A stretch of DNA of 49,777 nt from Xanthobacteraceae bacterium (lineage in GTDB: Bacteria; Pseudomonadota; Alphaproteobacteria; Rhizobiales; Xanthobacteraceae), in contig JAIESI010000028.1 in NCBI GenBank assembly GCA_019746135.1, forward strand, positions 1 through 49,777. The letters run 5' to 3'. Positions within the stretch are counted from its first letter, which is position 1. Each line of letters begins with the position of its first letter. Position numbers and translations under genes: made by a program. Below, in pieces: positions 1 to 49,777 of the stretch. Under the pieces are notes generated by a model. That model ran no database searches. It was not told where the DNA came from and worked only from the letters and a program-made list of their open reading frames with translations.

Positions 1-663
1 TCCGAGGGAAAGGTGCTGGAGGATCCGGCGAAGGAAGCGCCGTCCATCGTCTATCAGCGCACCATTTCGCCGACCGAAGCGCCCGACAAGGTCACCGAGG
101 TCCGCATCGGCTTCGAGAAGGGCGACGCGGTTTCGATCGACGGCAAAAAGCTCTCGCCGGCGGCGGTGCTGACCAGGCTCAATGAGCTCGGCCACGACAA
201 CGGCATCGGCCGGCTCGATCTGGTCGAGAACCGTTTCGTCGGCATGAAGTCGCGCGGCGTCTACGAGACGCCGGGCGGCACGATCCTGCTTGCGGCGCAC
301 CGCGCCATCGAGTCGATCACCCTCGACCGCGGCGCGGCGCATCTCAAGGACGAGCTGATGCCGCGTTACGCCGAGCTGATCTACAACGGCTTCTGGTTTA
401 CGCCGGAGCGCGAGATGATCCAGGCGCTGATCGACAAGAGCCAGGAGCATGTCGAGGGCGAGGTGCGGCTCAAGCTCTACAAGGGCAATGTCATGATGGC
501 CGGGCGCGAGAGCGCCAAGTCGCTCTATTCGTCGACGCTGGTCACCTTCGAGGATGATAAGGGCGCCTACGACCAGAAGGACGCCGAGGGCTTCATCCGG
601 TTGAACGCTTTGCGGCTGCGCACGTTGGGTATGCGCCGAAAGAAGCTCAAGCTCGACAACTGA
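1..663 (+). CDS. argG: Argininosuccinate synthase, C-terminal part (5' end outside window)
   Basis: The frame is open from the first base and ends with TGA at 661-663, so only the last 220 residues are here. Argininosuccinate synthase joins citrulline and aspartate with ATP in arginine biosynthesis, in the cytoplasm. The segment has the C-terminal synthetase and multimerisation region: a [20 protein letters not shown] stretch around residues 75-95 and an [17 protein letters not shown] stretch straight after it, both typical of ArgG. A basic tail (RRKKLKLDN) ends the protein. The ATP-binding N-terminal domain is not in the window. The assignment rests on these family-specific blocks. No other arginine gene is adjacent here. 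Confidence 0.93.
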
Positions 664-705
664 CCCGCGGGAGCTGCGCCGCGGCTTGCTCCGGAACAGG
701 CAGGC

Positions 706-1008
706 ATGCGGAACCTGATCGGCAAGATCGCGCTCACCACCGGCTCGGCGCTGGTCGCCGGCGCATTGCTGGTCATCGCCTATCTCGCCGCGGGCACCTT
801 CGTCCTGGCGGGCTTCCTGTCGGCGGTGTTCCTGGTCGGCGAAAAGACCGACGTGGTGCAGTACGTGTTTGCGCCGATCGCGTTCTCGGCGGTGCTGATC
901 TTCGCCGCCGCCTCCTGGGGGCTCGGCGCGCTCGGCGTCGGCGCGTGGTGGCTTTGGAAGCGCAAGCGCCCGGGCGACGACAGCGGCCCGGCGGCGCCTT
1001 CGCCGTGA
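706..1008 (+). CDS. Small two-helix membrane protein, unknown function
   Basis: 100 residues, beginning MRNLIGKIAL 42 bp after argG. There are two hydrophobic spans, roughly residues 8-45 (probably one long or two close helices) and 58-86, the second ending in WWLWKRKRPG. That leaves a short basic and acidic Pro-rich tail, probably cytoplasmic. I recognise no family. The same strand and short gap suggest it could be read through from argG. Codon use matches its neighbours, so it is likely a real gene, although the opposite strand is also open here. Confidence 0.6.
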   Translation: MRNLIGKIALTTGSALVAGALLVIAYLAAGTFVLAGFLSAVFLVGEKTDVVQYVFAPIAFSAVLIFAAASWGLGALGVGAWWLWKRKRPGDDSGPAAPSP

Positions 1009-1099
1009 GGCCGGCGGAAATTCTCAAGTAAATCCGCGGGCTAAGCCTTCATTAACCATAACCGGGCGTTAATGCAGCTTGAGTTTGGCCCGGATTCGC

Positions 1100-1765
1100 A
1101 TGCGCCTGCGTCTCGTATTTGTCGTGCTGTCGACCGCGCTGGTTTTGTCCGCCTGCGCCGGTCCGCGGCCGCGCTATGCCGCGGCACCGGCGACACCTGT
1201 TCAAGCCTCCGATCTCGACGTACGCGCCTACGGCGCGCCGCAGCCCGCGTCCTATGCCCAGCGCCGCGTCACCCAGGCGGTGCCGGTCGCGGCCACCTTC
1301 GAGGACGGTCCTTACACGCTCGACAGCGGCGACAAGCTTCGCATCGTCGTGTTCGGCCAGGACACGCTCAGCAACAACTACACGGTCGACGCCCAGGGCC
1401 AGGTCAACATGCCGCTGATCGGCGGCGTGTCGGCGCGCGGCCTCACCACCGCGCAGCTTTCGGGGGCCATCGCCGGCCGGCTGAAGCAGAGCTTCATCCG
1501 CGATCCGAGCGTGGCGGTGGAGATCGAGACCTACCGGCCGTTCTTCGTGCTCGGCGAGGTGACGTTCCCCGGGCAATATCCTTACGTGCCCAACATGACG
1601 GTCGAGAACGCGATTGCGATCGCCGGCGGCTTCACGCCGCGCGCTTTCAAGGACAAGGTCACCGTCACGCGGAAAGCGCCGGGCGGCGAGCTGCGCTACA
1701 AGCTGCCGCTGCGCAACCCGGTGCGGCCGGGCGATACGATCACGGTCGGCGAGCGCTGGTTCTGA
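1100..1765 (+). CDS. Polysaccharide export lipoprotein, Wza/SLBB family
   Basis: Outer-membrane auxiliary proteins of this family form or gate the channel that exports capsule or exopolysaccharide. I place the start at the ATG at 1100, giving 221 residues. An upstream TTG at 1079 is possible but would put extra residues before the signal peptide. The N-terminus MRLRLVFVV leads to a lipobox ending in LSAC, so it is a predicted lipoprotein. Residues about 70-140 match the Poly_export domain (YTLDSGDKLRI, then GQVNMPLIGG). The rest resembles the SLBB part (PFFVLGEVTFPGQYPY, then GDTITVGERWF). At this length it is a short family member lacking extra SLBB repeats. No polymerase, flippase or chain-length regulator lies beside it, so it is an orphan here. 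Confidence 0.85.
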   Translation: MRLRLVFVVLSTALVLSACAGPRPRYAAAPATPVQASDLDVRAYGAPQPASYAQRRVTQAVPVAATFEDGPYTLDSGDKLRIVVFGQDTLSNNYTVDAQGQVNMPLIGGVSARGLTTAQLSGAIAGRLKQSFIRDPSVAVEIETYRPFFVLGEVTFPGQYPYVPNMTVENAIAIAGGFTPRAFKDKVTVTRKAPGGELRYKLPLRNPVRPGDTITVGERWF

Positions 1766-1809
1766 GCTAGCGCATAGCCGTCCGGAGGACGGCGTCGCTT
1801 CGCTCGCCT

Positions 1810-1850
1810 ATGTCCCGGAAAAGTGGGCACCGGTTTTCCGAAAAGGACAT
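1810..1850. repeat. Palindromic intergenic repeat between convergent genes
   Basis: The arms ATGTCC and GGACAT enclose CGGAAAA and TTTTCCG, giving a hairpin between the stops of the export lipoprotein and cytochrome b561 genes. Its layout (CCCGAAAA, then GGTTTTCGGA) resembles the repeats at 13145, 31994 and 32055. It may also act as a two-way transcription end. Confidence 0.6.
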
Positions 1851-1859
1851 GCGCAAACG

Positions 1860-2417
1860 CTAGATGCCGCCCAGCGCGCGCGGCAGCATCCGCCGCAGCA
1901 CATTGTCGCGATGGATGACGTGGTGCTGCAGCGCCGCGCCGATATGCATCACCACGAGAACGGCCACGAGCCAGCCCGTGTATTTGTGGAACGCGAACAG
2001 CTTCTCCGAGAGCGGCTCGTTCTTGGCAATGATCATCGGCAGCTCGAACAGCCCGAAGAACGGCGTCTTCGCGCCGTAGGCCGAGTTGGCGAGGTAGCCT
2101 GTGACGGACATCAGAAGCAGCAGCACATAGAGCAGCCCGTGCACGGCCGACGAAGCGGCCCTCTGCCAGCGGGCAATCGTCGGGTCGGGCGCGGGCGCGC
2201 CGACCATCAGCCGGTTGATCAGCCGCAGGATCATCAGCAGCAGGATCAGGATGCCGAGCGACTTGTGCAGATTGTAGAGCGTGTCCTGCAGCGGCCCGCC
2301 GCTGACCCAGGTCATCGCGATGCTCACCGGGATGGTGGTGAGCACGCAGGCCGCCACGGCCCAATGCAGCCACTTCGAGCTTGCCGGATAGCCGTCCTTT
2401 CGGGTGCCGTAGGTCAT
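1860..2417 (-). CDS. Cytochrome b561 family membrane protein
   Basis: A four-helix di-haem b-type cytochrome of the inner membrane that passes electrons between quinone and a partner. I chose the ATG at 2417 because GGAGG sits 6-7 bases upstream. It gives 185 residues (MTYGTRKDGYP onward). The usual haem-ligand histidines are visible: one in KWLHWAVA (helix 1), one in LHKSLGIL (helix 2), and a later pair in FAFHKYTGW and VVMHIGAALQHH. Helices lie at about 15-35, 50-70, 90-112 and 142-165. It stands alone, so its partner is unknown. Confidence 0.88.
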   Translation of the reverse strand: MTYGTRKDGYPASSKWLHWAVAACVLTTIPVSIAMTWVSGGPLQDTLYNLHKSLGILILLLMILRLINRLMVGAPAPDPTIARWQRAASSAVHGLLYVLLLLMSVTGYLANSAYGAKTPFFGLFELPMIIAKNEPLSEKLFAFHKYTGWLVAVLVVMHIGAALQHHVIHRDNVLRRMLPRALGGI

Positions 2418-2526
2418 CGGTTTCCTCCGCCGTCGCTGCGGCATTTGAGCCAGACAATGCGGGCGAATGGCAAGGGGGTGGCTTTTACCCTAGGATGGCC
2501 GGGCAAACTTGAAGGAGATGGGCGTC

Positions 2527-3489
2527 ATGCGCGCATTCCGTTTTGCCTTCGTATTGCTGGGAATTCTCTGCATCGCAACGCCGGCCGTTGCCGACAAGTT
2601 TCCAAGCCGGCCGATCAAGTTCGTCGTCGGCTTCCTCGCCGGTGGGCCGAACGACATCGTCGCCCGCATCTTCTGCGACTTTTTGCAGCCGCATCTCGGC
2701 CAGCCCTGCGTGGTCGAGAACAAGGCCGGGCAGGGCGGCATGATCGCCGCGAAGTCGGTGATCGATTCAGCCCCTGATGGCTACACCATCATGTTCGTCG
2801 CGCCGAACAACGCGATCGGCCAGACGCTCTACAAGAGCCTGCCGTTCAACCACGTGCGCGACACCACGCCGATCGCCGGCACCATGCGGCTCGCCAACAT
2901 CATGGTGGTGCCGCCCGACCTGCCGGTGAAGAACGTCGCCGACTTCATCGCCTACAGCAAAGCCAATCCGGGCAAGGTTACGCTGGCCTCGTCCGGCAAC
3001 GGCACCTCGGTGCACATGTCGGGCGAGCTGTTCAAGATGATGGCCAACATCGACATGGTGCACGTGCCCTATCGCGGCTCGGCCGGCATCTATCCCGATC
3101 TCATGACCGGCAAGGTGCACGTGCTGTTCGACAACCTGCCGGGCTCGATCGAGTTCGTGCGGACCGGCAAGCTGAAGGCGCTTGCCGTGACCACGGTAAA
3201 GCGCAACGAGGCGCTGCCCGACGTGCCGGCGGTCGGCGAAACCGTGCAGGGCTACGAGGCGAGCGTGTTCTACGGCGTCGCGGGCCCGAAGGGCATTCCG
3301 GCCGACGCGCTCGACGTGCTGAACAAGGCGTTCAACGCGGCGCTCGCCGATCCGAAGATCAGGCAGCGCATCAAGGAGCTCGGCGGGGAGCCGACGCCGA
3401 TGACGCCGGCCGAGTTCGGCAAGGTTCTGGCCGACGAGACCGAAAAGTGGGGCAAGGTGGTGCGGGCGGCGAATCTGTCGGTGGAGTGA
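2527..3489 (+). CDS. Bug/TctC-family periplasmic solute-binding protein
   Basis: These proteins bind small carboxylates or related ligands in the periplasm for tripartite tricarboxylate transporters. The ATG at 2527 follows GAAGGAG by 9 bases and begins a clear signal peptide (MRAFRFAFVLL, with cleavage near PAVA-DK), giving 320 residues. Typical family blocks are present: YPxRPIK-like SRPIKFVVGF at the mature N-terminus, VVENKAGQGG near residue 65, VPYRGSAGIYPDLMTG, and GKLKALAVTT. No TctA or TctB membrane subunits lie nearby, so it is an orphan binding protein. Its ligand cannot be read from sequence. Confidence 0.9.
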   Translation: MRAFRFAFVLLGILCIATPAVADKFPSRPIKFVVGFLAGGPNDIVARIFCDFLQPHLGQPCVVENKAGQGGMIAAKSVIDSAPDGYTIMFVAPNNAIGQTLYKSLPFNHVRDTTPIAGTMRLANIMVVPPDLPVKNVADFIAYSKANPGKVTLASSGNGTSVHMSGELFKMMANIDMVHVPYRGSAGIYPDLMTGKVHVLFDNLPGSIEFVRTGKLKALAVTTVKRNEALPDVPAVGETVQGYEASVFYGVAGPKGIPADALDVLNKAFNAALADPKIRQRIKELGGEPTPMTPAEFGKVLADETEKWGKVVRAANLSVE

Positions 3490-3522
3490 TCGCTGGCGCT
3501 TGCGCGGAGCGGCAAAAAGAAA

Positions 3523-3549
3523 CGGCCGCGCGGTCGCGCCGCGCGGCCG
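3523..3549. terminator. GC-rich hairpin between convergent genes
   Basis: CGGCCGCGCGG and CCGCGCGGCCG form a perfect 11-bp stem around a TCGCG loop. It sits between a plus-strand gene ending at 3489 and a minus-strand gene ending at 3577. There is no long T-run, but the position suits a two-way terminator. Confidence 0.55.
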
Positions 3550-3576
3550 AAACGTTTGCGGTGATGACGCTGCCGC

Positions 3577-4254
3577 CTACTTCTTCATGTGCTTGGCGAA
3601 GAAATCGGTCGTGCGCTTCCACGCCACGTCGCGGCTGTCCTTGTGGAAGCTGCCGCGCTCGTCGCAATGGAAGCCGTGCCCGCCTTCCTTGTAGACGTAG
3701 ATCTCGCAGTCGCCGCCGCGCTTCTGCTTGATGATCTCGACGTCGGTCATCGGGATGCTGGCGTCCTTCTCGCCGAAGTGAAGCTGGGTCGGGCACTTCG
3801 GCTTCTCGTCGGCGAAGGCGACGATGCGGCCGCCGTAATAGCCGACCGCGGCGCTCAGGCCGGACAGCCGGGTCGCGGCGAGGAACGCGATCGTGCCGCC
3901 CATGCAGAAGCCGACGATGCCGATCGGGCCCGCGTTCTTGATGTCCTTGATCGCGGCGTCGGTGTCGCGCAGCATCGCGTCCCAGTCGGGCTTGGCGACG
4001 AAGGTGCGCGACTTCTCGATCTCCGGCGGCGTGTAGCCGGACTGGTAGTCCTTCTGCGTGCGGTCGAACAGCGCCGGCGCCACCGCGACATAGCCTTCCT
4101 TGGCGAAGTCGTCGCAGACTTTGCGGATGTGCTGGTTGACGCCGAAAATCTCCTGGATCACCACGATACCGCCCTTGGCCCCTCCCGCCGGATCGGCGCG
4201 ATAGGCGCCAAGCTGATGGCTGTCGGCCGCGGTGAGCGTGAAATGTTTACCCAA
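3577..4254 (-). CDS. Dienelactone hydrolase family protein
   Basis: An alpha/beta hydrolase of about the usual length (225 residues). The family includes carboxymethylenebutenolidase of the chlorocatechol/beta-ketoadipate route. The nucleophile is the cysteine in GFCMGG (about residue 117). The acid is the aspartate in FGEKDASIP and the base is the histidine in GGHGFHCDERGSF, so the full Cys-Asp-His triad is present. The start is a TTG at 4254, supported by GGGAGG 7 bases upstream. No aromatic-degradation genes are adjacent, so the substrate is open. Confidence 0.9.
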   Translation of the reverse strand: MGKHFTLTAADSHQLGAYRADPAGGAKGGIVVIQEIFGVNQHIRKVCDDFAKEGYVAVAPALFDRTQKDYQSGYTPPEIEKSRTFVAKPDWDAMLRDTDAAIKDIKNAGPIGIVGFCMGGTIAFLAATRLSGLSAAVGYYGGRIVAFADEKPKCPTQLHFGEKDASIPMTDVEIIKQKRGGDCEIYVYKEGGHGFHCDERGSFHKDSRDVAWKRTTDFFAKHMKK

Positions 4255-4481
4255 CTGAACCTCCCGATGTTCGCATCATATTGAAACTCGTTTCCCATCT
4301 GGCCGAAACGGGCTCAACCCGGGCCGGCCTGAATATCTGTTTATCATTGCCGATCAGGGATTTGAACCGCATCCGCCGCAGGTCGGCCCTGAACCTTTTC
4401 CGCCCGCCGCCCGACCAATGCGCGGATAGGCAATCAACCGATCCGCATCGATTGATCCGCGGGTCACAGAGGAGAGGTTCG

Positions 4482-5024
4482 ATGATTCGTAAGTCAGCCC
4501 TTCTGGCCGTTGCCGCGACCGCGGCGCTCGGGTTCGCTCTGCTCAACCCGACGCTGGCGAGCGCCAAGGGCGGCCACGGCGGCCATCATGGCGGCGGCCA
4601 TCACGGCGGCGGCCATCATGGCGGCGGCCATCACGGCGGCGGCCATCACGGCGGTGGCCATCACGGCGGCGGCCATCACGGCCACGGCCATCACGGCCAC
4701 GGCCATCATGGTCACGGCCATCATGGTCACGGCCATCACCGCCGGCACTGGCACGTGCACTATCGCCACCATCGGCCGATCTGGTACACCCCGCGGCCCG
4801 TCTATTACGCGGCTCGCCCGGTCGTCAGCACGCCTGGTCCGTGCTCCTGCCTGAGCAAGGAATACACGCCGCAGGGTCAGGTTCTGTTCAAGGACCGCTG
4901 CACCAACGAGGCGGCGATCAACCCGCCGCTCCAGCAGCAGAGCGCCGTCGAGGCGCCGCAGCAGAGCTCGGCGAGCTACCAGCCGCAGCCCGCGAACATG
5001 CTGCCGCAACAGCCGGTGCAGTAG
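4482..5024 (+). CDS. Secreted His/Gly-repeat protein
   Basis: The start at ATG 4482 follows GGAGAGG by 4 bases and yields 180 residues. Residues 1-28 are a signal peptide (MIRKSALLAVAA, ending ASA-KG). Residues 35-84 are ten five-residue units: six HHGGG followed by four HHGHG. Then comes a His/Tyr/Arg-rich stretch, a segment with three cysteines (CSC and a later C in KDRCTNEA), and a Gln/Pro-rich tail. The histidine density suggests binding of Ni, Zn or Cu in the periplasm or outside the cell; this is inferred from composition only. The gene stands alone and is followed by a good terminator. Confidence 0.8.
   Translation: MIRKSALLAVAATAALGFALLNPTLASAKGGHGGHHGGGHHGGGHHGGGHHGGGHHGGGHHGGGHHGHGHHGHGHHGHGHHGHGHHRRHWHVHYRHHRPIWYTPRPVYYAARPVVSTPGPCSCLSKEYTPQGQVLFKDRCTNEAAINPPLQQQSAVEAPQQSSASYQPQPANMLPQQPVQ
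4584..4733 (+). repeat. 15-bp coding tandem repeat (10 units)
   Basis: Ten in-frame units of about CATCAYGGCSRCGGC encode HHGGG x6 then HHGHG x4. The units are near-identical at the DNA level, so copy number could vary between strains. Confidence 0.85.
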
Positions 5025-5050
5025 GCTCCAAGCTTGTGGTTCGAGACGGA

Positions 5051-5078
5051 GAACCCCGGCCTTGCGCCGGGGTTCTTT
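5051..5078 (+). terminator. Rho-independent-type terminator
   Basis: GAACCCCGGC and GCCGGGGTTC form a perfect 10-bp stem with a CTTGC loop, followed by TTTGCC. It lies 26 bp after the His-rich gene stop. Confidence 0.75.
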
Positions 5079-5080
5079 GC

Positions 5081-6043
5081 CTATTGCGTCTTCAGCCGCG
5101 ACAGCACGCGCGCCTTGCTCGCGACGTCGCCCTGCAGGCGCTGCTTGAATCCGGCCGCGTCGAGATAGAGATCGTCGGGTTGGCCGGCGCGCTTGGCGAT
5201 GGTGACGTAAACGTCGTCCTTCGCCGCGTCGCGGCAGGCCGCGCCGAGCTTGGCCAGAACAGGCTCCGGCGTCGAAAGCGGCGCGAGCAGGCCGCCGAAG
5301 CTGACCGGGATCACGTCGTAGCCCTGCTCGCGCGCCGTCGGCACGTCCGGGAAGGTCGCAATGCGCTTGTCGGAGAACACCGCGATGATGCGGAGGTTCT
5401 GGCCGACCTCGGTGCCCATCACCTGCGAGATGAAATCGAGACGGCCGCCGAGCAGTTCGGCAATCGATTGCAGCCCGGTGCGGAACGGAATGTCCTTGGT
5501 GTCGGCACCGGCGCTCTGCTGCAGCTCCTCCATCGCCAGGTGCGGAATGGTGAGCAGGCCGGGATGGCCGTAGTTGAGCTGGCCGGGCCGCCGCTTCGCT
5601 TCGGCGATCAGATCGGCGACCGACTTGAGCGGCGAATCCGGCCGCACCGCGAGTCCCATGGTGTTGACGAAGGTCTGGCAGATCGGCGCGAGCGAATCCG
5701 GCTTGTAGCCCGCTTCCGCGCCGCCGCGGGCTTGCGGCAGCACCGACAGCACCAGCGCCGGCGCAAACAGCAGCGTGTAGCCGTCCGGCTCGGCGCGCAC
5801 GACGGAGGCCGTGCCGATCGCGCCGCTGCCGCCGGTGCGGTTCTCGACGATGAGCTGCTGGCCGAGCTTGCCGGACAGGCTCGTGGTCAGCGCCCGGGCC
5901 AGGATGTCCGGCGCGCTGCCGGGGCCGTACGGCACCACGACCTTGATGACGCGGTTCGGATAATCGCTCTGTGCGAACGCGGGCTGTGATGCGGCGGCGA
6001 GTGCGCCGGCCAGTGCGATGGCGGGTAGGAACACTTTCAACAT
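5081..6043 (-). CDS. Bug/TctC-family periplasmic solute-binding protein
   Basis: 320 residues from the ATG at 6043, with a G-rich run just upstream. A TTG at 6055 would add four residues. The signal peptide is MLKVFLPAIALAGALAAA, cleaving near AFA-QS. Family blocks are YPNRVIKVVVPYGPGSAPDILAR, VENRTGGSGAIGTA, LLFAPALVLSV, and the C-terminal GFKQRL. It closely resembles the protein at 6406-7365 (both carry PNRVxKxV, ALVLSVxPQAR and LNYGHxGxLTIPHLAMEE), so the two are recent paralogues separated by a cupin gene. No transporter membrane subunits are present. Confidence 0.9.
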   Translation of the reverse strand: MLKVFLPAIALAGALAAASQPAFAQSDYPNRVIKVVVPYGPGSAPDILARALTTSLSGKLGQQLIVENRTGGSGAIGTASVVRAEPDGYTLLFAPALVLSVLPQARGGAEAGYKPDSLAPICQTFVNTMGLAVRPDSPLKSVADLIAEAKRRPGQLNYGHPGLLTIPHLAMEELQQSAGADTKDIPFRTGLQSIAELLGGRLDFISQVMGTEVGQNLRIIAVFSDKRIATFPDVPTAREQGYDVIPVSFGGLLAPLSTPEPVLAKLGAACRDAAKDDVYVTIAKRAGQPDDLYLDAAGFKQRLQGDVASKARVLSRLKTQ

Positions 6044-6057
6044 GGCAGCCCCCAAGT

Positions 6058-6387
6058 TTATCCGTGATGCACGGCGATCCAGATTGTCGGCTCGTCCTTG
6101 TCAGTCCATTCCACGCGATGGCGCGCATGCGCCGGGATGCGCAGATAGTCGCCGCGCCTGAGCCTGCGCGGCGCGGTTTCACCGTCAAACAGAACGGCGG
6201 CGGAGCCTGCGACCACGATCACCCATTCGGGCTTGTCCTGATCGTACCAGAAGCCCGGCGGGCTTGAATGGCCGTGGGAGACGATCCGCTCGATGCGCAG
6301 GTTCGTGGCCGTGAGCAGCGTGGTGATCTGCTCGTCCGCGAGCGCACCGGAAATGCCGGCAAACAGGTTGCCGCCGTCGATCGTCAT
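6058..6387 (-). CDS. Cupin-domain protein
   Basis: 109 residues, one cupin barrel. Motif 1 is loosely conserved (VSHGHSSPPGFWYDQDKPEWVIVVAG) and motif 2 is GDYLRIPAHARHRVEW, so metal-binding histidines are plausible. The start is the ATG at 6387, about 18 bp after the upstream TctC stop. The downstream TctC gene begins 14 bp past its stop, so the three genes are probably one transcript. A small-molecule sensing or enzymatic role tied to the TctC ligands is possible but not shown. Confidence 0.82.
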   Translation of the reverse strand: MTIDGGNLFAGISGALADEQITTLLTATNLRIERIVSHGHSSPPGFWYDQDKPEWVIVVAGSAAVLFDGETAPRRLRRGDYLRIPAHARHRVEWTDKDEPTIWIAVHHG

Positions 6388-6405
6388 GCCCGCCTCCGCG
6401 GCGGA

Positions 6406-7365
6406 TCAGGGTTGGGTTTTCACCCGCGTCAGCACCGCGGCTTTGCGCTCGACGTCGCGCTTGAGCCGCTGGCTGAACGCTGCCGCGTCGCCGTAATAAT
6501 CGTCCGGCTGCGCGGCGCGCTTGGCGGTGGTCGCGTAAGCCTCATCCTTGGCTGCACCGGCGCAGGCGCCGGCGAGCCTCGAGACGACGGGAGCGGGCGT
6601 CGCGGCGGGCGCCATCAGCCCGCCGAAGCTTGCGGGGCTCACGTCGAAGCCCTGTTCCTTCACGGTCGGCACGCTGGGAAACGCCGGATGCCGCGTTTCG
6701 GCGAACACGCCGATCACGCGGATGTTCTGGCCGCTGGCGGAGCCGAGCACGATCGAGGCGACGTCGATCCGTCCGCCGATCAGGTCGGTCAGCACCAGCG
6801 GCTCGCCGCGGAACGGGATGTCCTTGATGTCGATCTGCGCGGTCTGGAGGAACTCCTCCATCGCCAGATGCGGGATCGTCAGCACGCCCTGATGCCCGTA
6901 GTTCAGTGCGCCGGGCTTCTGCTTCGCCGCGGCCACCAGGTCGGCGACGTTCTTGATCGGCGACTCGGGCGCAACCGCGAGTGCCATCGCGTTGGTGAAG
7001 GTCTGGCAGACCGGGACGAGCGCAGCCGGCTCGTAGCCGGTGTCCTTGCGCGCCTGCGGATAGACCGACAGCACCAGCGCCGGCGCAAACAGCAGCGTAT
7101 AGCCGTCGGCGTCGCCGCGGGCGACCGAGGCGGTGCCGAGCGCGCCGCCCGCGCCCGGCTTGTTCTCGATGATGAACTGCTGGCCGAGCCGGGAGGACAG
7201 TCCGGCGGCAAGGCCTCGCGCCAGAATGTCGGTGGTGCTGCCGGCGACGTAAGGGTTGACGATCTTCACCACGCGGTTCGGATAGTCGCCCTGTGCGTTC
7301 GCGCCGTGTGCGGTCAATCCGGCCAGCACGAGCGCTGCCGCAACCCGCAATGAAACTCGGCCCAT
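6406..7365 (-). CDS. Bug/TctC-family periplasmic solute-binding protein
   Basis: 319 residues from the ATG at 7365, chosen because GGGAGGAG lies 7-8 bases upstream. Signal peptide MGRVSLRVAAALVLAGLTA, cleavage near ANA-QG. Family blocks are DYPNRVVKIVNPYVAGSTTDILAR, IIENKPGAGGALGTASVA and LNYGHQGVLTIPHLAMEE. It is paralogous to 5081-6043. It lies 20 bp downstream of the flavin monooxygenase gene and 18 bp upstream of the cupin gene, which suggests an operon for uptake or sensing and oxidation of one compound class. Confidence 0.9.
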   Translation of the reverse strand: MGRVSLRVAAALVLAGLTAHGANAQGDYPNRVVKIVNPYVAGSTTDILARGLAAGLSSRLGQQFIIENKPGAGGALGTASVARGDADGYTLLFAPALVLSVYPQARKDTGYEPAALVPVCQTFTNAMALAVAPESPIKNVADLVAAAKQKPGALNYGHQGVLTIPHLAMEEFLQTAQIDIKDIPFRGEPLVLTDLIGGRIDVASIVLGSASGQNIRVIGVFAETRHPAFPSVPTVKEQGFDVSPASFGGLMAPAATPAPVVSRLAGACAGAAKDEAYATTAKRAAQPDDYYGDAAAFSQRLKRDVERKAAVLTRVKTQP

Positions 7366-7385
7366 CGAAGTCTCCTCCCGGTCGT

Positions 7386-8411
7386 TCATTGTTGTTTGGC
7401 GGTCAGGCCGAAGCCTTCGGCCAGCAGCTCGTAGGAATGTTTCCGCGCCTCGTGATCGTAGATCATGGTGGTCACCATGACCTCGTCCGCCTTGGTCGCC
7501 TCGATCAACGGCTCGAGATGCGCCATCACCTTGTCCTTGCTGCCGACGACGAGCCGGGCGCGGTTCTGCACGATCAGCGCCCGGTCGGATGGCGAATAGG
7601 TGTGCGCGGCCGCTTCTTCGGGACTCGGAATGGGTCCGTAGTGACCCTGCCGCCGCCTGGCAAAATTGAGATCGACCGAGGTGGCGAGCCGCTCCGCCTC
7701 CGCGTCGGTGTCGGCACAGACCGCATGCACGGCGAGGATCGCATGCGGCTCCGGCCGCTGCTCCGAAGGCTTGTATTGCTCGCGATAGCCGATCATCGGC
7801 CCGACCGGATCGAAGTCGGAAAAATGATGCGCGAAGGAGAAGCCCGCGCCGACATGCGCGGCAAGCTGCGCGCTGTAGCCCGATGAGCCGAGCAGGAAGA
7901 TCGGCGGCAGCGGCACGTCGGCCGGCATCGGCGTGACCTTGCGGAACGGATGGCTTTCCGGAAACGCGCGCTGCTCGAACGCGAGCAGTTCCTGAAAGCG
8001 GTCGAGGAAATCGTCACCCGCCGGGTCGTCCTGCCGCCGTCGCAACGCGTAAGAGGTCACCGGATCGGTGCCCGGTGCGCGGCCGAGGCCCAGGTCGATG
8101 CGGCCGGGAAACAGGCCCTCCAGCACCTTGTAGCGCTCGGCGACCTGCAGCGGTGCGTGGTTCGGCAGCATCACGCCGCCGGAGCCGACGCGCAGCCGCT
8201 CGGTCACCGCCGCGATCTGGCCGATCATGATGTCGGGCGCCGAGCTTGCGATGTTCGGCATGTTGTGATGTTCGGCCACCCAGTAGCGCGCAAAGCCCAG
8301 CCGGTCGGCAAGCCGCGCCAGATCGAGGCTGTTGCGCAGCGCCTGCGGGCCGGAATTGCCGGTGGTGACCGGAGACAGGTCGAGGACGGACAGCGGACGC
8401 AGCGGGGCCAT
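7386..8411 (-). CDS. LLM-class flavin-dependent oxidoreductase (luciferase-like)
   Basis: A luciferase-fold FMN-dependent monooxygenase of about 341 residues. The ATG at 8411 opens on [15 protein letters not shown], the usual beginning of this subfamily. An ATG at 8447 would add 12 residues that look non-conserved, and neither has a strong ribosome site. Diagnostic stretches are [12 protein letters not shown] (about 45-57), [38 protein letters not shown], and [17 protein letters not shown]. It is the first gene of a probable operon with TctC, cupin and TctC genes. The substrate is unknown. Confidence 0.88.
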
Positions 8412-8513
8412 GTCCCAGAGGTAGCGCGCCGCAGGCATTTTTGCCATGCGGCCGGCGGCGTGGCCGGCTATGCGCCTTTGGCGATGGATCGCCGCCGCAA
8501 TGTCGAGCCGCGC

Positions 8514-9518
8514 TTACTGTGGCTGGCCGGACGGGAAGCCGAACAGGCTGTCGAAGTCGTTGCGCTGCGTCGTCCGGGCGACCTTGCGGCCGGGCTTCGG
8601 CTTGGCGCGTGACGCGGGTTGAGACTTGGCTTGCGGCGATGAGGCTTGGGGCTGGTCCTGGACGGCCTGCACCGCTGCGGTCTGCATGGCGGCCCTGGGC
8701 CGGGGCAGCGGGATGGACCTGGTCGGCAGCTTGACGGTGCCGGCCGGAACCTCGGTCGCCAGCGCGGCGACTTCGATCGATCGCGCGTCGGTTTCCGGAC
8801 GTTTCTGCCCGGCGGCGTTGCTGTCGGTCTCAGGCTTGTCCTGCGGCACGGTCGGATCGACAGCCGCCGGGTCGGGCAGCGGAATATCGAATGTCCGCGC
8901 CGGCGCCTGCGGCGCGACCGCAGACTTTTCCTTCGGCGCTGCGGGCGGTGCGAATGTGAGATCGACCGGCGCGGGCTCAGGGACCGGCAGGTCGATCACC
9001 GCGCGCGGTGCGGTCGGCACCGCGAGCGCGGCAACGGCCGGCGATGGCGCTTTCGGTTGCGGCGGCAGCGAGAGATCGACGGTTGCCGGCTCGGGAAGGG
9101 GAATGTCGATGACGACGGGCGGCTCAGGCTTCGCCGCGGGCTGTGGCGCCAGCGCCGCCATCACCGCTGGATCCGCTTCGGGTGCGGTGTTGCGCTCGGC
9201 TTCCCTGGCGATCGGCGGTAGGATGACCAGCGGCATCATCACCGAAGGCGCGCGATCGATCACCGGCTGCGCGCCCGCTGCGGCCGGCACGGCACGGCCG
9301 ACGGCAAAGCGCATGTCGTACATCACCGGCACCGCGCTCTGCCCGCGGCGCAGATCGGGATCGGCGATGGCGCCTGCGGTCACCGGCGCGGCATGGGCGG
9401 CCATCACCGGCATCGCCCGGTGCAGCCCATTCACCGACGCCGCGAGCCGCAGGCCCGCGAACACCACGAGAAAGCCGCAGCAGAATGTAATTGCGATCAG
9501 CCGGAGGCTTGGAAGCAT
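8514..9518 (-). CDS. Proline-rich, membrane-anchored protein with internal repeats
   Basis: 334 residues. Residues 5-28 form one hydrophobic span (LRLIAITFCCGFLVVFAGL), so the rest is probably periplasmic. The body is Ala/Pro-rich. It carries three degenerate repeats of the form I/FD-I/L-P-L/V-P-E/D-P-A-x-VD-L/P, at about 137-153, 173-189 and 214-230 (IDIPLPEPATVDLSLPP is the first). A basic segment SRAKPKPGRKVARTTQRNDF precedes the end. I recognise no family. A cell-envelope spanning or scaffold role is possible from its composition. It is divergent from the HtrA-like gene. Confidence 0.65.
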   Translation of the reverse strand: MLPSLRLIAITFCCGFLVVFAGLRLAASVNGLHRAMPVMAAHAAPVTAGAIADPDLRRGQSAVPVMYDMRFAVGRAVPAAAGAQPVIDRAPSVMMPLVILPPIAREAERNTAPEADPAVMAALAPQPAAKPEPPVVIDIPLPEPATVDLSLPPQPKAPSPAVAALAVPTAPRAVIDLPVPEPAPVDLTFAPPAAPKEKSAVAPQAPARTFDIPLPDPAAVDPTVPQDKPETDSNAAGQKRPETDARSIEVAALATEVPAGTVKLPTRSIPLPRPRAAMQTAAVQAVQDQPQASSPQAKSQPASRAKPKPGRKVARTTQRNDFDSLFGFPSGQPQ

Positions 9519-9814
9519 GCTCGCCCATCCCGTTCTCGTGCGGACCTTCGGTGCCCATTGTCTGGCACTCGGCGCTGGCGCGTGGGCTGATGCCTATCTG
9601 AGTCGTTCTGTGGAAAAAAATGAAATTTCCAAGGCAGGACGTTCGGTTGCAGGCTGTTGCGCCGGGGACTCAGTGGCCGGTGGGGCACTGGACGCAATCC
9701 AGGTCGTGCTGGATGATCGTGACGAAGATTTGAGTCTTGAGCCCGCCGCCCGATGTCCCATACTGGGTTCCGGGCGGTGACGGGGACTGAGGCCGTAACG
9801 TAAGGAGCAGCCGG

Positions 9815-10792
9815 ATGGCGTCGGTGAGCGATTGGAAGGTGCCGCCCTCGGTGCAGCCCAAACCGGGAGATTACGCCTATGATCTCGAGGCCGCGCTGAG
9901 CGCGGTGGTGGGCGTGCGCGCGGTGGTGCCGCCGGATGCGTTCACCGCCGACACGCTCGGCACCGAGCGCGCCGGCAACGGCGTGCTGATCCGCGCCGAC
10001 GGGCTGGTGCTGACCATCGGCTATCTCATCACCGAGGCCGAGACGATCTGGCTGACGCTGATCGACGGCCGCGCCGTGCCCGGCACGGTGCTGGCCTACG
10101 ACCAGGCCACGGGCTTCGGCCTGATCCAGGCGCTGGCGCGGCTCGACCTTCCGGCGCTGCCGCTCGGCTCCTCGAGCGCGGCCTCGATCGGCGAGCGTGT
10201 CGTGGTGGCGGGCGCCGGCGGCCGGGCCAAGTCGGTCGCCGCCCGCATCGTCGCCAAGCAGGAGTTCGCCGGCTACTGGGAATACGTCGTCGACGAGGCG
10301 ATCTTCACATCGCCGTCGCACCCGAACTGGGGCGGCACCGCGTTGATCGGTCCGAACGGCGACCTGCTCGGCATCGGCTCGCTGCAGCTGCAGGAGGGCC
10401 GCGAGCAGGGCCCGCCGGGCGACATCAACATGATCGTGCCGATCGATCTCCTGCCGCCGATCTTCGACGACCTTCTGACGCTCGGGCGGCCGAACCAGCC
10501 GCCGCGGCCGTGGCTCGGGCTCTACACCACGGCGATCGAGAACCGCATCGTGGTGGTCGGCCTCGCCAAGGAAGGTCCGGCGCAGAAGGCGGATCTGCGC
10601 ACCGGCGATGTGCTGCTGTCGGTCGCAGGCGGCGAGGTGCGCGATCTCGCGCAGTTCTATCGTCGCATCTGGTCGCTGGGACCGGCCGGCGTCGAGATCC
10701 CGATGTCGATCTATCGCGATGGCAAGACCATCGAAACGCGGCTGAAGACCGGCGACCGCAACCGGTTCCTCAAGGCGCCGAAGCTGCACTGA
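9815..10792 (+). CDS. HtrA/DegP-like protein with PDZ domain and no catalytic triad
   Basis: 325 residues, no signal peptide. The trypsin-like domain spans about 25-215 and a PDZ-like domain about 230-315 (GLAKEGPAQKADLRTGDVLLSVAG). Alignment by eye to HtrA places all three catalytic positions on other residues. The LTN-x-HVV block reads LTIGYLI, so His is Tyr70. The TDLALI block reads TGFGLIQ, so Asp is Gly100. The GNSGGP block reads PNWGGT, so Ser is Trp172. The fold landmarks around each site remain. It is therefore probably a pseudoprotease with a binding or regulatory role. The ATG at 9815 follows AAGGAGC by 7 bases. Confidence 0.88.
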   Translation: MASVSDWKVPPSVQPKPGDYAYDLEAALSAVVGVRAVVPPDAFTADTLGTERAGNGVLIRADGLVLTIGYLITEAETIWLTLIDGRAVPGTVLAYDQATGFGLIQALARLDLPALPLGSSSAASIGERVVVAGAGGRAKSVAARIVAKQEFAGYWEYVVDEAIFTSPSHPNWGGTALIGPNGDLLGIGSLQLQEGREQGPPGDINMIVPIDLLPPIFDDLLTLGRPNQPPRPWLGLYTTAIENRIVVVGLAKEGPAQKADLRTGDVLLSVAGGEVRDLAQFYRRIWSLGPAGVEIPMSIYRDGKTIETRLKTGDRNRFLKAPKLH

Positions 10793-11135
10793 TCTAGAGG
10801 TCAGGTCCGGCAGCACACGCCGCCGTCATTCCGGGGCGCGGGCGAAGCCCGCGAACCCGGAATCCATAACCACTGCTGCAGAGTATGGATTTCGGGCTCG
10901 CGCCGATAGCGCGTCGACCCGCCTCCGCTCGCCATAGCGCGTCGAAGACGCGCGTAAACGCGCTTGTGGGCGGGCCCCGGAATGACGCGGAGCGATTTGC
11001 GCGAACAATTCACGCCATTGATGTTTCCTGCGCAAACATTTCATCGCCCCGCATCGCTGGCTTGCGCCCTGCGGCGATGACGGGCAGCGGCCCAAGGTGC
11101 TAAGACCGGCGGCTTAGTCCGCCGGGAAATATCCA
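10793..11135. repeat. Gene-free stretch holding a long palindromic repeat
   Basis: Outer arms GTCATTCCGGGGC (10825-10837) and GCCCCGGAATGAC (10974-10986) enclose an inner pair around ATCCATAACCA and TATGGATTTCGGG. They also enclose a 34-base block (10931-10964) that recurs, inverted and identical, at 29967-30000. A related element lies at 42117-42236. I see no coding evidence here. Confidence 0.7.
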
Positions 11136-12410
11136 GTGACCACGCTCACCCACGCCGGGCCTGCGCCTGCAAGCGACGTTGATTCCAAAGCCGCCTGGAT
11201 CCGGCTTTGGATCGCGCTTGCGATCGGCACCATCGGCAGCGTCGGCATGTGGTCGTTCGTGGTGGTGCTGCCCGCGGTGCAGACCGATTTCGGCGTCGGA
11301 CGGGGTGAGGCGTCGCTGCCGTTCACGCTGACCATGATCGGCTTCGGCGTGGGCGGCATCCTGATGGGCCGGCTGGCCGACCGCTTCGGCGTGATCCTTC
11401 CCATTGTCGCGGGCGCGATCTGTCTCGGGGCGGGCTACGTGCTCTCCGGCATGGCCGCCAATCTCTGGCAGTTCGCGCTGGCGCAGGGCCTGGTCGGGCT
11501 CGGCAGCTCCGGCTCGTTCGGGCCGATCATGAGCGACATTTCGCACTGGTTTGCGCGCCGCCGCGGCATCGCCGTCGCCATTGCCTCCTGCGGCAACTAC
11601 CTCTCCGGCGTCATCTGGCCGCCGCTGGTTCAATACTTCATCTCCACCCAGGGCTGGCGTCCGACGCAGACCGCCATTGGCATCATCTGCATCGTGTCGA
11701 TGCTGCCGCTGTCGCTGCTGATGCGGCGCTCCGCCCCCGCGCATCCGGCCGGGCACGGCGGCGCAGCCGCAGCCGCGGCCGGTCAGCGCGACTCGCTCGG
11801 CGTTTCGGCGAACACGCTGATGGTGCTGCTGTTCATCGCCGGCATTGCCTGCTGCGTCGCGATGTCGATGCCGCAGGTCCACATCGTCGCCTACTGCGGC
11901 GACCTCGGCTATGGCCCGGCGCGCGGCGCCGAGATGCTGTCGGCGATGCTGGGCTTCGGCCTGATCAGCCGCATCGTCTGCGGCATGGTCGCCGACCGGA
12001 TCGGCGGCGTGGCGACGCTGTTGCTCAGCTCGGTGCTGCAGGGCGTCGCGCTGACGCTTTACGTCTTCTTCGATGGTTTAATTTCGCTTTACGTGATTTC
12101 GGCGCTGTTCGGCCTGTTCCAGGGCGGGCTGATCCCGATGTACGCCATTCTGGTGCGCCAGTTCTTCGCCCCCAGCGAGGTCGGCACCCGGCTCGGCATC
12201 ATTCTGATGGCGACGCTCGGCGGCATGGCGCTGGGCGGCTGGATGTCGGGCTTCATTTTCGACCTGACCGGCTCGTATCGGGCCGCCTTCCTCAACGGCA
12301 TCGGCTGGAATCTCATCAACGTCACGATCATTGGCTGGCTGCTGCTGCGCGCCAACCGCCGCTCGTGTCGCGGTTCGGAAGTTCGCCCGAATTCTCAGCT
12401 TGTTCCGTAG
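11136..12410 (+). CDS. MFS transporter (monocarboxylate/oxalate-formate-like)
   Basis: 424 residues from a GTG at 11136, with twelve predicted helices. The MFS signature between helices 2 and 3 reads GRLADRFGVILP, and its mirror between helices 8 and 9 is CGMVADRIGG. The N-terminal half carries GIAVAIASCGNYLSG, as in organic-anion carriers of the MFS. A loop rich in Ala, Gly and His (about 205-225) separates the two halves. The substrate is unknown. The last 17 residues (SCRGSEVRPNSQLVP region) are encoded inside a palindromic repeat, and the TAG lies in the start of its right arm. The native C-terminus may therefore have been replaced by repeat sequence. Confidence 0.87.
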   Translation: MTTLTHAGPAPASDVDSKAAWIRLWIALAIGTIGSVGMWSFVVVLPAVQTDFGVGRGEASLPFTLTMIGFGVGGILMGRLADRFGVILPIVAGAICLGAGYVLSGMAANLWQFALAQGLVGLGSSGSFGPIMSDISHWFARRRGIAVAIASCGNYLSGVIWPPLVQYFISTQGWRPTQTAIGIICIVSMLPLSLLMRRSAPAHPAGHGGAAAAAAGQRDSLGVSANTLMVLLFIAGIACCVAMSMPQVHIVAYCGDLGYGPARGAEMLSAMLGFGLISRIVCGMVADRIGGVATLLLSSVLQGVALTLYVFFDGLISLYVISALFGLFQGGLIPMYAILVRQFFAPSEVGTRLGIILMATLGGMALGGWMSGFIFDLTGSYRAAFLNGIGWNLINVTIIGWLLLRANRRSCRGSEVRPNSQLVP

Positions 12411-12438
12411 CGAACTTCCGAACCAAAGCGACACGAGC
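12361..12438. repeat. Long hairpin element 1 of a tandem pair
   Basis: Left arm 12361-12386 (GCTCGTGTCGC then GGTTCGGAAGTTCGC) pairs perfectly with 12410-12438, apart from an AAA bulge at 12425-12427. The loop is 23 nt. It contains the last codons and stop of the MFS gene. Confidence 0.85.
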
Positions 12439-12449
12439 ACTTTTAAGGT

Positions 12450-12527
12450 GCTAGTGGCCCTTAGAACCCGAAGTTCGCAAAGGTGCCCGCTGAGCAATCG
12501 TGCGAACTTCGGGTTCGGGCCACTAGC
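12450..12527. repeat. Long hairpin element 2 of a tandem pair
   Basis: GCTAGTGGCCC (12450-12460), a TTA bulge and GAACCCGAAGTTCGC (12464-12478) pair perfectly with 12502-12527. The plan is the same as element 1: an 11-bp outer stem, a 3-nt bulge, a 15-bp inner stem, and a 22 to 23-nt loop. The bulge is on the opposite arm and the inner stem again ends in GAAGTTCGC. Confidence 0.85.
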
Positions 12528-12635
12528 CGGTGGCTTGATTCAAAATCGATAAAATTGCGCCGACCGATTTAGCGGAAATGCAGCGCATCGCCGCTACTGT
12601 GACAGGGCCAGAGAGCGCCCGGTCACGGTAAACGA

Positions 12636-13130
12636 ATGATTGATCATCAGCAGATCCAGAAGGCGATGGAGGCCCTTGTCGTCCTGCTTGCGGACAGCAA
12701 CGCCTATACCCGCCGGCTGACCCGGACCATGCTGACCAATCTCGGCATCAAGTCGATCTACGAGTCGGTCGACGGCATCGCCGCCCTCGAGGCGATCCGC
12801 ACCATCAACCCGGACGTGATGATCCTGGAGTGGGACCTGCCGGTGCTCGACGGCCCCGAGGTGATGCGCGTCGTGCGCTCGCCCGGCGTGTTCCCGAAGC
12901 CGAGCCTGCCGATCATCATGCTGACCGACCGCGGGCTTCGCTCGCGCGTCACCGAGGCGATCCGGCTCGGCGTGAACGAGTTCCTGGTGAAGCCGATCTC
13001 GCCGAAGACCCTGCAGCAGCGGCTGCTTGGCATCCTGCTCAACCCGCGGCCGATGGTGCGTGCCGGCAAGTACTACATCCCGATGCCGCGCCGCCGCATC
13101 GACCTCAAGGAATTCATCTCCGCGGCCTGA
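12636..13130 (+). CDS. Single-domain response-regulator receiver, atypical active site
   Basis: 164 residues: a receiver domain at about 13-135 with a basic C-terminal extension (KYYIPMPRRRIDLKEF). Thr97 (IIMLT) and Lys119 (FLVKP) of the conserved switch are kept. The phospho-acceptor position, Asp in the usual D-W-x-M-P-V-x-D-G, is Glu65 here (LEWDLPVLDG). The acidic pair at the end of strand 1 is reduced to A19-D20. The protein may be locked in one state or work without phosphorylation. No kinase or output domain is adjacent. The ATG at 12636 lacks a strong Shine-Dalgarno sequence. Confidence 0.85.
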   Translation: MIDHQQIQKAMEALVVLLADSNAYTRRLTRTMLTNLGIKSIYESVDGIAALEAIRTINPDVMILEWDLPVLDGPEVMRVVRSPGVFPKPSLPIIMLTDRGLRSRVTEAIRLGVNEFLVKPISPKTLQQRLLGILLNPRPMVRAGKYYIPMPRRRIDLKEFISAA

Positions 13131-13144
13131 CGCGCCTCGAGCCC

Positions 13145-13211
13145 GATCCCGAAAAAGCCTGCCCCGGACTTGATCCGGGGTGTGAAGCGGTTTTCGGACA
13201 AGATCATGCTC
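13145..13211. repeat. 67-bp repeat, identical copy at 32055-32121
   Basis: It starts GATCCCGAAAAAGCC, has an inner hairpin CCCCGGACTTGATCCGGGG, and ends AAGATCATGCTC. The two copies are identical base for base. A shorter version without the inner hairpin is at 31994-32040. Confidence 0.85.
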
Positions 13212-13281
13212 AAACAAGAAGCCGGGCGAGGCCGGTTCCGCATCTGGCAAAGCGTCCCACGGTCCCTATATGTCCGGCGCC

Positions 13282-13318
13282 GATCGCTCCGAGGGGTGAT
13301 CTCTTGGAGCGATCTTTT
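13282..13318 (+). promoter_or_regulatory. Stem-loop with T-run in the leader of the small membrane gene
   Basis: GATCGCTCC and GGAGCGATC (9-bp perfect stem, 15-nt loop) are followed by TTTTGGGGACC, 15 bases before the ATG at 13333. The form is like an intrinsic terminator or leader structure. Function not shown. Confidence 0.35.
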
Positions 13319-13332
13319 GGGGACCGGGACCG

Positions 13333-13581
13333 ATGATCTACATCCTCGCCGTCTTCATTCCGCCGCTGGGCCTGCTGCTCAACGGGCAGATTTTCTCCGC
13401 GGTGATCAACTTCGTGCTGATCGTGCCGTGCTTCCTGCTCGGCTTCGCGTTCCCGGCGCTGTGGCTGGTTCCCTCCGCGCACGCGGTGATCGCGATCTAC
13501 ATGACGCGCGAGGACCGCAAGCACCGTGAGATCGTCGACGCCATCGAGCGTCACGGGCCGCCGCCCGGCTGGCGTCCGTAG
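13333..13581 (+). CDS. Small membrane protein, YqaE/Pmp3-like
   Basis: 82 residues with two hydrophobic spans (about 1-18 and 22-48) and a charged tail (REDRKHREIVDAIERHG). The beginning, IYILAVFIPPLGLLLNGQIFSAVINFVL, resembles the Pmp3/YqaE stress-membrane family pattern of PPLGVxL followed by a second helix. It is longer than the classic 52 to 60-residue members, so I assign only similarity. A hairpin terminator follows 7 bp after the stop. Confidence 0.65.
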   Translation: MIYILAVFIPPLGLLLNGQIFSAVINFVLIVPCFLLGFAFPALWLVPSAHAVIAIYMTREDRKHREIVDAIERHGPPPGWRP

Positions 13582-13587
13582 GGCTTC

Positions 13588-13619
13588 AGCCGCTCCGGAA
13601 TATCGCCCGGAGCGGCTTT
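13588..13619. terminator. Hairpin terminator between convergent genes
   Basis: AGCCGCTCCGG and CCGGAGCGGCT form an 11-bp stem with an 8-nt loop, then TTTG. It lies between the stops at 13581 (plus) and 13627 (minus). Confidence 0.7.
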
Positions 13620-13626
13620 GGCGCGC

Positions 13627-14016
13627 TCAGGCCGGCGCGTGGCACACCGCTTCGATGTTGTGGCCGTCGTGGTCGAACACGAACGCGGCGTAGTAGTTGG
13701 GGTGATAGTGCGGCCGAAGCCCCGGCCCGCCATTGTCCCGGGCGCCGGCCGCCAGCGCCGCCTGGTGAAATCCATCGACGGCTGCGCGGTTGTTGCACGC
13801 GATCGCGATATGCAGCGGCTTGTCGATCTTGCCCTCGCCGCCGATCCAGAAGTCCGGCTTGCCGTTGATGCCGAAGCCCGCCGCGGGGGCCCCGCTGGGA
13901 TTTCCTTCGGCCGCGACCTCCATGATCAGGACATAGCCGAGCGGTGCCAGGGCCTTCGCGTAGAACGCCTTGGCGCGTTCGTAGTCGGATACCGCGAAGC
14001 CGACGTGATCGATCAT
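13627..14016 (-). CDS. VOC-family (glyoxalase/bleomycin-resistance fold) protein
   Basis: 129 residues, one vicinal-oxygen-chelate domain. It opens MIDHVGFAVSDYERAKAFYAKAL, with His3 in the usual metal-ligand position. The C-terminal half carries HYHPNYYAAFVFDHDGHNIEAVCH, matching the conserved xxDPDGHxxE end with Glu as the last ligand. The ATG at 14016 has GGGAGAG 7 bases upstream. The substrate is not predictable. Confidence 0.85.
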   Translation of the reverse strand: MIDHVGFAVSDYERAKAFYAKALAPLGYVLIMEVAAEGNPSGAPAAGFGINGKPDFWIGGEGKIDKPLHIAIACNNRAAVDGFHQAALAAGARDNGGPGLRPHYHPNYYAAFVFDHDGHNIEAVCHAPA

Positions 14017-14086
14017 GCTGCTCTCCCTGCTGCTCCAGCGCCAATAATGCGCGAAAGCGGGCAGGGATGCAGCGGCGCGTTGCCGC

Positions 14087-14584
14087 CTATTTGCAGGTAT
14101 CGAACACCACCTCGACGCGGCGGTTCTTCTGCCGGCCCGCTGGATCGTCCTTGCCGTCGGCGGTGGTGTTCGGCGCGGCCGGCACGGTCTTGCCGTAGCC
14201 CTTGATCGGCGTCGATGCCGGCACGAGCTCGTGCTTCGCCATCCAGTCGCGCACGGTGCTGGCGCGCGCCTCTGAGAGCGTCATGTTGTAGGCGTCGCCG
14301 CCGATCGCGTCGGTGTGGCCTTCGATGCGCGAGGGTTTGCTGCCGAGCTTCCTGATCCCGGGCGCGGCCGCCATCAGCGTCGTCTCGGCGTCGCGGCGCA
14401 GGTTCGACTTGTCGAAGTCGAACAGCGCGTCGGCGACCACGCTCAGGCGGCGCTCGCAGCGGCTGACCGCGACCAGCTTCACCGCCTGGATGCCCTTGGG
14501 CACCTGCAGCTCCTTCGGCATCTGCCAGACGTCGCGCGGCTTCTGGAATTGAGGACCAAACAACCCGCGCGCGCGTCTCCACAA
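14087..14584 (-). pseudogene. OmpA-family peptidoglycan-binding protein, 5' end lost
   Basis: The C-terminal OmpA domain is intact. ALFDFDKSNLRRDAE, IEGHTDAIGGDAYNMTLSEARA and KGYGKTVPAAPN are all present, with a final QKNRRVEVVFDTC. The conserved part starts about at GPQFQKPRDVW. Upstream there is no signal peptide; the frame runs into a TAG near 14612, and the sequence changes to an IS21-type terminal remnant about 50 bp on. OmpA-like proteins need export, so this copy is probably inactive. It could start at a TTG or GTG near 14584 and make a cytoplasmic fragment. Confidence 0.6.
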
Positions 14585-14636
14585 CCCCAGCCAGCTCCGA
14601 CGGCGCGAGCGCTACCGTCAAAACCCGTCGCTCAAA

Positions 14637-14688
14637 GGGGTCAAAAATTGGACGCCGATCAGGGGGCAATTTTGAACGCCGATTGACA
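14637..14688. mobile_element. IS21-type terminal remnant
   Basis: Two imperfect direct repeats, GGGGTCAAAAATTGGACGCC (14637-14656) and GGGGGCAATTTTGAACGCC (14662-14680), end in GATTGACA at 14688. Read in reverse the end is TGTCAATCGGCG, a typical IS21-family terminus with repeated transposase-binding sites. No istA or istB coding remains. Confidence 0.6.
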
Positions 14689-14727
14689 TTTCCAACGTCA
14701 TGACCAGAAAATACGGCGACGGAACGC

Positions 14728-15085
14728 TTGGAGTTCGGTCGGCAGCCGATGATGACGATCGACGACGCGCAATTGCACCATCCGCACTCGGTGGCGTTTT
14801 CGAGCACAAATCACCTCCTGGTGGCCAACGCCGGGGCCAATTGCGTCTCCGTGGTCGAGCCGGAATCGCATTCCGATGGAATGCGATGGCAGCAAATGCC
14901 TCTGCTCACCAAAGAGATTGCGCCTGACGAAATATTCCGGCAGCACCACTCGCGAAAACAGACAGGAAGGTGGACCCAAAGGAATTGCGGTCTACGGCAA
15001 TCACCTGGCTGTATGCAATGCGCTGGTCGGCATCCACATCTACGCATTTCGCGAACTCCCCGCAGCGATGGGCGTCGGAGCATAG
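14728..15085 (+). pseudogene. Frameshifted remnant of a beta-propeller (NHL-like) protein
   Basis: Two frames give complementary pieces of one probable protein. The first (14728 to about 14970) contains LHHPHSVAFSSTNHLLVANA and NCVSVVEP. The second (about 14970-15085) contains EGGPKGIAVYGNHLAVCNA and HIYAFRE. Both look like six- or seven-bladed propeller strands (xGIAVxxxxLxVxN). The frames join near 14960-14975. No intact start or domain remains. It lies right after the IS21 remnant. Confidence 0.5.
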
Positions 15086-15175
15086 TGGTGCATACTTGCG
15101 TTGACGGCAGCATCGGCCTCCTGAGGAGACAGGCCGTTCGAGACTGCCATCGTCAAACGGACGACGCATACGCCA

Positions 15176-15946
15176 ATGGAATCTGAAGTCTTACCGACAG
15201 TCTTGATTTTGACGCCGGTCAAGAACGCGGGCCGACATTTGAGCCGTTATGTCGCGCTGATCGAAAGGCTCGACTGGCCTCGGTCGCAGCTCTCGATCGG
15301 CATTCTGGAAAGCGACAGCAGAGACGCGACATTCGAAAGCCTGCAAACCCTTCGGCCGCGGCTGGAGGCGCGCGCGCAATCGGTCACGATTCTCAAAAGG
15401 GACTTCGGCTTTCAGATTCCCTCCGGGGTGCCACGCTGGGCCGATGCCATCCAGCTGGCGCGACGGTCGACGCTCGCCCGAAGCCGCAACCACCTGCTGT
15501 CAGGCGCGCTCGACCGGGAGGACTGGGTGCTCTGGATCGATGTCGACGTGGTCGATTATCCGGCCAACACCATCGGTCGCCTGCTCAGCGAGGGGCGGGA
15601 CATCCTGCAGCCGCATTGTGTCGTGGTCCCCAACGGCCCGACTTTCGACCGTAACGCATGGGTCAACGGCGGTAGGCAAACCATGCATGACCTGCGCGGC
15701 AGCAACGCGCCGGTTCGCCTGGATTCGGTCGGCGGCTGCATGCTGCTGGTTCGAGCAGACCTTCACCGGGATGGCCTGGTCTTTCCGGCGTTCCGGTACG
15801 GCCTCGAAAGCAGCGCCATCCGCAAGCCTCATCCGGTCTGGCAGGCGGGCGAAATCGAAACCGAGGGGCTGGCCATGATGGCGGGCGACATGGGCCATCA
15901 ATGCTGGGGATTGCCCGACTTTGAAATCCTCCACGCTCCCGAATGA
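15176..15946 (+). CDS. Anp1/Mnn9-like glycosyltransferase (GT62-type)
   Basis: 256 residues. The layout follows the Anp1 family, best known from yeast Golgi mannan polymerase: VLILTPVKNAGRHLSRYVAL at 10-29, LIERLDWP, a KRDFGF block near 74-79, RRSTLARSRNHLLSGAL at 97-112, and the DxD metal and nucleotide-sugar site WIDVDVVDYP (Asp122, Asp124). There is no membrane anchor, unlike the eukaryotic proteins. It converges on the GT2-TPR gene with a 16-bp gap. It probably transfers a hexose to an acceptor made or handled by the neighbouring cluster (inference). Confidence 0.8.
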   Translation: MESEVLPTVLILTPVKNAGRHLSRYVALIERLDWPRSQLSIGILESDSRDATFESLQTLRPRLEARAQSVTILKRDFGFQIPSGVPRWADAIQLARRSTLARSRNHLLSGALDREDWVLWIDVDVVDYPANTIGRLLSEGRDILQPHCVVVPNGPTFDRNAWVNGGRQTMHDLRGSNAPVRLDSVGGCMLLVRADLHRDGLVFPAFRYGLESSAIRKPHPVWQAGEIETEGLAMMAGDMGHQCWGLPDFEILHAPE

Positions 15947-15962
15947 AACCTGGGCGCGCCAA

Positions 15963-17123
15963 TCAACCGGGCGGCCGAGCCGGAGACGCATTGGCCGCCG
16001 CAAAAGCGGTGGCTTTCGCGCGATAGGCGAGGTTATCAGGGGCCAACGCGGCTGCCCGAGCGAATGCCGCTGCTGCTTCGGCCCGGTGGCCGCGGCGCGC
16101 GTGGGCGGCCCCCTTCAGATCGAAAGCCCATTCGCCGAAGATGCGCTTGTCGTAGGCGACGATCGGGTGCGAAAACGTCTCGGGATCGATGGCGGTCAGC
16201 GCGTCGACGATGGGAAACAGCTCGTCGGTTCTGCCTGCCGCAAACAGCGCCCGCGCCAGGTCGTACTGCAGGCTGTGGCTGAGGGGATAAAGCGCCAGGG
16301 CGCGACGCGCCAACGCGACTGCTTCCGCGGGCTCCGCAGCGCTGAGCGCGATCAGCCGCCGCCAGGCCGGCACGGCATCGTGCCGTTGCTTCAGCTCCTG
16401 GCTTGCCTCCGCGAGCTCGATCGCGCGGCGGCAGGCGCGCGCTGCCTCCTCGTTGCGCCCAAGTCCTGCGAGGGCCTCCGCCATGTCCGTCCAAAGAAAG
16501 ACCCGATCCGGCGTTTTCTTCACTGCCGCCTCGAGCAGCGGCAGGTTGCGGCGGTACTTGCCGATCATTTCGCCGTCATAGCCGACGTGCGTGATCCCGA
16601 CATCGGCCACCGCCAGCGCCATACCGTCGGTTTGCAGCACGGTATGGAGGTCTGGACGCATGGTTTCGTGAATAACGCCCCTGAACCGGATGCGCGGATC
16701 ACGGCGGAATATTCGAATTTCCCGATAGGGCGTAAAATTTGCTCTCGGCTGAAAGCGAACCGCGAGCGCGACCACGTCCGGCTGCGCAACCGCCGCTCGC
16801 AACGCCCCTGCCGTCGGGACAACCAGGCGTTCGTCGGCATCGATATAGAGGATCCAATCGCCTGAGGCCTGGTCCAAAGCATGATTGCGGGCCGCCGCAA
16901 AGTCTCCGGTCCACGGAAAGCTGAACAGACGCGCGCCGTACCGCCGCGCGATGTCGCAGGTCCGGTCCCGGGATCCCGTGTCGACGATGACGATCTCATC
17001 GACCTCATCGACGATCGATCGGAGACAATCATCGAGATACGCCTCCTCATCGCGCACGATCATCGCGGCGCTGATGCGCGACGCTGCGACAAGATCGTTG
17101 TCGCGCGGACCCGTCTCAGGCAT
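15963..17123 (-). CDS. GT2 glycosyltransferase with TPR-like C-terminus
   Basis: 386 residues from the ATG at 17123; an in-frame ATG at 17144 would add seven. The GT-A domain covers about 15-240: ISAAMIVRDEEAYLDDCLRSI, IVIVDTGSRDRT, and the DxD-like YIDADERL. It is of the SunS/WaaE-like GT2 type. Residues about 245-380 are helical, with TPR-style spacing (EEAARACRRAIELAE, ALARRALALYPLSHSLQYDLARALF). Proteins of this layout include S-glycosyltransferases acting on peptides (SunS has a TPR-like tail), which fits the small peptide upstream but is not proof. The start overlaps the upstream kinase stop by 8 bases. Confidence 0.85.
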   Translation of the reverse strand: MPETGPRDNDLVAASRISAAMIVRDEEAYLDDCLRSIVDEVDEIVIVDTGSRDRTCDIARRYGARLFSFPWTGDFAAARNHALDQASGDWILYIDADERLVVPTAGALRAAVAQPDVVALAVRFQPRANFTPYREIRIFRRDPRIRFRGVIHETMRPDLHTVLQTDGMALAVADVGITHVGYDGEMIGKYRRNLPLLEAAVKKTPDRVFLWTDMAEALAGLGRNEEAARACRRAIELAEASQELKQRHDAVPAWRRLIALSAAEPAEAVALARRALALYPLSHSLQYDLARALFAAGRTDELFPIVDALTAIDPETFSHPIVAYDKRIFGEWAFDLKGAAHARRGHRAEAAAAFARAAALAPDNLAYRAKATAFAAANASPARPPG

Positions 17124-18312
17124 GCCCGACCCGTCGTGCCGCATGCGCTTGGAGGCAGGGCAATCGCATATCAAGCAACACGGGAGGTGAACTCCCTCCC
17201 CCTGAAAGGGGGAGGGTTGGGGTGGGGGTCCCTTTGCGTGTCGAAGACGCGTGACCGTGGCGGCTCCGCGGCAGCGATGGACATCCAACATCCATCGAGA
17301 TTGTCAGTGACATCGGAATTCCCATCCGGCTTGTCGTCGCGTGTTTTCGACCGGCAGCCCGCGGTGCGTGCTCTGACCCCCACCCCGACCCTCCCCCTTT
17401 CAGGGGGAGGGAGCGAGAGGCCGTGCTCGCCTTACATGCGTCAAATGCGATTGCCCTGCGCATGGAGCGTAAAGAGCATTTCGGCAAATGCAACGCGCTC
17501 TGCAACAGGCGCCGGCTCTCCTCGACCCTGCCGTTCCACAGCTCCAGACGTTCAGCGCCGGACATCGTGGCCGCGATATCCGCCAGGGCGCCGGCCCGGT
17601 TGGCCGGCGGCAGCACGGCTGCCTTCAACACGCGCTGCATGGCCGTTTCCCAGTCGATGCGCCGCAACCGGGAGCGCCCTCCCTGATTCCCGGACACGAA
17701 CACCACCTGTCGGACCGGGCGCGACCTGATGTTCCAGGGATGGCCGAACGCCGTGGGACAAACGGCATAGATCGGCGAGCCTTCCAATGTGATGATCGAA
17801 GGCGCAGCTCTGACGATCTCGGCGGCTTCGCCCGGGAGATGATCCAGCATTCCGAGCGGGATGCGAAACGGCACCGGATTGGGCAAGGCCAGCTGGCCCG
17901 ACAGGAACAGGTCTTGCCACCCGGCAACGGGCCAGCCCAATGCCATGAGGTAAAGCAACAAAGTGGTCTTGCCCTGCCCTTTGTCTCCAACCAGCAGGAT
18001 ATGTCCCGCTTCGGTCGTGATGGTCGCGCCATTGCCGACCAAAGCTCCCAAAAGCTCTTTCTGGCGCCAGCCGAACAGCCATTCGTGAAGCCGGGCGCGC
18101 AAATACCCGTCCGAGCCTTCTATTCTGGCGCCGTCAGGCAACACGAGGCTCGGAAACCCGTGCGCCATGCCGACGACGAGTTCGTAGCGCGGCAGCCAGC
18201 GCCCCTCGATTTCGGGATCGCTCCGCAAAAACGCCAAGGTGTCCGCTACCGGGCGGTTCGGTGCAGTGATGGAGACTTCATGGCGGAGGCTGCGGACCAA
18301 AACCTTCAGCAA
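17116..18312 (-). CDS. HPr-kinase-like ATPase (HprK-related), C-terminus altered by element insertion
   Basis: The best start is a TTG at 18312 overlapping the TGA of the PqqD-type gene; it has no rival with better context. That gives about 398 residues. A P-loop reads VGDKGQGKTT (Gly109 to Thr117), followed by HprK-like AGWQDLFLSGQLALPNPVPFRIP. The catalytic His/Asp of true HPr kinase is not evident, so phosphate transfer to a protein is only possible. Related kinases occur beside PqqD-type proteins in uncharacterised peptide systems. From about residue 285 the frame reads through an inserted inverted-repeat element (17155-17458), giving a low-complexity tail (LPLKGGGSGWGS). The native end is lost or changed. 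Confidence 0.72.
   Translation of the reverse strand: MLKVLVRSLRHEVSITAPNRPVADTLAFLRSDPEIEGRWLPRYELVVGMAHGFPSLVLPDGARIEGSDGYLRARLHEWLFGWRQKELLGALVGNGATITTEAGHILLVGDKGQGKTTLLLYLMALGWPVAGWQDLFLSGQLALPNPVPFRIPLGMLDHLPGEAAEIVRAAPSIITLEGSPIYAVCPTAFGHPWNIRSRPVRQVVFVSGNQGGRSRLRRIDWETAMQRVLKAAVLPPANRAGALADIAATMSGAERLELWNGRVEESRRLLQSALHLPKCSLRSMRRAIAFDACKASTASRSLPLKGGGSGWGSEHAPRAAGRKHATTSRMGIPMSLTISMDVGCPSLPRSRHGHASSTRKGTPTPTLPLSGGGSSPPVLLDMRLPCLQAHAARRVGHA
17155..17458. mobile_element. MITE-like element, expanded copy
   Basis: The ends AGGGCAATCGCAT (from 17157) and ATGCGATTGCCCT (to 17457) are inverted repeats. The flanks CGCTTGGAG (17146-17154) and CGCATGGAG (17459-17467) match at 8 of 9 bases, as a 9-bp target duplication would. 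The outer 60 bp at each side match the 109-bp copy at 29832-29940. Between two copies of the core palindrome (CTCCCCCTGAAAGGGGGAG type, 17194-17214 and 17391-17411) lies about 180 bp of other sequence, bounded by TTGGGGTGGGGGTC and its inverse. A second palindromic element therefore seems nested inside. Confidence 0.7.
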
Positions 18313-18602
18313 GGCACGATCAGCTCTTCTGCAAGAAATTGCTCGATGCACTGATGAACCTCGAGGCGCGGCGGCCCCTGCAGAGAAAACGTCCGCTGCA
18401 GATAGTCGGTGATCTGTTCGACCGATGCCCTGTCGCCGCAAAGGCGATAGACAATGGCCGCCGCGGGATTGAGGTAGTGCACCTTTTCCCTGGTGACCTG
18501 GTAGACGACAATGCCATCCGCCATGAAGCTCGTTTCGCAACCGGCGGTCAGCGAAAATGTAGAGCTGGAATCAAACGGCATGCCGGGGCCGGATGAAGAC
18601 AT
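18306..18602 (-). CDS. PqqD-family peptide-binding protein (RRE-like)
   Basis: 98 residues from the ATG at 18602. The fold pattern is that of PqqD: a beta stretch (GIVVYQVTREKVHYLNPAAAIVYRLC) followed by a winged-helix part (RASVEQITDYLQRTF, then VHQCIEQFLAEELIVPC). PqqD-type domains bind leader peptides and hand them to modifying enzymes. The gene lies 19 bp after the GT4 gene and overlaps the kinase start (TTGCTGA), so it is translationally coupled. Paired with an HprK-related kinase, it resembles the HPr-rel-A-type neighbourhood described by protein-family curators. The likely client here is the 59-residue peptide. Confidence 0.78.
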   Translation of the reverse strand: MSSSGPGMPFDSSSTFSLTAGCETSFMADGIVVYQVTREKVHYLNPAAAIVYRLCGDRASVEQITDYLQRTFSLQGPPRLEVHQCIEQFLAEELIVPC

Positions 18603-18621
18603 GATTGCGAGACAACAGGGT

Positions 18622-19872
18622 TCACACTCCGTCGAGTAGCTGCTGAGCGAGTCGAGCGACGTTATGTTGCAGCCTGAATCGGCTGGCCACATATGACCGC
18701 GCCAAATTGGCACGGCGTCTTCGTTCCGCGGCATTCGCGAGAGCGTAGGTAATGGTGGCCGCAAACGCAACGGCATCCTCGGCAAGCCAGATGTGGTGTT
18801 TCGGACTGAGGCCCAACCCCTCTGCACCGAGCGGAGTCGTCACGATCGGAACACCCTGCATCGCGCTTTCCAGCACCTTGATCCGGGTCCCGGCGCCGAC
18901 CCGGATCGGAGCGATCATCATCGTTGCAGCCCGCAGATGTCGGTCCAGATCCTGCACCCAGCCGAGCATCGTGGCGCCGCGCTGGCCGGCAAGGCGGCGC
19001 AGACGTTCGGGCGCACCGCCGCCCGCGATGCGAAGCTCCAGGTTGGAGACGTGACGGAGCTTCGGCCAGATGTCGCGAAGCAGCCATTCGACCGCATCGC
19101 GATTGGGCTCGTATCCGAGCGATCCGACAAACAGGAGCATGCGTCTAGCATCGCTTCTTCGCAGAGCGGGACTGCCGGCCACCGTGTTGGGGAATACGCG
19201 AATCCCAGGACTGTGGAACCGTGACCGGAGCCTTGCGGCATCGGTCGGCGAAGCAACCCATACGCGATCGAAAGCCGGCACAACGGCGTCCACCAGCCGG
19301 CGGAAGGCATTGGCCTCCAACGTGAGCCATCGCTGATCGCTTCGATTTCCATGTCGAGCCGCGAGCCCGGCCAGACCGTCAAACACACGACCATCATCCT
19401 CGTCGAGGTCGAGAGTGAGCAGCGGCCGGCGCCGTTGCAGATTTTTGCCGCAAAACTCCAGCGACAACGGAGCAAGATAGCTGCGCGCCGCATGGATGAT
19501 GTCATAGCGGCGAGTCTTTATTTCATCGGGGACTTGCTCAAACGCCTTGGGCGCAATCCTTGCGGCAAGGCTCGGCTTGCCGAAGCGGGCAAACGCATCC
19601 GCGCGCGCCGGCGGATCAATCACGCGCATGAGCAAGCCGAAGTGGGTATCGACCGCCCGGGCCATGTCGATGACGTGGACCCGCAGGCCTGTGTCTTTCG
19701 AACAGTCGATCGCGTCCATCCTGAGCGGGCCGAACAACGGCGCGACGACCAGATCAACATCGGCAATCCGTGTCAGCGCTTGCAGGAAAAGATTGAGCCG
19801 CATCGCCAGGCCGTTCCCCCCGGGAGCCGGCATCGCGGGGGCGAGCATCAAGGCTCTCAAACGGCGCGTCAT
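18622..19872 (-). CDS. GT4-family glycosyltransferase
   Basis: 416 residues, GT-B fold. The N-terminal half (APAMPAPGGNGLAMRLNLFLQAL) carries the glycine loop of the acceptor domain. The C-terminal half has LLFVGSLGYEPNRDAVEWLL and the nucleotide-sugar block PIRVGAGTRIKVLESAMQGVPIV, which includes the E-x7-E-type site. It resembles the sugar transferases of exopolysaccharide and exosortase-linked loci. ATGA overlap with the upstream 183-residue gene shows coupling. Confidence 0.87.
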   Translation of the reverse strand: MTRRLRALMLAPAMPAPGGNGLAMRLNLFLQALTRIADVDLVVAPLFGPLRMDAIDCSKDTGLRVHVIDMARAVDTHFGLLMRVIDPPARADAFARFGKPSLAARIAPKAFEQVPDEIKTRRYDIIHAARSYLAPLSLEFCGKNLQRRRPLLTLDLDEDDGRVFDGLAGLAARHGNRSDQRWLTLEANAFRRLVDAVVPAFDRVWVASPTDAARLRSRFHSPGIRVFPNTVAGSPALRRSDARRMLLFVGSLGYEPNRDAVEWLLRDIWPKLRHVSNLELRIAGGGAPERLRRLAGQRGATMLGWVQDLDRHLRAATMMIAPIRVGAGTRIKVLESAMQGVPIVTTPLGAEGLGLSPKHHIWLAEDAVAFAATITYALANAAERRRRANLARSYVASRFRLQHNVARLAQQLLDGV

Positions 19873-20420
19873 GGATTCGAATCGCCGGGCGCTTCGTAAT
19901 GTGTCTGGACAATCCTCGGCACAGGCCCGACGGCGCGCGGCTTTCGCTGATCCTGGCGTTCCACGAGCTCGCGCACGATCCCGGCAAGGTCCGGCGAACC
20001 GGACGCGAGGTCGAGCAGCGCTGCGCGCGCGGCCGGCTCCGCGCGCAGGAGCAATTGCAGCACCCCACGCAGTTGCTGCCGCGCTTCCTTCGAACCTCCC
20101 TCATGCAAACCGGCGGCGGCCACCAAGGATTGGACCAGGCCGTTCAATCCGCGAGCATGCTCGATCGGCTCACGAACGGAGCGCGCGTCGACACGGACCC
20201 CGCTTCGGGGGAAGGACAAGCGCTCGCCAAGCCACGAGCCGTTCGTCGCCGGATGCAATCGATGGGTGACGCGGCTGGAATCATGAATGATAAGATCAAG
20301 GCCGGCTGCCGATTCAGTCACATGCCAGTTCTGCCGATCGACGCTGCGGCCAGGTGGCCGACGTGCGGACCGGCTCTCGCGCGCGCAGGTCTTCAACCTC
20401 GCGAAAAGCTCATCCGACAT
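19869..20420 (-). CDS. Unknown cluster protein, 183 residues
   Basis: I recognise no family. The N-terminal third is basic and polar (ARESRSARRPPGRSVDRQNWHV). The middle has beta-like segments (GLDLIIHDSSRVTHRLHP). Residues about 85-165 are helical and Leu/Ala-rich (GLNGLVQSLVAAAGLHEGG, LRGVLQLLLRAEPAARAALLDLA). No signal peptide or membrane span. The ATG at 20420 has GACGAGG about 12 bases upstream. Its position between the ATP-grasp and GT4 genes, with a 4-bp overlap to the latter, makes it part of the cluster. Confidence 0.7.
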   Translation of the reverse strand: MSDELFARLKTCARESRSARRPPGRSVDRQNWHVTESAAGLDLIIHDSSRVTHRLHPATNGSWLGERLSFPRSGVRVDARSVREPIEHARGLNGLVQSLVAAAGLHEGGSKEARQQLRGVLQLLLRAEPAARAALLDLASGSPDLAGIVRELVERQDQRKPRAVGPVPRIVQTHYEAPGDSNP

Positions 20421-20541
20421 GGTCTGAATGCCTCGTCTTCATTTTCTTCAGGTTGGACGCCCCTCCTTATGCCGCGCGGCAACCTTCAGCGCGCACTCAT
20501 ACGGGGCGATGTTAGCCGGGGTCTGCGGCGTTTAAAATTCT

Positions 20542-21501
20542 CTACTCGGCCTCGGCCCGCGTGCGCTCGACGAGCACCCGGGCGACCGTTCGGAAGGCAT
20601 CAAATTCCAACGTCAGGTCGGTAACGCCAAGCGCTTTCCTGTAGCCTTCGGCGGAGCTGTTGGAGAACATCCAGGTGCCGCCGCCGGGGTTGATTTCGAG
20701 CAGGTAGAGCCGGCCAGTGCCCCTTTCACGAATGATGTCGCAGGCCTGCAGCGCCACCTCGGGCATCGCGCGATATGCGTCCGCGGCCAGCTGCAAAATG
20801 TCCGGCTCCCGCGTGCTGTATGTGATGCGATCAGGCAGGGACGGCATGTATTCGCTCTGCTGGAATCGATCCTTGTCGGCGGGAAGCGACAACGGCTTGG
20901 TCGACTGCCGATAGAACGTCAGGATGGGCTCGCCGAAAAAAGTGAGCACACGGCACGTCATCGGGTAACCGCAATCGATAAACTTCTGGGCGATCATCGG
21001 CGCTTGCCGCCCCGGATGGTTTGGCGGAAATGATTCGGGTGGGCGGTATTCAACGTGAGGCGTTCGGAAAAGAACGACGCCTTGACCGTGTGAAGCCAGA
21101 TCGTAGGACGGCTTGGTCACGACCAGCGGGCCGTAAATCTTTTCCGACAGCCGCGTATCGGGTTCGATCACTTCGAATTCCGGAATTGGCATTCCACCGG
21201 CGGCCAGCCGGCGCATTTCCGCCAGTTTGGACATTCGGGCCCCCGCGTAGACCTTGCCGCGGGCCGGCTTGAAATGAAGCAGGCGCAACGGTGAGAAGAT
21301 CAGGGTCGGCCGGGATGCGGCGATCTTTCGCGTCGCCGAGGACGGGATATCGTTGGATGCGATGAAAACTTGGATATCCGGCGCCTGATCCTCAATGTAG
21401 CGCTTGATGGTGGCGAAGTCGGCCGGATCCTGCCATTCGCGGGTATGAATCAGGATCAGATTTCGCTCTGGCTCGGCGGCCGCGGGGCGGTCGAGCGTCA
21501 T
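20542..21501 (-). CDS. ATP-grasp ligase (RimK-like fold)
   Basis: 319 residues. ATP-grasp landmarks are Lys130 in VVTKPSYDLASHGQGV (lysine plus glycine-rich loop), AQKFIDCG (171-178, hinge), Arg184, an acidic Asp255, and the metal site LEINPGGGTWMF (Glu269, Asn271). Enzymes of this fold form amide or ester bonds by acyl-phosphate chemistry. Relatives in graspetide pathways cross-link Ser, Thr or Lys to acidic side chains of small peptides. It lies 132 bp after the 59-residue peptide gene with a small hairpin between. The peptide as substrate is an inference. The ATG at 21501 has only a weak ribosome site. Confidence 0.82.
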   Translation of the reverse strand: MTLDRPAAAEPERNLILIHTREWQDPADFATIKRYIEDQAPDIQVFIASNDIPSSATRKIAASRPTLIFSPLRLLHFKPARGKVYAGARMSKLAEMRRLAAGGMPIPEFEVIEPDTRLSEKIYGPLVVTKPSYDLASHGQGVVLFRTPHVEYRPPESFPPNHPGRQAPMIAQKFIDCGYPMTCRVLTFFGEPILTFYRQSTKPLSLPADKDRFQQSEYMPSLPDRITYSTREPDILQLAADAYRAMPEVALQACDIIRERGTGRLYLLEINPGGGTWMFSNSSAEGYRKALGVTDLTLEFDAFRTVARVLVERTRAEAE

Positions 21502-21633
21502 CGACAGCAGGACGCGCTTCTACCGGACACGAGCCTGAACTCCAGACACCCGCCACAGTCCAACGCCCTCCGGCTTGCGCCGGCTTTCCTCCGTGACAGC
21601 CCGCGGGATGCAGGCCGCCCCGAGCGCAGCAAA

Positions 21634-21813
21634 TTACGTGTTGCCGGTGAGCGAGGTGATCCCCGATCCGCCCAGTCCATGCAAGGGGAACGTTGCGACT
21701 TTGGGAGGCTCGTACTTCGCCATTTTCGCAAAATGCTCGGCGGCCTTCTTGACTACGGGATCGATGGCCAGGGCGGGCACGTTCTGTTGATTTGCCGAAG
21801 AAGACTCGTACAT
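21634..21813 (-). CDS. 59-residue peptide, candidate precursor of the cluster
   Basis: The frame runs ATG 21813 to TAA 21634 with GGAG 7 bases upstream, 19 bp after the outer-membrane gene. The peptide starts MYESSSANQQNVPALAIDP. It continues with an amphipathic helix VVKKAAEHFAKMAKYEPP (20-37) and ends in a Gly/Ser/Thr-rich tail: FPLHGLGG, then SGITSLTGNT (42-59). There is no signal peptide or cysteine. A helical front half and a small-residue tail next to PqqD-type, ATP-grasp and kinase genes is the layout of a leader-core precursor. The tail has Ser and Thr that could be phosphorylated, glycosylated or esterified. It could instead be a small structural protein. Confidence 0.6.
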   Translation of the reverse strand: MYESSSANQQNVPALAIDPVVKKAAEHFAKMAKYEPPKVATFPLHGLGGSGITSLTGNT

Positions 21814-21832
21814 CGCTCGACTCCAAAATCGA

Positions 21833-22726
21833 TCAGACAGGGCCGTTCTCGCTCTGTATGACCGGCGTGTTGATGACAGGCGTGGTCGTGCCGGAATTGC
21901 CTATGGTACCAGCCGCGCTCTCCACTGCCGCGGGATCATCTTCGCGGTGACGGCGGATCAGGGTCTTGTCACGCTGGCCGAAGTAGAATTTCAGGCCACC
22001 AAAGATGCCATGGTTGCTGCCACTGCCGACGCGGCCTTCGGCGAACAACGATCCCATCGTGCCGCGGCCGACCGCAAAGCCCCATTCGGCGCCCAGCAAT
22101 CCGGAGAGCTTGCCGCCCTGATAAAGCTGGCCGACATACGTCTTGAAATCGTCGGTCCAATAGTAGGAAACCTTCGCCACGTCGAAGAAGCGGGTCTTGA
22201 TGTCGTAGGACTGGATCTGGTTGCCGACGACGCCAGACACCGAGTTGCCGGTTTCGACACCCGCGACCGCCGATAGCGTCCAGCGTCCGAGATAGTATTC
22301 GCCTTCGGCCGCGACACGGCCCACGTTGACGCCGCCGACCCGGCTGCTCCAGCGCGTGTAGTCGACATAGATGCCGAGCAGGCCCACGGCGGGATCTCTG
22401 GTGAACAGATGCCCACCGATGTTTCCGAGGAAGCGGCTGTCGAAGCTCGCGGCCGCGGCATCGACCTGCACGCCAAATTGTTGTCCGATGGGAGCCGAAA
22501 GCGAGGCGCGCGACCCGTACAACCCCTTGTTCGCTTCCGATCCGCCAAACCCGTCAATTTTGGAATTGAATCCATCGACCGCCGGGCGTGCGCGATACAC
22601 ATCAGCCACGGCCTTCGTGTAGGCGCCGGTGTTGATGTCGGCTGCCTTGACCGTCAGCGTGGATAGAAACACCGCACCGACGATCCCAGACAGCATCGTC
22701 GTAGAAAGCAACCCAGACCTGGACAT
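21833..22726 (-). CDS. Outer-membrane beta-barrel protein
   Basis: 297 residues from the ATG at 22726. The signal peptide MSRSGLLSTTMLSGIVGAVF cleaves near VKA-AD. The mature part is built of alternating aromatic and hydrophobic strands with Gly turns (LLGIYVDYTRWSSRVGGVNVGRVAAEGEYYLG, VSYYWTDDFKTYVGQLYQGG, GIFGGLKFYFGQRDKT). This is typical of a porin-like barrel of 12 or so strands. The tail is polar (GTTTPVINTPVIQS) and lacks a terminal Phe. It is the first gene of the cluster and close-coupled to the peptide gene, so it may be the exit channel or display partner (inference). Confidence 0.75.
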   Translation of the reverse strand: MSRSGLLSTTMLSGIVGAVFLSTLTVKAADINTGAYTKAVADVYRARPAVDGFNSKIDGFGGSEANKGLYGSRASLSAPIGQQFGVQVDAAAASFDSRFLGNIGGHLFTRDPAVGLLGIYVDYTRWSSRVGGVNVGRVAAEGEYYLGRWTLSAVAGVETGNSVSGVVGNQIQSYDIKTRFFDVAKVSYYWTDDFKTYVGQLYQGGKLSGLLGAEWGFAVGRGTMGSLFAEGRVGSGSNHGIFGGLKFYFGQRDKTLIRRHREDDPAAVESAAGTIGNSGTTTPVINTPVIQSENGPV

Positions 22727-23044
22727 CAGACCACACCGCCGAACCAGCCAAAAAGCCACGTTGCAGGAATTTTCGCTCCCGAGAATAGGTCTTTATGCAT
22801 GCGTCTATGCGGGACCCGAGACTGTCATCCAAATGGCACATTCACAGCAATTTCAACCCGCTTCGATAACTCTCGTCGCATCCGGCGTTTCGCGAAGCCG
22901 ATGTCATCATCGACCCTTCGGATTCTATCATGACGTGTTCGAGGCCATGAAAGACGACAACGGGCAACCCAACATCCTCTGGGCGATCCTTCTTCGGCTT
23001 CTGAAACGCGTTTTTCACAACTTTAGAAACGACTTTTTTGTCAG
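22727..23044. other. Gene-free stretch upstream of the cluster
   Basis: This probably holds the promoter for the minus-strand cluster, but I can assign no convincing -35/-10 pair. The part next to 23044 follows the end of the transposase remnant. No intact gene is seen. Confidence 0.4.
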
Positions 23045-23394
23045 TGACGTTGTCCCCAATTTTTATCCAGCGCCGATTGGAGTCTGACTTTCGGTTTTGC
23101 CCTCTCGGGCGGCGGTCCGCGGAGCGGAGCCGTCGGTGGAGCGCAGCGGACCGCCGTTGCGCGGCGTAGATGGCGGGGCTCAGCCAGCCGAGCCGCGAGT
23201 GCGGTCGGTCGTGGTTGTAGTCGGTGCGCCAAGCTTCCAACATCGAGCGGGCGTGCGGCAACGAACGGAACAGGGTCTCGTTGAGCAACTCGTCCCGCAG
23301 ACGGCCGATGGAGGATTCGGCGAAGGCGTTCTGCACCGGTTTACCCGGCGCGATGTAGTGCCACTCGACCTTGTGGTCGTCGGCCCATCGCAAG
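23045..23394 (-). mobile_element. IS3-family transposase (OrfB) 3' remnant
   Basis: The frame encodes the C-terminal part of an IS3-type integrase domain: [19 protein letters not shown] (with the last catalytic Glu), then [29 protein letters not shown], and an Arg-rich end [12 protein letters not shown]. The rest of the transposase (two catalytic Asp) is missing. At about 23394 the sequence changes abruptly to a tctC gene on the other strand. Confidence 0.85.
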
Positions 23395-23790
23395 GACGTG
23401 CTGGCCGGCCACGTGCCGATGACGTTCGACCTGATCGGCAACGCGATGAACAACATCCGCGAGGGAAAATTCCGCGCGCTCGGCATCACCGCGGCGGAAC
23501 GATCACGGCTTCTGCCCGACGTGCCGACCATGGTCGAGGCCGGCTTGCCCGAGATGCAGGCCGGGGCCTGGTTTGCGTTCTTCGCGCCGGCCGGGACGCC
23601 CGCATCGGCGATCGCCTGGCTCAACAAGGAGGCCAACGAGATCTTCTCGGCCAAGGATGTGGCCGACCGATTCACCACCACCGGAGTGACGCTGCCGTTC
23701 GGGCCGCCGAGCCTGCTGCGCGATCATGTCGACGCCGACAGCCGGCGCTGGGCGGAGGTGATCCGGCGCGCCGGCATCAAATTGCAGTAG
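23395..23790 (+). pseudogene. Bug/TctC-family binding protein, 3' fragment
   Basis: About 130 C-terminal residues: [65 protein letters not shown], ending RRAGIKLQ. The first 60% of the gene, including the signal peptide, is absent; the IS3 remnant begins at the break. It cannot be exported or fold as a two-lobe receptor. Confidence 0.85.
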
Positions 23791-23985
23791 CCCGGATGAA
23801 GCGAAGCGCAATCCGGGCCCGTCTCTCCGGTGCGCCGCCTGTCCCGGATTTCGCTTCGCTCCATCCGGGCTACAATTGCGTCAAGAAACGTCGGCTTCGT
23901 TGCTGTGCCCTCTCCTTTTGGGAGAGGGCTACGTTGACTGTGCAATTGGTGTAGCCCTCTCTTACAGGAGAGCGCACAACGACAA
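23787..23985. repeat. Two hairpin repeats after the tctC fragment
   Basis: GTAGCCCGG (23787-23795) and CCGGGCTAC (23865-23873) are the arms of a long palindrome with inner arms AAGCGAAGCG and CGCTTCGCT. A second hairpin, GCCCTCTCC and GGAGAGGGC, is at 23907-23929, with a further related arm at about 23952-23975. These may end transcription of the convergent genes. Confidence 0.6.
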
Positions 23986-24046
23986 GCGCTTCGGCGCGCT
24001 GATGCAGTTAGGTCGGGTGGCGCTGTCCGCGCCGCGGATGGCGGGA

Positions 24047-24826
24047 TCAAACCTGCCGCTCGACCATCTTCTTCTTGATCTCGGCGATGGACTTCGCCGG
24101 ATTGAGCCCCTTCGGGCAGGCCTTCGAGCAGTTCAGGATGGTGTGGCAGCGGTAGAGCCGGAACGGGTCTTCCAGGTTGTCGAGCCGCGCGCCGGTCGCC
24201 TCGTCGCGGCTGTCGCTGATCCAGCGGTTGGCCTGCAGCAGCGCCGCGGGGCCGAGATAGCGGTCGGAATTCCACCAGTAGCTCGGGCATGAGGTCGAGC
24301 AGCAGGCGCACAGGATGCACTCGTAGTGGCCGTCGAGCTTGAGCCGGTCCTCGTGGCTCTGCTTCCACTCCTTCTCGGGCGTCGGCGACGTGGTCTGCAG
24401 CCACGGCTCGATCGAGGCGTATTGCGCGTAGAAGTTCGTCAGGTCCGGCACCAGGTCCTTGACCACCGGCTGGTGCGGCAGCGGATAGACCTTGATGGTG
24501 CCTTTGATCTCGTCCATGCCCTTGGTGCACGCGAGCGTGTTGGTGCCGTCGATGTTCATGGCGCAGGAGCCGCACACGCCTTCGCGGCACGAGCGGCGGA
24601 AGGTCAGCGTCGGGTCGATCTTGTTCTTGATCCAGATCAGCGCGTCGAGAACCATCGGTGCGCAGTCGTCGCGGTCGACGAAGTAGGTGTCCATGCGCGG
24701 GTTGGCGCTGTCGTCCGGGTTCCAGCGATAGATGCGGAACGGGGTGACGTTGCGCGCGCCGCTCGGCCGCTGCCACGTCTTGCCCTCGGTGATCTTGGAG
24801 TTCTGCGGAAGATTGAGCTGGACCAT
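24047..24826 (-). CDS. sdhB: Succinate dehydrogenase iron-sulfur subunit
   Basis: 260 residues from the ATG at 24826. It carries the electron path from FAD to quinone in complex II (TCA cycle and respiratory chain). The [2Fe-2S] ligands are in [16 protein letters not shown] plus LACTKG. The [4Fe-4S] and [3Fe-4S] ligands are in [35 protein letters not shown]. All expected cysteines are present. It is the last gene of sdhCDAB, 32 bp after sdhA. Confidence 0.97.
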
Positions 24827-24858
24827 TTCAGGAAACTCGCGATCGGATCGTTCGATGC

Positions 24859-26691
24859 TCAGTACACGCGAGCCTTCGGCTCGATGTAGGAGACGTCGTT
24901 GGTGAGCGTGTAGGTGTGGACCGGGCGGTAATCGATGGTCACCTTGCCCTTTTCGTCCATCCACGACAGCGTGTGCTTCATCCAGTCCTTGTCGTCGCGG
25001 TCCGGATAGTCCTCGCGCGCATGCGCGCCGCGGCTTTCGGTGCGGTTGAGCGCCGAGTCCATGGTCACGACCGCCTGGACGATCAGGTTGTCGAACTCGA
25101 GCGACTCGACCAGGTCCGAATTCCAGATCAGCGAACGGTCGGTGACGCGGATGTCGCCGGCGGCGTCATAGGCCTCGTGAATGAGCTTGTGGCCCTCCTG
25201 CAGAACCTCGCCGGTGCGGAACACCGCGCAGTTGTTCTGCATCACCTTCTGCATGCGGGTGCGCAGCTCGGCGGTCGGCGTGCCGCCGCTGGCGTTGCGG
25301 ATGCGGTCGAGGCGGGCGAGCGCGCGGTCCGCCGAATCCTTCGGCAGCTCCGGCTGCTTGTCGTTGGCGGTCAGCGTGTCGGCCAGATGCAGCGCCGCGG
25401 CGCGGCCGAACACCACGAGGTCGATCAGCGAGTTCGAGCCCAGGCGGTTGGCGCCGTGCACCGAGACGCAGCCGGCTTCGCCGATCGCCATCAGGCCCGG
25501 CACGACGACGTCGTCCATGCCGTTTTTCTTGGTCAGCGCTTCGCCTTTCCAGTTCGTGGCGACGCCGCCCATGTTGTAGTGCACGGTCGGGATCACCGGG
25601 ATCGGCTCGCGGGTGAGGTCGACGCCGGCGAAGATGCGCGCGCTCTCGGTGATGCCGGGCAGCCGCTCATGCAGCACCGATGGATCAAGGTGATCGAGGT
25701 GCAGGAAGATGTGGTCCTTGCTCTTGCCGACGCCGCGGCCCTCGCGGATCTCGATCGTCATCGAGCGCGACACCACGTCGCGCGAGGCGAGGTCTTTCGC
25801 CGACGGCGCGTAGCGCTCCATGAAGCGCTCGCCCTCGGAGTTGACCAGATAGGCGCCTTCGCCGCGCGCGCCCTCGGTGATCAGGCAGCCCGCGCCGTAG
25901 ATGCCGGTCGGGTGAAACTGGACGAACTCCATGTCCTGCAGCGGCAGGCCGGCGCGCAGCACCATGGCGTTGCCGTCGCCGGTCTGGGTGTGGGCGCCGG
26001 TGCAGGACAGGTAGGCGCGGCCATAGCCGCCGGTGGCGAGGATGGTCTGCTGGGCGCGGAAGCGGTGAATCGAGCCGTCATCGAGATTGAGCGCGATGAC
26101 GCCGCGGCAGCGGCCTTCGTCGTCCATGATCAGGTCGATGGCGAAGTATTCGACGAAGAACTCGGCGGAATGCTTCAGCGCCTGGCCGTACATGGTGTGC
26201 AGCATGGCGTGGCCGGTGCGGTCGGCGGCGGCGCAGGTGCGCTGCGCGGTGCCCTTGCCGAAATGCGTGGTCATGCCGCCGAACGGGCGCTGGTAGATCT
26301 TGCCGTCTTCCTCGCGGCGCGAGAACGGCATGCCCCAGTGCTCGAGCTCGTAGACCGCCGCGGGCGCCTCGCGCACCATGTATTCGATCGCGTCCTGGTC
26401 GCCGAGCCAGTCGGCGCCCTTGACGGTGTCGTACATGTGCCAGCGCCAGTCGTCCTCGCCCATGTTGCCCAGCGCTGCGGCGATGCCGCCCTGCGCCGCG
26501 ACGGTGTGCGAGCGGGTCGGGAACACCTTGGTGATGCAGGCGGTCTTGAGGCCGGCTTCGGAGCAGCCGACCACCGCGCGAAGGCCCGAGCCGCCGGCGC
26601 CCACCACCACCACGTCGTAGCTGTGATCCTCGATCGGATAGGCCCGACCATTGGTCTTTGGCGCCGCTGCGCCGTTGCCGTTTCCAGCCAT
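24859..26691 (-). CDS. sdhA: Succinate dehydrogenase flavoprotein subunit
   Basis: 610 residues from the ATG at 26691. It oxidises succinate to fumarate with covalently bound FAD. Seen are the dinucleotide fold [13 protein letters not shown], the FAD-attachment region [17 protein letters not shown] with its histidine, the active-site [20 protein letters not shown], and the end [21 protein letters not shown]. Full length. The start lies 2 bp after the sdhD stop, so the genes are coupled. Confidence 0.97.
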
Positions 26692-26693
26692 GA

Positions 26694-27092
26694 CTACAGT
26701 CCGAATGAGAGCTTCAGGATCGCGAACACCGCGGCAAGGCCTACGGCGCACGAGAAGAACGTATTAAGCATCAGCATGACGATCTTGGTGACCTCGTCGT
26801 GCACGTAATCCTCGATGATGACCTGCATGCCGAGCCACATGTGGTAGATGCTGCTGATCACGAACAGCAGCAGCGTCAGCGCGACGAAGCTCGATCCTAA
26901 AATCTGCGCCACCGCGGCATGGTTCCGGCCGAGGATCGACATGATGATGACGATCGCGGCGATGCTCAGCGGTACATTGGCGACCGACGTGAGCCGCTGG
27001 CGCCAGAAGTGGCCGGTGCCGTGATGCGCGGAGCCGAGATAGCGGACGCGGCCGAGCGGCGTGCGGATTGAAGTGGGGTTGTGCTCGCTCAT
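26694..27092 (-). CDS. sdhD: Succinate dehydrogenase membrane anchor subunit D
   Basis: 132 residues from the ATG at 27092, which overlaps the sdhC stop (ATGA). Three helices: about 35-58, 65-88 and 103-128. The haem-ligand region is [20 protein letters not shown], typical of alphaproteobacterial SdhD. It forms the haem b and quinone site with SdhC. Confidence 0.94.
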
Positions 27093-27505
27093 CGGATGCC
27101 GCCCATGATCATGTAGCCGAGGAACCAGAGCACGACGGTGAGCGCGATCGAGCCCGCCAGCGTTGCAGCGGTCAGCCACTCGCGTTCCGCGGGCCCGAGG
27201 CCGTAGCCCAGGTCCCAGATCAGGTGCTTGATGCCGCCGAGTGCGTGGTGGATCAGCGCCCAGGTGTAGCCGAACAGGATCAGCCGCCCGAGCAGCGACT
27301 CCATGAACCATTGCAGCGTCGCGTAGGCATTGGGTCCTGCAGCGGCTGCGATCAGCCACCACACCAGCAAAAGCGTTCCGAAATAGAGGGCTCCGCCGGT
27401 GATCCGATGGACGATGGACATCACCATCGTCAGCGTCGGCTTGTAGATTTGCAGGTGCGGCGAGAGGGGGCGGTTTCTTAGACGTGGGGCCTTTGCCTCA
27501 GCCAT
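27089..27505 (-). CDS. sdhC: Succinate dehydrogenase cytochrome b556 subunit C
   Basis: 138 residues and three helices. The signature RPLSPHLQIYKPTLTMVMSIVHRITG is the classic SdhC N-terminus, and the haem-ligand histidine lies in HHALGGIKHLIWDLG. First gene of the sdhCDAB operon. The 237-bp gap to the divergent LysR gene must hold the promoters of both. Confidence 0.95.
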   Translation of the reverse strand: MAEAKAPRLRNRPLSPHLQIYKPTLTMVMSIVHRITGGALYFGTLLLVWWLIAAAAGPNAYATLQWFMESLLGRLILFGYTWALIHHALGGIKHLIWDLGYGLGPAEREWLTAATLAGSIALTVVLWFLGYMIMGGIR

Positions 27506-27742
27506 AACTTCTCACTCCAGGCGGTAACTCTGTCCGCTTTAGAAGCGTTCCTAGCGGAAGGCCGCGGGTGCCGCAACGCTCGGCGGCGGAATTCCGCGCT
27601 ATCCCAAGCGCTTGCAGGTTGCAGCCCAGCTTATCGCGCGCTCAGGCCTTCACTTCGCTATGAGCGAAAGATAAGCTATTGTAAAATGCTTCAGAATTAG
27701 CATTTTTCAAAGCCTGCCTTCGCGGAATACGAAGGAGCGCCG

Positions 27743-28630
27743 ATGCGCTTCGATCTCACCGACCTCAGCCTGTTCCGTCATGTCGTGGAGGCGGGCAGCA
27801 TCACCCACGGCGCAGAGCGCGCCCATCTGGCGCTCGCCGCGGCCTCCACCCGCATCCGCAACATGGAGGATGCGCTCGGCGCGCCGCTGCTGATCCGTGC
27901 GCGGCAGGGCGTGACGCCGACCCAGGCCGGGCGCACGCTGCTGCAGCACGCCCGGACCATGCTGGAGCAGGCCGAACGGCTGCGCGAGGACCTTGGCGCC
28001 TATGCCGGCGGGGCGGCCGGGCAGGTGCGGGTGCTGTCCAACACCAACGCCACCGAATTCCTGCCCGAGGCGCTGAGCGCGTTCCTGGCCGCCCATCCGC
28101 ACGTCAGCGTCGATATCGAGGAAAGATTGAGCGACGAGATCGTCGGCCTGATCGCGGAGGGTGTCGGCGACATCGGCATCGTTGCCGGCACCGTGGATGC
28201 GGGCCGGCTCACCACCTATCCGTTTCGCAGCGACCGCTTCGTGCTGGTGGTCGGCCGCGATCACCCGCTGGCCAAGAAAGCCAAGATCGGTTTCGCCGAG
28301 GTGCTGAACCTCGATTTCGTCGGCCTCGACCGCGCCAGCGCCATCCAGCGATTTCTCGGCGGCAAGGCCGCGAGCATTGGCCGGCCGCTGAAGCTGCGCG
28401 TGCAGATGCGCAGCTTCGATGCGGTCTGCCGGCTGGCCGAGTGCAATGTCGGCGTCGGCGTGGTGCCGGCCAGCACGGTGCGGCGCGCGGCCAAGACCAT
28501 GGCGATCAAGGCGGTCGATCTCACCGACCCCTGGGCGTTGCGCGAGCTCACCATATGTCTTCGCGACTTCGATGCGCTGCCGCCGTTTGCCCGCCAGTTG
28601 GTGGAGCACATGCGGGCCGACCTGCATTAG
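27743..28630 (+). CDS. LysR-family transcriptional regulator
   Basis: 295 residues. The winged helix-turn-helix is at about 3-62 (LFRHVVEAGSITHGAERAHLALAAASTRIRNMEDALGAPLL), and the substrate-binding domain follows from 90 (QVRVLSNTNATEFLPEALSAFLAAHP). The ATG at 27743 has GAAGGAGC upstream. It is divergent from sdhCDAB, so it may control sdh or itself. The upstream AT-rich stretch CTATTGTAAAATGC near 27675-27690 could include a -10 element. Confidence 0.9.
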   Translation: MRFDLTDLSLFRHVVEAGSITHGAERAHLALAAASTRIRNMEDALGAPLLIRARQGVTPTQAGRTLLQHARTMLEQAERLREDLGAYAGGAAGQVRVLSNTNATEFLPEALSAFLAAHPHVSVDIEERLSDEIVGLIAEGVGDIGIVAGTVDAGRLTTYPFRSDRFVLVVGRDHPLAKKAKIGFAEVLNLDFVGLDRASAIQRFLGGKAASIGRPLKLRVQMRSFDAVCRLAECNVGVGVVPASTVRRAAKTMAIKAVDLTDPWALRELTICLRDFDALPPFARQLVEHMRADLH

Positions 28631-28702
28631 CTCCATCCTTGCGTGGAACCGGTTTCAGGACTATGCGTTTTCTTTCGGGGCGGTGCGCCACGGAGGGAAA
28701 TC

Positions 28703-29233
28703 ATGCGTATTCGCGAACGGACGGCCACGGCCGCCGCGGCCGCTTTTCTGGTCGCCCTGTTTGCCGCTCCGGCGTCGGCGGAGCTGGCCAACGCGCAGTT
28801 GAAGGATGGCAGCGGCAAAGTGCTGGGTGATGCCGACCTGGCGCAGACCCAGAACGGCGTCCTGATCAAGCTCCAGCTCAAGGGCATTCCGCCCGGCGAG
28901 CACGCGTTTCACATCCATGCGGTTGGCAAGTGCGAGCCGCCGTTCGATTCCGCCGGCCCGCATTTCAATCCGGGCGGCCACAAGCATGGGATGTTGTCCG
29001 GCCCGGGACACGCCGGCGACATGCCGAACCTGTACGTGCCGCAGAGTGGCGACCTTTCGGTCGAGGTGCTCAACACGGCGGTCACGCTGGAGAAGGGCAA
29101 GCTGAATTCGCTGCTCGACAATGACGGCTCGTCGCTGATCATCCACGCGCAGGCCGACGACTACAAAACCGATCCGACCGGCAATGCCGGCGGACGTATC
29201 GCTTGCGGTGTGATCCAGCCAAGCGGCCGATGA
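28703..29233 (+). CDS. sodC: Cu/Zn superoxide dismutase, periplasmic
   Basis: 176 residues from the ATG at 28703, which has GGAGGGAAATC upstream. Signal peptide to about residue 27 (ASA-EL). Copper ligands are in HAFHIHAVGKC, GPHFNPGG and IIHAQADD. Zinc ligands include HKHGM/HAGDMPN and the Asp there. The disulfide cysteines are GKC and IACGVI. The C-terminal GNAGGRIACGVI is the family signature. It turns superoxide into hydrogen peroxide in the periplasm. Confidence 0.95.
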   Translation: MRIRERTATAAAAAFLVALFAAPASAELANAQLKDGSGKVLGDADLAQTQNGVLIKLQLKGIPPGEHAFHIHAVGKCEPPFDSAGPHFNPGGHKHGMLSGPGHAGDMPNLYVPQSGDLSVEVLNTAVTLEKGKLNSLLDNDGSSLIIHAQADDYKTDPTGNAGGRIACGVIQPSGR

Positions 29234-29433
29234 TCGGCGGCTCACCGGCCAAGGAAAAAAGTCGACAGCACGCCAGCTTCTCTCGGACTTGTCCGGCCGA
29301 CGCGATGGGCCGCAGCGCCGTCCGTCAGGGAATCGGTTTTCTGGATTGCTTCTCGCCCTGAAGGGCCCGCGCGAGGGATGGCGGGTTCTATCCCTGCCGG
29401 GTGGGGCATTCCCTGCGCACTGATTTTGTGGGG

Positions 29434-29478
29434 TTGACTTTCTTTCCATAGGAATTTATGTGTGTTCTGCTTTTGTTC
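29434..29478 (+). promoter_or_regulatory. Promoter-like site with GTTC-N7-GTTC (alphaproteobacterial LexA) box
   Basis: TTGACT (29434-29439), a 17-bp spacer, then TATGTG (29457-29462) as a weak -10. Directly after it, GTTC (29464-29467), seven bases, and GTTC (29475-29478) match the alphaproteobacterial LexA operator pattern. No intact gene follows on the plus strand; an inverted-repeat structure does (29550-29702). Confidence 0.5.
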
Positions 29479-29549
29479 TAGCCAAGGTGCCGTCGATCGC
29501 GGTCGCCGAAGCGGGGCAAGGGTGCGGTGCCCGACAATGGCATCGCGTT

Positions 29550-29702
29550 GGAGCGCCGGGAGGCGCCGGGCCCTACGTCACTGGGCCAGCGCGCCCGAAG
29601 CGGCAACCCCTGGTAACAGGGGACCTGCCGTGGCGCGCGGCGGACCCCGGATTTGGGTTCGCCAACCGGCGGCGATCCGCCGGTGGCGCCTCCCGGCGCT
29701 CC
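29550..29702. repeat. Structured inverted-repeat element (possible RNA)
   Basis: An 18-base arm GGAGCGCCGGGAGGCGCC (29550-29567) and its perfect complement at 29685-29702 enclose 117 bases. The enclosed part has its own hairpins: CCCCTGGTAACAGGGG, and ACCGGCGG-CGAT-CCGCCGGT. This gives a multi-branched fold. It lies downstream of the site at 29434-29478. Confidence 0.6.
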
Positions 29703-29831
29703 ATCGCCTCTTTCGAGAGGGACGGAAAAAAGGGAACACGGGCCGGCCCGGGCGCCCGAGACCAAAGCCAGGGATCGCGAAGTCATGAGCAAATGCGAAC
29801 GGAGCGGGCGGTGCTTTCCCTTCCCGCGAGG

Positions 29832-29940
29832 GGAGGGCAATTGCAGTTGATGAATGTAAGGCGAGCACGGCCTCTCGCTCCCTCCCCCTTTCAGGGGGAG
29901 GGAGTTCACCACCCGTGTTGCTCGATATGCGATTGCCCTG
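29832..29940. mobile_element. 109-bp MITE-like element with 9-bp target duplication
   Basis: The ends GGAGGGCAATTGCA and TGCGATTGCCCTG are inverted repeats with one mismatch in the central 12 bases. CCCGCGAGG lies on both sides (29823-29831 and 29941-29949), a perfect 9-bp direct repeat. The centre is a CTCCCTCCCCCTTTCAGGGGGAGGGAG palindrome. It has no coding capacity. An expanded relative is at 17155-17458. Confidence 0.75.
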
Positions 29941-30121
29941 CCCGCGAGGTGAGCGTGGCCGCCATCAGCGCGTTTACGCGCGTCTTCGACGCGCTATGGC
30001 GGTCGGGTGGGGAGATGCCAGCGTGTCACTCCGACATCTCCCCACCCGTCGCCTTCGGCGACTCCCTCCCCATAGCCCGTCGAAGACGGGCGTCACCGCC
30101 CTTGTGGCGGGGAGGGATGGC

Positions 30122-31171
30122 TCAGTGCGGGATCAGCGCCCAGTAGTCGAGATCGAGCAGCACCGACGGATCGTAGTCATCCCCGGCCCTGTACGGAAAA
30201 TCTGCACAGGGCCGGTCTTTCGTCGCCACGGTGCGGATCCGCAACGCTCCGACGTCGCTGCGTCCCGGCAGCTCGCTTTTCGCCAGCACCTCCGACCATG
30301 CGAACACGGTCGCGCCGGCAAACAGCGGCGCGACGTGCCGCCCGCCGTTGATCGCCGCGATATGAAAGGCGTTGCCCAGACCGTTGAACGAGATCGCCCG
30401 CGCCAGCGAGATCACGTGGCCGCCGTAGATCAGCCGCCGGCCGAACCGGCTCTGCGCCGCCGAGAACTGGTCGAAATGAATGCGCGCGGTGTTCTGATAA
30501 AGCCGCGTCGCGGTCTGGTGCTCGGCCTCCTCGACGGTGATGCCGTCGACGTGGTCGACCTTTTCGCCGATCTCGTAGTCGCCGAAGCGATAGGGGCTGC
30601 CCGACAGCGCCAGGTCGTAGGCGCCGGCATCGAGCGTCGGGCAGCCGTCGCCGAGCAATCGCGGCTCGACCGCGGCCGGCAGCCGCGGCACGTGATCGCC
30701 CGGTGCGGGCGCGGCCTCGTCGCGCTTTCGCACCATCACCCAGCGCACGTATTCGAGCACCGCGGTGCCGTCCTGCCGGGTGCCGCGGGTTCGTACGTAG
30801 ACGATGCCGGTCTTGCGGTTGGCGTTTTCTTTCAGCCCGATCACCTCCGAGGTCGCGGCGAGCGTGTCGCCGGGATAGACCGGGGCAAGGAACTGCATGC
30901 CGGCATAGCCGAGATTGGCGACGGCGTTGAGCGAGACATCCGGCACCGTCTTGCCGAACACCACGTGAAACACCAGCAGGTCGTCGAGCGGCGCGACGGG
31001 ATAGCCGATCGCCTTGGCGAACGCGTCGGAGGACTGCACCGCAAAGCGTGCGCCGAACAGCCCGGTGTAGAGCGCCACGTCGCCCGTGGTCATCGTCCGC
31101 GGCGTCGCGTGACGGATGATCTGGCCGAGACGGAAGTCCTCGAAGAAATTGCCGGCGCTGGTCTTGGTCAT
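30122..31171 (-). CDS. MaoC-type double-hotdog hydratase, mesaconyl-CoA hydratase-like
   Basis: 349 residues with two hotdog halves. The first holds FEDFRLGQIIRHATPRTMTTGDVALYTGLFG, and the second holds the hydratase motif RIHFDQFSAAQSRFGRRLIYGGHVISLA (Asp/His pair). Length and both motifs match beta-methylmalyl-CoA dehydratase (mesaconyl-CoA hydratase) of the ethylmalonyl-CoA pathway and related acyl-CoA hydratases. No other gene of that pathway lies nearby, so the substrate is tentative. Divergent from the cytochrome b gene at 31364. Confidence 0.8.
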   Translation of the reverse strand: MTKTSAGNFFEDFRLGQIIRHATPRTMTTGDVALYTGLFGARFAVQSSDAFAKAIGYPVAPLDDLLVFHVVFGKTVPDVSLNAVANLGYAGMQFLAPVYPGDTLAATSEVIGLKENANRKTGIVYVRTRGTRQDGTAVLEYVRWVMVRKRDEAAPAPGDHVPRLPAAVEPRLLGDGCPTLDAGAYDLALSGSPYRFGDYEIGEKVDHVDGITVEEAEHQTATRLYQNTARIHFDQFSAAQSRFGRRLIYGGHVISLARAISFNGLGNAFHIAAINGGRHVAPLFAGATVFAWSEVLAKSELPGRSDVGALRIRTVATKDRPCADFPYRAGDDYDPSVLLDLDYWALIPH

Positions 31172-31363
31172 GGATTCGTACCTTGGAACGACTGCATCCC
31201 GGCCGTTTCCTTATAGCCAGTTTCCGTCCGTCACAAAATTGTGAGACGGAAAGCGGCATCCCTGCCGCAACGGGCGGCGGTATCGCATATGACTTGTGAC
31301 GGGAAATCCGGGCCGGTTCGCGTTATCATTACGTCGGCCCAGCGTCAGCTTGCCGGATATCGC

Positions 31364-31987
31364 ATGACCAGCGTCAGCACCTTGTCGGCTTCCGAGCGCG
31401 CGTCCCTCGTGATCCATCCCGCATGGGTCCGCATCACGCACTGGATCAACGCGCTCGCCATGCTGGTGATGATCGGCTCGGGCTGGGAGATCTATAATGC
31501 CTCGCCGCTGTTCGGTTTCAGCTTTCCGCGATCGATCACGCTCGGCGGCTGGCTCGCCGGGGCCTTGCTCTGGCACTTCGCGGCGATGTGGGTGCTGGCG
31601 GTCAACGGCCTCGTCTATATCGTGCTGGGCATCCTGACCGGCCGCTTCCGGCGCAAGCTTCTGCCGATCCGCCCCGGCGACGTCGTCGCCGACATGAGGG
31701 CCGCGCTCACCTTCAGGCTCTCGCATGACGACATCTCGGTCTACAATGCGGTGCAGCGGCTGTTGTACGCCGGCGTGATCCTCGCCGGCATCGTCATCGT
31801 GCTGTCGGGGCTCTCGATCTGGAAGCCGATCCAGTTGCAGGAGCTGACCGCGCTGTTCGGCGGCTATGACGCGGCGCGCTACGTGCACTTCTTTGCGATG
31901 GCCGCCATCGTCGGCTTTCTCGTCGTGCACGTGCTGCTGGCGCTGATCGTGCCGAAAAGCCTCAAGGCGATGGTGACGGGGCGCTAG
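31364..31987 (+). CDS. Cytochrome b/b6-type membrane protein
   Basis: 207 residues from the ATG at 31364. Four to five helices with haem histidines in IHPAWVRITHWINALAM, LWHFAAMWV and RYVHFFAMAAIVGFLVVHV. It carries electrons to the molybdenum enzyme encoded next (32153), in the same direction and with only repeats between. The pair is analogous to MsrQ-MsrP or similar quinone-linked oxidoreductases. Confidence 0.85.
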   Translation: MTSVSTLSASERASLVIHPAWVRITHWINALAMLVMIGSGWEIYNASPLFGFSFPRSITLGGWLAGALLWHFAAMWVLAVNGLVYIVLGILTGRFRRKLLPIRPGDVVADMRAALTFRLSHDDISVYNAVQRLLYAGVILAGIVIVLSGLSIWKPIQLQELTALFGGYDAARYVHFFAMAAIVGFLVVHVLLALIVPKSLKAMVTGR

Positions 31988-31993
31988 GAGAGA

Positions 31994-32121
31994 GCATGAT
32001 CCCGAAAAGTGTGAAGCGGTTTTCGGACAAGGTCATGCTCGACGCTAGGAGCATGATCCCGAAAAAGCCTGCCCCGGACTTGATCCGGGGTGTGAAGCGG
32101 TTTTCGGACAAGATCATGCTC
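31994..32121. repeat. Two tandem palindromic repeats
   Basis: A short copy (31994-32040) and a long copy (32048-32121) share GCATGATCCCGAAAA and GTGAAGCGGTTTTCGGACAA. The long copy has an extra CCCCGGACTTGATCCGGGG hairpin. Its 32055-32121 part is identical to 13145-13211. Confidence 0.85.
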
Positions 32122-32152
32122 GGATGCTAGGAGCGGGCCAAAGGAGCGAACG

Positions 32153-32929
32153 ATGCCGCGCAAGCGCAGAATCATCCCGGGCGTCGATCAGAAGCTGCTG
32201 ATCAAGGATGCGGCCAGGCTCCTGCCCGATCCGGCGCGGCGGCTGTTCCTGCGCGGCGGCCTGAGCGTCGGCGCGCTGACGCTGCTGACCGGCTGCGACA
32301 TCATCGACAGCGACGCCGCCGAAGGCACGCTGCGCAGGATTTCCAGATTCAACGACCGGGTCCAGGCCTGGCTGTTCAATCCCAACAAGCTCGCGCCGGA
32401 ATATCCGGAGAGCGCGATCACCCGGCCGTTCCCGTTCAACGGCTATTATCCGGAGGACGAGGCGCCCGAGGTCGACGGGGCGACCTACAAGCTCGAGGTC
32501 GGCGGCCTGATCGACAACAAGGAGCCGTGGACGCTGGAGCAGCTCTATGCGCTGCCGCAGGTGTCGCAGATCACCCGCCACGTCTGCGTCGAAGGCTGGA
32601 GCGCGGTCGGCTCATGGCAGGGCGTGAAGCTGTCGGAATTTTTGCAACGGCTCGGCGCCGACACCCGCGCCAGGTATGTCTGGTTCCAGTGCGCCGAGGG
32701 CTATTCCAACACCATCGACATGGCGACCGCGCTGCATCCGCAGACGCAGCTCTCATTGAAGTTCGACAACCAGATCCTGCCGCGCAAATACGGCTTCCCG
32801 ATGAAGTGCCGCATGCCGACCAAGCTCGGCTTCAAGAACCCGAAATACATCACGGCGCTCTACGTGCAGAACAACGACGCCGGCGGCTATTGGGAAAACC
32901 AGGGCTACAACTGGCACAGCGGGTTGTAG
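32153..32929 (+). CDS. Molybdopterin-dependent oxidoreductase (sulfite-oxidase/MsrP fold)
   Basis: 258 residues. The N-terminus has a twin-arginine-like RRLFLRGGLSVGALTLLTGC with a lipobox-like end, so export by Tat as a lipoprotein is plausible. The molybdenum ligand is the Cys in TRHVCVEGWSAVGSWQGV (about residue 144), followed by LSEFLQRLG and the end GGYWENQGYNWHSGL, as in YedY/MsrP-type proteins. Substrate not known. MsrP relatives repair oxidised methionine in periplasmic proteins. The ATG at 32153 has AAAGGAGCG upstream. Confidence 0.87.
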   Translation: MPRKRRIIPGVDQKLLIKDAARLLPDPARRLFLRGGLSVGALTLLTGCDIIDSDAAEGTLRRISRFNDRVQAWLFNPNKLAPEYPESAITRPFPFNGYYPEDEAPEVDGATYKLEVGGLIDNKEPWTLEQLYALPQVSQITRHVCVEGWSAVGSWQGVKLSEFLQRLGADTRARYVWFQCAEGYSNTIDMATALHPQTQLSLKFDNQILPRKYGFPMKCRMPTKLGFKNPKYITALYVQNNDAGGYWENQGYNWHSGL

Positions 32930-32973
32930 CGGCGTTTCGCTGCCTTGGCGCGCGCTGGGACGGGGAGAGGCTC

Positions 32974-33696
32974 TCACCTGTCGGGCTGCAACCCGGCTGT
33001 CTCTTCGATCATGTCGGCATGCACAAGGTAGCGCATCGGCCCGGGCGTCGCCGCATCGAGCGGCCAACAGGTGGCAAGCACCAGCCTGTGGCCCTCGGCC
33101 AGCGGATCGATACCCGATTGATCGAAATTGACGACCGAGGTCCCGCTCACCCGATAGCGGAAGGTCCTGCCATCCCGCCGCGTCACCGCGATCTCGTCGC
33201 TGATGGCCACGTCCTTGAGAAAGCGGAAGTGCGTATCGCGATGCGCCGAATAGACCGCAACCCCGCGCTCGCCCGCGTCGGGTGTCAGCTCGACGTGGCC
33301 CGGTCCGAACGCCAGCGCCTGTCCGCTTGAGCCTGCCAGCGCGATGGCGCTGGCGCCGAGGCGCTTCACCTCGATGCGCGCCACCGGCCAGGTGTCCGCC
33401 CAGGACCAGGGCTTCACCTCGCGGCCGGTCGCGATCGTCTCGGCGAAGGCGCGTTCGAGCAGCACCTGCGCCAGCAGCGCCTTGGCGTGGATGTACGCGC
33501 CTTGCCCGAGCAGTACGAGGCCTGCGAGGGTGAGGATGGACACGAAGGCAAGACGAATTCGTTGAAACCACTTTTTGTGCTGGGTCGCCGCTTCCGCGGG
33601 GACGAACGGGGTTAGGCCGGCGCTGCTCTCTCCGTTCGCCCCCGCGGAAGCGGGGGCCCAGGGCCGCAGCAACCAATGCGTCCGTTTCAAATCCAT
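32974..33696 (-). CDS. Class GN (proteobacterial) sortase
   Basis: 240 residues from the ATG at 33696; an earlier start at 33735 lies inside a hairpin and is less likely. One membrane span at about 47-70. Catalytic residues are His in YSAHRDTHF, Cys in LVLATCWPLD and Arg in PMRYLVHA. Sortases cut an LPxT-like signal and attach or release the cargo. The next gene upstream encodes a protein with such a signal (LPKTA). An unusual segment (APASAGANGESSAGLTPFVP) near residues 15-38 comes from an in-frame palindromic repeat. Confidence 0.9.
   Translation of the reverse strand: MDLKRTHWLLRPWAPASAGANGESSAGLTPFVPAEAATQHKKWFQRIRLAFVSILTLAGLVLLGQGAYIHAKALLAQVLLERAFAETIATGREVKPWSWADTWPVARIEVKRLGASAIALAGSSGQALAFGPGHVELTPDAGERGVAVYSAHRDTHFRFLKDVAISDEIAVTRRDGRTFRYRVSGTSVVNFDQSGIDPLAEGHRLVLATCWPLDAATPGPMRYLVHADMIEETAGLQPDR
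33581..33660. repeat. Palindromic repeat inserted in frame in the sortase gene
   Basis: CCGCTTCCGCGGG (33588-33600) plus CGAACGG pairs with CCGTTCG (33632-33638) plus CCCGCGGAAGCGG (33641-33653), within TGGG-TC and GGGGCCCA outer arms. It encodes the Ala/Pro/Gly-rich insert at the sortase N-terminus without breaking the frame. Confidence 0.75.
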
Positions 33697-33721
33697 GGCG
33701 CGAAAACCTTTGAAGATGTTT

Positions 33722-33762
33722 GCGCGCGCGGCCACTGGGGGACCTGAGGTGGCCGCGCGCGC
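33722..33762. promoter_or_regulatory. Strong hairpin between sortase-substrate and sortase genes
   Basis: GCGCGCGCGGCCAC (33722-33735) pairs perfectly with GTGGCCGCGCGCGC (33749-33762), a 14-bp stem with a 13-nt loop. It lies in the 105-bp gap of the probable operon. It could lower sortase expression relative to the substrate or stabilise mRNA. Confidence 0.6.
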
Positions 33763-33801
33763 TGTGGGAGGGAGCCGGGGAGAACTCCCTCCCGTCCGGC
33801 A

Positions 33802-36099
33802 TCAGCGTGCGAGCTCTCGACGCCGGGTGAACACGAGCAGGATCAGGCCGAGCGCGAGCAGGAGCGTGCCCGCGATCATCTTCAGCTCCGCGTCGGTTGC
33901 CGTCTTCGGCAGCGACACCGTGCGCGGAGCCACCGTCGGGACCGGGCTGCGCTTTGCTAGTTCTTTGGCCATCGCCAGCTGCACGCGGCCGTCGCCTGCA
34001 GCGTCCGCGCGCCGTTCTTCAGGTGCGACGCCAGGCTTCGGACGCTCGCCGAACACCTTTTCAAAATCCCAGCCGGCCGGCAGGTTGAGCGGCAGCTCGG
34101 TGAGCTTGAGCGTCTCCTGCGCGGGCCGGACCGGCGTCTTGTCGACCGCGACCAGGCTGGTGAGCCGCGTGACCAACTGATGCTCGAGCGCGAGCTTCAG
34201 GATCGTCTTGTCCGCATCGTCCGGCGTCGCCTGCCGCATGGTGCGGGCGATCTCGGCGTCGGCGATCTTGCGCCGTGCCCAGAGCTTCGACAGCCCGTTG
34301 CCCTCGGCGGCACCCGCGACCGGCAGCGTGACGGTCCAGGGGCGGTCGCCGATCCGGCCGGTGATCGTCACCGAGCCTTTGAGGCTCGGGACGCTCGCGG
34401 CAAGCACCAGCGGTTCGCCGCGATAGAGGTCGGGGATCACCGCCGGCGTCATGTCGGCCACGGCGTCGGAGAACTTCGCCGTGATGCCGGTGACGACCGG
34501 GCTTTCCAGCTTGGCGAACAGGCCGCGCATGCGCTCCTCGACCTGCTCGACCGAGCCGATGTGGGTGAACGCGCCGCGTCCGAGCTCGGCCGCCCGCGTC
34601 ATCAGGAAGCTGTTCGGCGCGGAACCGATGCCGACCATGAACACCCGCGAGCGGCCGCGCAGCGCCGTGATCGCGTCGAACAGCTGCTGCTCGTTGCCGA
34701 TCGCGCCGTCGGTCAGGAACACCACCTGACGCACATGGCTCTGCTCGCCGGCGTTGGTGTCGTTCAGCGCCGCCCGCATCGCCGGCACCATCGCGGTGCC
34801 GCCGGCGGCCTGCAGCGCGCCGACGAAACCTTTGGCTCGGCTGACGTTCTCGGCATCGGCGGCGACGGCGGTCGGGAACAGCACGTCCATGGTGTGATCG
34901 AAGCGGATCACGTTGAAGCGGTCGCCTGCCTGCAGGCGGCCGAGCGCGTAAATGAGGCTCGCCTTGGCCTGCACGATCGAGGTGCCGCCCATCGAGCCGG
35001 AGTTGTCGATGACCAAGATCACCTCGCGCGGCAGCGGCTTCTGCTCCGCCTGCTCGACGCTGGGAGGCGTCACGTAGGCGAGGAGATAGTCGGCGTTGCC
35101 GACACGCTCGCGGAACAGTCCGACCGACAGCGCCTTCTCCGCCGCAGGCTTCCAGGTCAGCTCGAAATCGCGGTCGGCCGGCACCGGGCCTTCGGCGAGC
35201 CTGATGACGCGCACGTCGTCCGACGGCTGCTCGACCTTGACCTGGTGATGGTGGCTCTTCACCTCGCCGAGCGGGAAGCCGGCCTGCAGGCGCACCGTGA
35301 TCTGCGTCGGATTGACCGGGCCGTGCTGCGCCGGATCGAGCACCGGCGGCGAGATGCGGTCGCGGTCGGGCACCGGGTCGGTGGTGGTGACGCCCCAGCC
35401 GACGCTCCGGCCGTCTTGGCCGGGGCGCAGATCGACGCTCTGCACCAGCGGCGCGGGATTGTAGCGCGGGCCGATGACCATCGGCACGCGCAGCGAGAAG
35501 GTGTCGCCGTTCTGCCGCACCGGCTCCTGATACTCGATCTGCACCAGCACGGTTTCGCCCGGGCCGATGTTGGCGACCGAGTTGGTGAAGATGTTCGGCC
35601 GCTCCTGCTCGGTCAGCGCCGCGCGCTGGCCGCTCTGCTTGGCCTGCTCGTAGATCACGCGCGCCTGCTGGCGCTCCTTGATCTCGCCGACCACGATCCG
35701 GTCGCCGATCACCATCTTCAGCGTGTCGACCGCGCCGCCTTCCGGCAGCGGATAGACGTAGGTCGCCTCGACCCAGCTCTGCGTCGGATTGCGGAAGATC
35801 TGGGTGACGCGGGCGCGGATGGTCGGGCCCGACACGGTGAGGTCGACGTCGATGCCGAGCCGCGTGGCGTCGGCATGGCCGTCCGTGTTGTCGCCCTTCA
35901 GCAGCAGGGTGCCGGAGCGCACGTCGCCGGATCTGGGCTGAGCCTGTCCGGTGGCGCTGACGGGCGCCCAGCTCACAAAAAAAGCCGCAATTCCTACAAG
36001 AATGGCGGCGAGACTGCGCATCACACGGAGCGCCCATCGCTCCAACAAAGTGAACCGGCGCAGCCGGCCGGTGGTCTGGATTTCTTCGCACGTGGTCAT
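33802..36099 (-). CDS. Sortase target protein with VIT and VWA domains
   Basis: 765 residues. An N-terminal membrane segment or signal peptide lies at about 25-48. The VIT domain follows (TQIFRNPTQSWVEATYVYPLPEGG near 100-123), then a VWA domain with the metal site VILVIDNSGSMGG (about 352-364) and later FLTDGAIGNE. The C-terminus is a sorting signal: SLPKTATD, a hydrophobic stretch (MIAGTLLLALGLILLVF), and RRRELAR. This matches the known partner of the class GN sortase encoded 105 bp downstream. The ligand or surface role is unknown. Confidence 0.92.
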   Translation of the reverse strand: MTTCEEIQTTGRLRRFTLLERWALRVMRSLAAILVGIAAFFVSWAPVSATGQAQPRSGDVRSGTLLLKGDNTDGHADATRLGIDVDLTVSGPTIRARVTQIFRNPTQSWVEATYVYPLPEGGAVDTLKMVIGDRIVVGEIKERQQARVIYEQAKQSGQRAALTEQERPNIFTNSVANIGPGETVLVQIEYQEPVRQNGDTFSLRVPMVIGPRYNPAPLVQSVDLRPGQDGRSVGWGVTTTDPVPDRDRISPPVLDPAQHGPVNPTQITVRLQAGFPLGEVKSHHHQVKVEQPSDDVRVIRLAEGPVPADRDFELTWKPAAEKALSVGLFRERVGNADYLLAYVTPPSVEQAEQKPLPREVILVIDNSGSMGGTSIVQAKASLIYALGRLQAGDRFNVIRFDHTMDVLFPTAVAADAENVSRAKGFVGALQAAGGTAMVPAMRAALNDTNAGEQSHVRQVVFLTDGAIGNEQQLFDAITALRGRSRVFMVGIGSAPNSFLMTRAAELGRGAFTHIGSVEQVEERMRGLFAKLESPVVTGITAKFSDAVADMTPAVIPDLYRGEPLVLAASVPSLKGSVTITGRIGDRPWTVTLPVAGAAEGNGLSKLWARRKIADAEIARTMRQATPDDADKTILKLALEHQLVTRLTSLVAVDKTPVRPAQETLKLTELPLNLPAGWDFEKVFGERPKPGVAPEERRADAAGDGRVQLAMAKELAKRSPVPTVAPRTVSLPKTATDAELKMIAGTLLLALGLILLVFTRRRELAR

Positions 36100-36315
36100 T
36101 TCTCAAGCTCCCGTAGCCGCCTTGCCCGGCCCGAACTTGTGCGGCCGAGCGGCTCGTTTCGCGAGCGTGATGATCTGCATTGTTCAGCCGCCGACCGCCG
36201 CCGTCCGTCACGGTGCGCCGGGCGGAGGCGGACCCGTGCGGCTTTCCGGCGGCCCGGTGCGGCTTTGTGATGGTTTGTCCGTCCGTTAGAATTGGGCGGA
36301 TGCGGAGGGGAGACG

Positions 36316-37077
36316 ATGCTGGCGACCGACAAGCAGCTTTCGGATGAGCAAAGCCGGCAGGTCGCTGCGACGATCCGTGAGGAGCTGGCCCGCCGGCGCA
36401 TCTCGCGGCAGCATCTCGCCGAGAAGGCCAAGATCAGCGTCTCGACGCTGGAGAAGGCGCTCGGCGGCCGCCGCCCGTTTACCCTTGCGACCACGGTGCG
36501 GCTCGAGGAGGCGCTTGGCGTCTCATTGCGGACGGGCGCTGCCGCGCCGGCCATCGCGCCGGTCAACGGCGACGTCGCGCCCGACAGCCTCGGCGCCTAT
36601 TCGCGGCGCGCGGTGAGCTGGATCGAAGGCAACTACGTGACGCTGCGGCCGTCGTTCGGCGACAAGGAGGCGATCTACGCCTACCGCACCGAGATCGCCT
36701 GGGACGCCAAGGCGTCGTGCCTGCTGTTTCGCGAGGGCGAGCGGCTCGATGCGGCGTTCACCCAGTTCGGCGAGGTCGCGGTGCCCAACCAGTCGGGCCA
36801 CGTCTATCTCGTCACCAACCGGCACGGCCAGCACCGCCTGATCACCATCTCGCGCCCGACCATCACCGGCGAGATGTATGGCATCCTCACCACGCTGCTC
36901 GCCGGCCGCGGCTCGCTGCTGACGCCGATCGCAGCCCCGATCGCCTTCGTGCCGCTTGCGGCGATTGCGAAACCGGCCTTCGGCCGCGTCCAGCCGAGCG
37001 ATCCCAATCACGCGATCTACAAGAAGCACCTCCAGCGCACCGTCGACGAGCCGTTCGCGATGTTCGCGTCCGGCTGA
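36316..37077 (+). CDS. XRE-type helix-turn-helix regulator with unknown C-terminal domain
   Basis: 253 residues from the ATG at 36316, which has GGAGGGG upstream. The HTH at about 15-70 includes RRRISRQHLAEKAKISVSTLEKALGGRRPFTLATTVRLEEALG. Residues 95-250 form a second domain that may sense a ligand (RAVSWIEGNYVTLRPSFGDKEAIYAYRTEI, ITISRPTITGEMYGILTTLLAG). It is divergent from the sortase-substrate gene, so it may regulate that locus. Confidence 0.83.
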   Translation: MLATDKQLSDEQSRQVAATIREELARRRISRQHLAEKAKISVSTLEKALGGRRPFTLATTVRLEEALGVSLRTGAAAPAIAPVNGDVAPDSLGAYSRRAVSWIEGNYVTLRPSFGDKEAIYAYRTEIAWDAKASCLLFREGERLDAAFTQFGEVAVPNQSGHVYLVTNRHGQHRLITISRPTITGEMYGILTTLLAGRGSLLTPIAAPIAFVPLAAIAKPAFGRVQPSDPNHAIYKKHLQRTVDEPFAMFASG

Positions 37078-37127
37078 TCGCGGAACGACGCGGGCCGGCC
37101 GCCAGTTGCCTCCAAGGGATCCAAGCC

Positions 37128-37340
37128 ATGCCTGGCAAACGCGTTCAGATCGACGACGAGACCTGGGCCGCGCTCGATATGCTGGCGAAGGACCGCATGC
37201 AGACATTTCAGGAGTTGGCGGACGAGGCCTTCGCCGACGTCTTGAAGAAGCACGGGCGCCCGGTCGGCCTGCGGGCGGCGCTGCAGAAAAGCGCCGGCCA
37301 GTCGGCGACGATCCACAAGCTGCCGGGGAAAAAGCGGTAG
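37128..37340 (+). CDS. Small ribbon-helix-helix-like protein
   Basis: 70 residues. KRVQIDDETWAALDMLAKDR followed by TFQELADEAFADVLKKHGRP is the beta-strand plus two-helix pattern of CopG/Arc-type DNA-binding proteins. Basic tail LPGKKR. It starts 51 bp after the XRE regulator. No toxin gene is adjacent, so I do not call it an antitoxin. Confidence 0.7.
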   Translation: MPGKRVQIDDETWAALDMLAKDRMQTFQELADEAFADVLKKHGRPVGLRAALQKSAGQSATIHKLPGKKR

Positions 37341-37460
37341 CTGCCGGGCTGCCGGCCTGCGGTCCGGCTGCCGCCGAAGGGCTGCCCTGCCGGCAGCCGG
37401 CTTGCACAATCGCTGTCCCCCCGCCATCAATGGGTCGAAGACGAGCCCGGCAGGACCTGC

Positions 37461-38648
37461 ATGCCCACCTTTGATTTCGACCGCGTTGTTGAGCGCCGCG
37501 GCACGCACGCCTCCAAATGGGACAACATGGCGAAGCTGTCCGGCATCACCGCGCCGGACGCGATCCCGATGTGGGTCGCGGACATGGATTTTCCCGCGCC
37601 GCCCGGCGTGACCGAGACGCTGAAGGCCGAGGTGGAGCGCGCGACCCACGGCTATTATGCCGACACCGGAAGCTGGGCCAAGGCGCTGGTCGACTGGATG
37701 GGCAAGCGCCATGGCGTGACGATCGATCCCGCCTGGGTGAGCCCGACCCCGGGCATCGTCTCGGGGCTCGGCCTGATCCTGCAAGCCGTCACCGCGCCGG
37801 GCGACGAGGTCGTGGTGTTCCCGCCCGCCTATCACGCGTTCCGCAAGATCATCAACGCCAACGAGCGCAAGATCCTCGACGCCCAGCTGGTCGAGCGCAA
37901 CGGCCGCTACGCCATGGACCTCGACGCGCTGAAGCAGAAGCTCACGCCGCGCAGCAAGGTCGTGTTCTTCTGCAGCCCGCACAATCCGGGCGGCACGGTG
38001 TGGTCGCCGCAGGAAATCAAGGCGCTCGCCGGTTTCTGCGCCGAGCACGATCTCATTCTGGTGTCGGACGAGATTCACTGCGATCTGGTGTTCGGCGGCT
38101 TCAAGCACACGCCGACGATGACGGCTGCGCCGGAGATCGCCGACCGGCTGATCACCTGCGTCGCCGCGACCAAGACCTTCAACCTCGCCGGCGCCCATGT
38201 CGGCGCCTGCTTCACCTCCAACCCGGCGCTGAAGAAGAAGCTCGACGCGCGGATCGGCGCAAGCGGTCTCGCCTCCTACAACGGCTTCGGCATGATCGCG
38301 ACCGAGGCCGCGTGGCGCACCGGCGAGGCGTGGCTCGACGCGCTGCTGGTTTATCTGCGCGAAAGCCGCGATCGCTTCGACAAGCGGATCGAAGCGGCGG
38401 CGCCCGGCGCGCGCTCGATGCGGCTCGGCGGCACTTATCTCGCCTGGGTCGATTTTGCCGGCACCGGCTTGAAGCCCGAGGACGTCGCGGCGCGGGTTGC
38501 CAAGCGCGCGCGCATCTATGTGAGCCCCGGCGAGCAGTTCGGGCCGGGCGGCGAGACCTGGCTGCGCTTCAACTTCGCGACGCCGCGGCCGATCCTCGAC
38601 GACGCGCTCGGGCGGCTCGACGACGCGTTCGCCGACTTGCGGAAATGA
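37461..38648 (+). CDS. patB: PatB/MalY-type PLP-dependent cystathionine beta-lyase/aminotransferase
   Basis: 395 residues, fold type I. MWVADMDFPAPPGVTETL at the N-terminus is the MalY/PatB hallmark. The PLP lysine is in CVAATKTFNLAGAHVG, and the cofactor aspartate region is HDLILVSDEIHCDLV, followed by the C-terminal AGTYLAW-like GGTYLAWVDFAG and RFNFATPRPIL. These enzymes cleave C-S bonds in cystathionine or cysteine conjugates. The ATG at 37461 has CAGGA upstream. It lies 10 bp before the glutamine amidotransferase-fold gene, so the two are probably co-transcribed. Confidence 0.9.
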   Translation: MPTFDFDRVVERRGTHASKWDNMAKLSGITAPDAIPMWVADMDFPAPPGVTETLKAEVERATHGYYADTGSWAKALVDWMGKRHGVTIDPAWVSPTPGIVSGLGLILQAVTAPGDEVVVFPPAYHAFRKIINANERKILDAQLVERNGRYAMDLDALKQKLTPRSKVVFFCSPHNPGGTVWSPQEIKALAGFCAEHDLILVSDEIHCDLVFGGFKHTPTMTAAPEIADRLITCVAATKTFNLAGAHVGACFTSNPALKKKLDARIGASGLASYNGFGMIATEAAWRTGEAWLDALLVYLRESRDRFDKRIEAAAPGARSMRLGGTYLAWVDFAGTGLKPEDVAARVAKRARIYVSPGEQFGPGGETWLRFNFATPRPILDDALGRLDDAFADLRK

Positions 38649-38658
38649 GGGCCGGACG

Positions 38659-39429
38659 ATGAAGCGCCCCCTCATCGGCGTCATCGGCAACACCCGGCTG
38701 ATCGAGAATCGCTTCACCGTGCAGATGTGCGGCGAGACCAATCTGCGCGCCATTGCCGAGGTGGCCGGCGCGCTGCCGATGATGTTCGCCGGCTGCTCGA
38801 CGATCACCGACATCGGCGCGCTGCTCGAGGCCGTCGACGGCATCCTGCTCACCGGCGGCCGTGCCAACGTGCATCCGCGCCGCTTCGGCGTCGAGGCGAA
38901 TCCCAAGCACGAGCCGTATGACGAGCGGCGCGACGACCTCGCGCTCGCGCTGGTCGAGGCCTGCGTCGCCCGCGGCGTGCCGATCTTCGGCATCTGCCGC
39001 GGCCTGCAGGAGATGAACGTCGCCTATGGCGGCTCGCTGCATCCGGAGATCCGCGAATTGCCGGGGCGGGTCAACCACCGGATGCCGCGGCTGGAGACCG
39101 GCGAGCCGCATCCGGACGACGCGGTGGTGTTCGGCGACCGCCACGACGTGCGGCTCACGCCCGGCGGAGCCTTTGCGAAAATCCTCGGCTGCGACTGCAT
39201 CCGCGTGAACTCGCTGCACGGGCAGGGCATCCTCGATCCCGGCAAGCGCATCGTCGTCGAGGGCGTGGCCGACGACGGCACCATCGAGGCCATTCGCGTG
39301 GCCGACGCGCCGGGCTTTGCGCTCGGCGTGCAGTGGCATGCCGAGTTCGACCCGCAGCGCAACCCGATCAACCGCGCGCTGTTTCAGGCGTTCGGCGAGG
39401 CGGTGGCGGCGAAGAAGCGCGCGGCATGA
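38659..39429 (+). CDS. Gamma-glutamyl-gamma-aminobutyrate hydrolase family (peptidase C26)
   Basis: 256 residues. The class I glutamine-amidotransferase fold has the nucleophile Cys in IFGICRGLQEMNVAYGG and the His-Glu pair in FALGVQWHAEF. The N-terminus PLIGVIGNTRLIENRF and HPRRFGVEANPKHEPYDERRDDL match PuuD-like hydrolases of polyamine catabolism. The exact gamma-glutamyl substrate is open. Confidence 0.9.
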   Translation: MKRPLIGVIGNTRLIENRFTVQMCGETNLRAIAEVAGALPMMFAGCSTITDIGALLEAVDGILLTGGRANVHPRRFGVEANPKHEPYDERRDDLALALVEACVARGVPIFGICRGLQEMNVAYGGSLHPEIRELPGRVNHRMPRLETGEPHPDDAVVFGDRHDVRLTPGGAFAKILGCDCIRVNSLHGQGILDPGKRIVVEGVADDGTIEAIRVADAPGFALGVQWHAEFDPQRNPINRALFQAFGEAVAAKKRAA

Positions 39430-39430
39430 T

Positions 39431-40978
39431 CTAGGCCGCGCACGCTGTCTCGGCATCGAGCGAAGCAATCGTCCGCTCCTTCTGCCGCGATGCCATGGCT
39501 TCTTCCTCGGCATCCTGCGGCGCGCCCCAGAACTGCGCCAGCGTCGGCCCGTTCGCGATTCGGCGGTCGCGGAACAGGAAGGCGAAAATTTCGTGCGGCC
39601 AGACCCGGCGGCCCATCCTGGTGTACCAGCGCATGGCGTGGCGGATTTTCCGGTCAGGGTGAAACAGCACACGACGCAGCGCCTTGGGCCGCAGTTGCAC
39701 GATCGCCTCGATGCACTTCACCCAGAGCAGCAGCCGCCATGGCGCCATATGGCGGGTCGCCAGCACCTGGTGCTTGTAGTCCCAGCGCCGCTGGTCGGTC
39801 TGGATGACCCGGCGGTCCTTGGCGATGCGGAAGAACGGCGTCCAGCGGTGCGGCGTCACATAGAGCGTCTGAATCTGGTCCGGGTCATACGACAGGAGCT
39901 GCTTCAGTCCGCGCCATAGATCGCGGTCGGTTTCCTCCTCGAAGCCGACCACCCAGGTGGCCATCGACAGCATGTCGTGCCGGCGCAACAGCCGGATCGC
40001 TTCGCGGTCCTTGGTGGTGCTGCCGCCCTTGCGGATCAATTCGAGCGTCGCCCGGTCGGTGTTCTCCATGCCCATCAGGAAGCGTTCGACGCCGGCCTTT
40101 TTGTACAGATGCAGGATGTCGGCGTCGCGCACGATGTCGTCGGCGCGCGTCGAGCCGACCAATGTGAGCCCGACGTCCTCGGCGATCAGCGCTTCGAGAA
40201 AGGCCCTCCACGCCTTGCGCGAGGCGGTCGGATTCTCGTCGGCGAAGTTGATCACCTCGACGCCGTGCTCGCGATACAGCCAGGCGATCTCGGCCGCGAG
40301 CTTTTTCGGATCGCGGTGCCGCCAGCGCGTCCAGAAGCCGCGCTGGCCGCAGTAGTTGCAGAGATGCGGGCAGCCGCGCGAGAACTGGATCACGACGGCG
40401 CGCTTGTTGCCCCAGTAGCTGTAGCGCGCGTGATCGATCAGCTCCCAGCCGATGCGAAAGCTGTCGAGATCGGCGACGACGGGCGCGGACGCCGTACCGG
40501 TCACCACGCCGTTTTCATCGCGGAACGCGACGCCGCGAAGCTCCTGCAGCGGCCGCCCGGTTTCCAGCGCCCGGATCAGCCGCGGCGCCGTCTCTTCGCC
40601 TTCGCCACGGACGATCACGTCGATCTGCGGCTCCTGCTCCAGCACCTCGCGCCAGTGGTAGGTCGGGAACACGCCGCCGTAGACGATCCAGGCATCGGGC
40701 AGCGCCACGGCCAGCCTCCGCGTCAGTTCGGCGACGATCGGATGGCCCGAGGTCGAGCCGGAATGCCCGAGCAGCAGCGCGTCCGGCTGGAACGCCGCAG
40801 CCTCGAAGATGATGTCGTCATGGGCCATCGGGCCGAACTCGGCGTCGAGCAGTTTCACCTCGTGGCCGTCGTCGATCAGCGGACCGCCGATGCAGAGCAG
40901 GCCGAGCGGCGGCAATTGCTCCTTCGGAATGCGGCTGCCGATCGCCGGGTGCGGCGGATTGATAATGAGAATTCGCAT
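39431..40978 (-). CDS. B12-binding radical SAM protein (BchE/HpnR-like class B)
   Basis: 515 residues from the ATG at 40978, which has GGAGG 9 bases upstream. The cobalamin-binding Rossmann domain is at about 1-150 (MRILIINPPHPAIGSRIP, LLGHSGSTSGHP). The radical SAM core follows with the [4Fe-4S] motif CPHLCNYC (in FSRGCPHLCNYCGQRGFW). A helical C-terminus (RRWDYKHQVLATRHM) is like the Mg-protoporphyrin ester cyclase group. No bacteriochlorophyll genes lie nearby, so I do not name it bchE. The next gene upstream, EamA, is 176 bp away on the same strand. Confidence 0.87.
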   Translation of the reverse strand: MRILIINPPHPAIGSRIPKEQLPPLGLLCIGGPLIDDGHEVKLLDAEFGPMAHDDIIFEAAAFQPDALLLGHSGSTSGHPIVAELTRRLAVALPDAWIVYGGVFPTYHWREVLEQEPQIDVIVRGEGEETAPRLIRALETGRPLQELRGVAFRDENGVVTGTASAPVVADLDSFRIGWELIDHARYSYWGNKRAVVIQFSRGCPHLCNYCGQRGFWTRWRHRDPKKLAAEIAWLYREHGVEVINFADENPTASRKAWRAFLEALIAEDVGLTLVGSTRADDIVRDADILHLYKKAGVERFLMGMENTDRATLELIRKGGSTTKDREAIRLLRRHDMLSMATWVVGFEEETDRDLWRGLKQLLSYDPDQIQTLYVTPHRWTPFFRIAKDRRVIQTDQRRWDYKHQVLATRHMAPWRLLLWVKCIEAIVQLRPKALRRVLFHPDRKIRHAMRWYTRMGRRVWPHEIFAFLFRDRRIANGPTLAQFWGAPQDAEEEAMASRQKERTIASLDAETACAA

Positions 40979-41154
40979 GACGTGGTCGCCTCCGGGCGCC
41001 AAGCCCTCCTCGGTCCCGCGCAAGTCATGCGTGGGCGGGCAGCGCCGTTCGAGCGTGATGTTCCGGATTGTTCGGCCGCGAGACGTCGTCTCCCGCCGCC
41101 GTGCGGCGGGCGGGTGCGGATTTGTGCGGCAGCGTCCGCGTCAGAAATGCCGGA

Positions 41155-42015
41155 TCAGCCAGCCAGGATCAGTGCGACGCCGGCGACCGTCATGGCGACG
41201 CCGAGCGCCAGCCGCAGGGTGATGCGGACGTTCGACAGCACCAGCGCGCTCAAGCCCACCGTGAACAGCGGATAGGTCGCGATCAGCGGCGTGACCAGCG
41301 TCACCGGTCCGGCGCCGATCGCGGCGTAAAGCAGCAGCGTGCCGATGCCGTTGACGATCCCGGTCAGGGCGAACCACAGCCGCCCGGTGTTCGGTCCCTG
41401 GGCGATGAAATGGCCGTTGCGGATGCGTTCGAGCGTCAGCACCGTCAGCGTCGAGAACAGGTAGCCGGTGAGCCCCGCGCCAATTGGATTGGGCCAGATT
41501 TCCAGCCCGACTTTGATCACCGGCGGCGCGATGCCGCGCAGCAGCGCCGCCGCGAGCGGCAGCAGCAGCGCCCAGGTGCGCCAGTCGCGTGCGTTGCCGG
41601 TGCGGTTGACGGTGATGATGAAGACGCCGCCGACCGCCACCACGAGGCCTGCGGCCTGCACCGGCCGCAGCGGCTCGTGCAGCACGATCACGGCCAGCGC
41701 CACCGAGAACAGCGGCGCAAGATTGCCGAGCGCGCTGGTGACCACCGGTCCGAGCGAGCGGTTCGATACGAAGGAGAGGAGCGTCACCGCGGCGGGGAAG
41801 GCGAGCCCCACCGCGGCGAAGATCGGCACCGCGCGCCAGACGATGGTCTCGCCGGAGAGCAGGAACGGCGAGAGCAGGATGAACACCAGCGTGAACGAGG
41901 GGATGCTCAGCGCCGCGCCCGACAGCGGATGGATGGTGCGCAGGCCGAACTGGGTCAGAACCGCGCCCGCGCCCAGGAAAGCCGCGGAGGCGAAGGCGAG
42001 GAGAATGGCCGTCAT
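41155..42015 (-). CDS. EamA/DMT-family transporter
   Basis: 286 residues from the ATG at 42015. Ten predicted helices in two EamA repeats: the first ends LHEPLRPVQAAGLVVAVGGVFII, and the second spans LAPLFSV-like VTLVTPLIATYPLFTVGLSALVL to GVAMTVAGVALILAG. Exporters of this family move amino acids or metabolites. Substrate unknown. Confidence 0.88.
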   Translation of the reverse strand: MTAILLAFASAAFLGAGAVLTQFGLRTIHPLSGAALSIPSFTLVFILLSPFLLSGETIVWRAVPIFAAVGLAFPAAVTLLSFVSNRSLGPVVTSALGNLAPLFSVALAVIVLHEPLRPVQAAGLVVAVGGVFIITVNRTGNARDWRTWALLLPLAAALLRGIAPPVIKVGLEIWPNPIGAGLTGYLFSTLTVLTLERIRNGHFIAQGPNTGRLWFALTGIVNGIGTLLLYAAIGAGPVTLVTPLIATYPLFTVGLSALVLSNVRITLRLALGVAMTVAGVALILAG

Positions 42016-42116
42016 GCACCCGTTGTCGCCCAAACCTCGTCCGGTTGCCACGCATACCTGCCAAGCCGCGTGTGCTTGCCAATCCCCGCGCGGGCCTTTA
42101 GCAATTCGGCACCGCT

Positions 42117-42236
42117 GTCATTCCGGGGCGCGCGACAGCGCGAACCCGGAATCCATAACCACCCGTCTATCCATAATCGCTCGATTGGTGGTTATGGATT
42201 CCGGACAGCCTCGCTTCGCTCGGCTTCCGGAATGAC
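42117..42236. repeat. Long palindromic repeat upstream of leuB
   Basis: Outer arms GTCATTCCGG (42117-42126) and CCGGAATGAC (42227-42236). Inner arms are GGAATCCATAACCA and TGGTTATGGATTCC. Related to the element at 10825-10986. Confidence 0.8.
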
Positions 42237-42267
42237 GGCCACCCGAGTGTTACGAGGCGTGATCCCC

Positions 42268-43380
42268 ATGGCGACCTACAAGCTCCTTCTTCTCCCCGGC
42301 GACGGCATCGGCCCCGAAGTGATGGGCGAGGTCAAAAAGCTGATCGCCTGGATGAACGGCCACGGCATGGGCACGTTCGCGACCGAGGAGGGGCTGGTCG
42401 GCGGCAGCTGCTACGACGCCCACAAGGTCTCGATCACCGAGGAAACCATGGCGAAGGCGCATGCCGCCGACGCGGTGATCTTCGGCTCGGTCGGCGGGCC
42501 GAAGTGGGACAGCGTGCCCTACGACGTGCGGCCGGAGGCGGGGCTGCTGCGGCTGCGCAAGGACCTCGCGCTTTACGCCAACCTCCGCCCGGCGGTGACC
42601 TATCCGGCGCTGGCCGACGCCTCGGCGCTGAAGCGCGAGCTGGTCGAGGGCCTCGACATTATCATCCTGCGCGAGCTCACCGGCGGGGTCTATTTCGGCG
42701 AGCCGAAGACCATCACCGATCTCGGCAACGGCCAGAAGCGCGCCGTCGACACCCAGGTCTACGACACCTACGAGATCGAGCGCATCGGCCGCGTCGCCTT
42801 CGAGCTGGCGAGGAAGCGCCGCAACAAGGTCACCTCGATGGAGAAGCGCAACGTGATGAAGACCGGCGTTCTCTGGAACGAGGTCATCACGCAGGTGCAT
42901 CAGCGCGAGTTCAAGGACGTGACGCTCGAGCACCAGCTTGCGGATTCGGGCGGCATGCAGCTCGTGAAGAACCCCAAGCAGTTCGACGTCATCGTCACCG
43001 ACAACCTGTTCGGCGACATGCTGTCCGACATCGCGGCGATGCTGACCGGCTCGCTCGGCATGCTCGCCTCCGCCTCGCTCGGCGACACCGATCCCAAGAC
43101 CAGGAAGCGCAAGGCGCTGTACGAGCCGGTGCACGGCTCGGCGCCCGACATCGCCGGCAAGGGCATCGCCAATCCGATCGCGATGCTCGCCTCGTTCGGC
43201 ATGGCGCTGCGCTACTCGTTCAACATGGGCAAGGAGGCCGACCTGATCGACAAGGCGATCGCCCAGGTTCTGCAGAACGGGCTCCGCACCGGCGATATCA
43301 TGTCGCCGGGCTTCAGGCAGGTCGGCACCAAGGAAATGGGCGACGCCATCATCGCCGAGATGGCAAAGCTCGCGGCCTGA
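42268..43380 (+). CDS. leuB: 3-isopropylmalate dehydrogenase
   Basis: 370 residues from the ATG at 42268, the usual length. It oxidises and decarboxylates 3-isopropylmalate with NAD+ in leucine synthesis. LLLLPGDGIGPEVM at the start, RPEAGLLRLRKDLALYANLRP (substrate arginines), and the family signature VTDNLFGDMLSDIAAMLTGSLGMLASASLG are present. EPVHGSAPDIAGKGIANPIAM (NAD-binding) follows. The gene stands alone here, without leuC or leuD. Confidence 0.96.
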   Translation: MATYKLLLLPGDGIGPEVMGEVKKLIAWMNGHGMGTFATEEGLVGGSCYDAHKVSITEETMAKAHAADAVIFGSVGGPKWDSVPYDVRPEAGLLRLRKDLALYANLRPAVTYPALADASALKRELVEGLDIIILRELTGGVYFGEPKTITDLGNGQKRAVDTQVYDTYEIERIGRVAFELARKRRNKVTSMEKRNVMKTGVLWNEVITQVHQREFKDVTLEHQLADSGGMQLVKNPKQFDVIVTDNLFGDMLSDIAAMLTGSLGMLASASLGDTDPKTRKRKALYEPVHGSAPDIAGKGIANPIAMLASFGMALRYSFNMGKEADLIDKAIAQVLQNGLRTGDIMSPGFRQVGTKEMGDAIIAEMAKLAA

Positions 43381-43770
43381 GCGCCGGACCGTCGATACAA
43401 TTCAAATGCAGGATTGTGGTTTCGGGGCGCCGAAAGGCGTCCTCGACGCCGCGCCGTTACGACAATCGCCGGTTGAAATCCGCGCCGGGCGCGGCCACCA
43501 TGGGCCTCGTGGGCCGGCTTTTCGCCGCCTGCTGGGGGTGCGTCTTGGGCTCGCCGGTTCGGTCAGAACTCTGCTGCCGGGGTGGTCGCGGACCCTTGTT
43601 GTGTCCCCGCCGTCATTTCTCTTGGTGCATTGATCGCGTCGCCCGGCCGTGCGCGGGCGGCGCGGTTTTTTTTGCGGCGTCTCGAGCAAGCTGAGCATCT
43701 CACGACGGCGGCACCGGTGGCCTGATCGCGAGTGCCCGCGCCTGTCTCGATCACAGAGGGGGCGAGCGTC
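43381..43770. other. Gene-free 390-bp stretch after leuB with a terminator-like hairpin
   Basis: CGCCCG (43640-43645) and CGGGCG (43654-43659) form a short stem, and a run of eight T (43666-43673) follows shortly after. This resembles an intrinsic terminator or a leader attenuator before the BNR gene. Short frames here carry no recognisable protein. Confidence 0.45.
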
Positions 43771-46095
43771 ATGGCGAAGGCAAAGCGAAAGAGGAAATCG
43801 GTTCGCGGCGCGGCGAAGCGGCGGCGCATGCCGGCGAGACGTGTGCCGGCGAGACGCGTGCCGGCGAGACGCATGGCGGTCAGGCTCGATTTGTCCGGCG
43901 CGCCGAAGAAGAAGCGTGCGACAGGAATTCCGCCGCCGCGCATGACCACACACAAAAAGCGGACGGCGTGGTTCAGGAGCCGCGTGGCCTGGCCCTATCG
44001 CGAGCCGTCCGCGCGCTCGCTGCTGGGTGAGCGGGCGCGGGCTGCCGCGGCGCTGGCGCCTTTGCCCGGGACAGCCCAATGGGAGCTGGTCGGTCCCGCC
44101 AATATCGGCGGGCGCATGACGTCGCTCGCCTACGCGCCGAAGAAGCCGAACAAGATCTGGGCCGGTGCCGCCGGCGGCGGCGTCTGGACCAGCGACAATG
44201 GCGGCCAGAGCTGGCGCGCGCTGTGGCACAACCAGCCGACGCTCAACATCGGCTCGGTCGCGGTCGATCCGCAAAACCCTTCGATTGTGTATTGCGGCAC
44301 CGGCGAAGCGAATCTTTCCGCCGATTCCTATCCCGGGGTCGGCGTTTTCCGATCCACCGATGGCGGCGACACCTGGCAGATCCTCGCGCCGGCGGACACC
44401 GCCGGGATCCCGACGCGCATCGGCGCTCTCGCGGTCAATCCTTTTGATTCGACCCACCTGTGCCTCGGCGGCGTGACGCATAGCGAAGGCGGCAGCGACG
44501 GCTTGTTCGTGTCGCGCAACGGCGGCCTGAGCTGGGGGCGCCAGACATTCCCGGGCTCCGGACCATACCGGTGCCACGCGATCGTCTTTCACCCGAAAAT
44601 TCCCGGCACCCTGTTTGCCACCATCGACGCACGCGGCGCGCGAAACGGCATCTGGAAGTCCACCAACGGCGGCGCGTCCTGGACACAGTTGAAGAACGGC
44701 CTGCCGGCCCCGGAAAAGATCGGCCGCACGTCGCTCGCGATCGCGCGTTCGAATCCCGCGGTGATCTATGCGATTTCCAGCGACGCGGGCGAGGGCGTGC
44801 TCGGAGTTTTCCGGTCGGACAACGACGGCAACAAGTGGACCAATGTTGCGGGCACGCACTTCGTCGAAGAAGGGCAGATGTCATACGGCAACACCATCGT
44901 CGTTCATCCCACCAATCCCAACCATGTTCTCTGCGGCGGGGTCGATCTGCATCTGACGCGCGATGGCGGAAAGACCTGGAAGCAGGTCACGAGATGGGAT
45001 GCAAAACGCGGCAGGCCGAACTACGCCCACGCGGATCATCATTGTCTCGTCATGCCGGGCGAGCAGCCGGGGCTCGTCTACGACATGAATGACGGCGGCA
45101 TGGACGTCAGCCTGGACGGCGGCCTGACCTGGTCCAACCGCAGCAATGGGCTCGCGGTGACGATGTTTTATGACGTCGATGTCGCGCAAAGCGACGGGCG
45201 GATGTTCGGCGGCGGAGCGCAGGACAACGGCACCGTCGCGACGCTCGCCGGCACGATCACGACGGGTGATGGCGACACGGTCCCCCTCACCGGCAAGCCC
45301 GACGCCTTTGTCGAGATCACGGGCGGCGACGGCGGATGGATGCTCATCGATCCGAAGGACACCGGCCACCTCTACACGACTGCGCAGAACATGTGGGTTT
45401 ACCGGTTCCGCAAGTCGAGCGGCTGGAGGCTGGTCTCGCCTCCGGCGAAGAAAAGCGAACAGAACGCCGTGTGGATGGTCTTTCTGGAGTTTGATCCCAA
45501 GAACACCCGCACCGTATTTGCCGGCGGCCTGCGCGTCTGGCGCACGAAGGACGATGGCAACAACTGGCTGCCGGTGTCGCCCGAGCTCGATGGAAGTCCG
45601 ATTTCGGCGGTCGAGGTCGCGCAGGCCGATTCAAAATCGGTCTATATCGGAACGGAGAACGGCGGGATCTTCCGCAGCCGCGATGGCGGCAACACCTGGA
45701 GCGGCGATCTGGCAAGCCCGGTTCTGCCCGGGTTTACCGTCACGCGCATCATCACCAGTCCGACCGATGCGCGGACGGTGTATGCTACCGTCGCCAATTT
45801 CAACGCACGCCACGTGTTCCGGTCGAAGGACGCAGGAGCGACCTGGACCGATATCGATGGCGGGCGGCTGCCGAACGTTCCGCATCACGCCATTGCGATT
45901 CCGAGTGCCAGGCCGTCGACCCTGTTCGTGTGCAGTGACGCCGGCGTTCATGTGTCCACCGATGGCGGAAACGTCTGGAAGTCCATCACCCGGAACCTTC
46001 CGACGGTCCCGATCATCGACCTCGTCTACCACGACGCCGACGGGACATTGACCGCGGCGAGCTACGGACGGAGCATCTGGCGGCTCAAGATCTAG
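43771..46095 (+). CDS. Large BNR/VPS10-like beta-propeller protein with basic N-terminus
   Basis: 774 residues from the ATG at 43771, which has AGAGGGGG upstream. Residues 1-75 are Lys/Arg-rich (MAKAKRKRKS), include three PARR(V/M) repeats, and have no signal peptide. The remainder is a propeller with many Asp-box (SxDxGxTW) motifs: TSDNGGQSW, STDGGDTW, STNGGASW, TRDGGKTW, SLDGGLTW, SRDGGNTW, SKDAGATW, STDGGNVW. Such folds occur in sialidase-like and photosystem-assembly-like proteins, but catalytic residues of sialidases are not evident. Role unknown; the basic tail may bind nucleic acid or the membrane. Confidence 0.82.
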   Translation: MAKAKRKRKSVRGAAKRRRMPARRVPARRVPARRMAVRLDLSGAPKKKRATGIPPPRMTTHKKRTAWFRSRVAWPYREPSARSLLGERARAAAALAPLPGTAQWELVGPANIGGRMTSLAYAPKKPNKIWAGAAGGGVWTSDNGGQSWRALWHNQPTLNIGSVAVDPQNPSIVYCGTGEANLSADSYPGVGVFRSTDGGDTWQILAPADTAGIPTRIGALAVNPFDSTHLCLGGVTHSEGGSDGLFVSRNGGLSWGRQTFPGSGPYRCHAIVFHPKIPGTLFATIDARGARNGIWKSTNGGASWTQLKNGLPAPEKIGRTSLAIARSNPAVIYAISSDAGEGVLGVFRSDNDGNKWTNVAGTHFVEEGQMSYGNTIVVHPTNPNHVLCGGVDLHLTRDGGKTWKQVTRWDAKRGRPNYAHADHHCLVMPGEQPGLVYDMNDGGMDVSLDGGLTWSNRSNGLAVTMFYDVDVAQSDGRMFGGGAQDNGTVATLAGTITTGDGDTVPLTGKPDAFVEITGGDGGWMLIDPKDTGHLYTTAQNMWVYRFRKSSGWRLVSPPAKKSEQNAVWMVFLEFDPKNTRTVFAGGLRVWRTKDDGNNWLPVSPELDGSPISAVEVAQADSKSVYIGTENGGIFRSRDGGNTWSGDLASPVLPGFTVTRIITSPTDARTVYATVANFNARHVFRSKDAGATWTDIDGGRLPNVPHHAIAIPSARPSTLFVCSDAGVHVSTDGGNVWKSITRNLPTVPIIDLVYHDADGTLTAASYGRSIWRLKI

Positions 46096-46283
46096 CTTTT
46101 TTTGCCGCCGGTCCGGCCTTGAAACCACGCGGCCCGCTGCTTGAGATTGGCGGGGCCCTCGCGCACCGGGCGCAGTGCGTTCTTGCTGCTCGTGGCCGCG
46201 TCGGCCGCGGTCCGGCCGCTGCCGGCGTTCTTGCCGGGCTTTTTGCTGCTTGGTTGAGGCGATTTGCGAGGCTTGCCGCTCAT
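46092..46283 (-). CDS. Small Lys-rich hypothetical protein
   Basis: 63 residues from the ATG at 46283, which has GGGAGCGG upstream. It opens SGKPRKSPQPSSKKPG and ends FQGRTGGKKS. It is very basic and likely disordered. The stop overlaps the converging BNR gene stop by 2 bases. The basic nature resembles the BNR protein N-terminus, but the two are not homologous by eye. Confidence 0.45.
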   Translation of the reverse strand: MSGKPRKSPQPSSKKPGKNAGSGRTAADAATSSKNALRPVREGPANLKQRAAWFQGRTGGKKS

Positions 46284-46462
46284 CGGACCGCTCCCGTTCC
46301 TGCAGTTGGTGGATCCGGCGCTGCCTGACGTGTGCGCTTGCGCCTCGCCGATCTCAAGTCGGATGGCGGCAAGCGGGTTCCGGGACAACCAAGGTGACGC
46401 GATTGATCGCCGGGACGGCCAAGCCCGCGGGGCGGTCACGCCGCGAGCGTCTCAACGCGCGC

Positions 46463-46822
46463 TCAGTTGGGGAGCCATGGATACGGGTTGCGCTTGCCCG
46501 GCAGGAAGAACTGATCGTTCCACCAGCCCGGCCGGTCGAACGCGGTCCTTTCGAGCACGCTCCCCGGCCGGTGGTTCATGAACTGCGAACGGAAGCCGTC
46601 GATGTTGTCGGCCGGCATCACCTCGGTGCCGCCGTCGAGATAGGAGCGCTTCTGCACCATGATCCGGGTGCGCGTGCGGCCGAACTCGTCGCGGGTGATG
46701 ATCGTGGTCGACCCGGACGGCAGCGGCTCGACGCGCCGCAGGCGCGGGTTGCTCTGGGCGTTGGCCGGCGAAAACGCACCCACGGCAAACGCGGCGACAA
46801 ACGCGACAGCCATCAGGCGCAT
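46463..46822 (-). CDS. Small secreted protein, unknown function
   Basis: 119 residues. Signal peptide MRLMAVAFVAAFAVGAFSP, cleaving near ANA-QS. The mature part is basic and polar with aromatic residues toward the end (FDRPGWWNDQFFLPGKRNPYPWLPN). No family recognised. It lies alone on the minus strand upstream of sorA, with a divergent promoter region and a 13-bp tandem repeat between. Confidence 0.72.
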   Translation of the reverse strand: MRLMAVAFVAAFAVGAFSPANAQSNPRLRRVEPLPSGSTTIITRDEFGRTRTRIMVQKRSYLDGGTEVMPADNIDGFRSQFMNHRPGSVLERTAFDRPGWWNDQFFLPGKRNPYPWLPN

Positions 46823-46887
46823 GCTGGTCCTTCCGAGCCGATGATCGGCTCACGACTTATAGTCCTGTTTTGCACCGCACCACAAGA

Positions 46888-46954
46888 GAATGCCCCAATG
46901 GAATGCCACAAGGGAATGCCCTAAGAGAGCGCCCCAAGAGAGAGCGCCCCAGGA
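46888..46954. repeat. 13-bp tandem repeat (five units)
   Basis: Units GAATGCCCCAATG, GAATGCCACAAGG, GAATGCCCTAAGA, GAGCGCCCCAAGAGA (15 bp) and GAGCGCCCCAGGA run in a row, followed by a partial GAACGG. It sits in the region between the secreted-protein gene and sorA. Confidence 0.7.
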
Positions 46955-47106
46955 GAACGGCCAAACCGGCCGTCCCGTTCCTGCAGCGCTGTGCGGCAAT
47001 ACGGGGCGGTCAACAACGCATTCGTGTTGTTGAATGTCTTAATTCGCCCGCCTAGTCTCGCGGTGATCAGGCGGTCGCTGCTGCGATCGGATTTTGGGAG
47101 GAAGCC

Positions 47107-48444
47107 ATGAAAAATGAGCGAACGATCGAAGAACTCTATGCGCAGGACCCCGAGCGCGCCGACGCCGAAGCGTTCGGCCGCAAGACCGGGCTCGACCGGC
47201 GCGGCTTTCTCGGCGGCGCGGGCCTCACCGCCATGGGCGCCGCGGTCGGTGGCGCCATACCGTTTGCCGCCAACTTGCCGGGCGGCATGATTCCCGCGGC
47301 GTTGGCGCAGAGCGCGCCCCCGGCGCCCGCCGCGCCGAAGGGACCGCAATATCTCAAATATCCCGGCAAGAACGACAAGCTGGTGTTGCTCGGCGACCGG
47401 CCGCTGGTCGCCGAGACGCCGGAGCATCTGCTCGATGACGACACCACGCCCGTCGACAAATTCTTCGTGCGCAACAACGGCACCATCCCGCAGGAGGACA
47501 GGGATGCCGACAAGTGGAAGTTCACCATCGACGGCGAGGTGAACAACAAGCTGGAGCTGACGCTCGGCGAGCTCAAGGCAAAGTTCAAGCCGGTGACGCG
47601 CCGCCTGGTGCTGGAGTGCGGCGGCAACGGCCGCTCGTTCTTCACGCCGCAGGCGCGCGGCAACCAGTGGACCAACGGCGGCGCCGGCTGCGCCGAATGG
47701 ACCGGGGTGCGGCTCTCCGACGTGCTGAAGGCCGCGGGCGTGAAAAGCTCCGCCGTGTTCACCGGCCACTACGGCAGCGACAAGAGCCTCGCCGACGCCA
47801 GCAAGGACGCGATCTCGCGCGGCGTGCCGATCAAGAAGGCGATGGACGCAAACAACCTGATCGTGTTCGCCATGAACGGCGAACCGCTGCCGCATATCCA
47901 TGGCGGGCCGGTGCGGCTCCTGGTCGCCGGCTGGCCGGGCTCGGTGTCGGCCAAGTGGTTCACCCGGCTCTGGGTGCGCGACAAGTATCACGACGGCCCC
48001 GGCATGGGCGCGACGTCCTACCGCGTCGCGATCAAGCCGATGGTGCCGGGCGACAAGGCGGCCGAGGGCAATTTCCGCGATCTCGAATCCATGCCGGTGC
48101 GCTCGATCATCACCAGCCCGGCGAACGGCACCAAGCTGCCGGCCGGCACCAGGGAGGTGCAGCTTCGCGGTGCGGCCTGGGCCGGCGACCTTCGCGTGCG
48201 GCGCGTCGACGTCTCGATCGATTTCGGCGCAACCTGGACGCGTGCAGCGCTGAGCCAGCCGAAGAACAAGTACGACTGGCAGCGCTGGACCGCGACGGTG
48301 AAGCTGCCGTCCGACGGCTATTACGAGATCTGGACGCGCGCGACCGACTCGGCCGGCGCGATGCAGCCGCATATCGCCGGCTTCTGGAATCCGCAGGGCT
48401 ACGGCGCCAATCCGATGCACCGCGTCGCGGTGCTGGCGGGCTGA
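47107..48444 (+). CDS. sorA: SorA-type sulfite dehydrogenase, molybdopterin subunit
   Basis: 445 residues from the ATG at 47107, which has GGGAGG upstream. Tat signal peptide with DRRGFLGGAGLTAMGAAVGG. The molybdenum ligand is the Cys in LVLECGGNGRSFF (about residue 175). Active-site HGGPVRLLVAGWPG and the C-terminal dimerisation domain (YEIWTRATDSAGAMQPH) follow. The family oxidises sulfite to sulfate in the periplasm and passes electrons to cytochrome c. The next gene is a c-type cytochrome, so the pair is SorAB-like. Confidence 0.9.
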   Translation: MKNERTIEELYAQDPERADAEAFGRKTGLDRRGFLGGAGLTAMGAAVGGAIPFAANLPGGMIPAALAQSAPPAPAAPKGPQYLKYPGKNDKLVLLGDRPLVAETPEHLLDDDTTPVDKFFVRNNGTIPQEDRDADKWKFTIDGEVNNKLELTLGELKAKFKPVTRRLVLECGGNGRSFFTPQARGNQWTNGGAGCAEWTGVRLSDVLKAAGVKSSAVFTGHYGSDKSLADASKDAISRGVPIKKAMDANNLIVFAMNGEPLPHIHGGPVRLLVAGWPGSVSAKWFTRLWVRDKYHDGPGMGATSYRVAIKPMVPGDKAAEGNFRDLESMPVRSIITSPANGTKLPAGTREVQLRGAAWAGDLRVRRVDVSIDFGATWTRAALSQPKNKYDWQRWTATVKLPSDGYYEIWTRATDSAGAMQPHIAGFWNPQGYGANPMHRVAVLAG

Positions 48445-48449
48445 GCGCG

Positions 48450-48812
48450 ATGGCAAAGCTCATCATGGCGGCGAGCCTTGCGCTCGCCGTGATTCTCTCC
48501 GCCGGTGCGGGCCACGCCCAGCCGGCACAGTTCACGCCGGGCGACGAGACGCCGGAGGAATTTCCGGCGGGCGTCGGCCGCGACGACGCGTTCTATGCTT
48601 GCACCGCCTGCCACAACTTCAAGCTCGTCGCGCAGCAGGGCATGACGCGGCTGCAGTGGGAGGACTCGCTGCAGTGGATGATCGACCGGCACAAGATGTC
48701 GCCGTTGCCGGAGAAGGACAAGAAGATCGTCCTCGATTACCTCGAGGCGACGTTTCCGCCGCGCGCGCCGGCGCCCGGCCGCGGCTGGCAGAATCCGTTC
48801 TCCCCGCGCTGA
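48450..48812 (+). CDS. sorB: Cytochrome c, probable SorB electron acceptor
   Basis: 120 residues from the ATG at 48450, 5 bp after the sorA stop. Signal peptide MAKLIMAASLALAVIL, cleavage near GHA-QP. The haem site is ACTACHNF (CxxCH), and a likely axial methionine is in RHKMSPLPEKDKK. The C-terminal proline-rich tail ends GRGWQNPFSPR. It takes electrons from SorA. The assignment of the symbol is by position and fold. Confidence 0.85.
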   Translation: MAKLIMAASLALAVILSAGAGHAQPAQFTPGDETPEEFPAGVGRDDAFYACTACHNFKLVAQQGMTRLQWEDSLQWMIDRHKMSPLPEKDKKIVLDYLEATFPPRAPAPGRGWQNPFSPR

Positions 48813-48851
48813 GCTTGAAGCCGCCGCAATTGCCCGCTCTTTGGCGGCGGC

Positions 48852-49223
48852 ATGAAGCCGCTCATTTTGCCATTTCTCCTGGTGCAACTCGTCGCCGATG
48901 ACGCGCTGAAAGACCGTCCGGCGTTCTCGCTCGGCGACCAGGCGGCGCAAACATCGGCGCAATGCGACAACATCCGCAAGATGTCGGCGGGCCTGGGGCG
49001 GCCCGAATACCGGATCGACCTCACCATCACCGGCGAGCTGACGACGGTGCGCAGCGACGGCGCGCTCTGGTATCTGCTGATGTGCCGGGAGGTGCGGGTA
49101 CTTTGCGTCACGTATGAGTCGAACGACATGAAGGCGGGCGACCGCGTCATCATGAAGGGCGGCTACAACCGCCTCGACGACAACCACGTCATGCTCGACC
49201 CCTGTCTCGCCAACTCGCCGTAG
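48852..49223 (+). CDS. Hypothetical protein, possibly secreted
   Basis: 123 residues. A short hydrophobic start (MKPLILPFLLVQLVA) may be a signal peptide, then a mixed domain with four cysteines (QCDNIRK, MCREVRVLC, DPCLAN). RVIMKGGYNRLDDNHVMLDPCLA at the end suggests a small OB-like beta fold. No family recognised. It follows sorB by 39 bp and may be part of that operon. Confidence 0.65.
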   Translation: MKPLILPFLLVQLVADDALKDRPAFSLGDQAAQTSAQCDNIRKMSAGLGRPEYRIDLTITGELTTVRSDGALWYLLMCREVRVLCVTYESNDMKAGDRVIMKGGYNRLDDNHVMLDPCLANSP

Positions 49224-49347
49224 CAATCTTTCCGCGCCACGATACCGACGATACAGGCGCAACATTCGCCGGAAACGGGCGTGGTTTACACCTGCCGCCA
49301 TGTAGATGCGCTGCGGCGCGGCCGCGGCCCAAAGGTGGGAGAGCCCG

Positions 49348-49530
49348 ATGATCAAGATCGTTCTTGCAAGCCTCGCGATCGTGGTGACGATCGGCACCAC
49401 AAGCGCCATGGCCGGCATGATGCTGAGCCGGGCGGCTCTTGCCCGCGCCGTGACGGCCCACGCCACCCTGCCGGTCGACGACGGCCAGAACCTCCGCCCG
49501 GTGCCGGCGCTGCGCGGCAGCTTTCGCTAA
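49348..49530 (+). CDS. Small secreted or membrane peptide
   Basis: 60 residues from the ATG at 49348, which has GGGAGAG upstream. A hydrophobic start (MIKIVLASLAIVVTIG) is likely a signal peptide, cleaving near AMA-GM. The mature part of about 38 residues is Ala/Arg-rich. No family recognised. Confidence 0.5.
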   Translation: MIKIVLASLAIVVTIGTTSAMAGMMLSRAALARAVTAHATLPVDDGQNLRPVPALRGSFR

Positions 49531-49706
49531 CCTCTAAAGCTTTCGCGCATCGTCCGCTCGCGGGCGATCGCTTCGGCCATGAAGTCCAGAAACACCCGGA
49601 TGCGGGCGACGCGTCGCAAGTCGCGATGCGTGAGCAGCCAGATCGGCGTTGTCGCGTCCGAGATCGTGCCGCTGTCCCGCGTTAGGTTCGGCGCGCGTTC
49701 GCCCTA
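49527..49706 (-). pseudogene. LysR-type regulator, C-terminal remnant
   Basis: Read on the minus strand, PIWLLTHRDLRRVARIRVFLDFMAEAI is a typical LysR effector-domain end, followed by a TAG at 49527-49529. The similarity stops near 49706, where the sequence changes to CTAGTACCCGGAATC. The DNA-binding domain and most of the effector domain are missing from the window, so it is truncated or interrupted. Confidence 0.7.
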
Positions 49707-49716
49707 GTACCCGGAA

Positions 49717-49776
49717 TCAGAGCTGAGTGATACGGCGGCCTTTGAAGGGCTTTTGGCGGACTCGTTTCTTGGTCCA
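49717..49776 (-). other. Edge fragment, possible inserted element
   Basis: A minus-strand frame from the window edge ends WTKKRVRQKPFKGRRITQL at a TGA (49717-49719). It is basic and unlike the LysR gene it abuts. It could be the end of an insertion sequence, but I cannot assign it. Confidence 0.25.
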
Positions 49777-49777
49777 C

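Follow-up and report, generated by a model that had tools for sequence, protein, structure and literature searches.

A possible modification system for SENGP-tagged outer-membrane barrels and a small partner peptide in a Xanthobacteraceae bacterium

Introduction

In a stretch of 49,777 nucleotides from a Xanthobacteraceae bacterium (contig JAIESI010000028.1; hereafter the window), genes for an outer-membrane beta-barrel, a 59-residue peptide, an ATP-grasp ligase, a 183-aa protein, a GT4 and a GT2-TPR glycosyltransferase, a PqqD-fold protein, an HprK-like protein and an Anp1-like mannosyltransferase stand together. What does such a set modify? A preliminary description of the DNA had proposed a modified, possibly glycosylated and exported peptide. 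We put the chance at about one in two that these genes form a cytoplasmic system dedicated to modifying a barrel tagged with the sequence SENGP and a small partner peptide; the set suggests that outer-membrane proteins can be modified in a way not described so far. Among the literature matches listed, which include PMC5067487, PMC8498205, PMC7470986, PMC12710340, PMC8939145 and PMC7591256, no description of such a cluster was found in the portions of text available.

Results

All nine open reading frames of the preliminary description were found where it had placed them. It had also called the eight minus-strand genes closely coupled. The junctions it named were confirmed in the sequence, namely the 19-bp gap between barrel and peptide genes (21814-21832), ATGA (19869-19872), TTGCTGA (18306-18312) and ATGCCTGA (17116-17123), but gaps of 132 bp between the peptide and ATP-grasp genes and of 121 bp between the ATP-grasp gene and that of the 183-aa protein, as well as the junction of the HprK-like and GT2-TPR genes, do not fit close coupling. 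The latter junction sits past an inverted-repeat element of about 305 bp (17155-17459, without strand) between the two genes; nearly all of the 108 matches within the same genome to window positions 16000-18000 fall inside this element or at its edge. Because the element lies inside the HprK-like reading frame, repeat sequence makes up about 100 codons near the end of this frame, and the coupling to the GT2-TPR gene is probably accidental. The gene set and the peptide exceed chance. The 183-aa protein (19869-20420, minus strand) has no family match of its own above cut-off; its residues 25-84 resemble part of a Mannosyl_trans3 protein of locus L064 (33%, E 1.7e-5; the C-terminal part, by eye). 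A search of plasmids gave no match.

The ATP-grasp ligase (20542-21501, minus strand; best identity 66%, in Labrys) gave only weak family matches, while its predicted model is a confident ATP-grasp fold (pLDDT 88.8). In Foldseek this model lay nearest to RimK (4iwx, 1.1e-11) and LysX/ArgX (5k2m, 1.4e-11), at an identity of about 15%; PsnB ranked 16th. RimK and LysX/ArgX extend proteins at a carboxylate, and the substrates of RimK and LysX are S6 and LysW, neither of which is an outer-membrane protein. On the strength of the model, the best structural matches of the window enzyme are amino-acid ligases whose target is a carboxylate of a protein; the graspetide ligases MdnC and PsnB share its fold, but RimK and LysX are closer. 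In a tree of 37 rows, without L081, L084, L090 or the second L066 copy, the ligases of nine loci including the window formed one clade with a support of 100/100. L085 and L086 (contigs equal in length and genes to L020 and L019), L029-L031 (Ddl-like matches) and the duplicates L101 (L130), L102 (L136), L104 (L147) and L183 (L185) had been dropped before counting. A search of 385 genomes of the class at E 1e-60 returned two with a match, that of the window and that of L090 (39%), in whose 18-kb locus the other cluster genes and the tag are all absent.

The barrel (21833-22726, minus strand) has no Pfam match. AF2 modelled it as a barrel with about 12 strands (pLDDT 81.6) and a tail of low confidence; on this model it classes as an outer-membrane barrel, and an N-terminal helix was read by eye as a signal peptide. 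The PDB matches of the model are barrels, the nearest being the intimin beta-domain (4e1s, E 4.3e-7). The C-terminal tail ends in QSENGPV, the tag codons lying at 21839-21853. This sequence had escaped the preliminary description. In all nine loci of the ATP-grasp clade, SENGP is encoded by a barrel gene at most 4 kb from the ligase gene. Eight of these barrels are Omp31-like and carry it in variable loop 1, where it is the sole 5-mer common to all of them, and the unrelated window barrel carries it at its C-terminal end; the tag is therefore found in two unrelated barrel families and in different places. Shuffling the window barrel produced SENGP in 17 of 200,000 cases. Since all nine ligases belong to one clade, the nine loci do not amount to nine independent events. 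Loop 1 should be extracellular, and the C-terminal tail of a 12-strand barrel is normally periplasmic. The C-terminal part of intimin is threaded out through its barrel, and a like route could expose the tail of the window barrel.

Outside the clade the tag is rare. It was absent from the 27 loci of more distant ATP-grasps, which span 5 to 20 kb each (26 of them include five short ones: L027, 5 kb; L087, 10 kb; L068 and L074, 12 kb; L083, 15 kb), and no SENGP reading frame occurs in the 19-kb loci of five GT2-TPR clusters without ATP-grasp. Among 45 Omp31-like barrels not belonging to a cluster 44 lacked it; the one that has it is a paralogue from a Labrys genome that also bears a cluster. Nor was it found in 16 relatives of the window barrel; of these, the tail of L171 is out of view owing to an early stop, those of L181 and L186 are long and odd, and L178 is without its start. 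In the window's own genome three other paralogues of the barrel are untagged. The nearest ATP-grasps outside the clade, L023 and L024, are encoded about 30 bp from a barrel frame, and these barrels are without SENGP, which means that the tag does not generally go with the ligase family. Outer-membrane proteins seem to lie preferentially near the ligases: in 26 other ATP-grasp loci, six fell in the 77 kb within 1.5 kb of the ATP-grasp and four in the 328 kb beyond (p 0.005), an enrichment that is biased and only supporting because the query set was partly picked from barrels near ATP-grasps. No common motif was found when other tags were sought in the barrels near distant ATP-grasps. DENGA (L023), EHNGPP (L082) and SEDGN (L080) in such barrels are suggestive at most.

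As a genome-wide motif SENGP was rejected, since its DNA pattern stays at background (51 matches in six genomes versus 57 for the control). The window's own genome holds nine matches versus five for the control; two of the nine lie within a frame that reads SENGP, one that of the window barrel, the other a questionable frame of 150 residues starting with VSENGP. For the six genomes together 30 of the 51 pattern loci were read, and eight contain a SENGP frame; four of these are cluster barrels, and the other four look, by eye, like antisense or non-coding frames.

These distributions bear on one alternative, in which genes for a surface glycan, a module of peptide and PqqD, and a barrel whose loop sequence is inherited are neighbours without joint function. 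The variable gene content of the loci would fit, as would the abundance of glycan genes and barrels in these genomes and the descent of the tagged ATP-grasps from one clade. Against this, the tag stands in different positions of two unrelated families, non-cluster paralogues in cluster-bearing genomes read untagged with the one exception, and the same-genome relatives of the window barrel are untagged. We consider a loose neighbourhood very unlikely.

The 59-residue peptide (21634-21813, minus strand; YEPPKVATF...TGNT) is a real gene and more than chance: with a profile of its own family, from which it had been left out, it ranked first among 799 reading frames (E 5.2e-7). The family comprises eight peptides with the motif YxxPxVx[S/T]...GN, the first part reading YEPP in the window and YEAP or YKLP in the other seven. 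Members of the form YExPxV...GN occur in seven of the nine clade loci (none was found in L019 and L022), and six of these seven clusters also hold a PqqD-type gene. A conserved short peptide with a variable tail had been anticipated, and its absence from related clusters named as evidence to the contrary; the fixed YxxPxVx[S/T] part and variable tail seen in these seven loci bear the expectation out. A same-family peptide is also present in all five GT2-TPR clusters whose 19-kb loci showed no ATP-grasp. In these five, which have no tagged barrel, the peptides have mostly other tails, and GN is the end of the peptides from tagged-barrel clusters. Tandem gene copies and repeated tails were noted among the relatives.

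YxxP is a recognition motif of RREs, according to the available part of PMC12710340. The PqqD-fold protein (18306-18602, minus strand; PF05402 at 22.8 bits, just below the cut-off of 23.4) is, judged by sequence, a candidate for the RRE that recognises the YxxP peptide. Homologues occur in five other clade loci (six of nine in all) and in all five GT2-TPR clusters without ATP-grasp; none was found in the clade loci L019, L020 and L022. ATP-grasp and PqqD genes lying mostly apart had been named beforehand as a sign against a common system. Within the clade they go together in the six loci, but outside it they are apart, with a PqqD-like gene in one of the 27 loci of more distant ATP-grasps (L080). 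Peptides with YxxPxVx[S/T] and a terminal GN are mostly accompanied by a PqqD protein and a polypeptide-type glycosyltransferase.

The HprK-like P-loop protein (17460-18312, minus strand, TTG start) has a frame that runs on to 17116 through the repeat element. The assignment is based on the P-loop, which is atypical by eye, and on homologues in other loci for which the case is stronger; the protein is 30% identical to that of L064 and has homologues in L164-L167. Within the clade, HprK-like proteins occur in the window and L064, besides a P-loop/GT2 fusion in L022 (by eye). The kinship with HPr-rel-A neighbourhoods (TIGR04352, HprK_rel_A; TIGR04353, PqqD_rel_X) that the preliminary description had drawn is real in that both have adjoining PqqD-like and HprK-like genes, but the window genes stay below the curated cut-offs. 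With TIGR04352 the window protein gave no match at E 0.1, and those of L164, L166 and L167 match below cut-off (L164, 52.3 bits versus 200); with TIGR04353 the window protein reached 19 bits versus 35, that of L064 31.8. L164-L167 link the two, as they combine GT2-TPR, same-family peptide, PqqD and HprK-like genes, with PF14907 in L164 and L167. This nucleotidyltransferase is a partner in HPr-rel-A-type clusters. None of the nine window genes matches PF14907, and the ATP-grasp and SENGP barrel are additions of the window.

The GT2-TPR protein (15963-17123, minus strand) matches both GT2 and TPR above the Pfam cut-offs. The proposal that it is kin to peptide glycosyltransferases agrees with its profile matches in the PDB, the nearest being the polypeptide glycosyltransferases GmaR (1.3e-36) and SunS (1.1e-30); by GT2 homology it falls in that broad class, with a predicted activity on polypeptides. 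Its TPR part is as in FlmG, which differs in having a GT-B domain (PMC7591256, available part). A glycocin system of the SunS type is not indicated, as the SunS equivalog gave 64.8 bits versus 350 and the window peptide contains no Cys. GT2-TPR genes occur in eight of the nine clade loci, directly beside the ATP-grasp gene in seven. The GT4 glycosyltransferase (18622-19872, minus strand; PF13692, 85.9 bits, above cut-off) has homologues in four other clade loci. The Anp1-like mannosyltransferase (15176-15946, plus strand; PF03452, 149.6 bits, above cut-off) is 61-63% identical to genes in L063 and L064 and 57-66% to genes in L165-L167. GDP-fucose-type genes lie beside L019 and L020 (by reading), NodZ in L063 and GT10 in L166.

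So many glycosyltransferases, together with the GDP-fucose-type, NodZ and GT10 genes, could mean that outer-membrane proteins are glycosylated and nothing more, SENGP being the sequon of the GT2-TPR enzyme, the other transferases extending the sugar and the ATP-grasp decorating the glycan, for example with an amino acid. Caulobacter FlmG, a TPR-bearing cytoplasmic O-glycosyltransferase (PMC7591256, as far as the available text goes), offers a precedent, and L021 has a weak PF14397 match. We find this quite unlikely: Brucella sp. L022 has an ATP-grasp and a SENGP barrel 20 bp apart while no GT2-TPR, PqqD or peptide was detected there, the five GT2-TPR clusters without a SENGP frame in 19 kb show the converse, and peptide and PqqD are left unexplained.

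A natural-product (RiPP) cluster is possible, if somewhat unlikely. The ATP-grasp and glycosyltransferases would then modify the peptide, PqqD would recognise it, and the barrel would let it out or receive it, SENGP being the place where the modified peptide or an enzyme docks. ATP-grasps and RREs are known from RiPP pathways, most clusters pair PqqD with a conserved peptide of variable tail, the peptides of tagged-barrel clusters share the GN end, and the window barrel also resembles autotransporter and FapF polypeptide-transporter barrels. Against this, NCBIfam and Pfam scans of the nine genes showed no dedicated transporter and no leader protease, which also leaves the proposed export of a free peptide unsupported, clusters with the peptide and without ATP-grasp exist, and L022 has ligase and tagged barrel with no PqqD, GT2-TPR or peptide detected. 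Moreover, Asp and Glu are missing from the window peptide behind YEPP, which makes side-chain links of the graspetide type impossible there; the L062 peptide likewise has none after YEAP, and four of the other five peptides of the aligned set do contain them. Such links had been proposed earlier, and the ATP-grasp instead tracks the SENGP barrel in nine of nine loci. No graspetide ligase family matched up to E 0.1 in NCBIfam and Pfam, and graspetide membership was rejected on this and the missing core Asp/Glu (compare the available part of PMC8939145).

Lasso clusters with an HPr kinase homologue (paeninodin, pseudomycoidin) share a separate PqqD/RRE, YxxP, an HprK-like protein and sugar transfer, according to the accessible parts of PMC8498205 and PMC12710340. 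The window has the (predicted) RRE protein and YxxP; lasso membership was rejected as no asparagine-synthetase-like cyclase, B2 protease or transporter was recognised among the nine genes, and only the RRE motif was kept from this comparison. The end of the window peptide presumably corresponds roughly to that of a lasso leader. Of the original interpretation, peptide, PqqD and GT2-TPR are thus supported, while graspetide-type ligation and free export are not.

Discussion

If the cluster is a modification system for barrel and peptide, PqqD would hold the peptide via YxxP, and the GT2-TPR enzyme would add a first sugar, for which the conserved Ser/Thr is the candidate site. The GT4 and Anp1-like enzymes may then extend this sugar. 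The RimK/LysX-like ATP-grasp would recognise SENGP while the barrel is still unfolded and not yet exported, and activate a carboxylate, most simply that of the Glu of SENGP, which could be linked as amide or ester to a small molecule, to an amino sugar or to the partner peptide. The barrel would carry the product to the outer membrane. Of these putative steps the action of the ATP-grasp on SENGP is the best supported, although SENGP could be a docking site instead of a modification site.

The boldest step is that peptide and barrel are possibly joined. SENGP would then be an acceptor tag, and the ATP-grasp would covalently attach to it, before export, the C-terminal GN of the peptide, glycosylated and held by PqqD, or else the sugar-carrying product built on that peptide. 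We regard this version as rather unlikely. If true, it would be a ubiquitin-like conjugation that displays a glycopeptide at the cell surface, and SENGP would be a portable tag, mobile between barrel families and positions.

A short outer-membrane tag that travels with one ligase clade would provide a new handle on bacterial surface modification, and SENGP could be put to use as a labelling site that is portable. With the extended peptide family come substrates that can be tested for such clusters of the PqqD/HprK type.

Gene organization of the cluster

All nine open reading frames (ORFs) claimed by the preliminary description were found in the window. Eight are on the minus strand, encoding the barrel (21833-22726), a 59-residue peptide (21634-21813), the ATP-grasp (20542-21501), a 183-residue protein (19869-20420), a GT4 (18622-19872), a PqqD-like protein (18306-18602), an HprK-like protein (from 18312) and a GT2-TPR (15963 to about 17123); on the plus strand, the gene of an Anp1-like glycosyltransferase (15176-15946) converges on them. 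The proposed close coupling held in part: the quoted junctions are present in the DNA, but two gaps measure 132 and 121 bp. As the HprK-like frame continues through an inverted-repeat element with GGGGGAGG palindromes (17155-17459), the ATGCCTGA junction between the HprK-like and GT2-TPR genes is probably accidental. Positions 16000-18000 gave 108 matches in the window's own genome, nearly all inside or at the edge of this element, which recurs at 29834-29942. At 17155-17459 it separates the PqqD/HprK-like genes from GT2-TPR, at the place of the peptide gene in many related clusters. Just upstream of the barrel gene lies an ORF resembling an rve_3 integrase-core transposase (22842-23681, minus), a possible sign of mobility. 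Elsewhere, the window encodes a sortase of class GN (marine proteobacterial) together with the protein it targets (32974-33735 and 33802-36099, minus), both above NCBIfam cut-offs, and an OmpA-like gene (14087-14584) weakly matches the sortase-associated PdsO model.

A clade of related ATP-grasp loci

Scanning 84,980 species (genome_contigs) with the single ATP-grasp sequence returned four loci. At the thresholds used, matching genomes numbered 10 of 296 in the family, 22 of 397 in the order and 2 of 385 in the class, the own genome being counted each time. After removal of two duplicates, nine clade loci remained, including the window; the other hosts are two Labrys, one Rhodobacteraceae MAG, one Brucella sp. 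and four further members of the order. Their ATP-grasps form one clade with a support of 100/100 in a tree of 37 rows and are 47-66% identical to that of the window. The closest rows outside (L023 and L024) reach 47 and 44% identity, and the limit of the clade is therefore drawn by the tree, not by identity. GT2-TPR is present in 8/9 loci, PqqD in 6/9, GT4 in 5/9, Anp1 in 3/9 and HprK-like in 2/9. The Labrys loci are flanked by genes resembling GDP-mannose dehydratase and GDP-fucose synthase (named by reading), and a NodZ-family gene occurs in L063. More distant ATP-grasp genes stand in tandem copies in loci L066, L067, L076 (three within about 8 kb) and L079; a row of three porin-like genes adjoins L066.

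A SENGP tag accompanies the ATP-grasp

Among ORFs of 40 residues or more, a single one per locus contains ENGP in all nine clade loci, always as SENGP. This ORF is the barrel, and its distance to the ATP-grasp gene is 20 to 3,719 bp. Eight barrels are Omp31-like (PF13505 in both of two tested) and carry SENGP in loop 1. No other 5-mer occurs in all eight, and the surrounding loop differs in length and sequence. The window barrel has no significant similarity to these eight and belongs to another family; here SENGP is followed by a single Val at the C-terminal end. When the window barrel sequence was shuffled 200,000 times, the motif arose in 17 of the shuffles, a descriptive figure, the motif having been noticed in these same barrels.

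No SENGP barrel was found in 27 loci of other ATP-grasps, and SENGP was not seen in any of the window barrel's 16 relatives, three of them encoded in its own genome (one tail was unseen). Reading 45 distinct Omp31-like barrels from outside the clusters turned up one with the tag: a paralogue on the second replicon (contig 2, L102/L136) of the cluster-bearing Labrys genome G487, possibly a second substrate. A paralogue of similar identity (77%) in cluster-bearing G441 lacks SENGP, as does a second barrel within L065. The L080/L168 cluster (L080 5630-6373) combines barrel, peptide, GT2-TPR and PqqD; its barrel loop reads SEDGN in place of SENGP, and the nearby ATP-grasp is only 29% identical.

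A family of YxxP peptides

Besides that of the window, peptides were found in six clade loci (L020, L021 and L062-L065) and in L080. The seven clade peptides align with Y-E-x-P common to all and G-N near the C-terminus; the L080 peptide carries YKLP and AGN. With leave-one-out profiles of the eight peptides, the correct ORF ranked first in 8/8 loci; the held-out window peptide scored E 5.2e-7 among 799 ORFs and that of L080 was weakest (E 0.0026). No peptide was found in L019 and L022, even with the full profile. The peptides thus bear out the prediction that a conserved portion would be joined to a tail that varies. YxxP is known as a motif in lasso leaders that RREs recognize (PMC12710340).

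The full profile was run on 16 further loci. Nine ATP-grasp loci outside the clade yielded no match with E below 0.2, and peptides were recovered from all five of the clusters with GT2-TPR, L163-L167, with best E between 5.9e-5 and 0.065. These clusters came from a GT2-TPR search at E 1e-60, in which 13 of the 377 genomes of the order matched. Their 19-kb loci contain PqqD (5/5), HprK-like (4/5, duplicated in L164 and in L165), Anp1 (3/5) and GT4 (3/5) genes, PF14907 in L164 and L167, and no ATP-grasp or SENGP ORF. L164 holds seven tandem peptide genes (10615-12390), and the L163 peptide (10150-10425) three copies of the 12-residue repeat QGVNCLNVASVT. Where the cluster includes a barrel, all eight peptides terminate in GN followed by 0 to 2 further residues; those of clusters without a tagged barrel mostly lack this end, one L164 copy ending in GGN.

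Structural matches and known systems

The structures most similar to the ATP-grasp model (pLDDT 88.8) are RimK, LysX/ArgX, DcsG and D-Ala ligases; PsnB, a graspetide ligase, comes at rank 16. Profile matches of GT2-TPR include GmaR (1.3e-36) and SunS (1.1e-30). The window barrel was modeled with about 12 strands and a poorly modeled tail; its nearest structures are barrels, among them the intimin beta-domain. In intimin-type barrels the C-terminal part is threaded outward; we conjecture that similar threading would place both tag positions outside.

The cluster shares parts with graspetide, lasso, glycocin and curated HPr-rel-A clusters, but by their defining features it is none of these. Among the matches listed, from a search whose coverage excludes most subscription literature and preprints, there was no published description of such a cluster.

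Two modules in one cluster

The pairing of ATP-grasp and SENGP barrel is kept in 9/9 clade loci, including L022, where PqqD, GT2-TPR and peptide were not detected. Behind the Brucella sp. ATP-grasp in L022, an ORF (11003-11338) encodes a protein of 111 residues in which PTEPTIT is repeated many times, and a P-loop/GT2 fusion (P-loop by eye) lies upstream. In five clusters, peptide, PqqD and GT2-TPR occur with neither ATP-grasp nor tag, and both modules occur together in the window. The ATP-grasp may modify the tagged barrel prior to export; PqqD would hold the peptide, and GT2-TPR with its partner glycosyltransferases would glycosylate it in the held state. Because GN ends mark the peptides of barrel clusters and mostly not others, the sequences hint that the peptide and barrel modules may yield a joint product.
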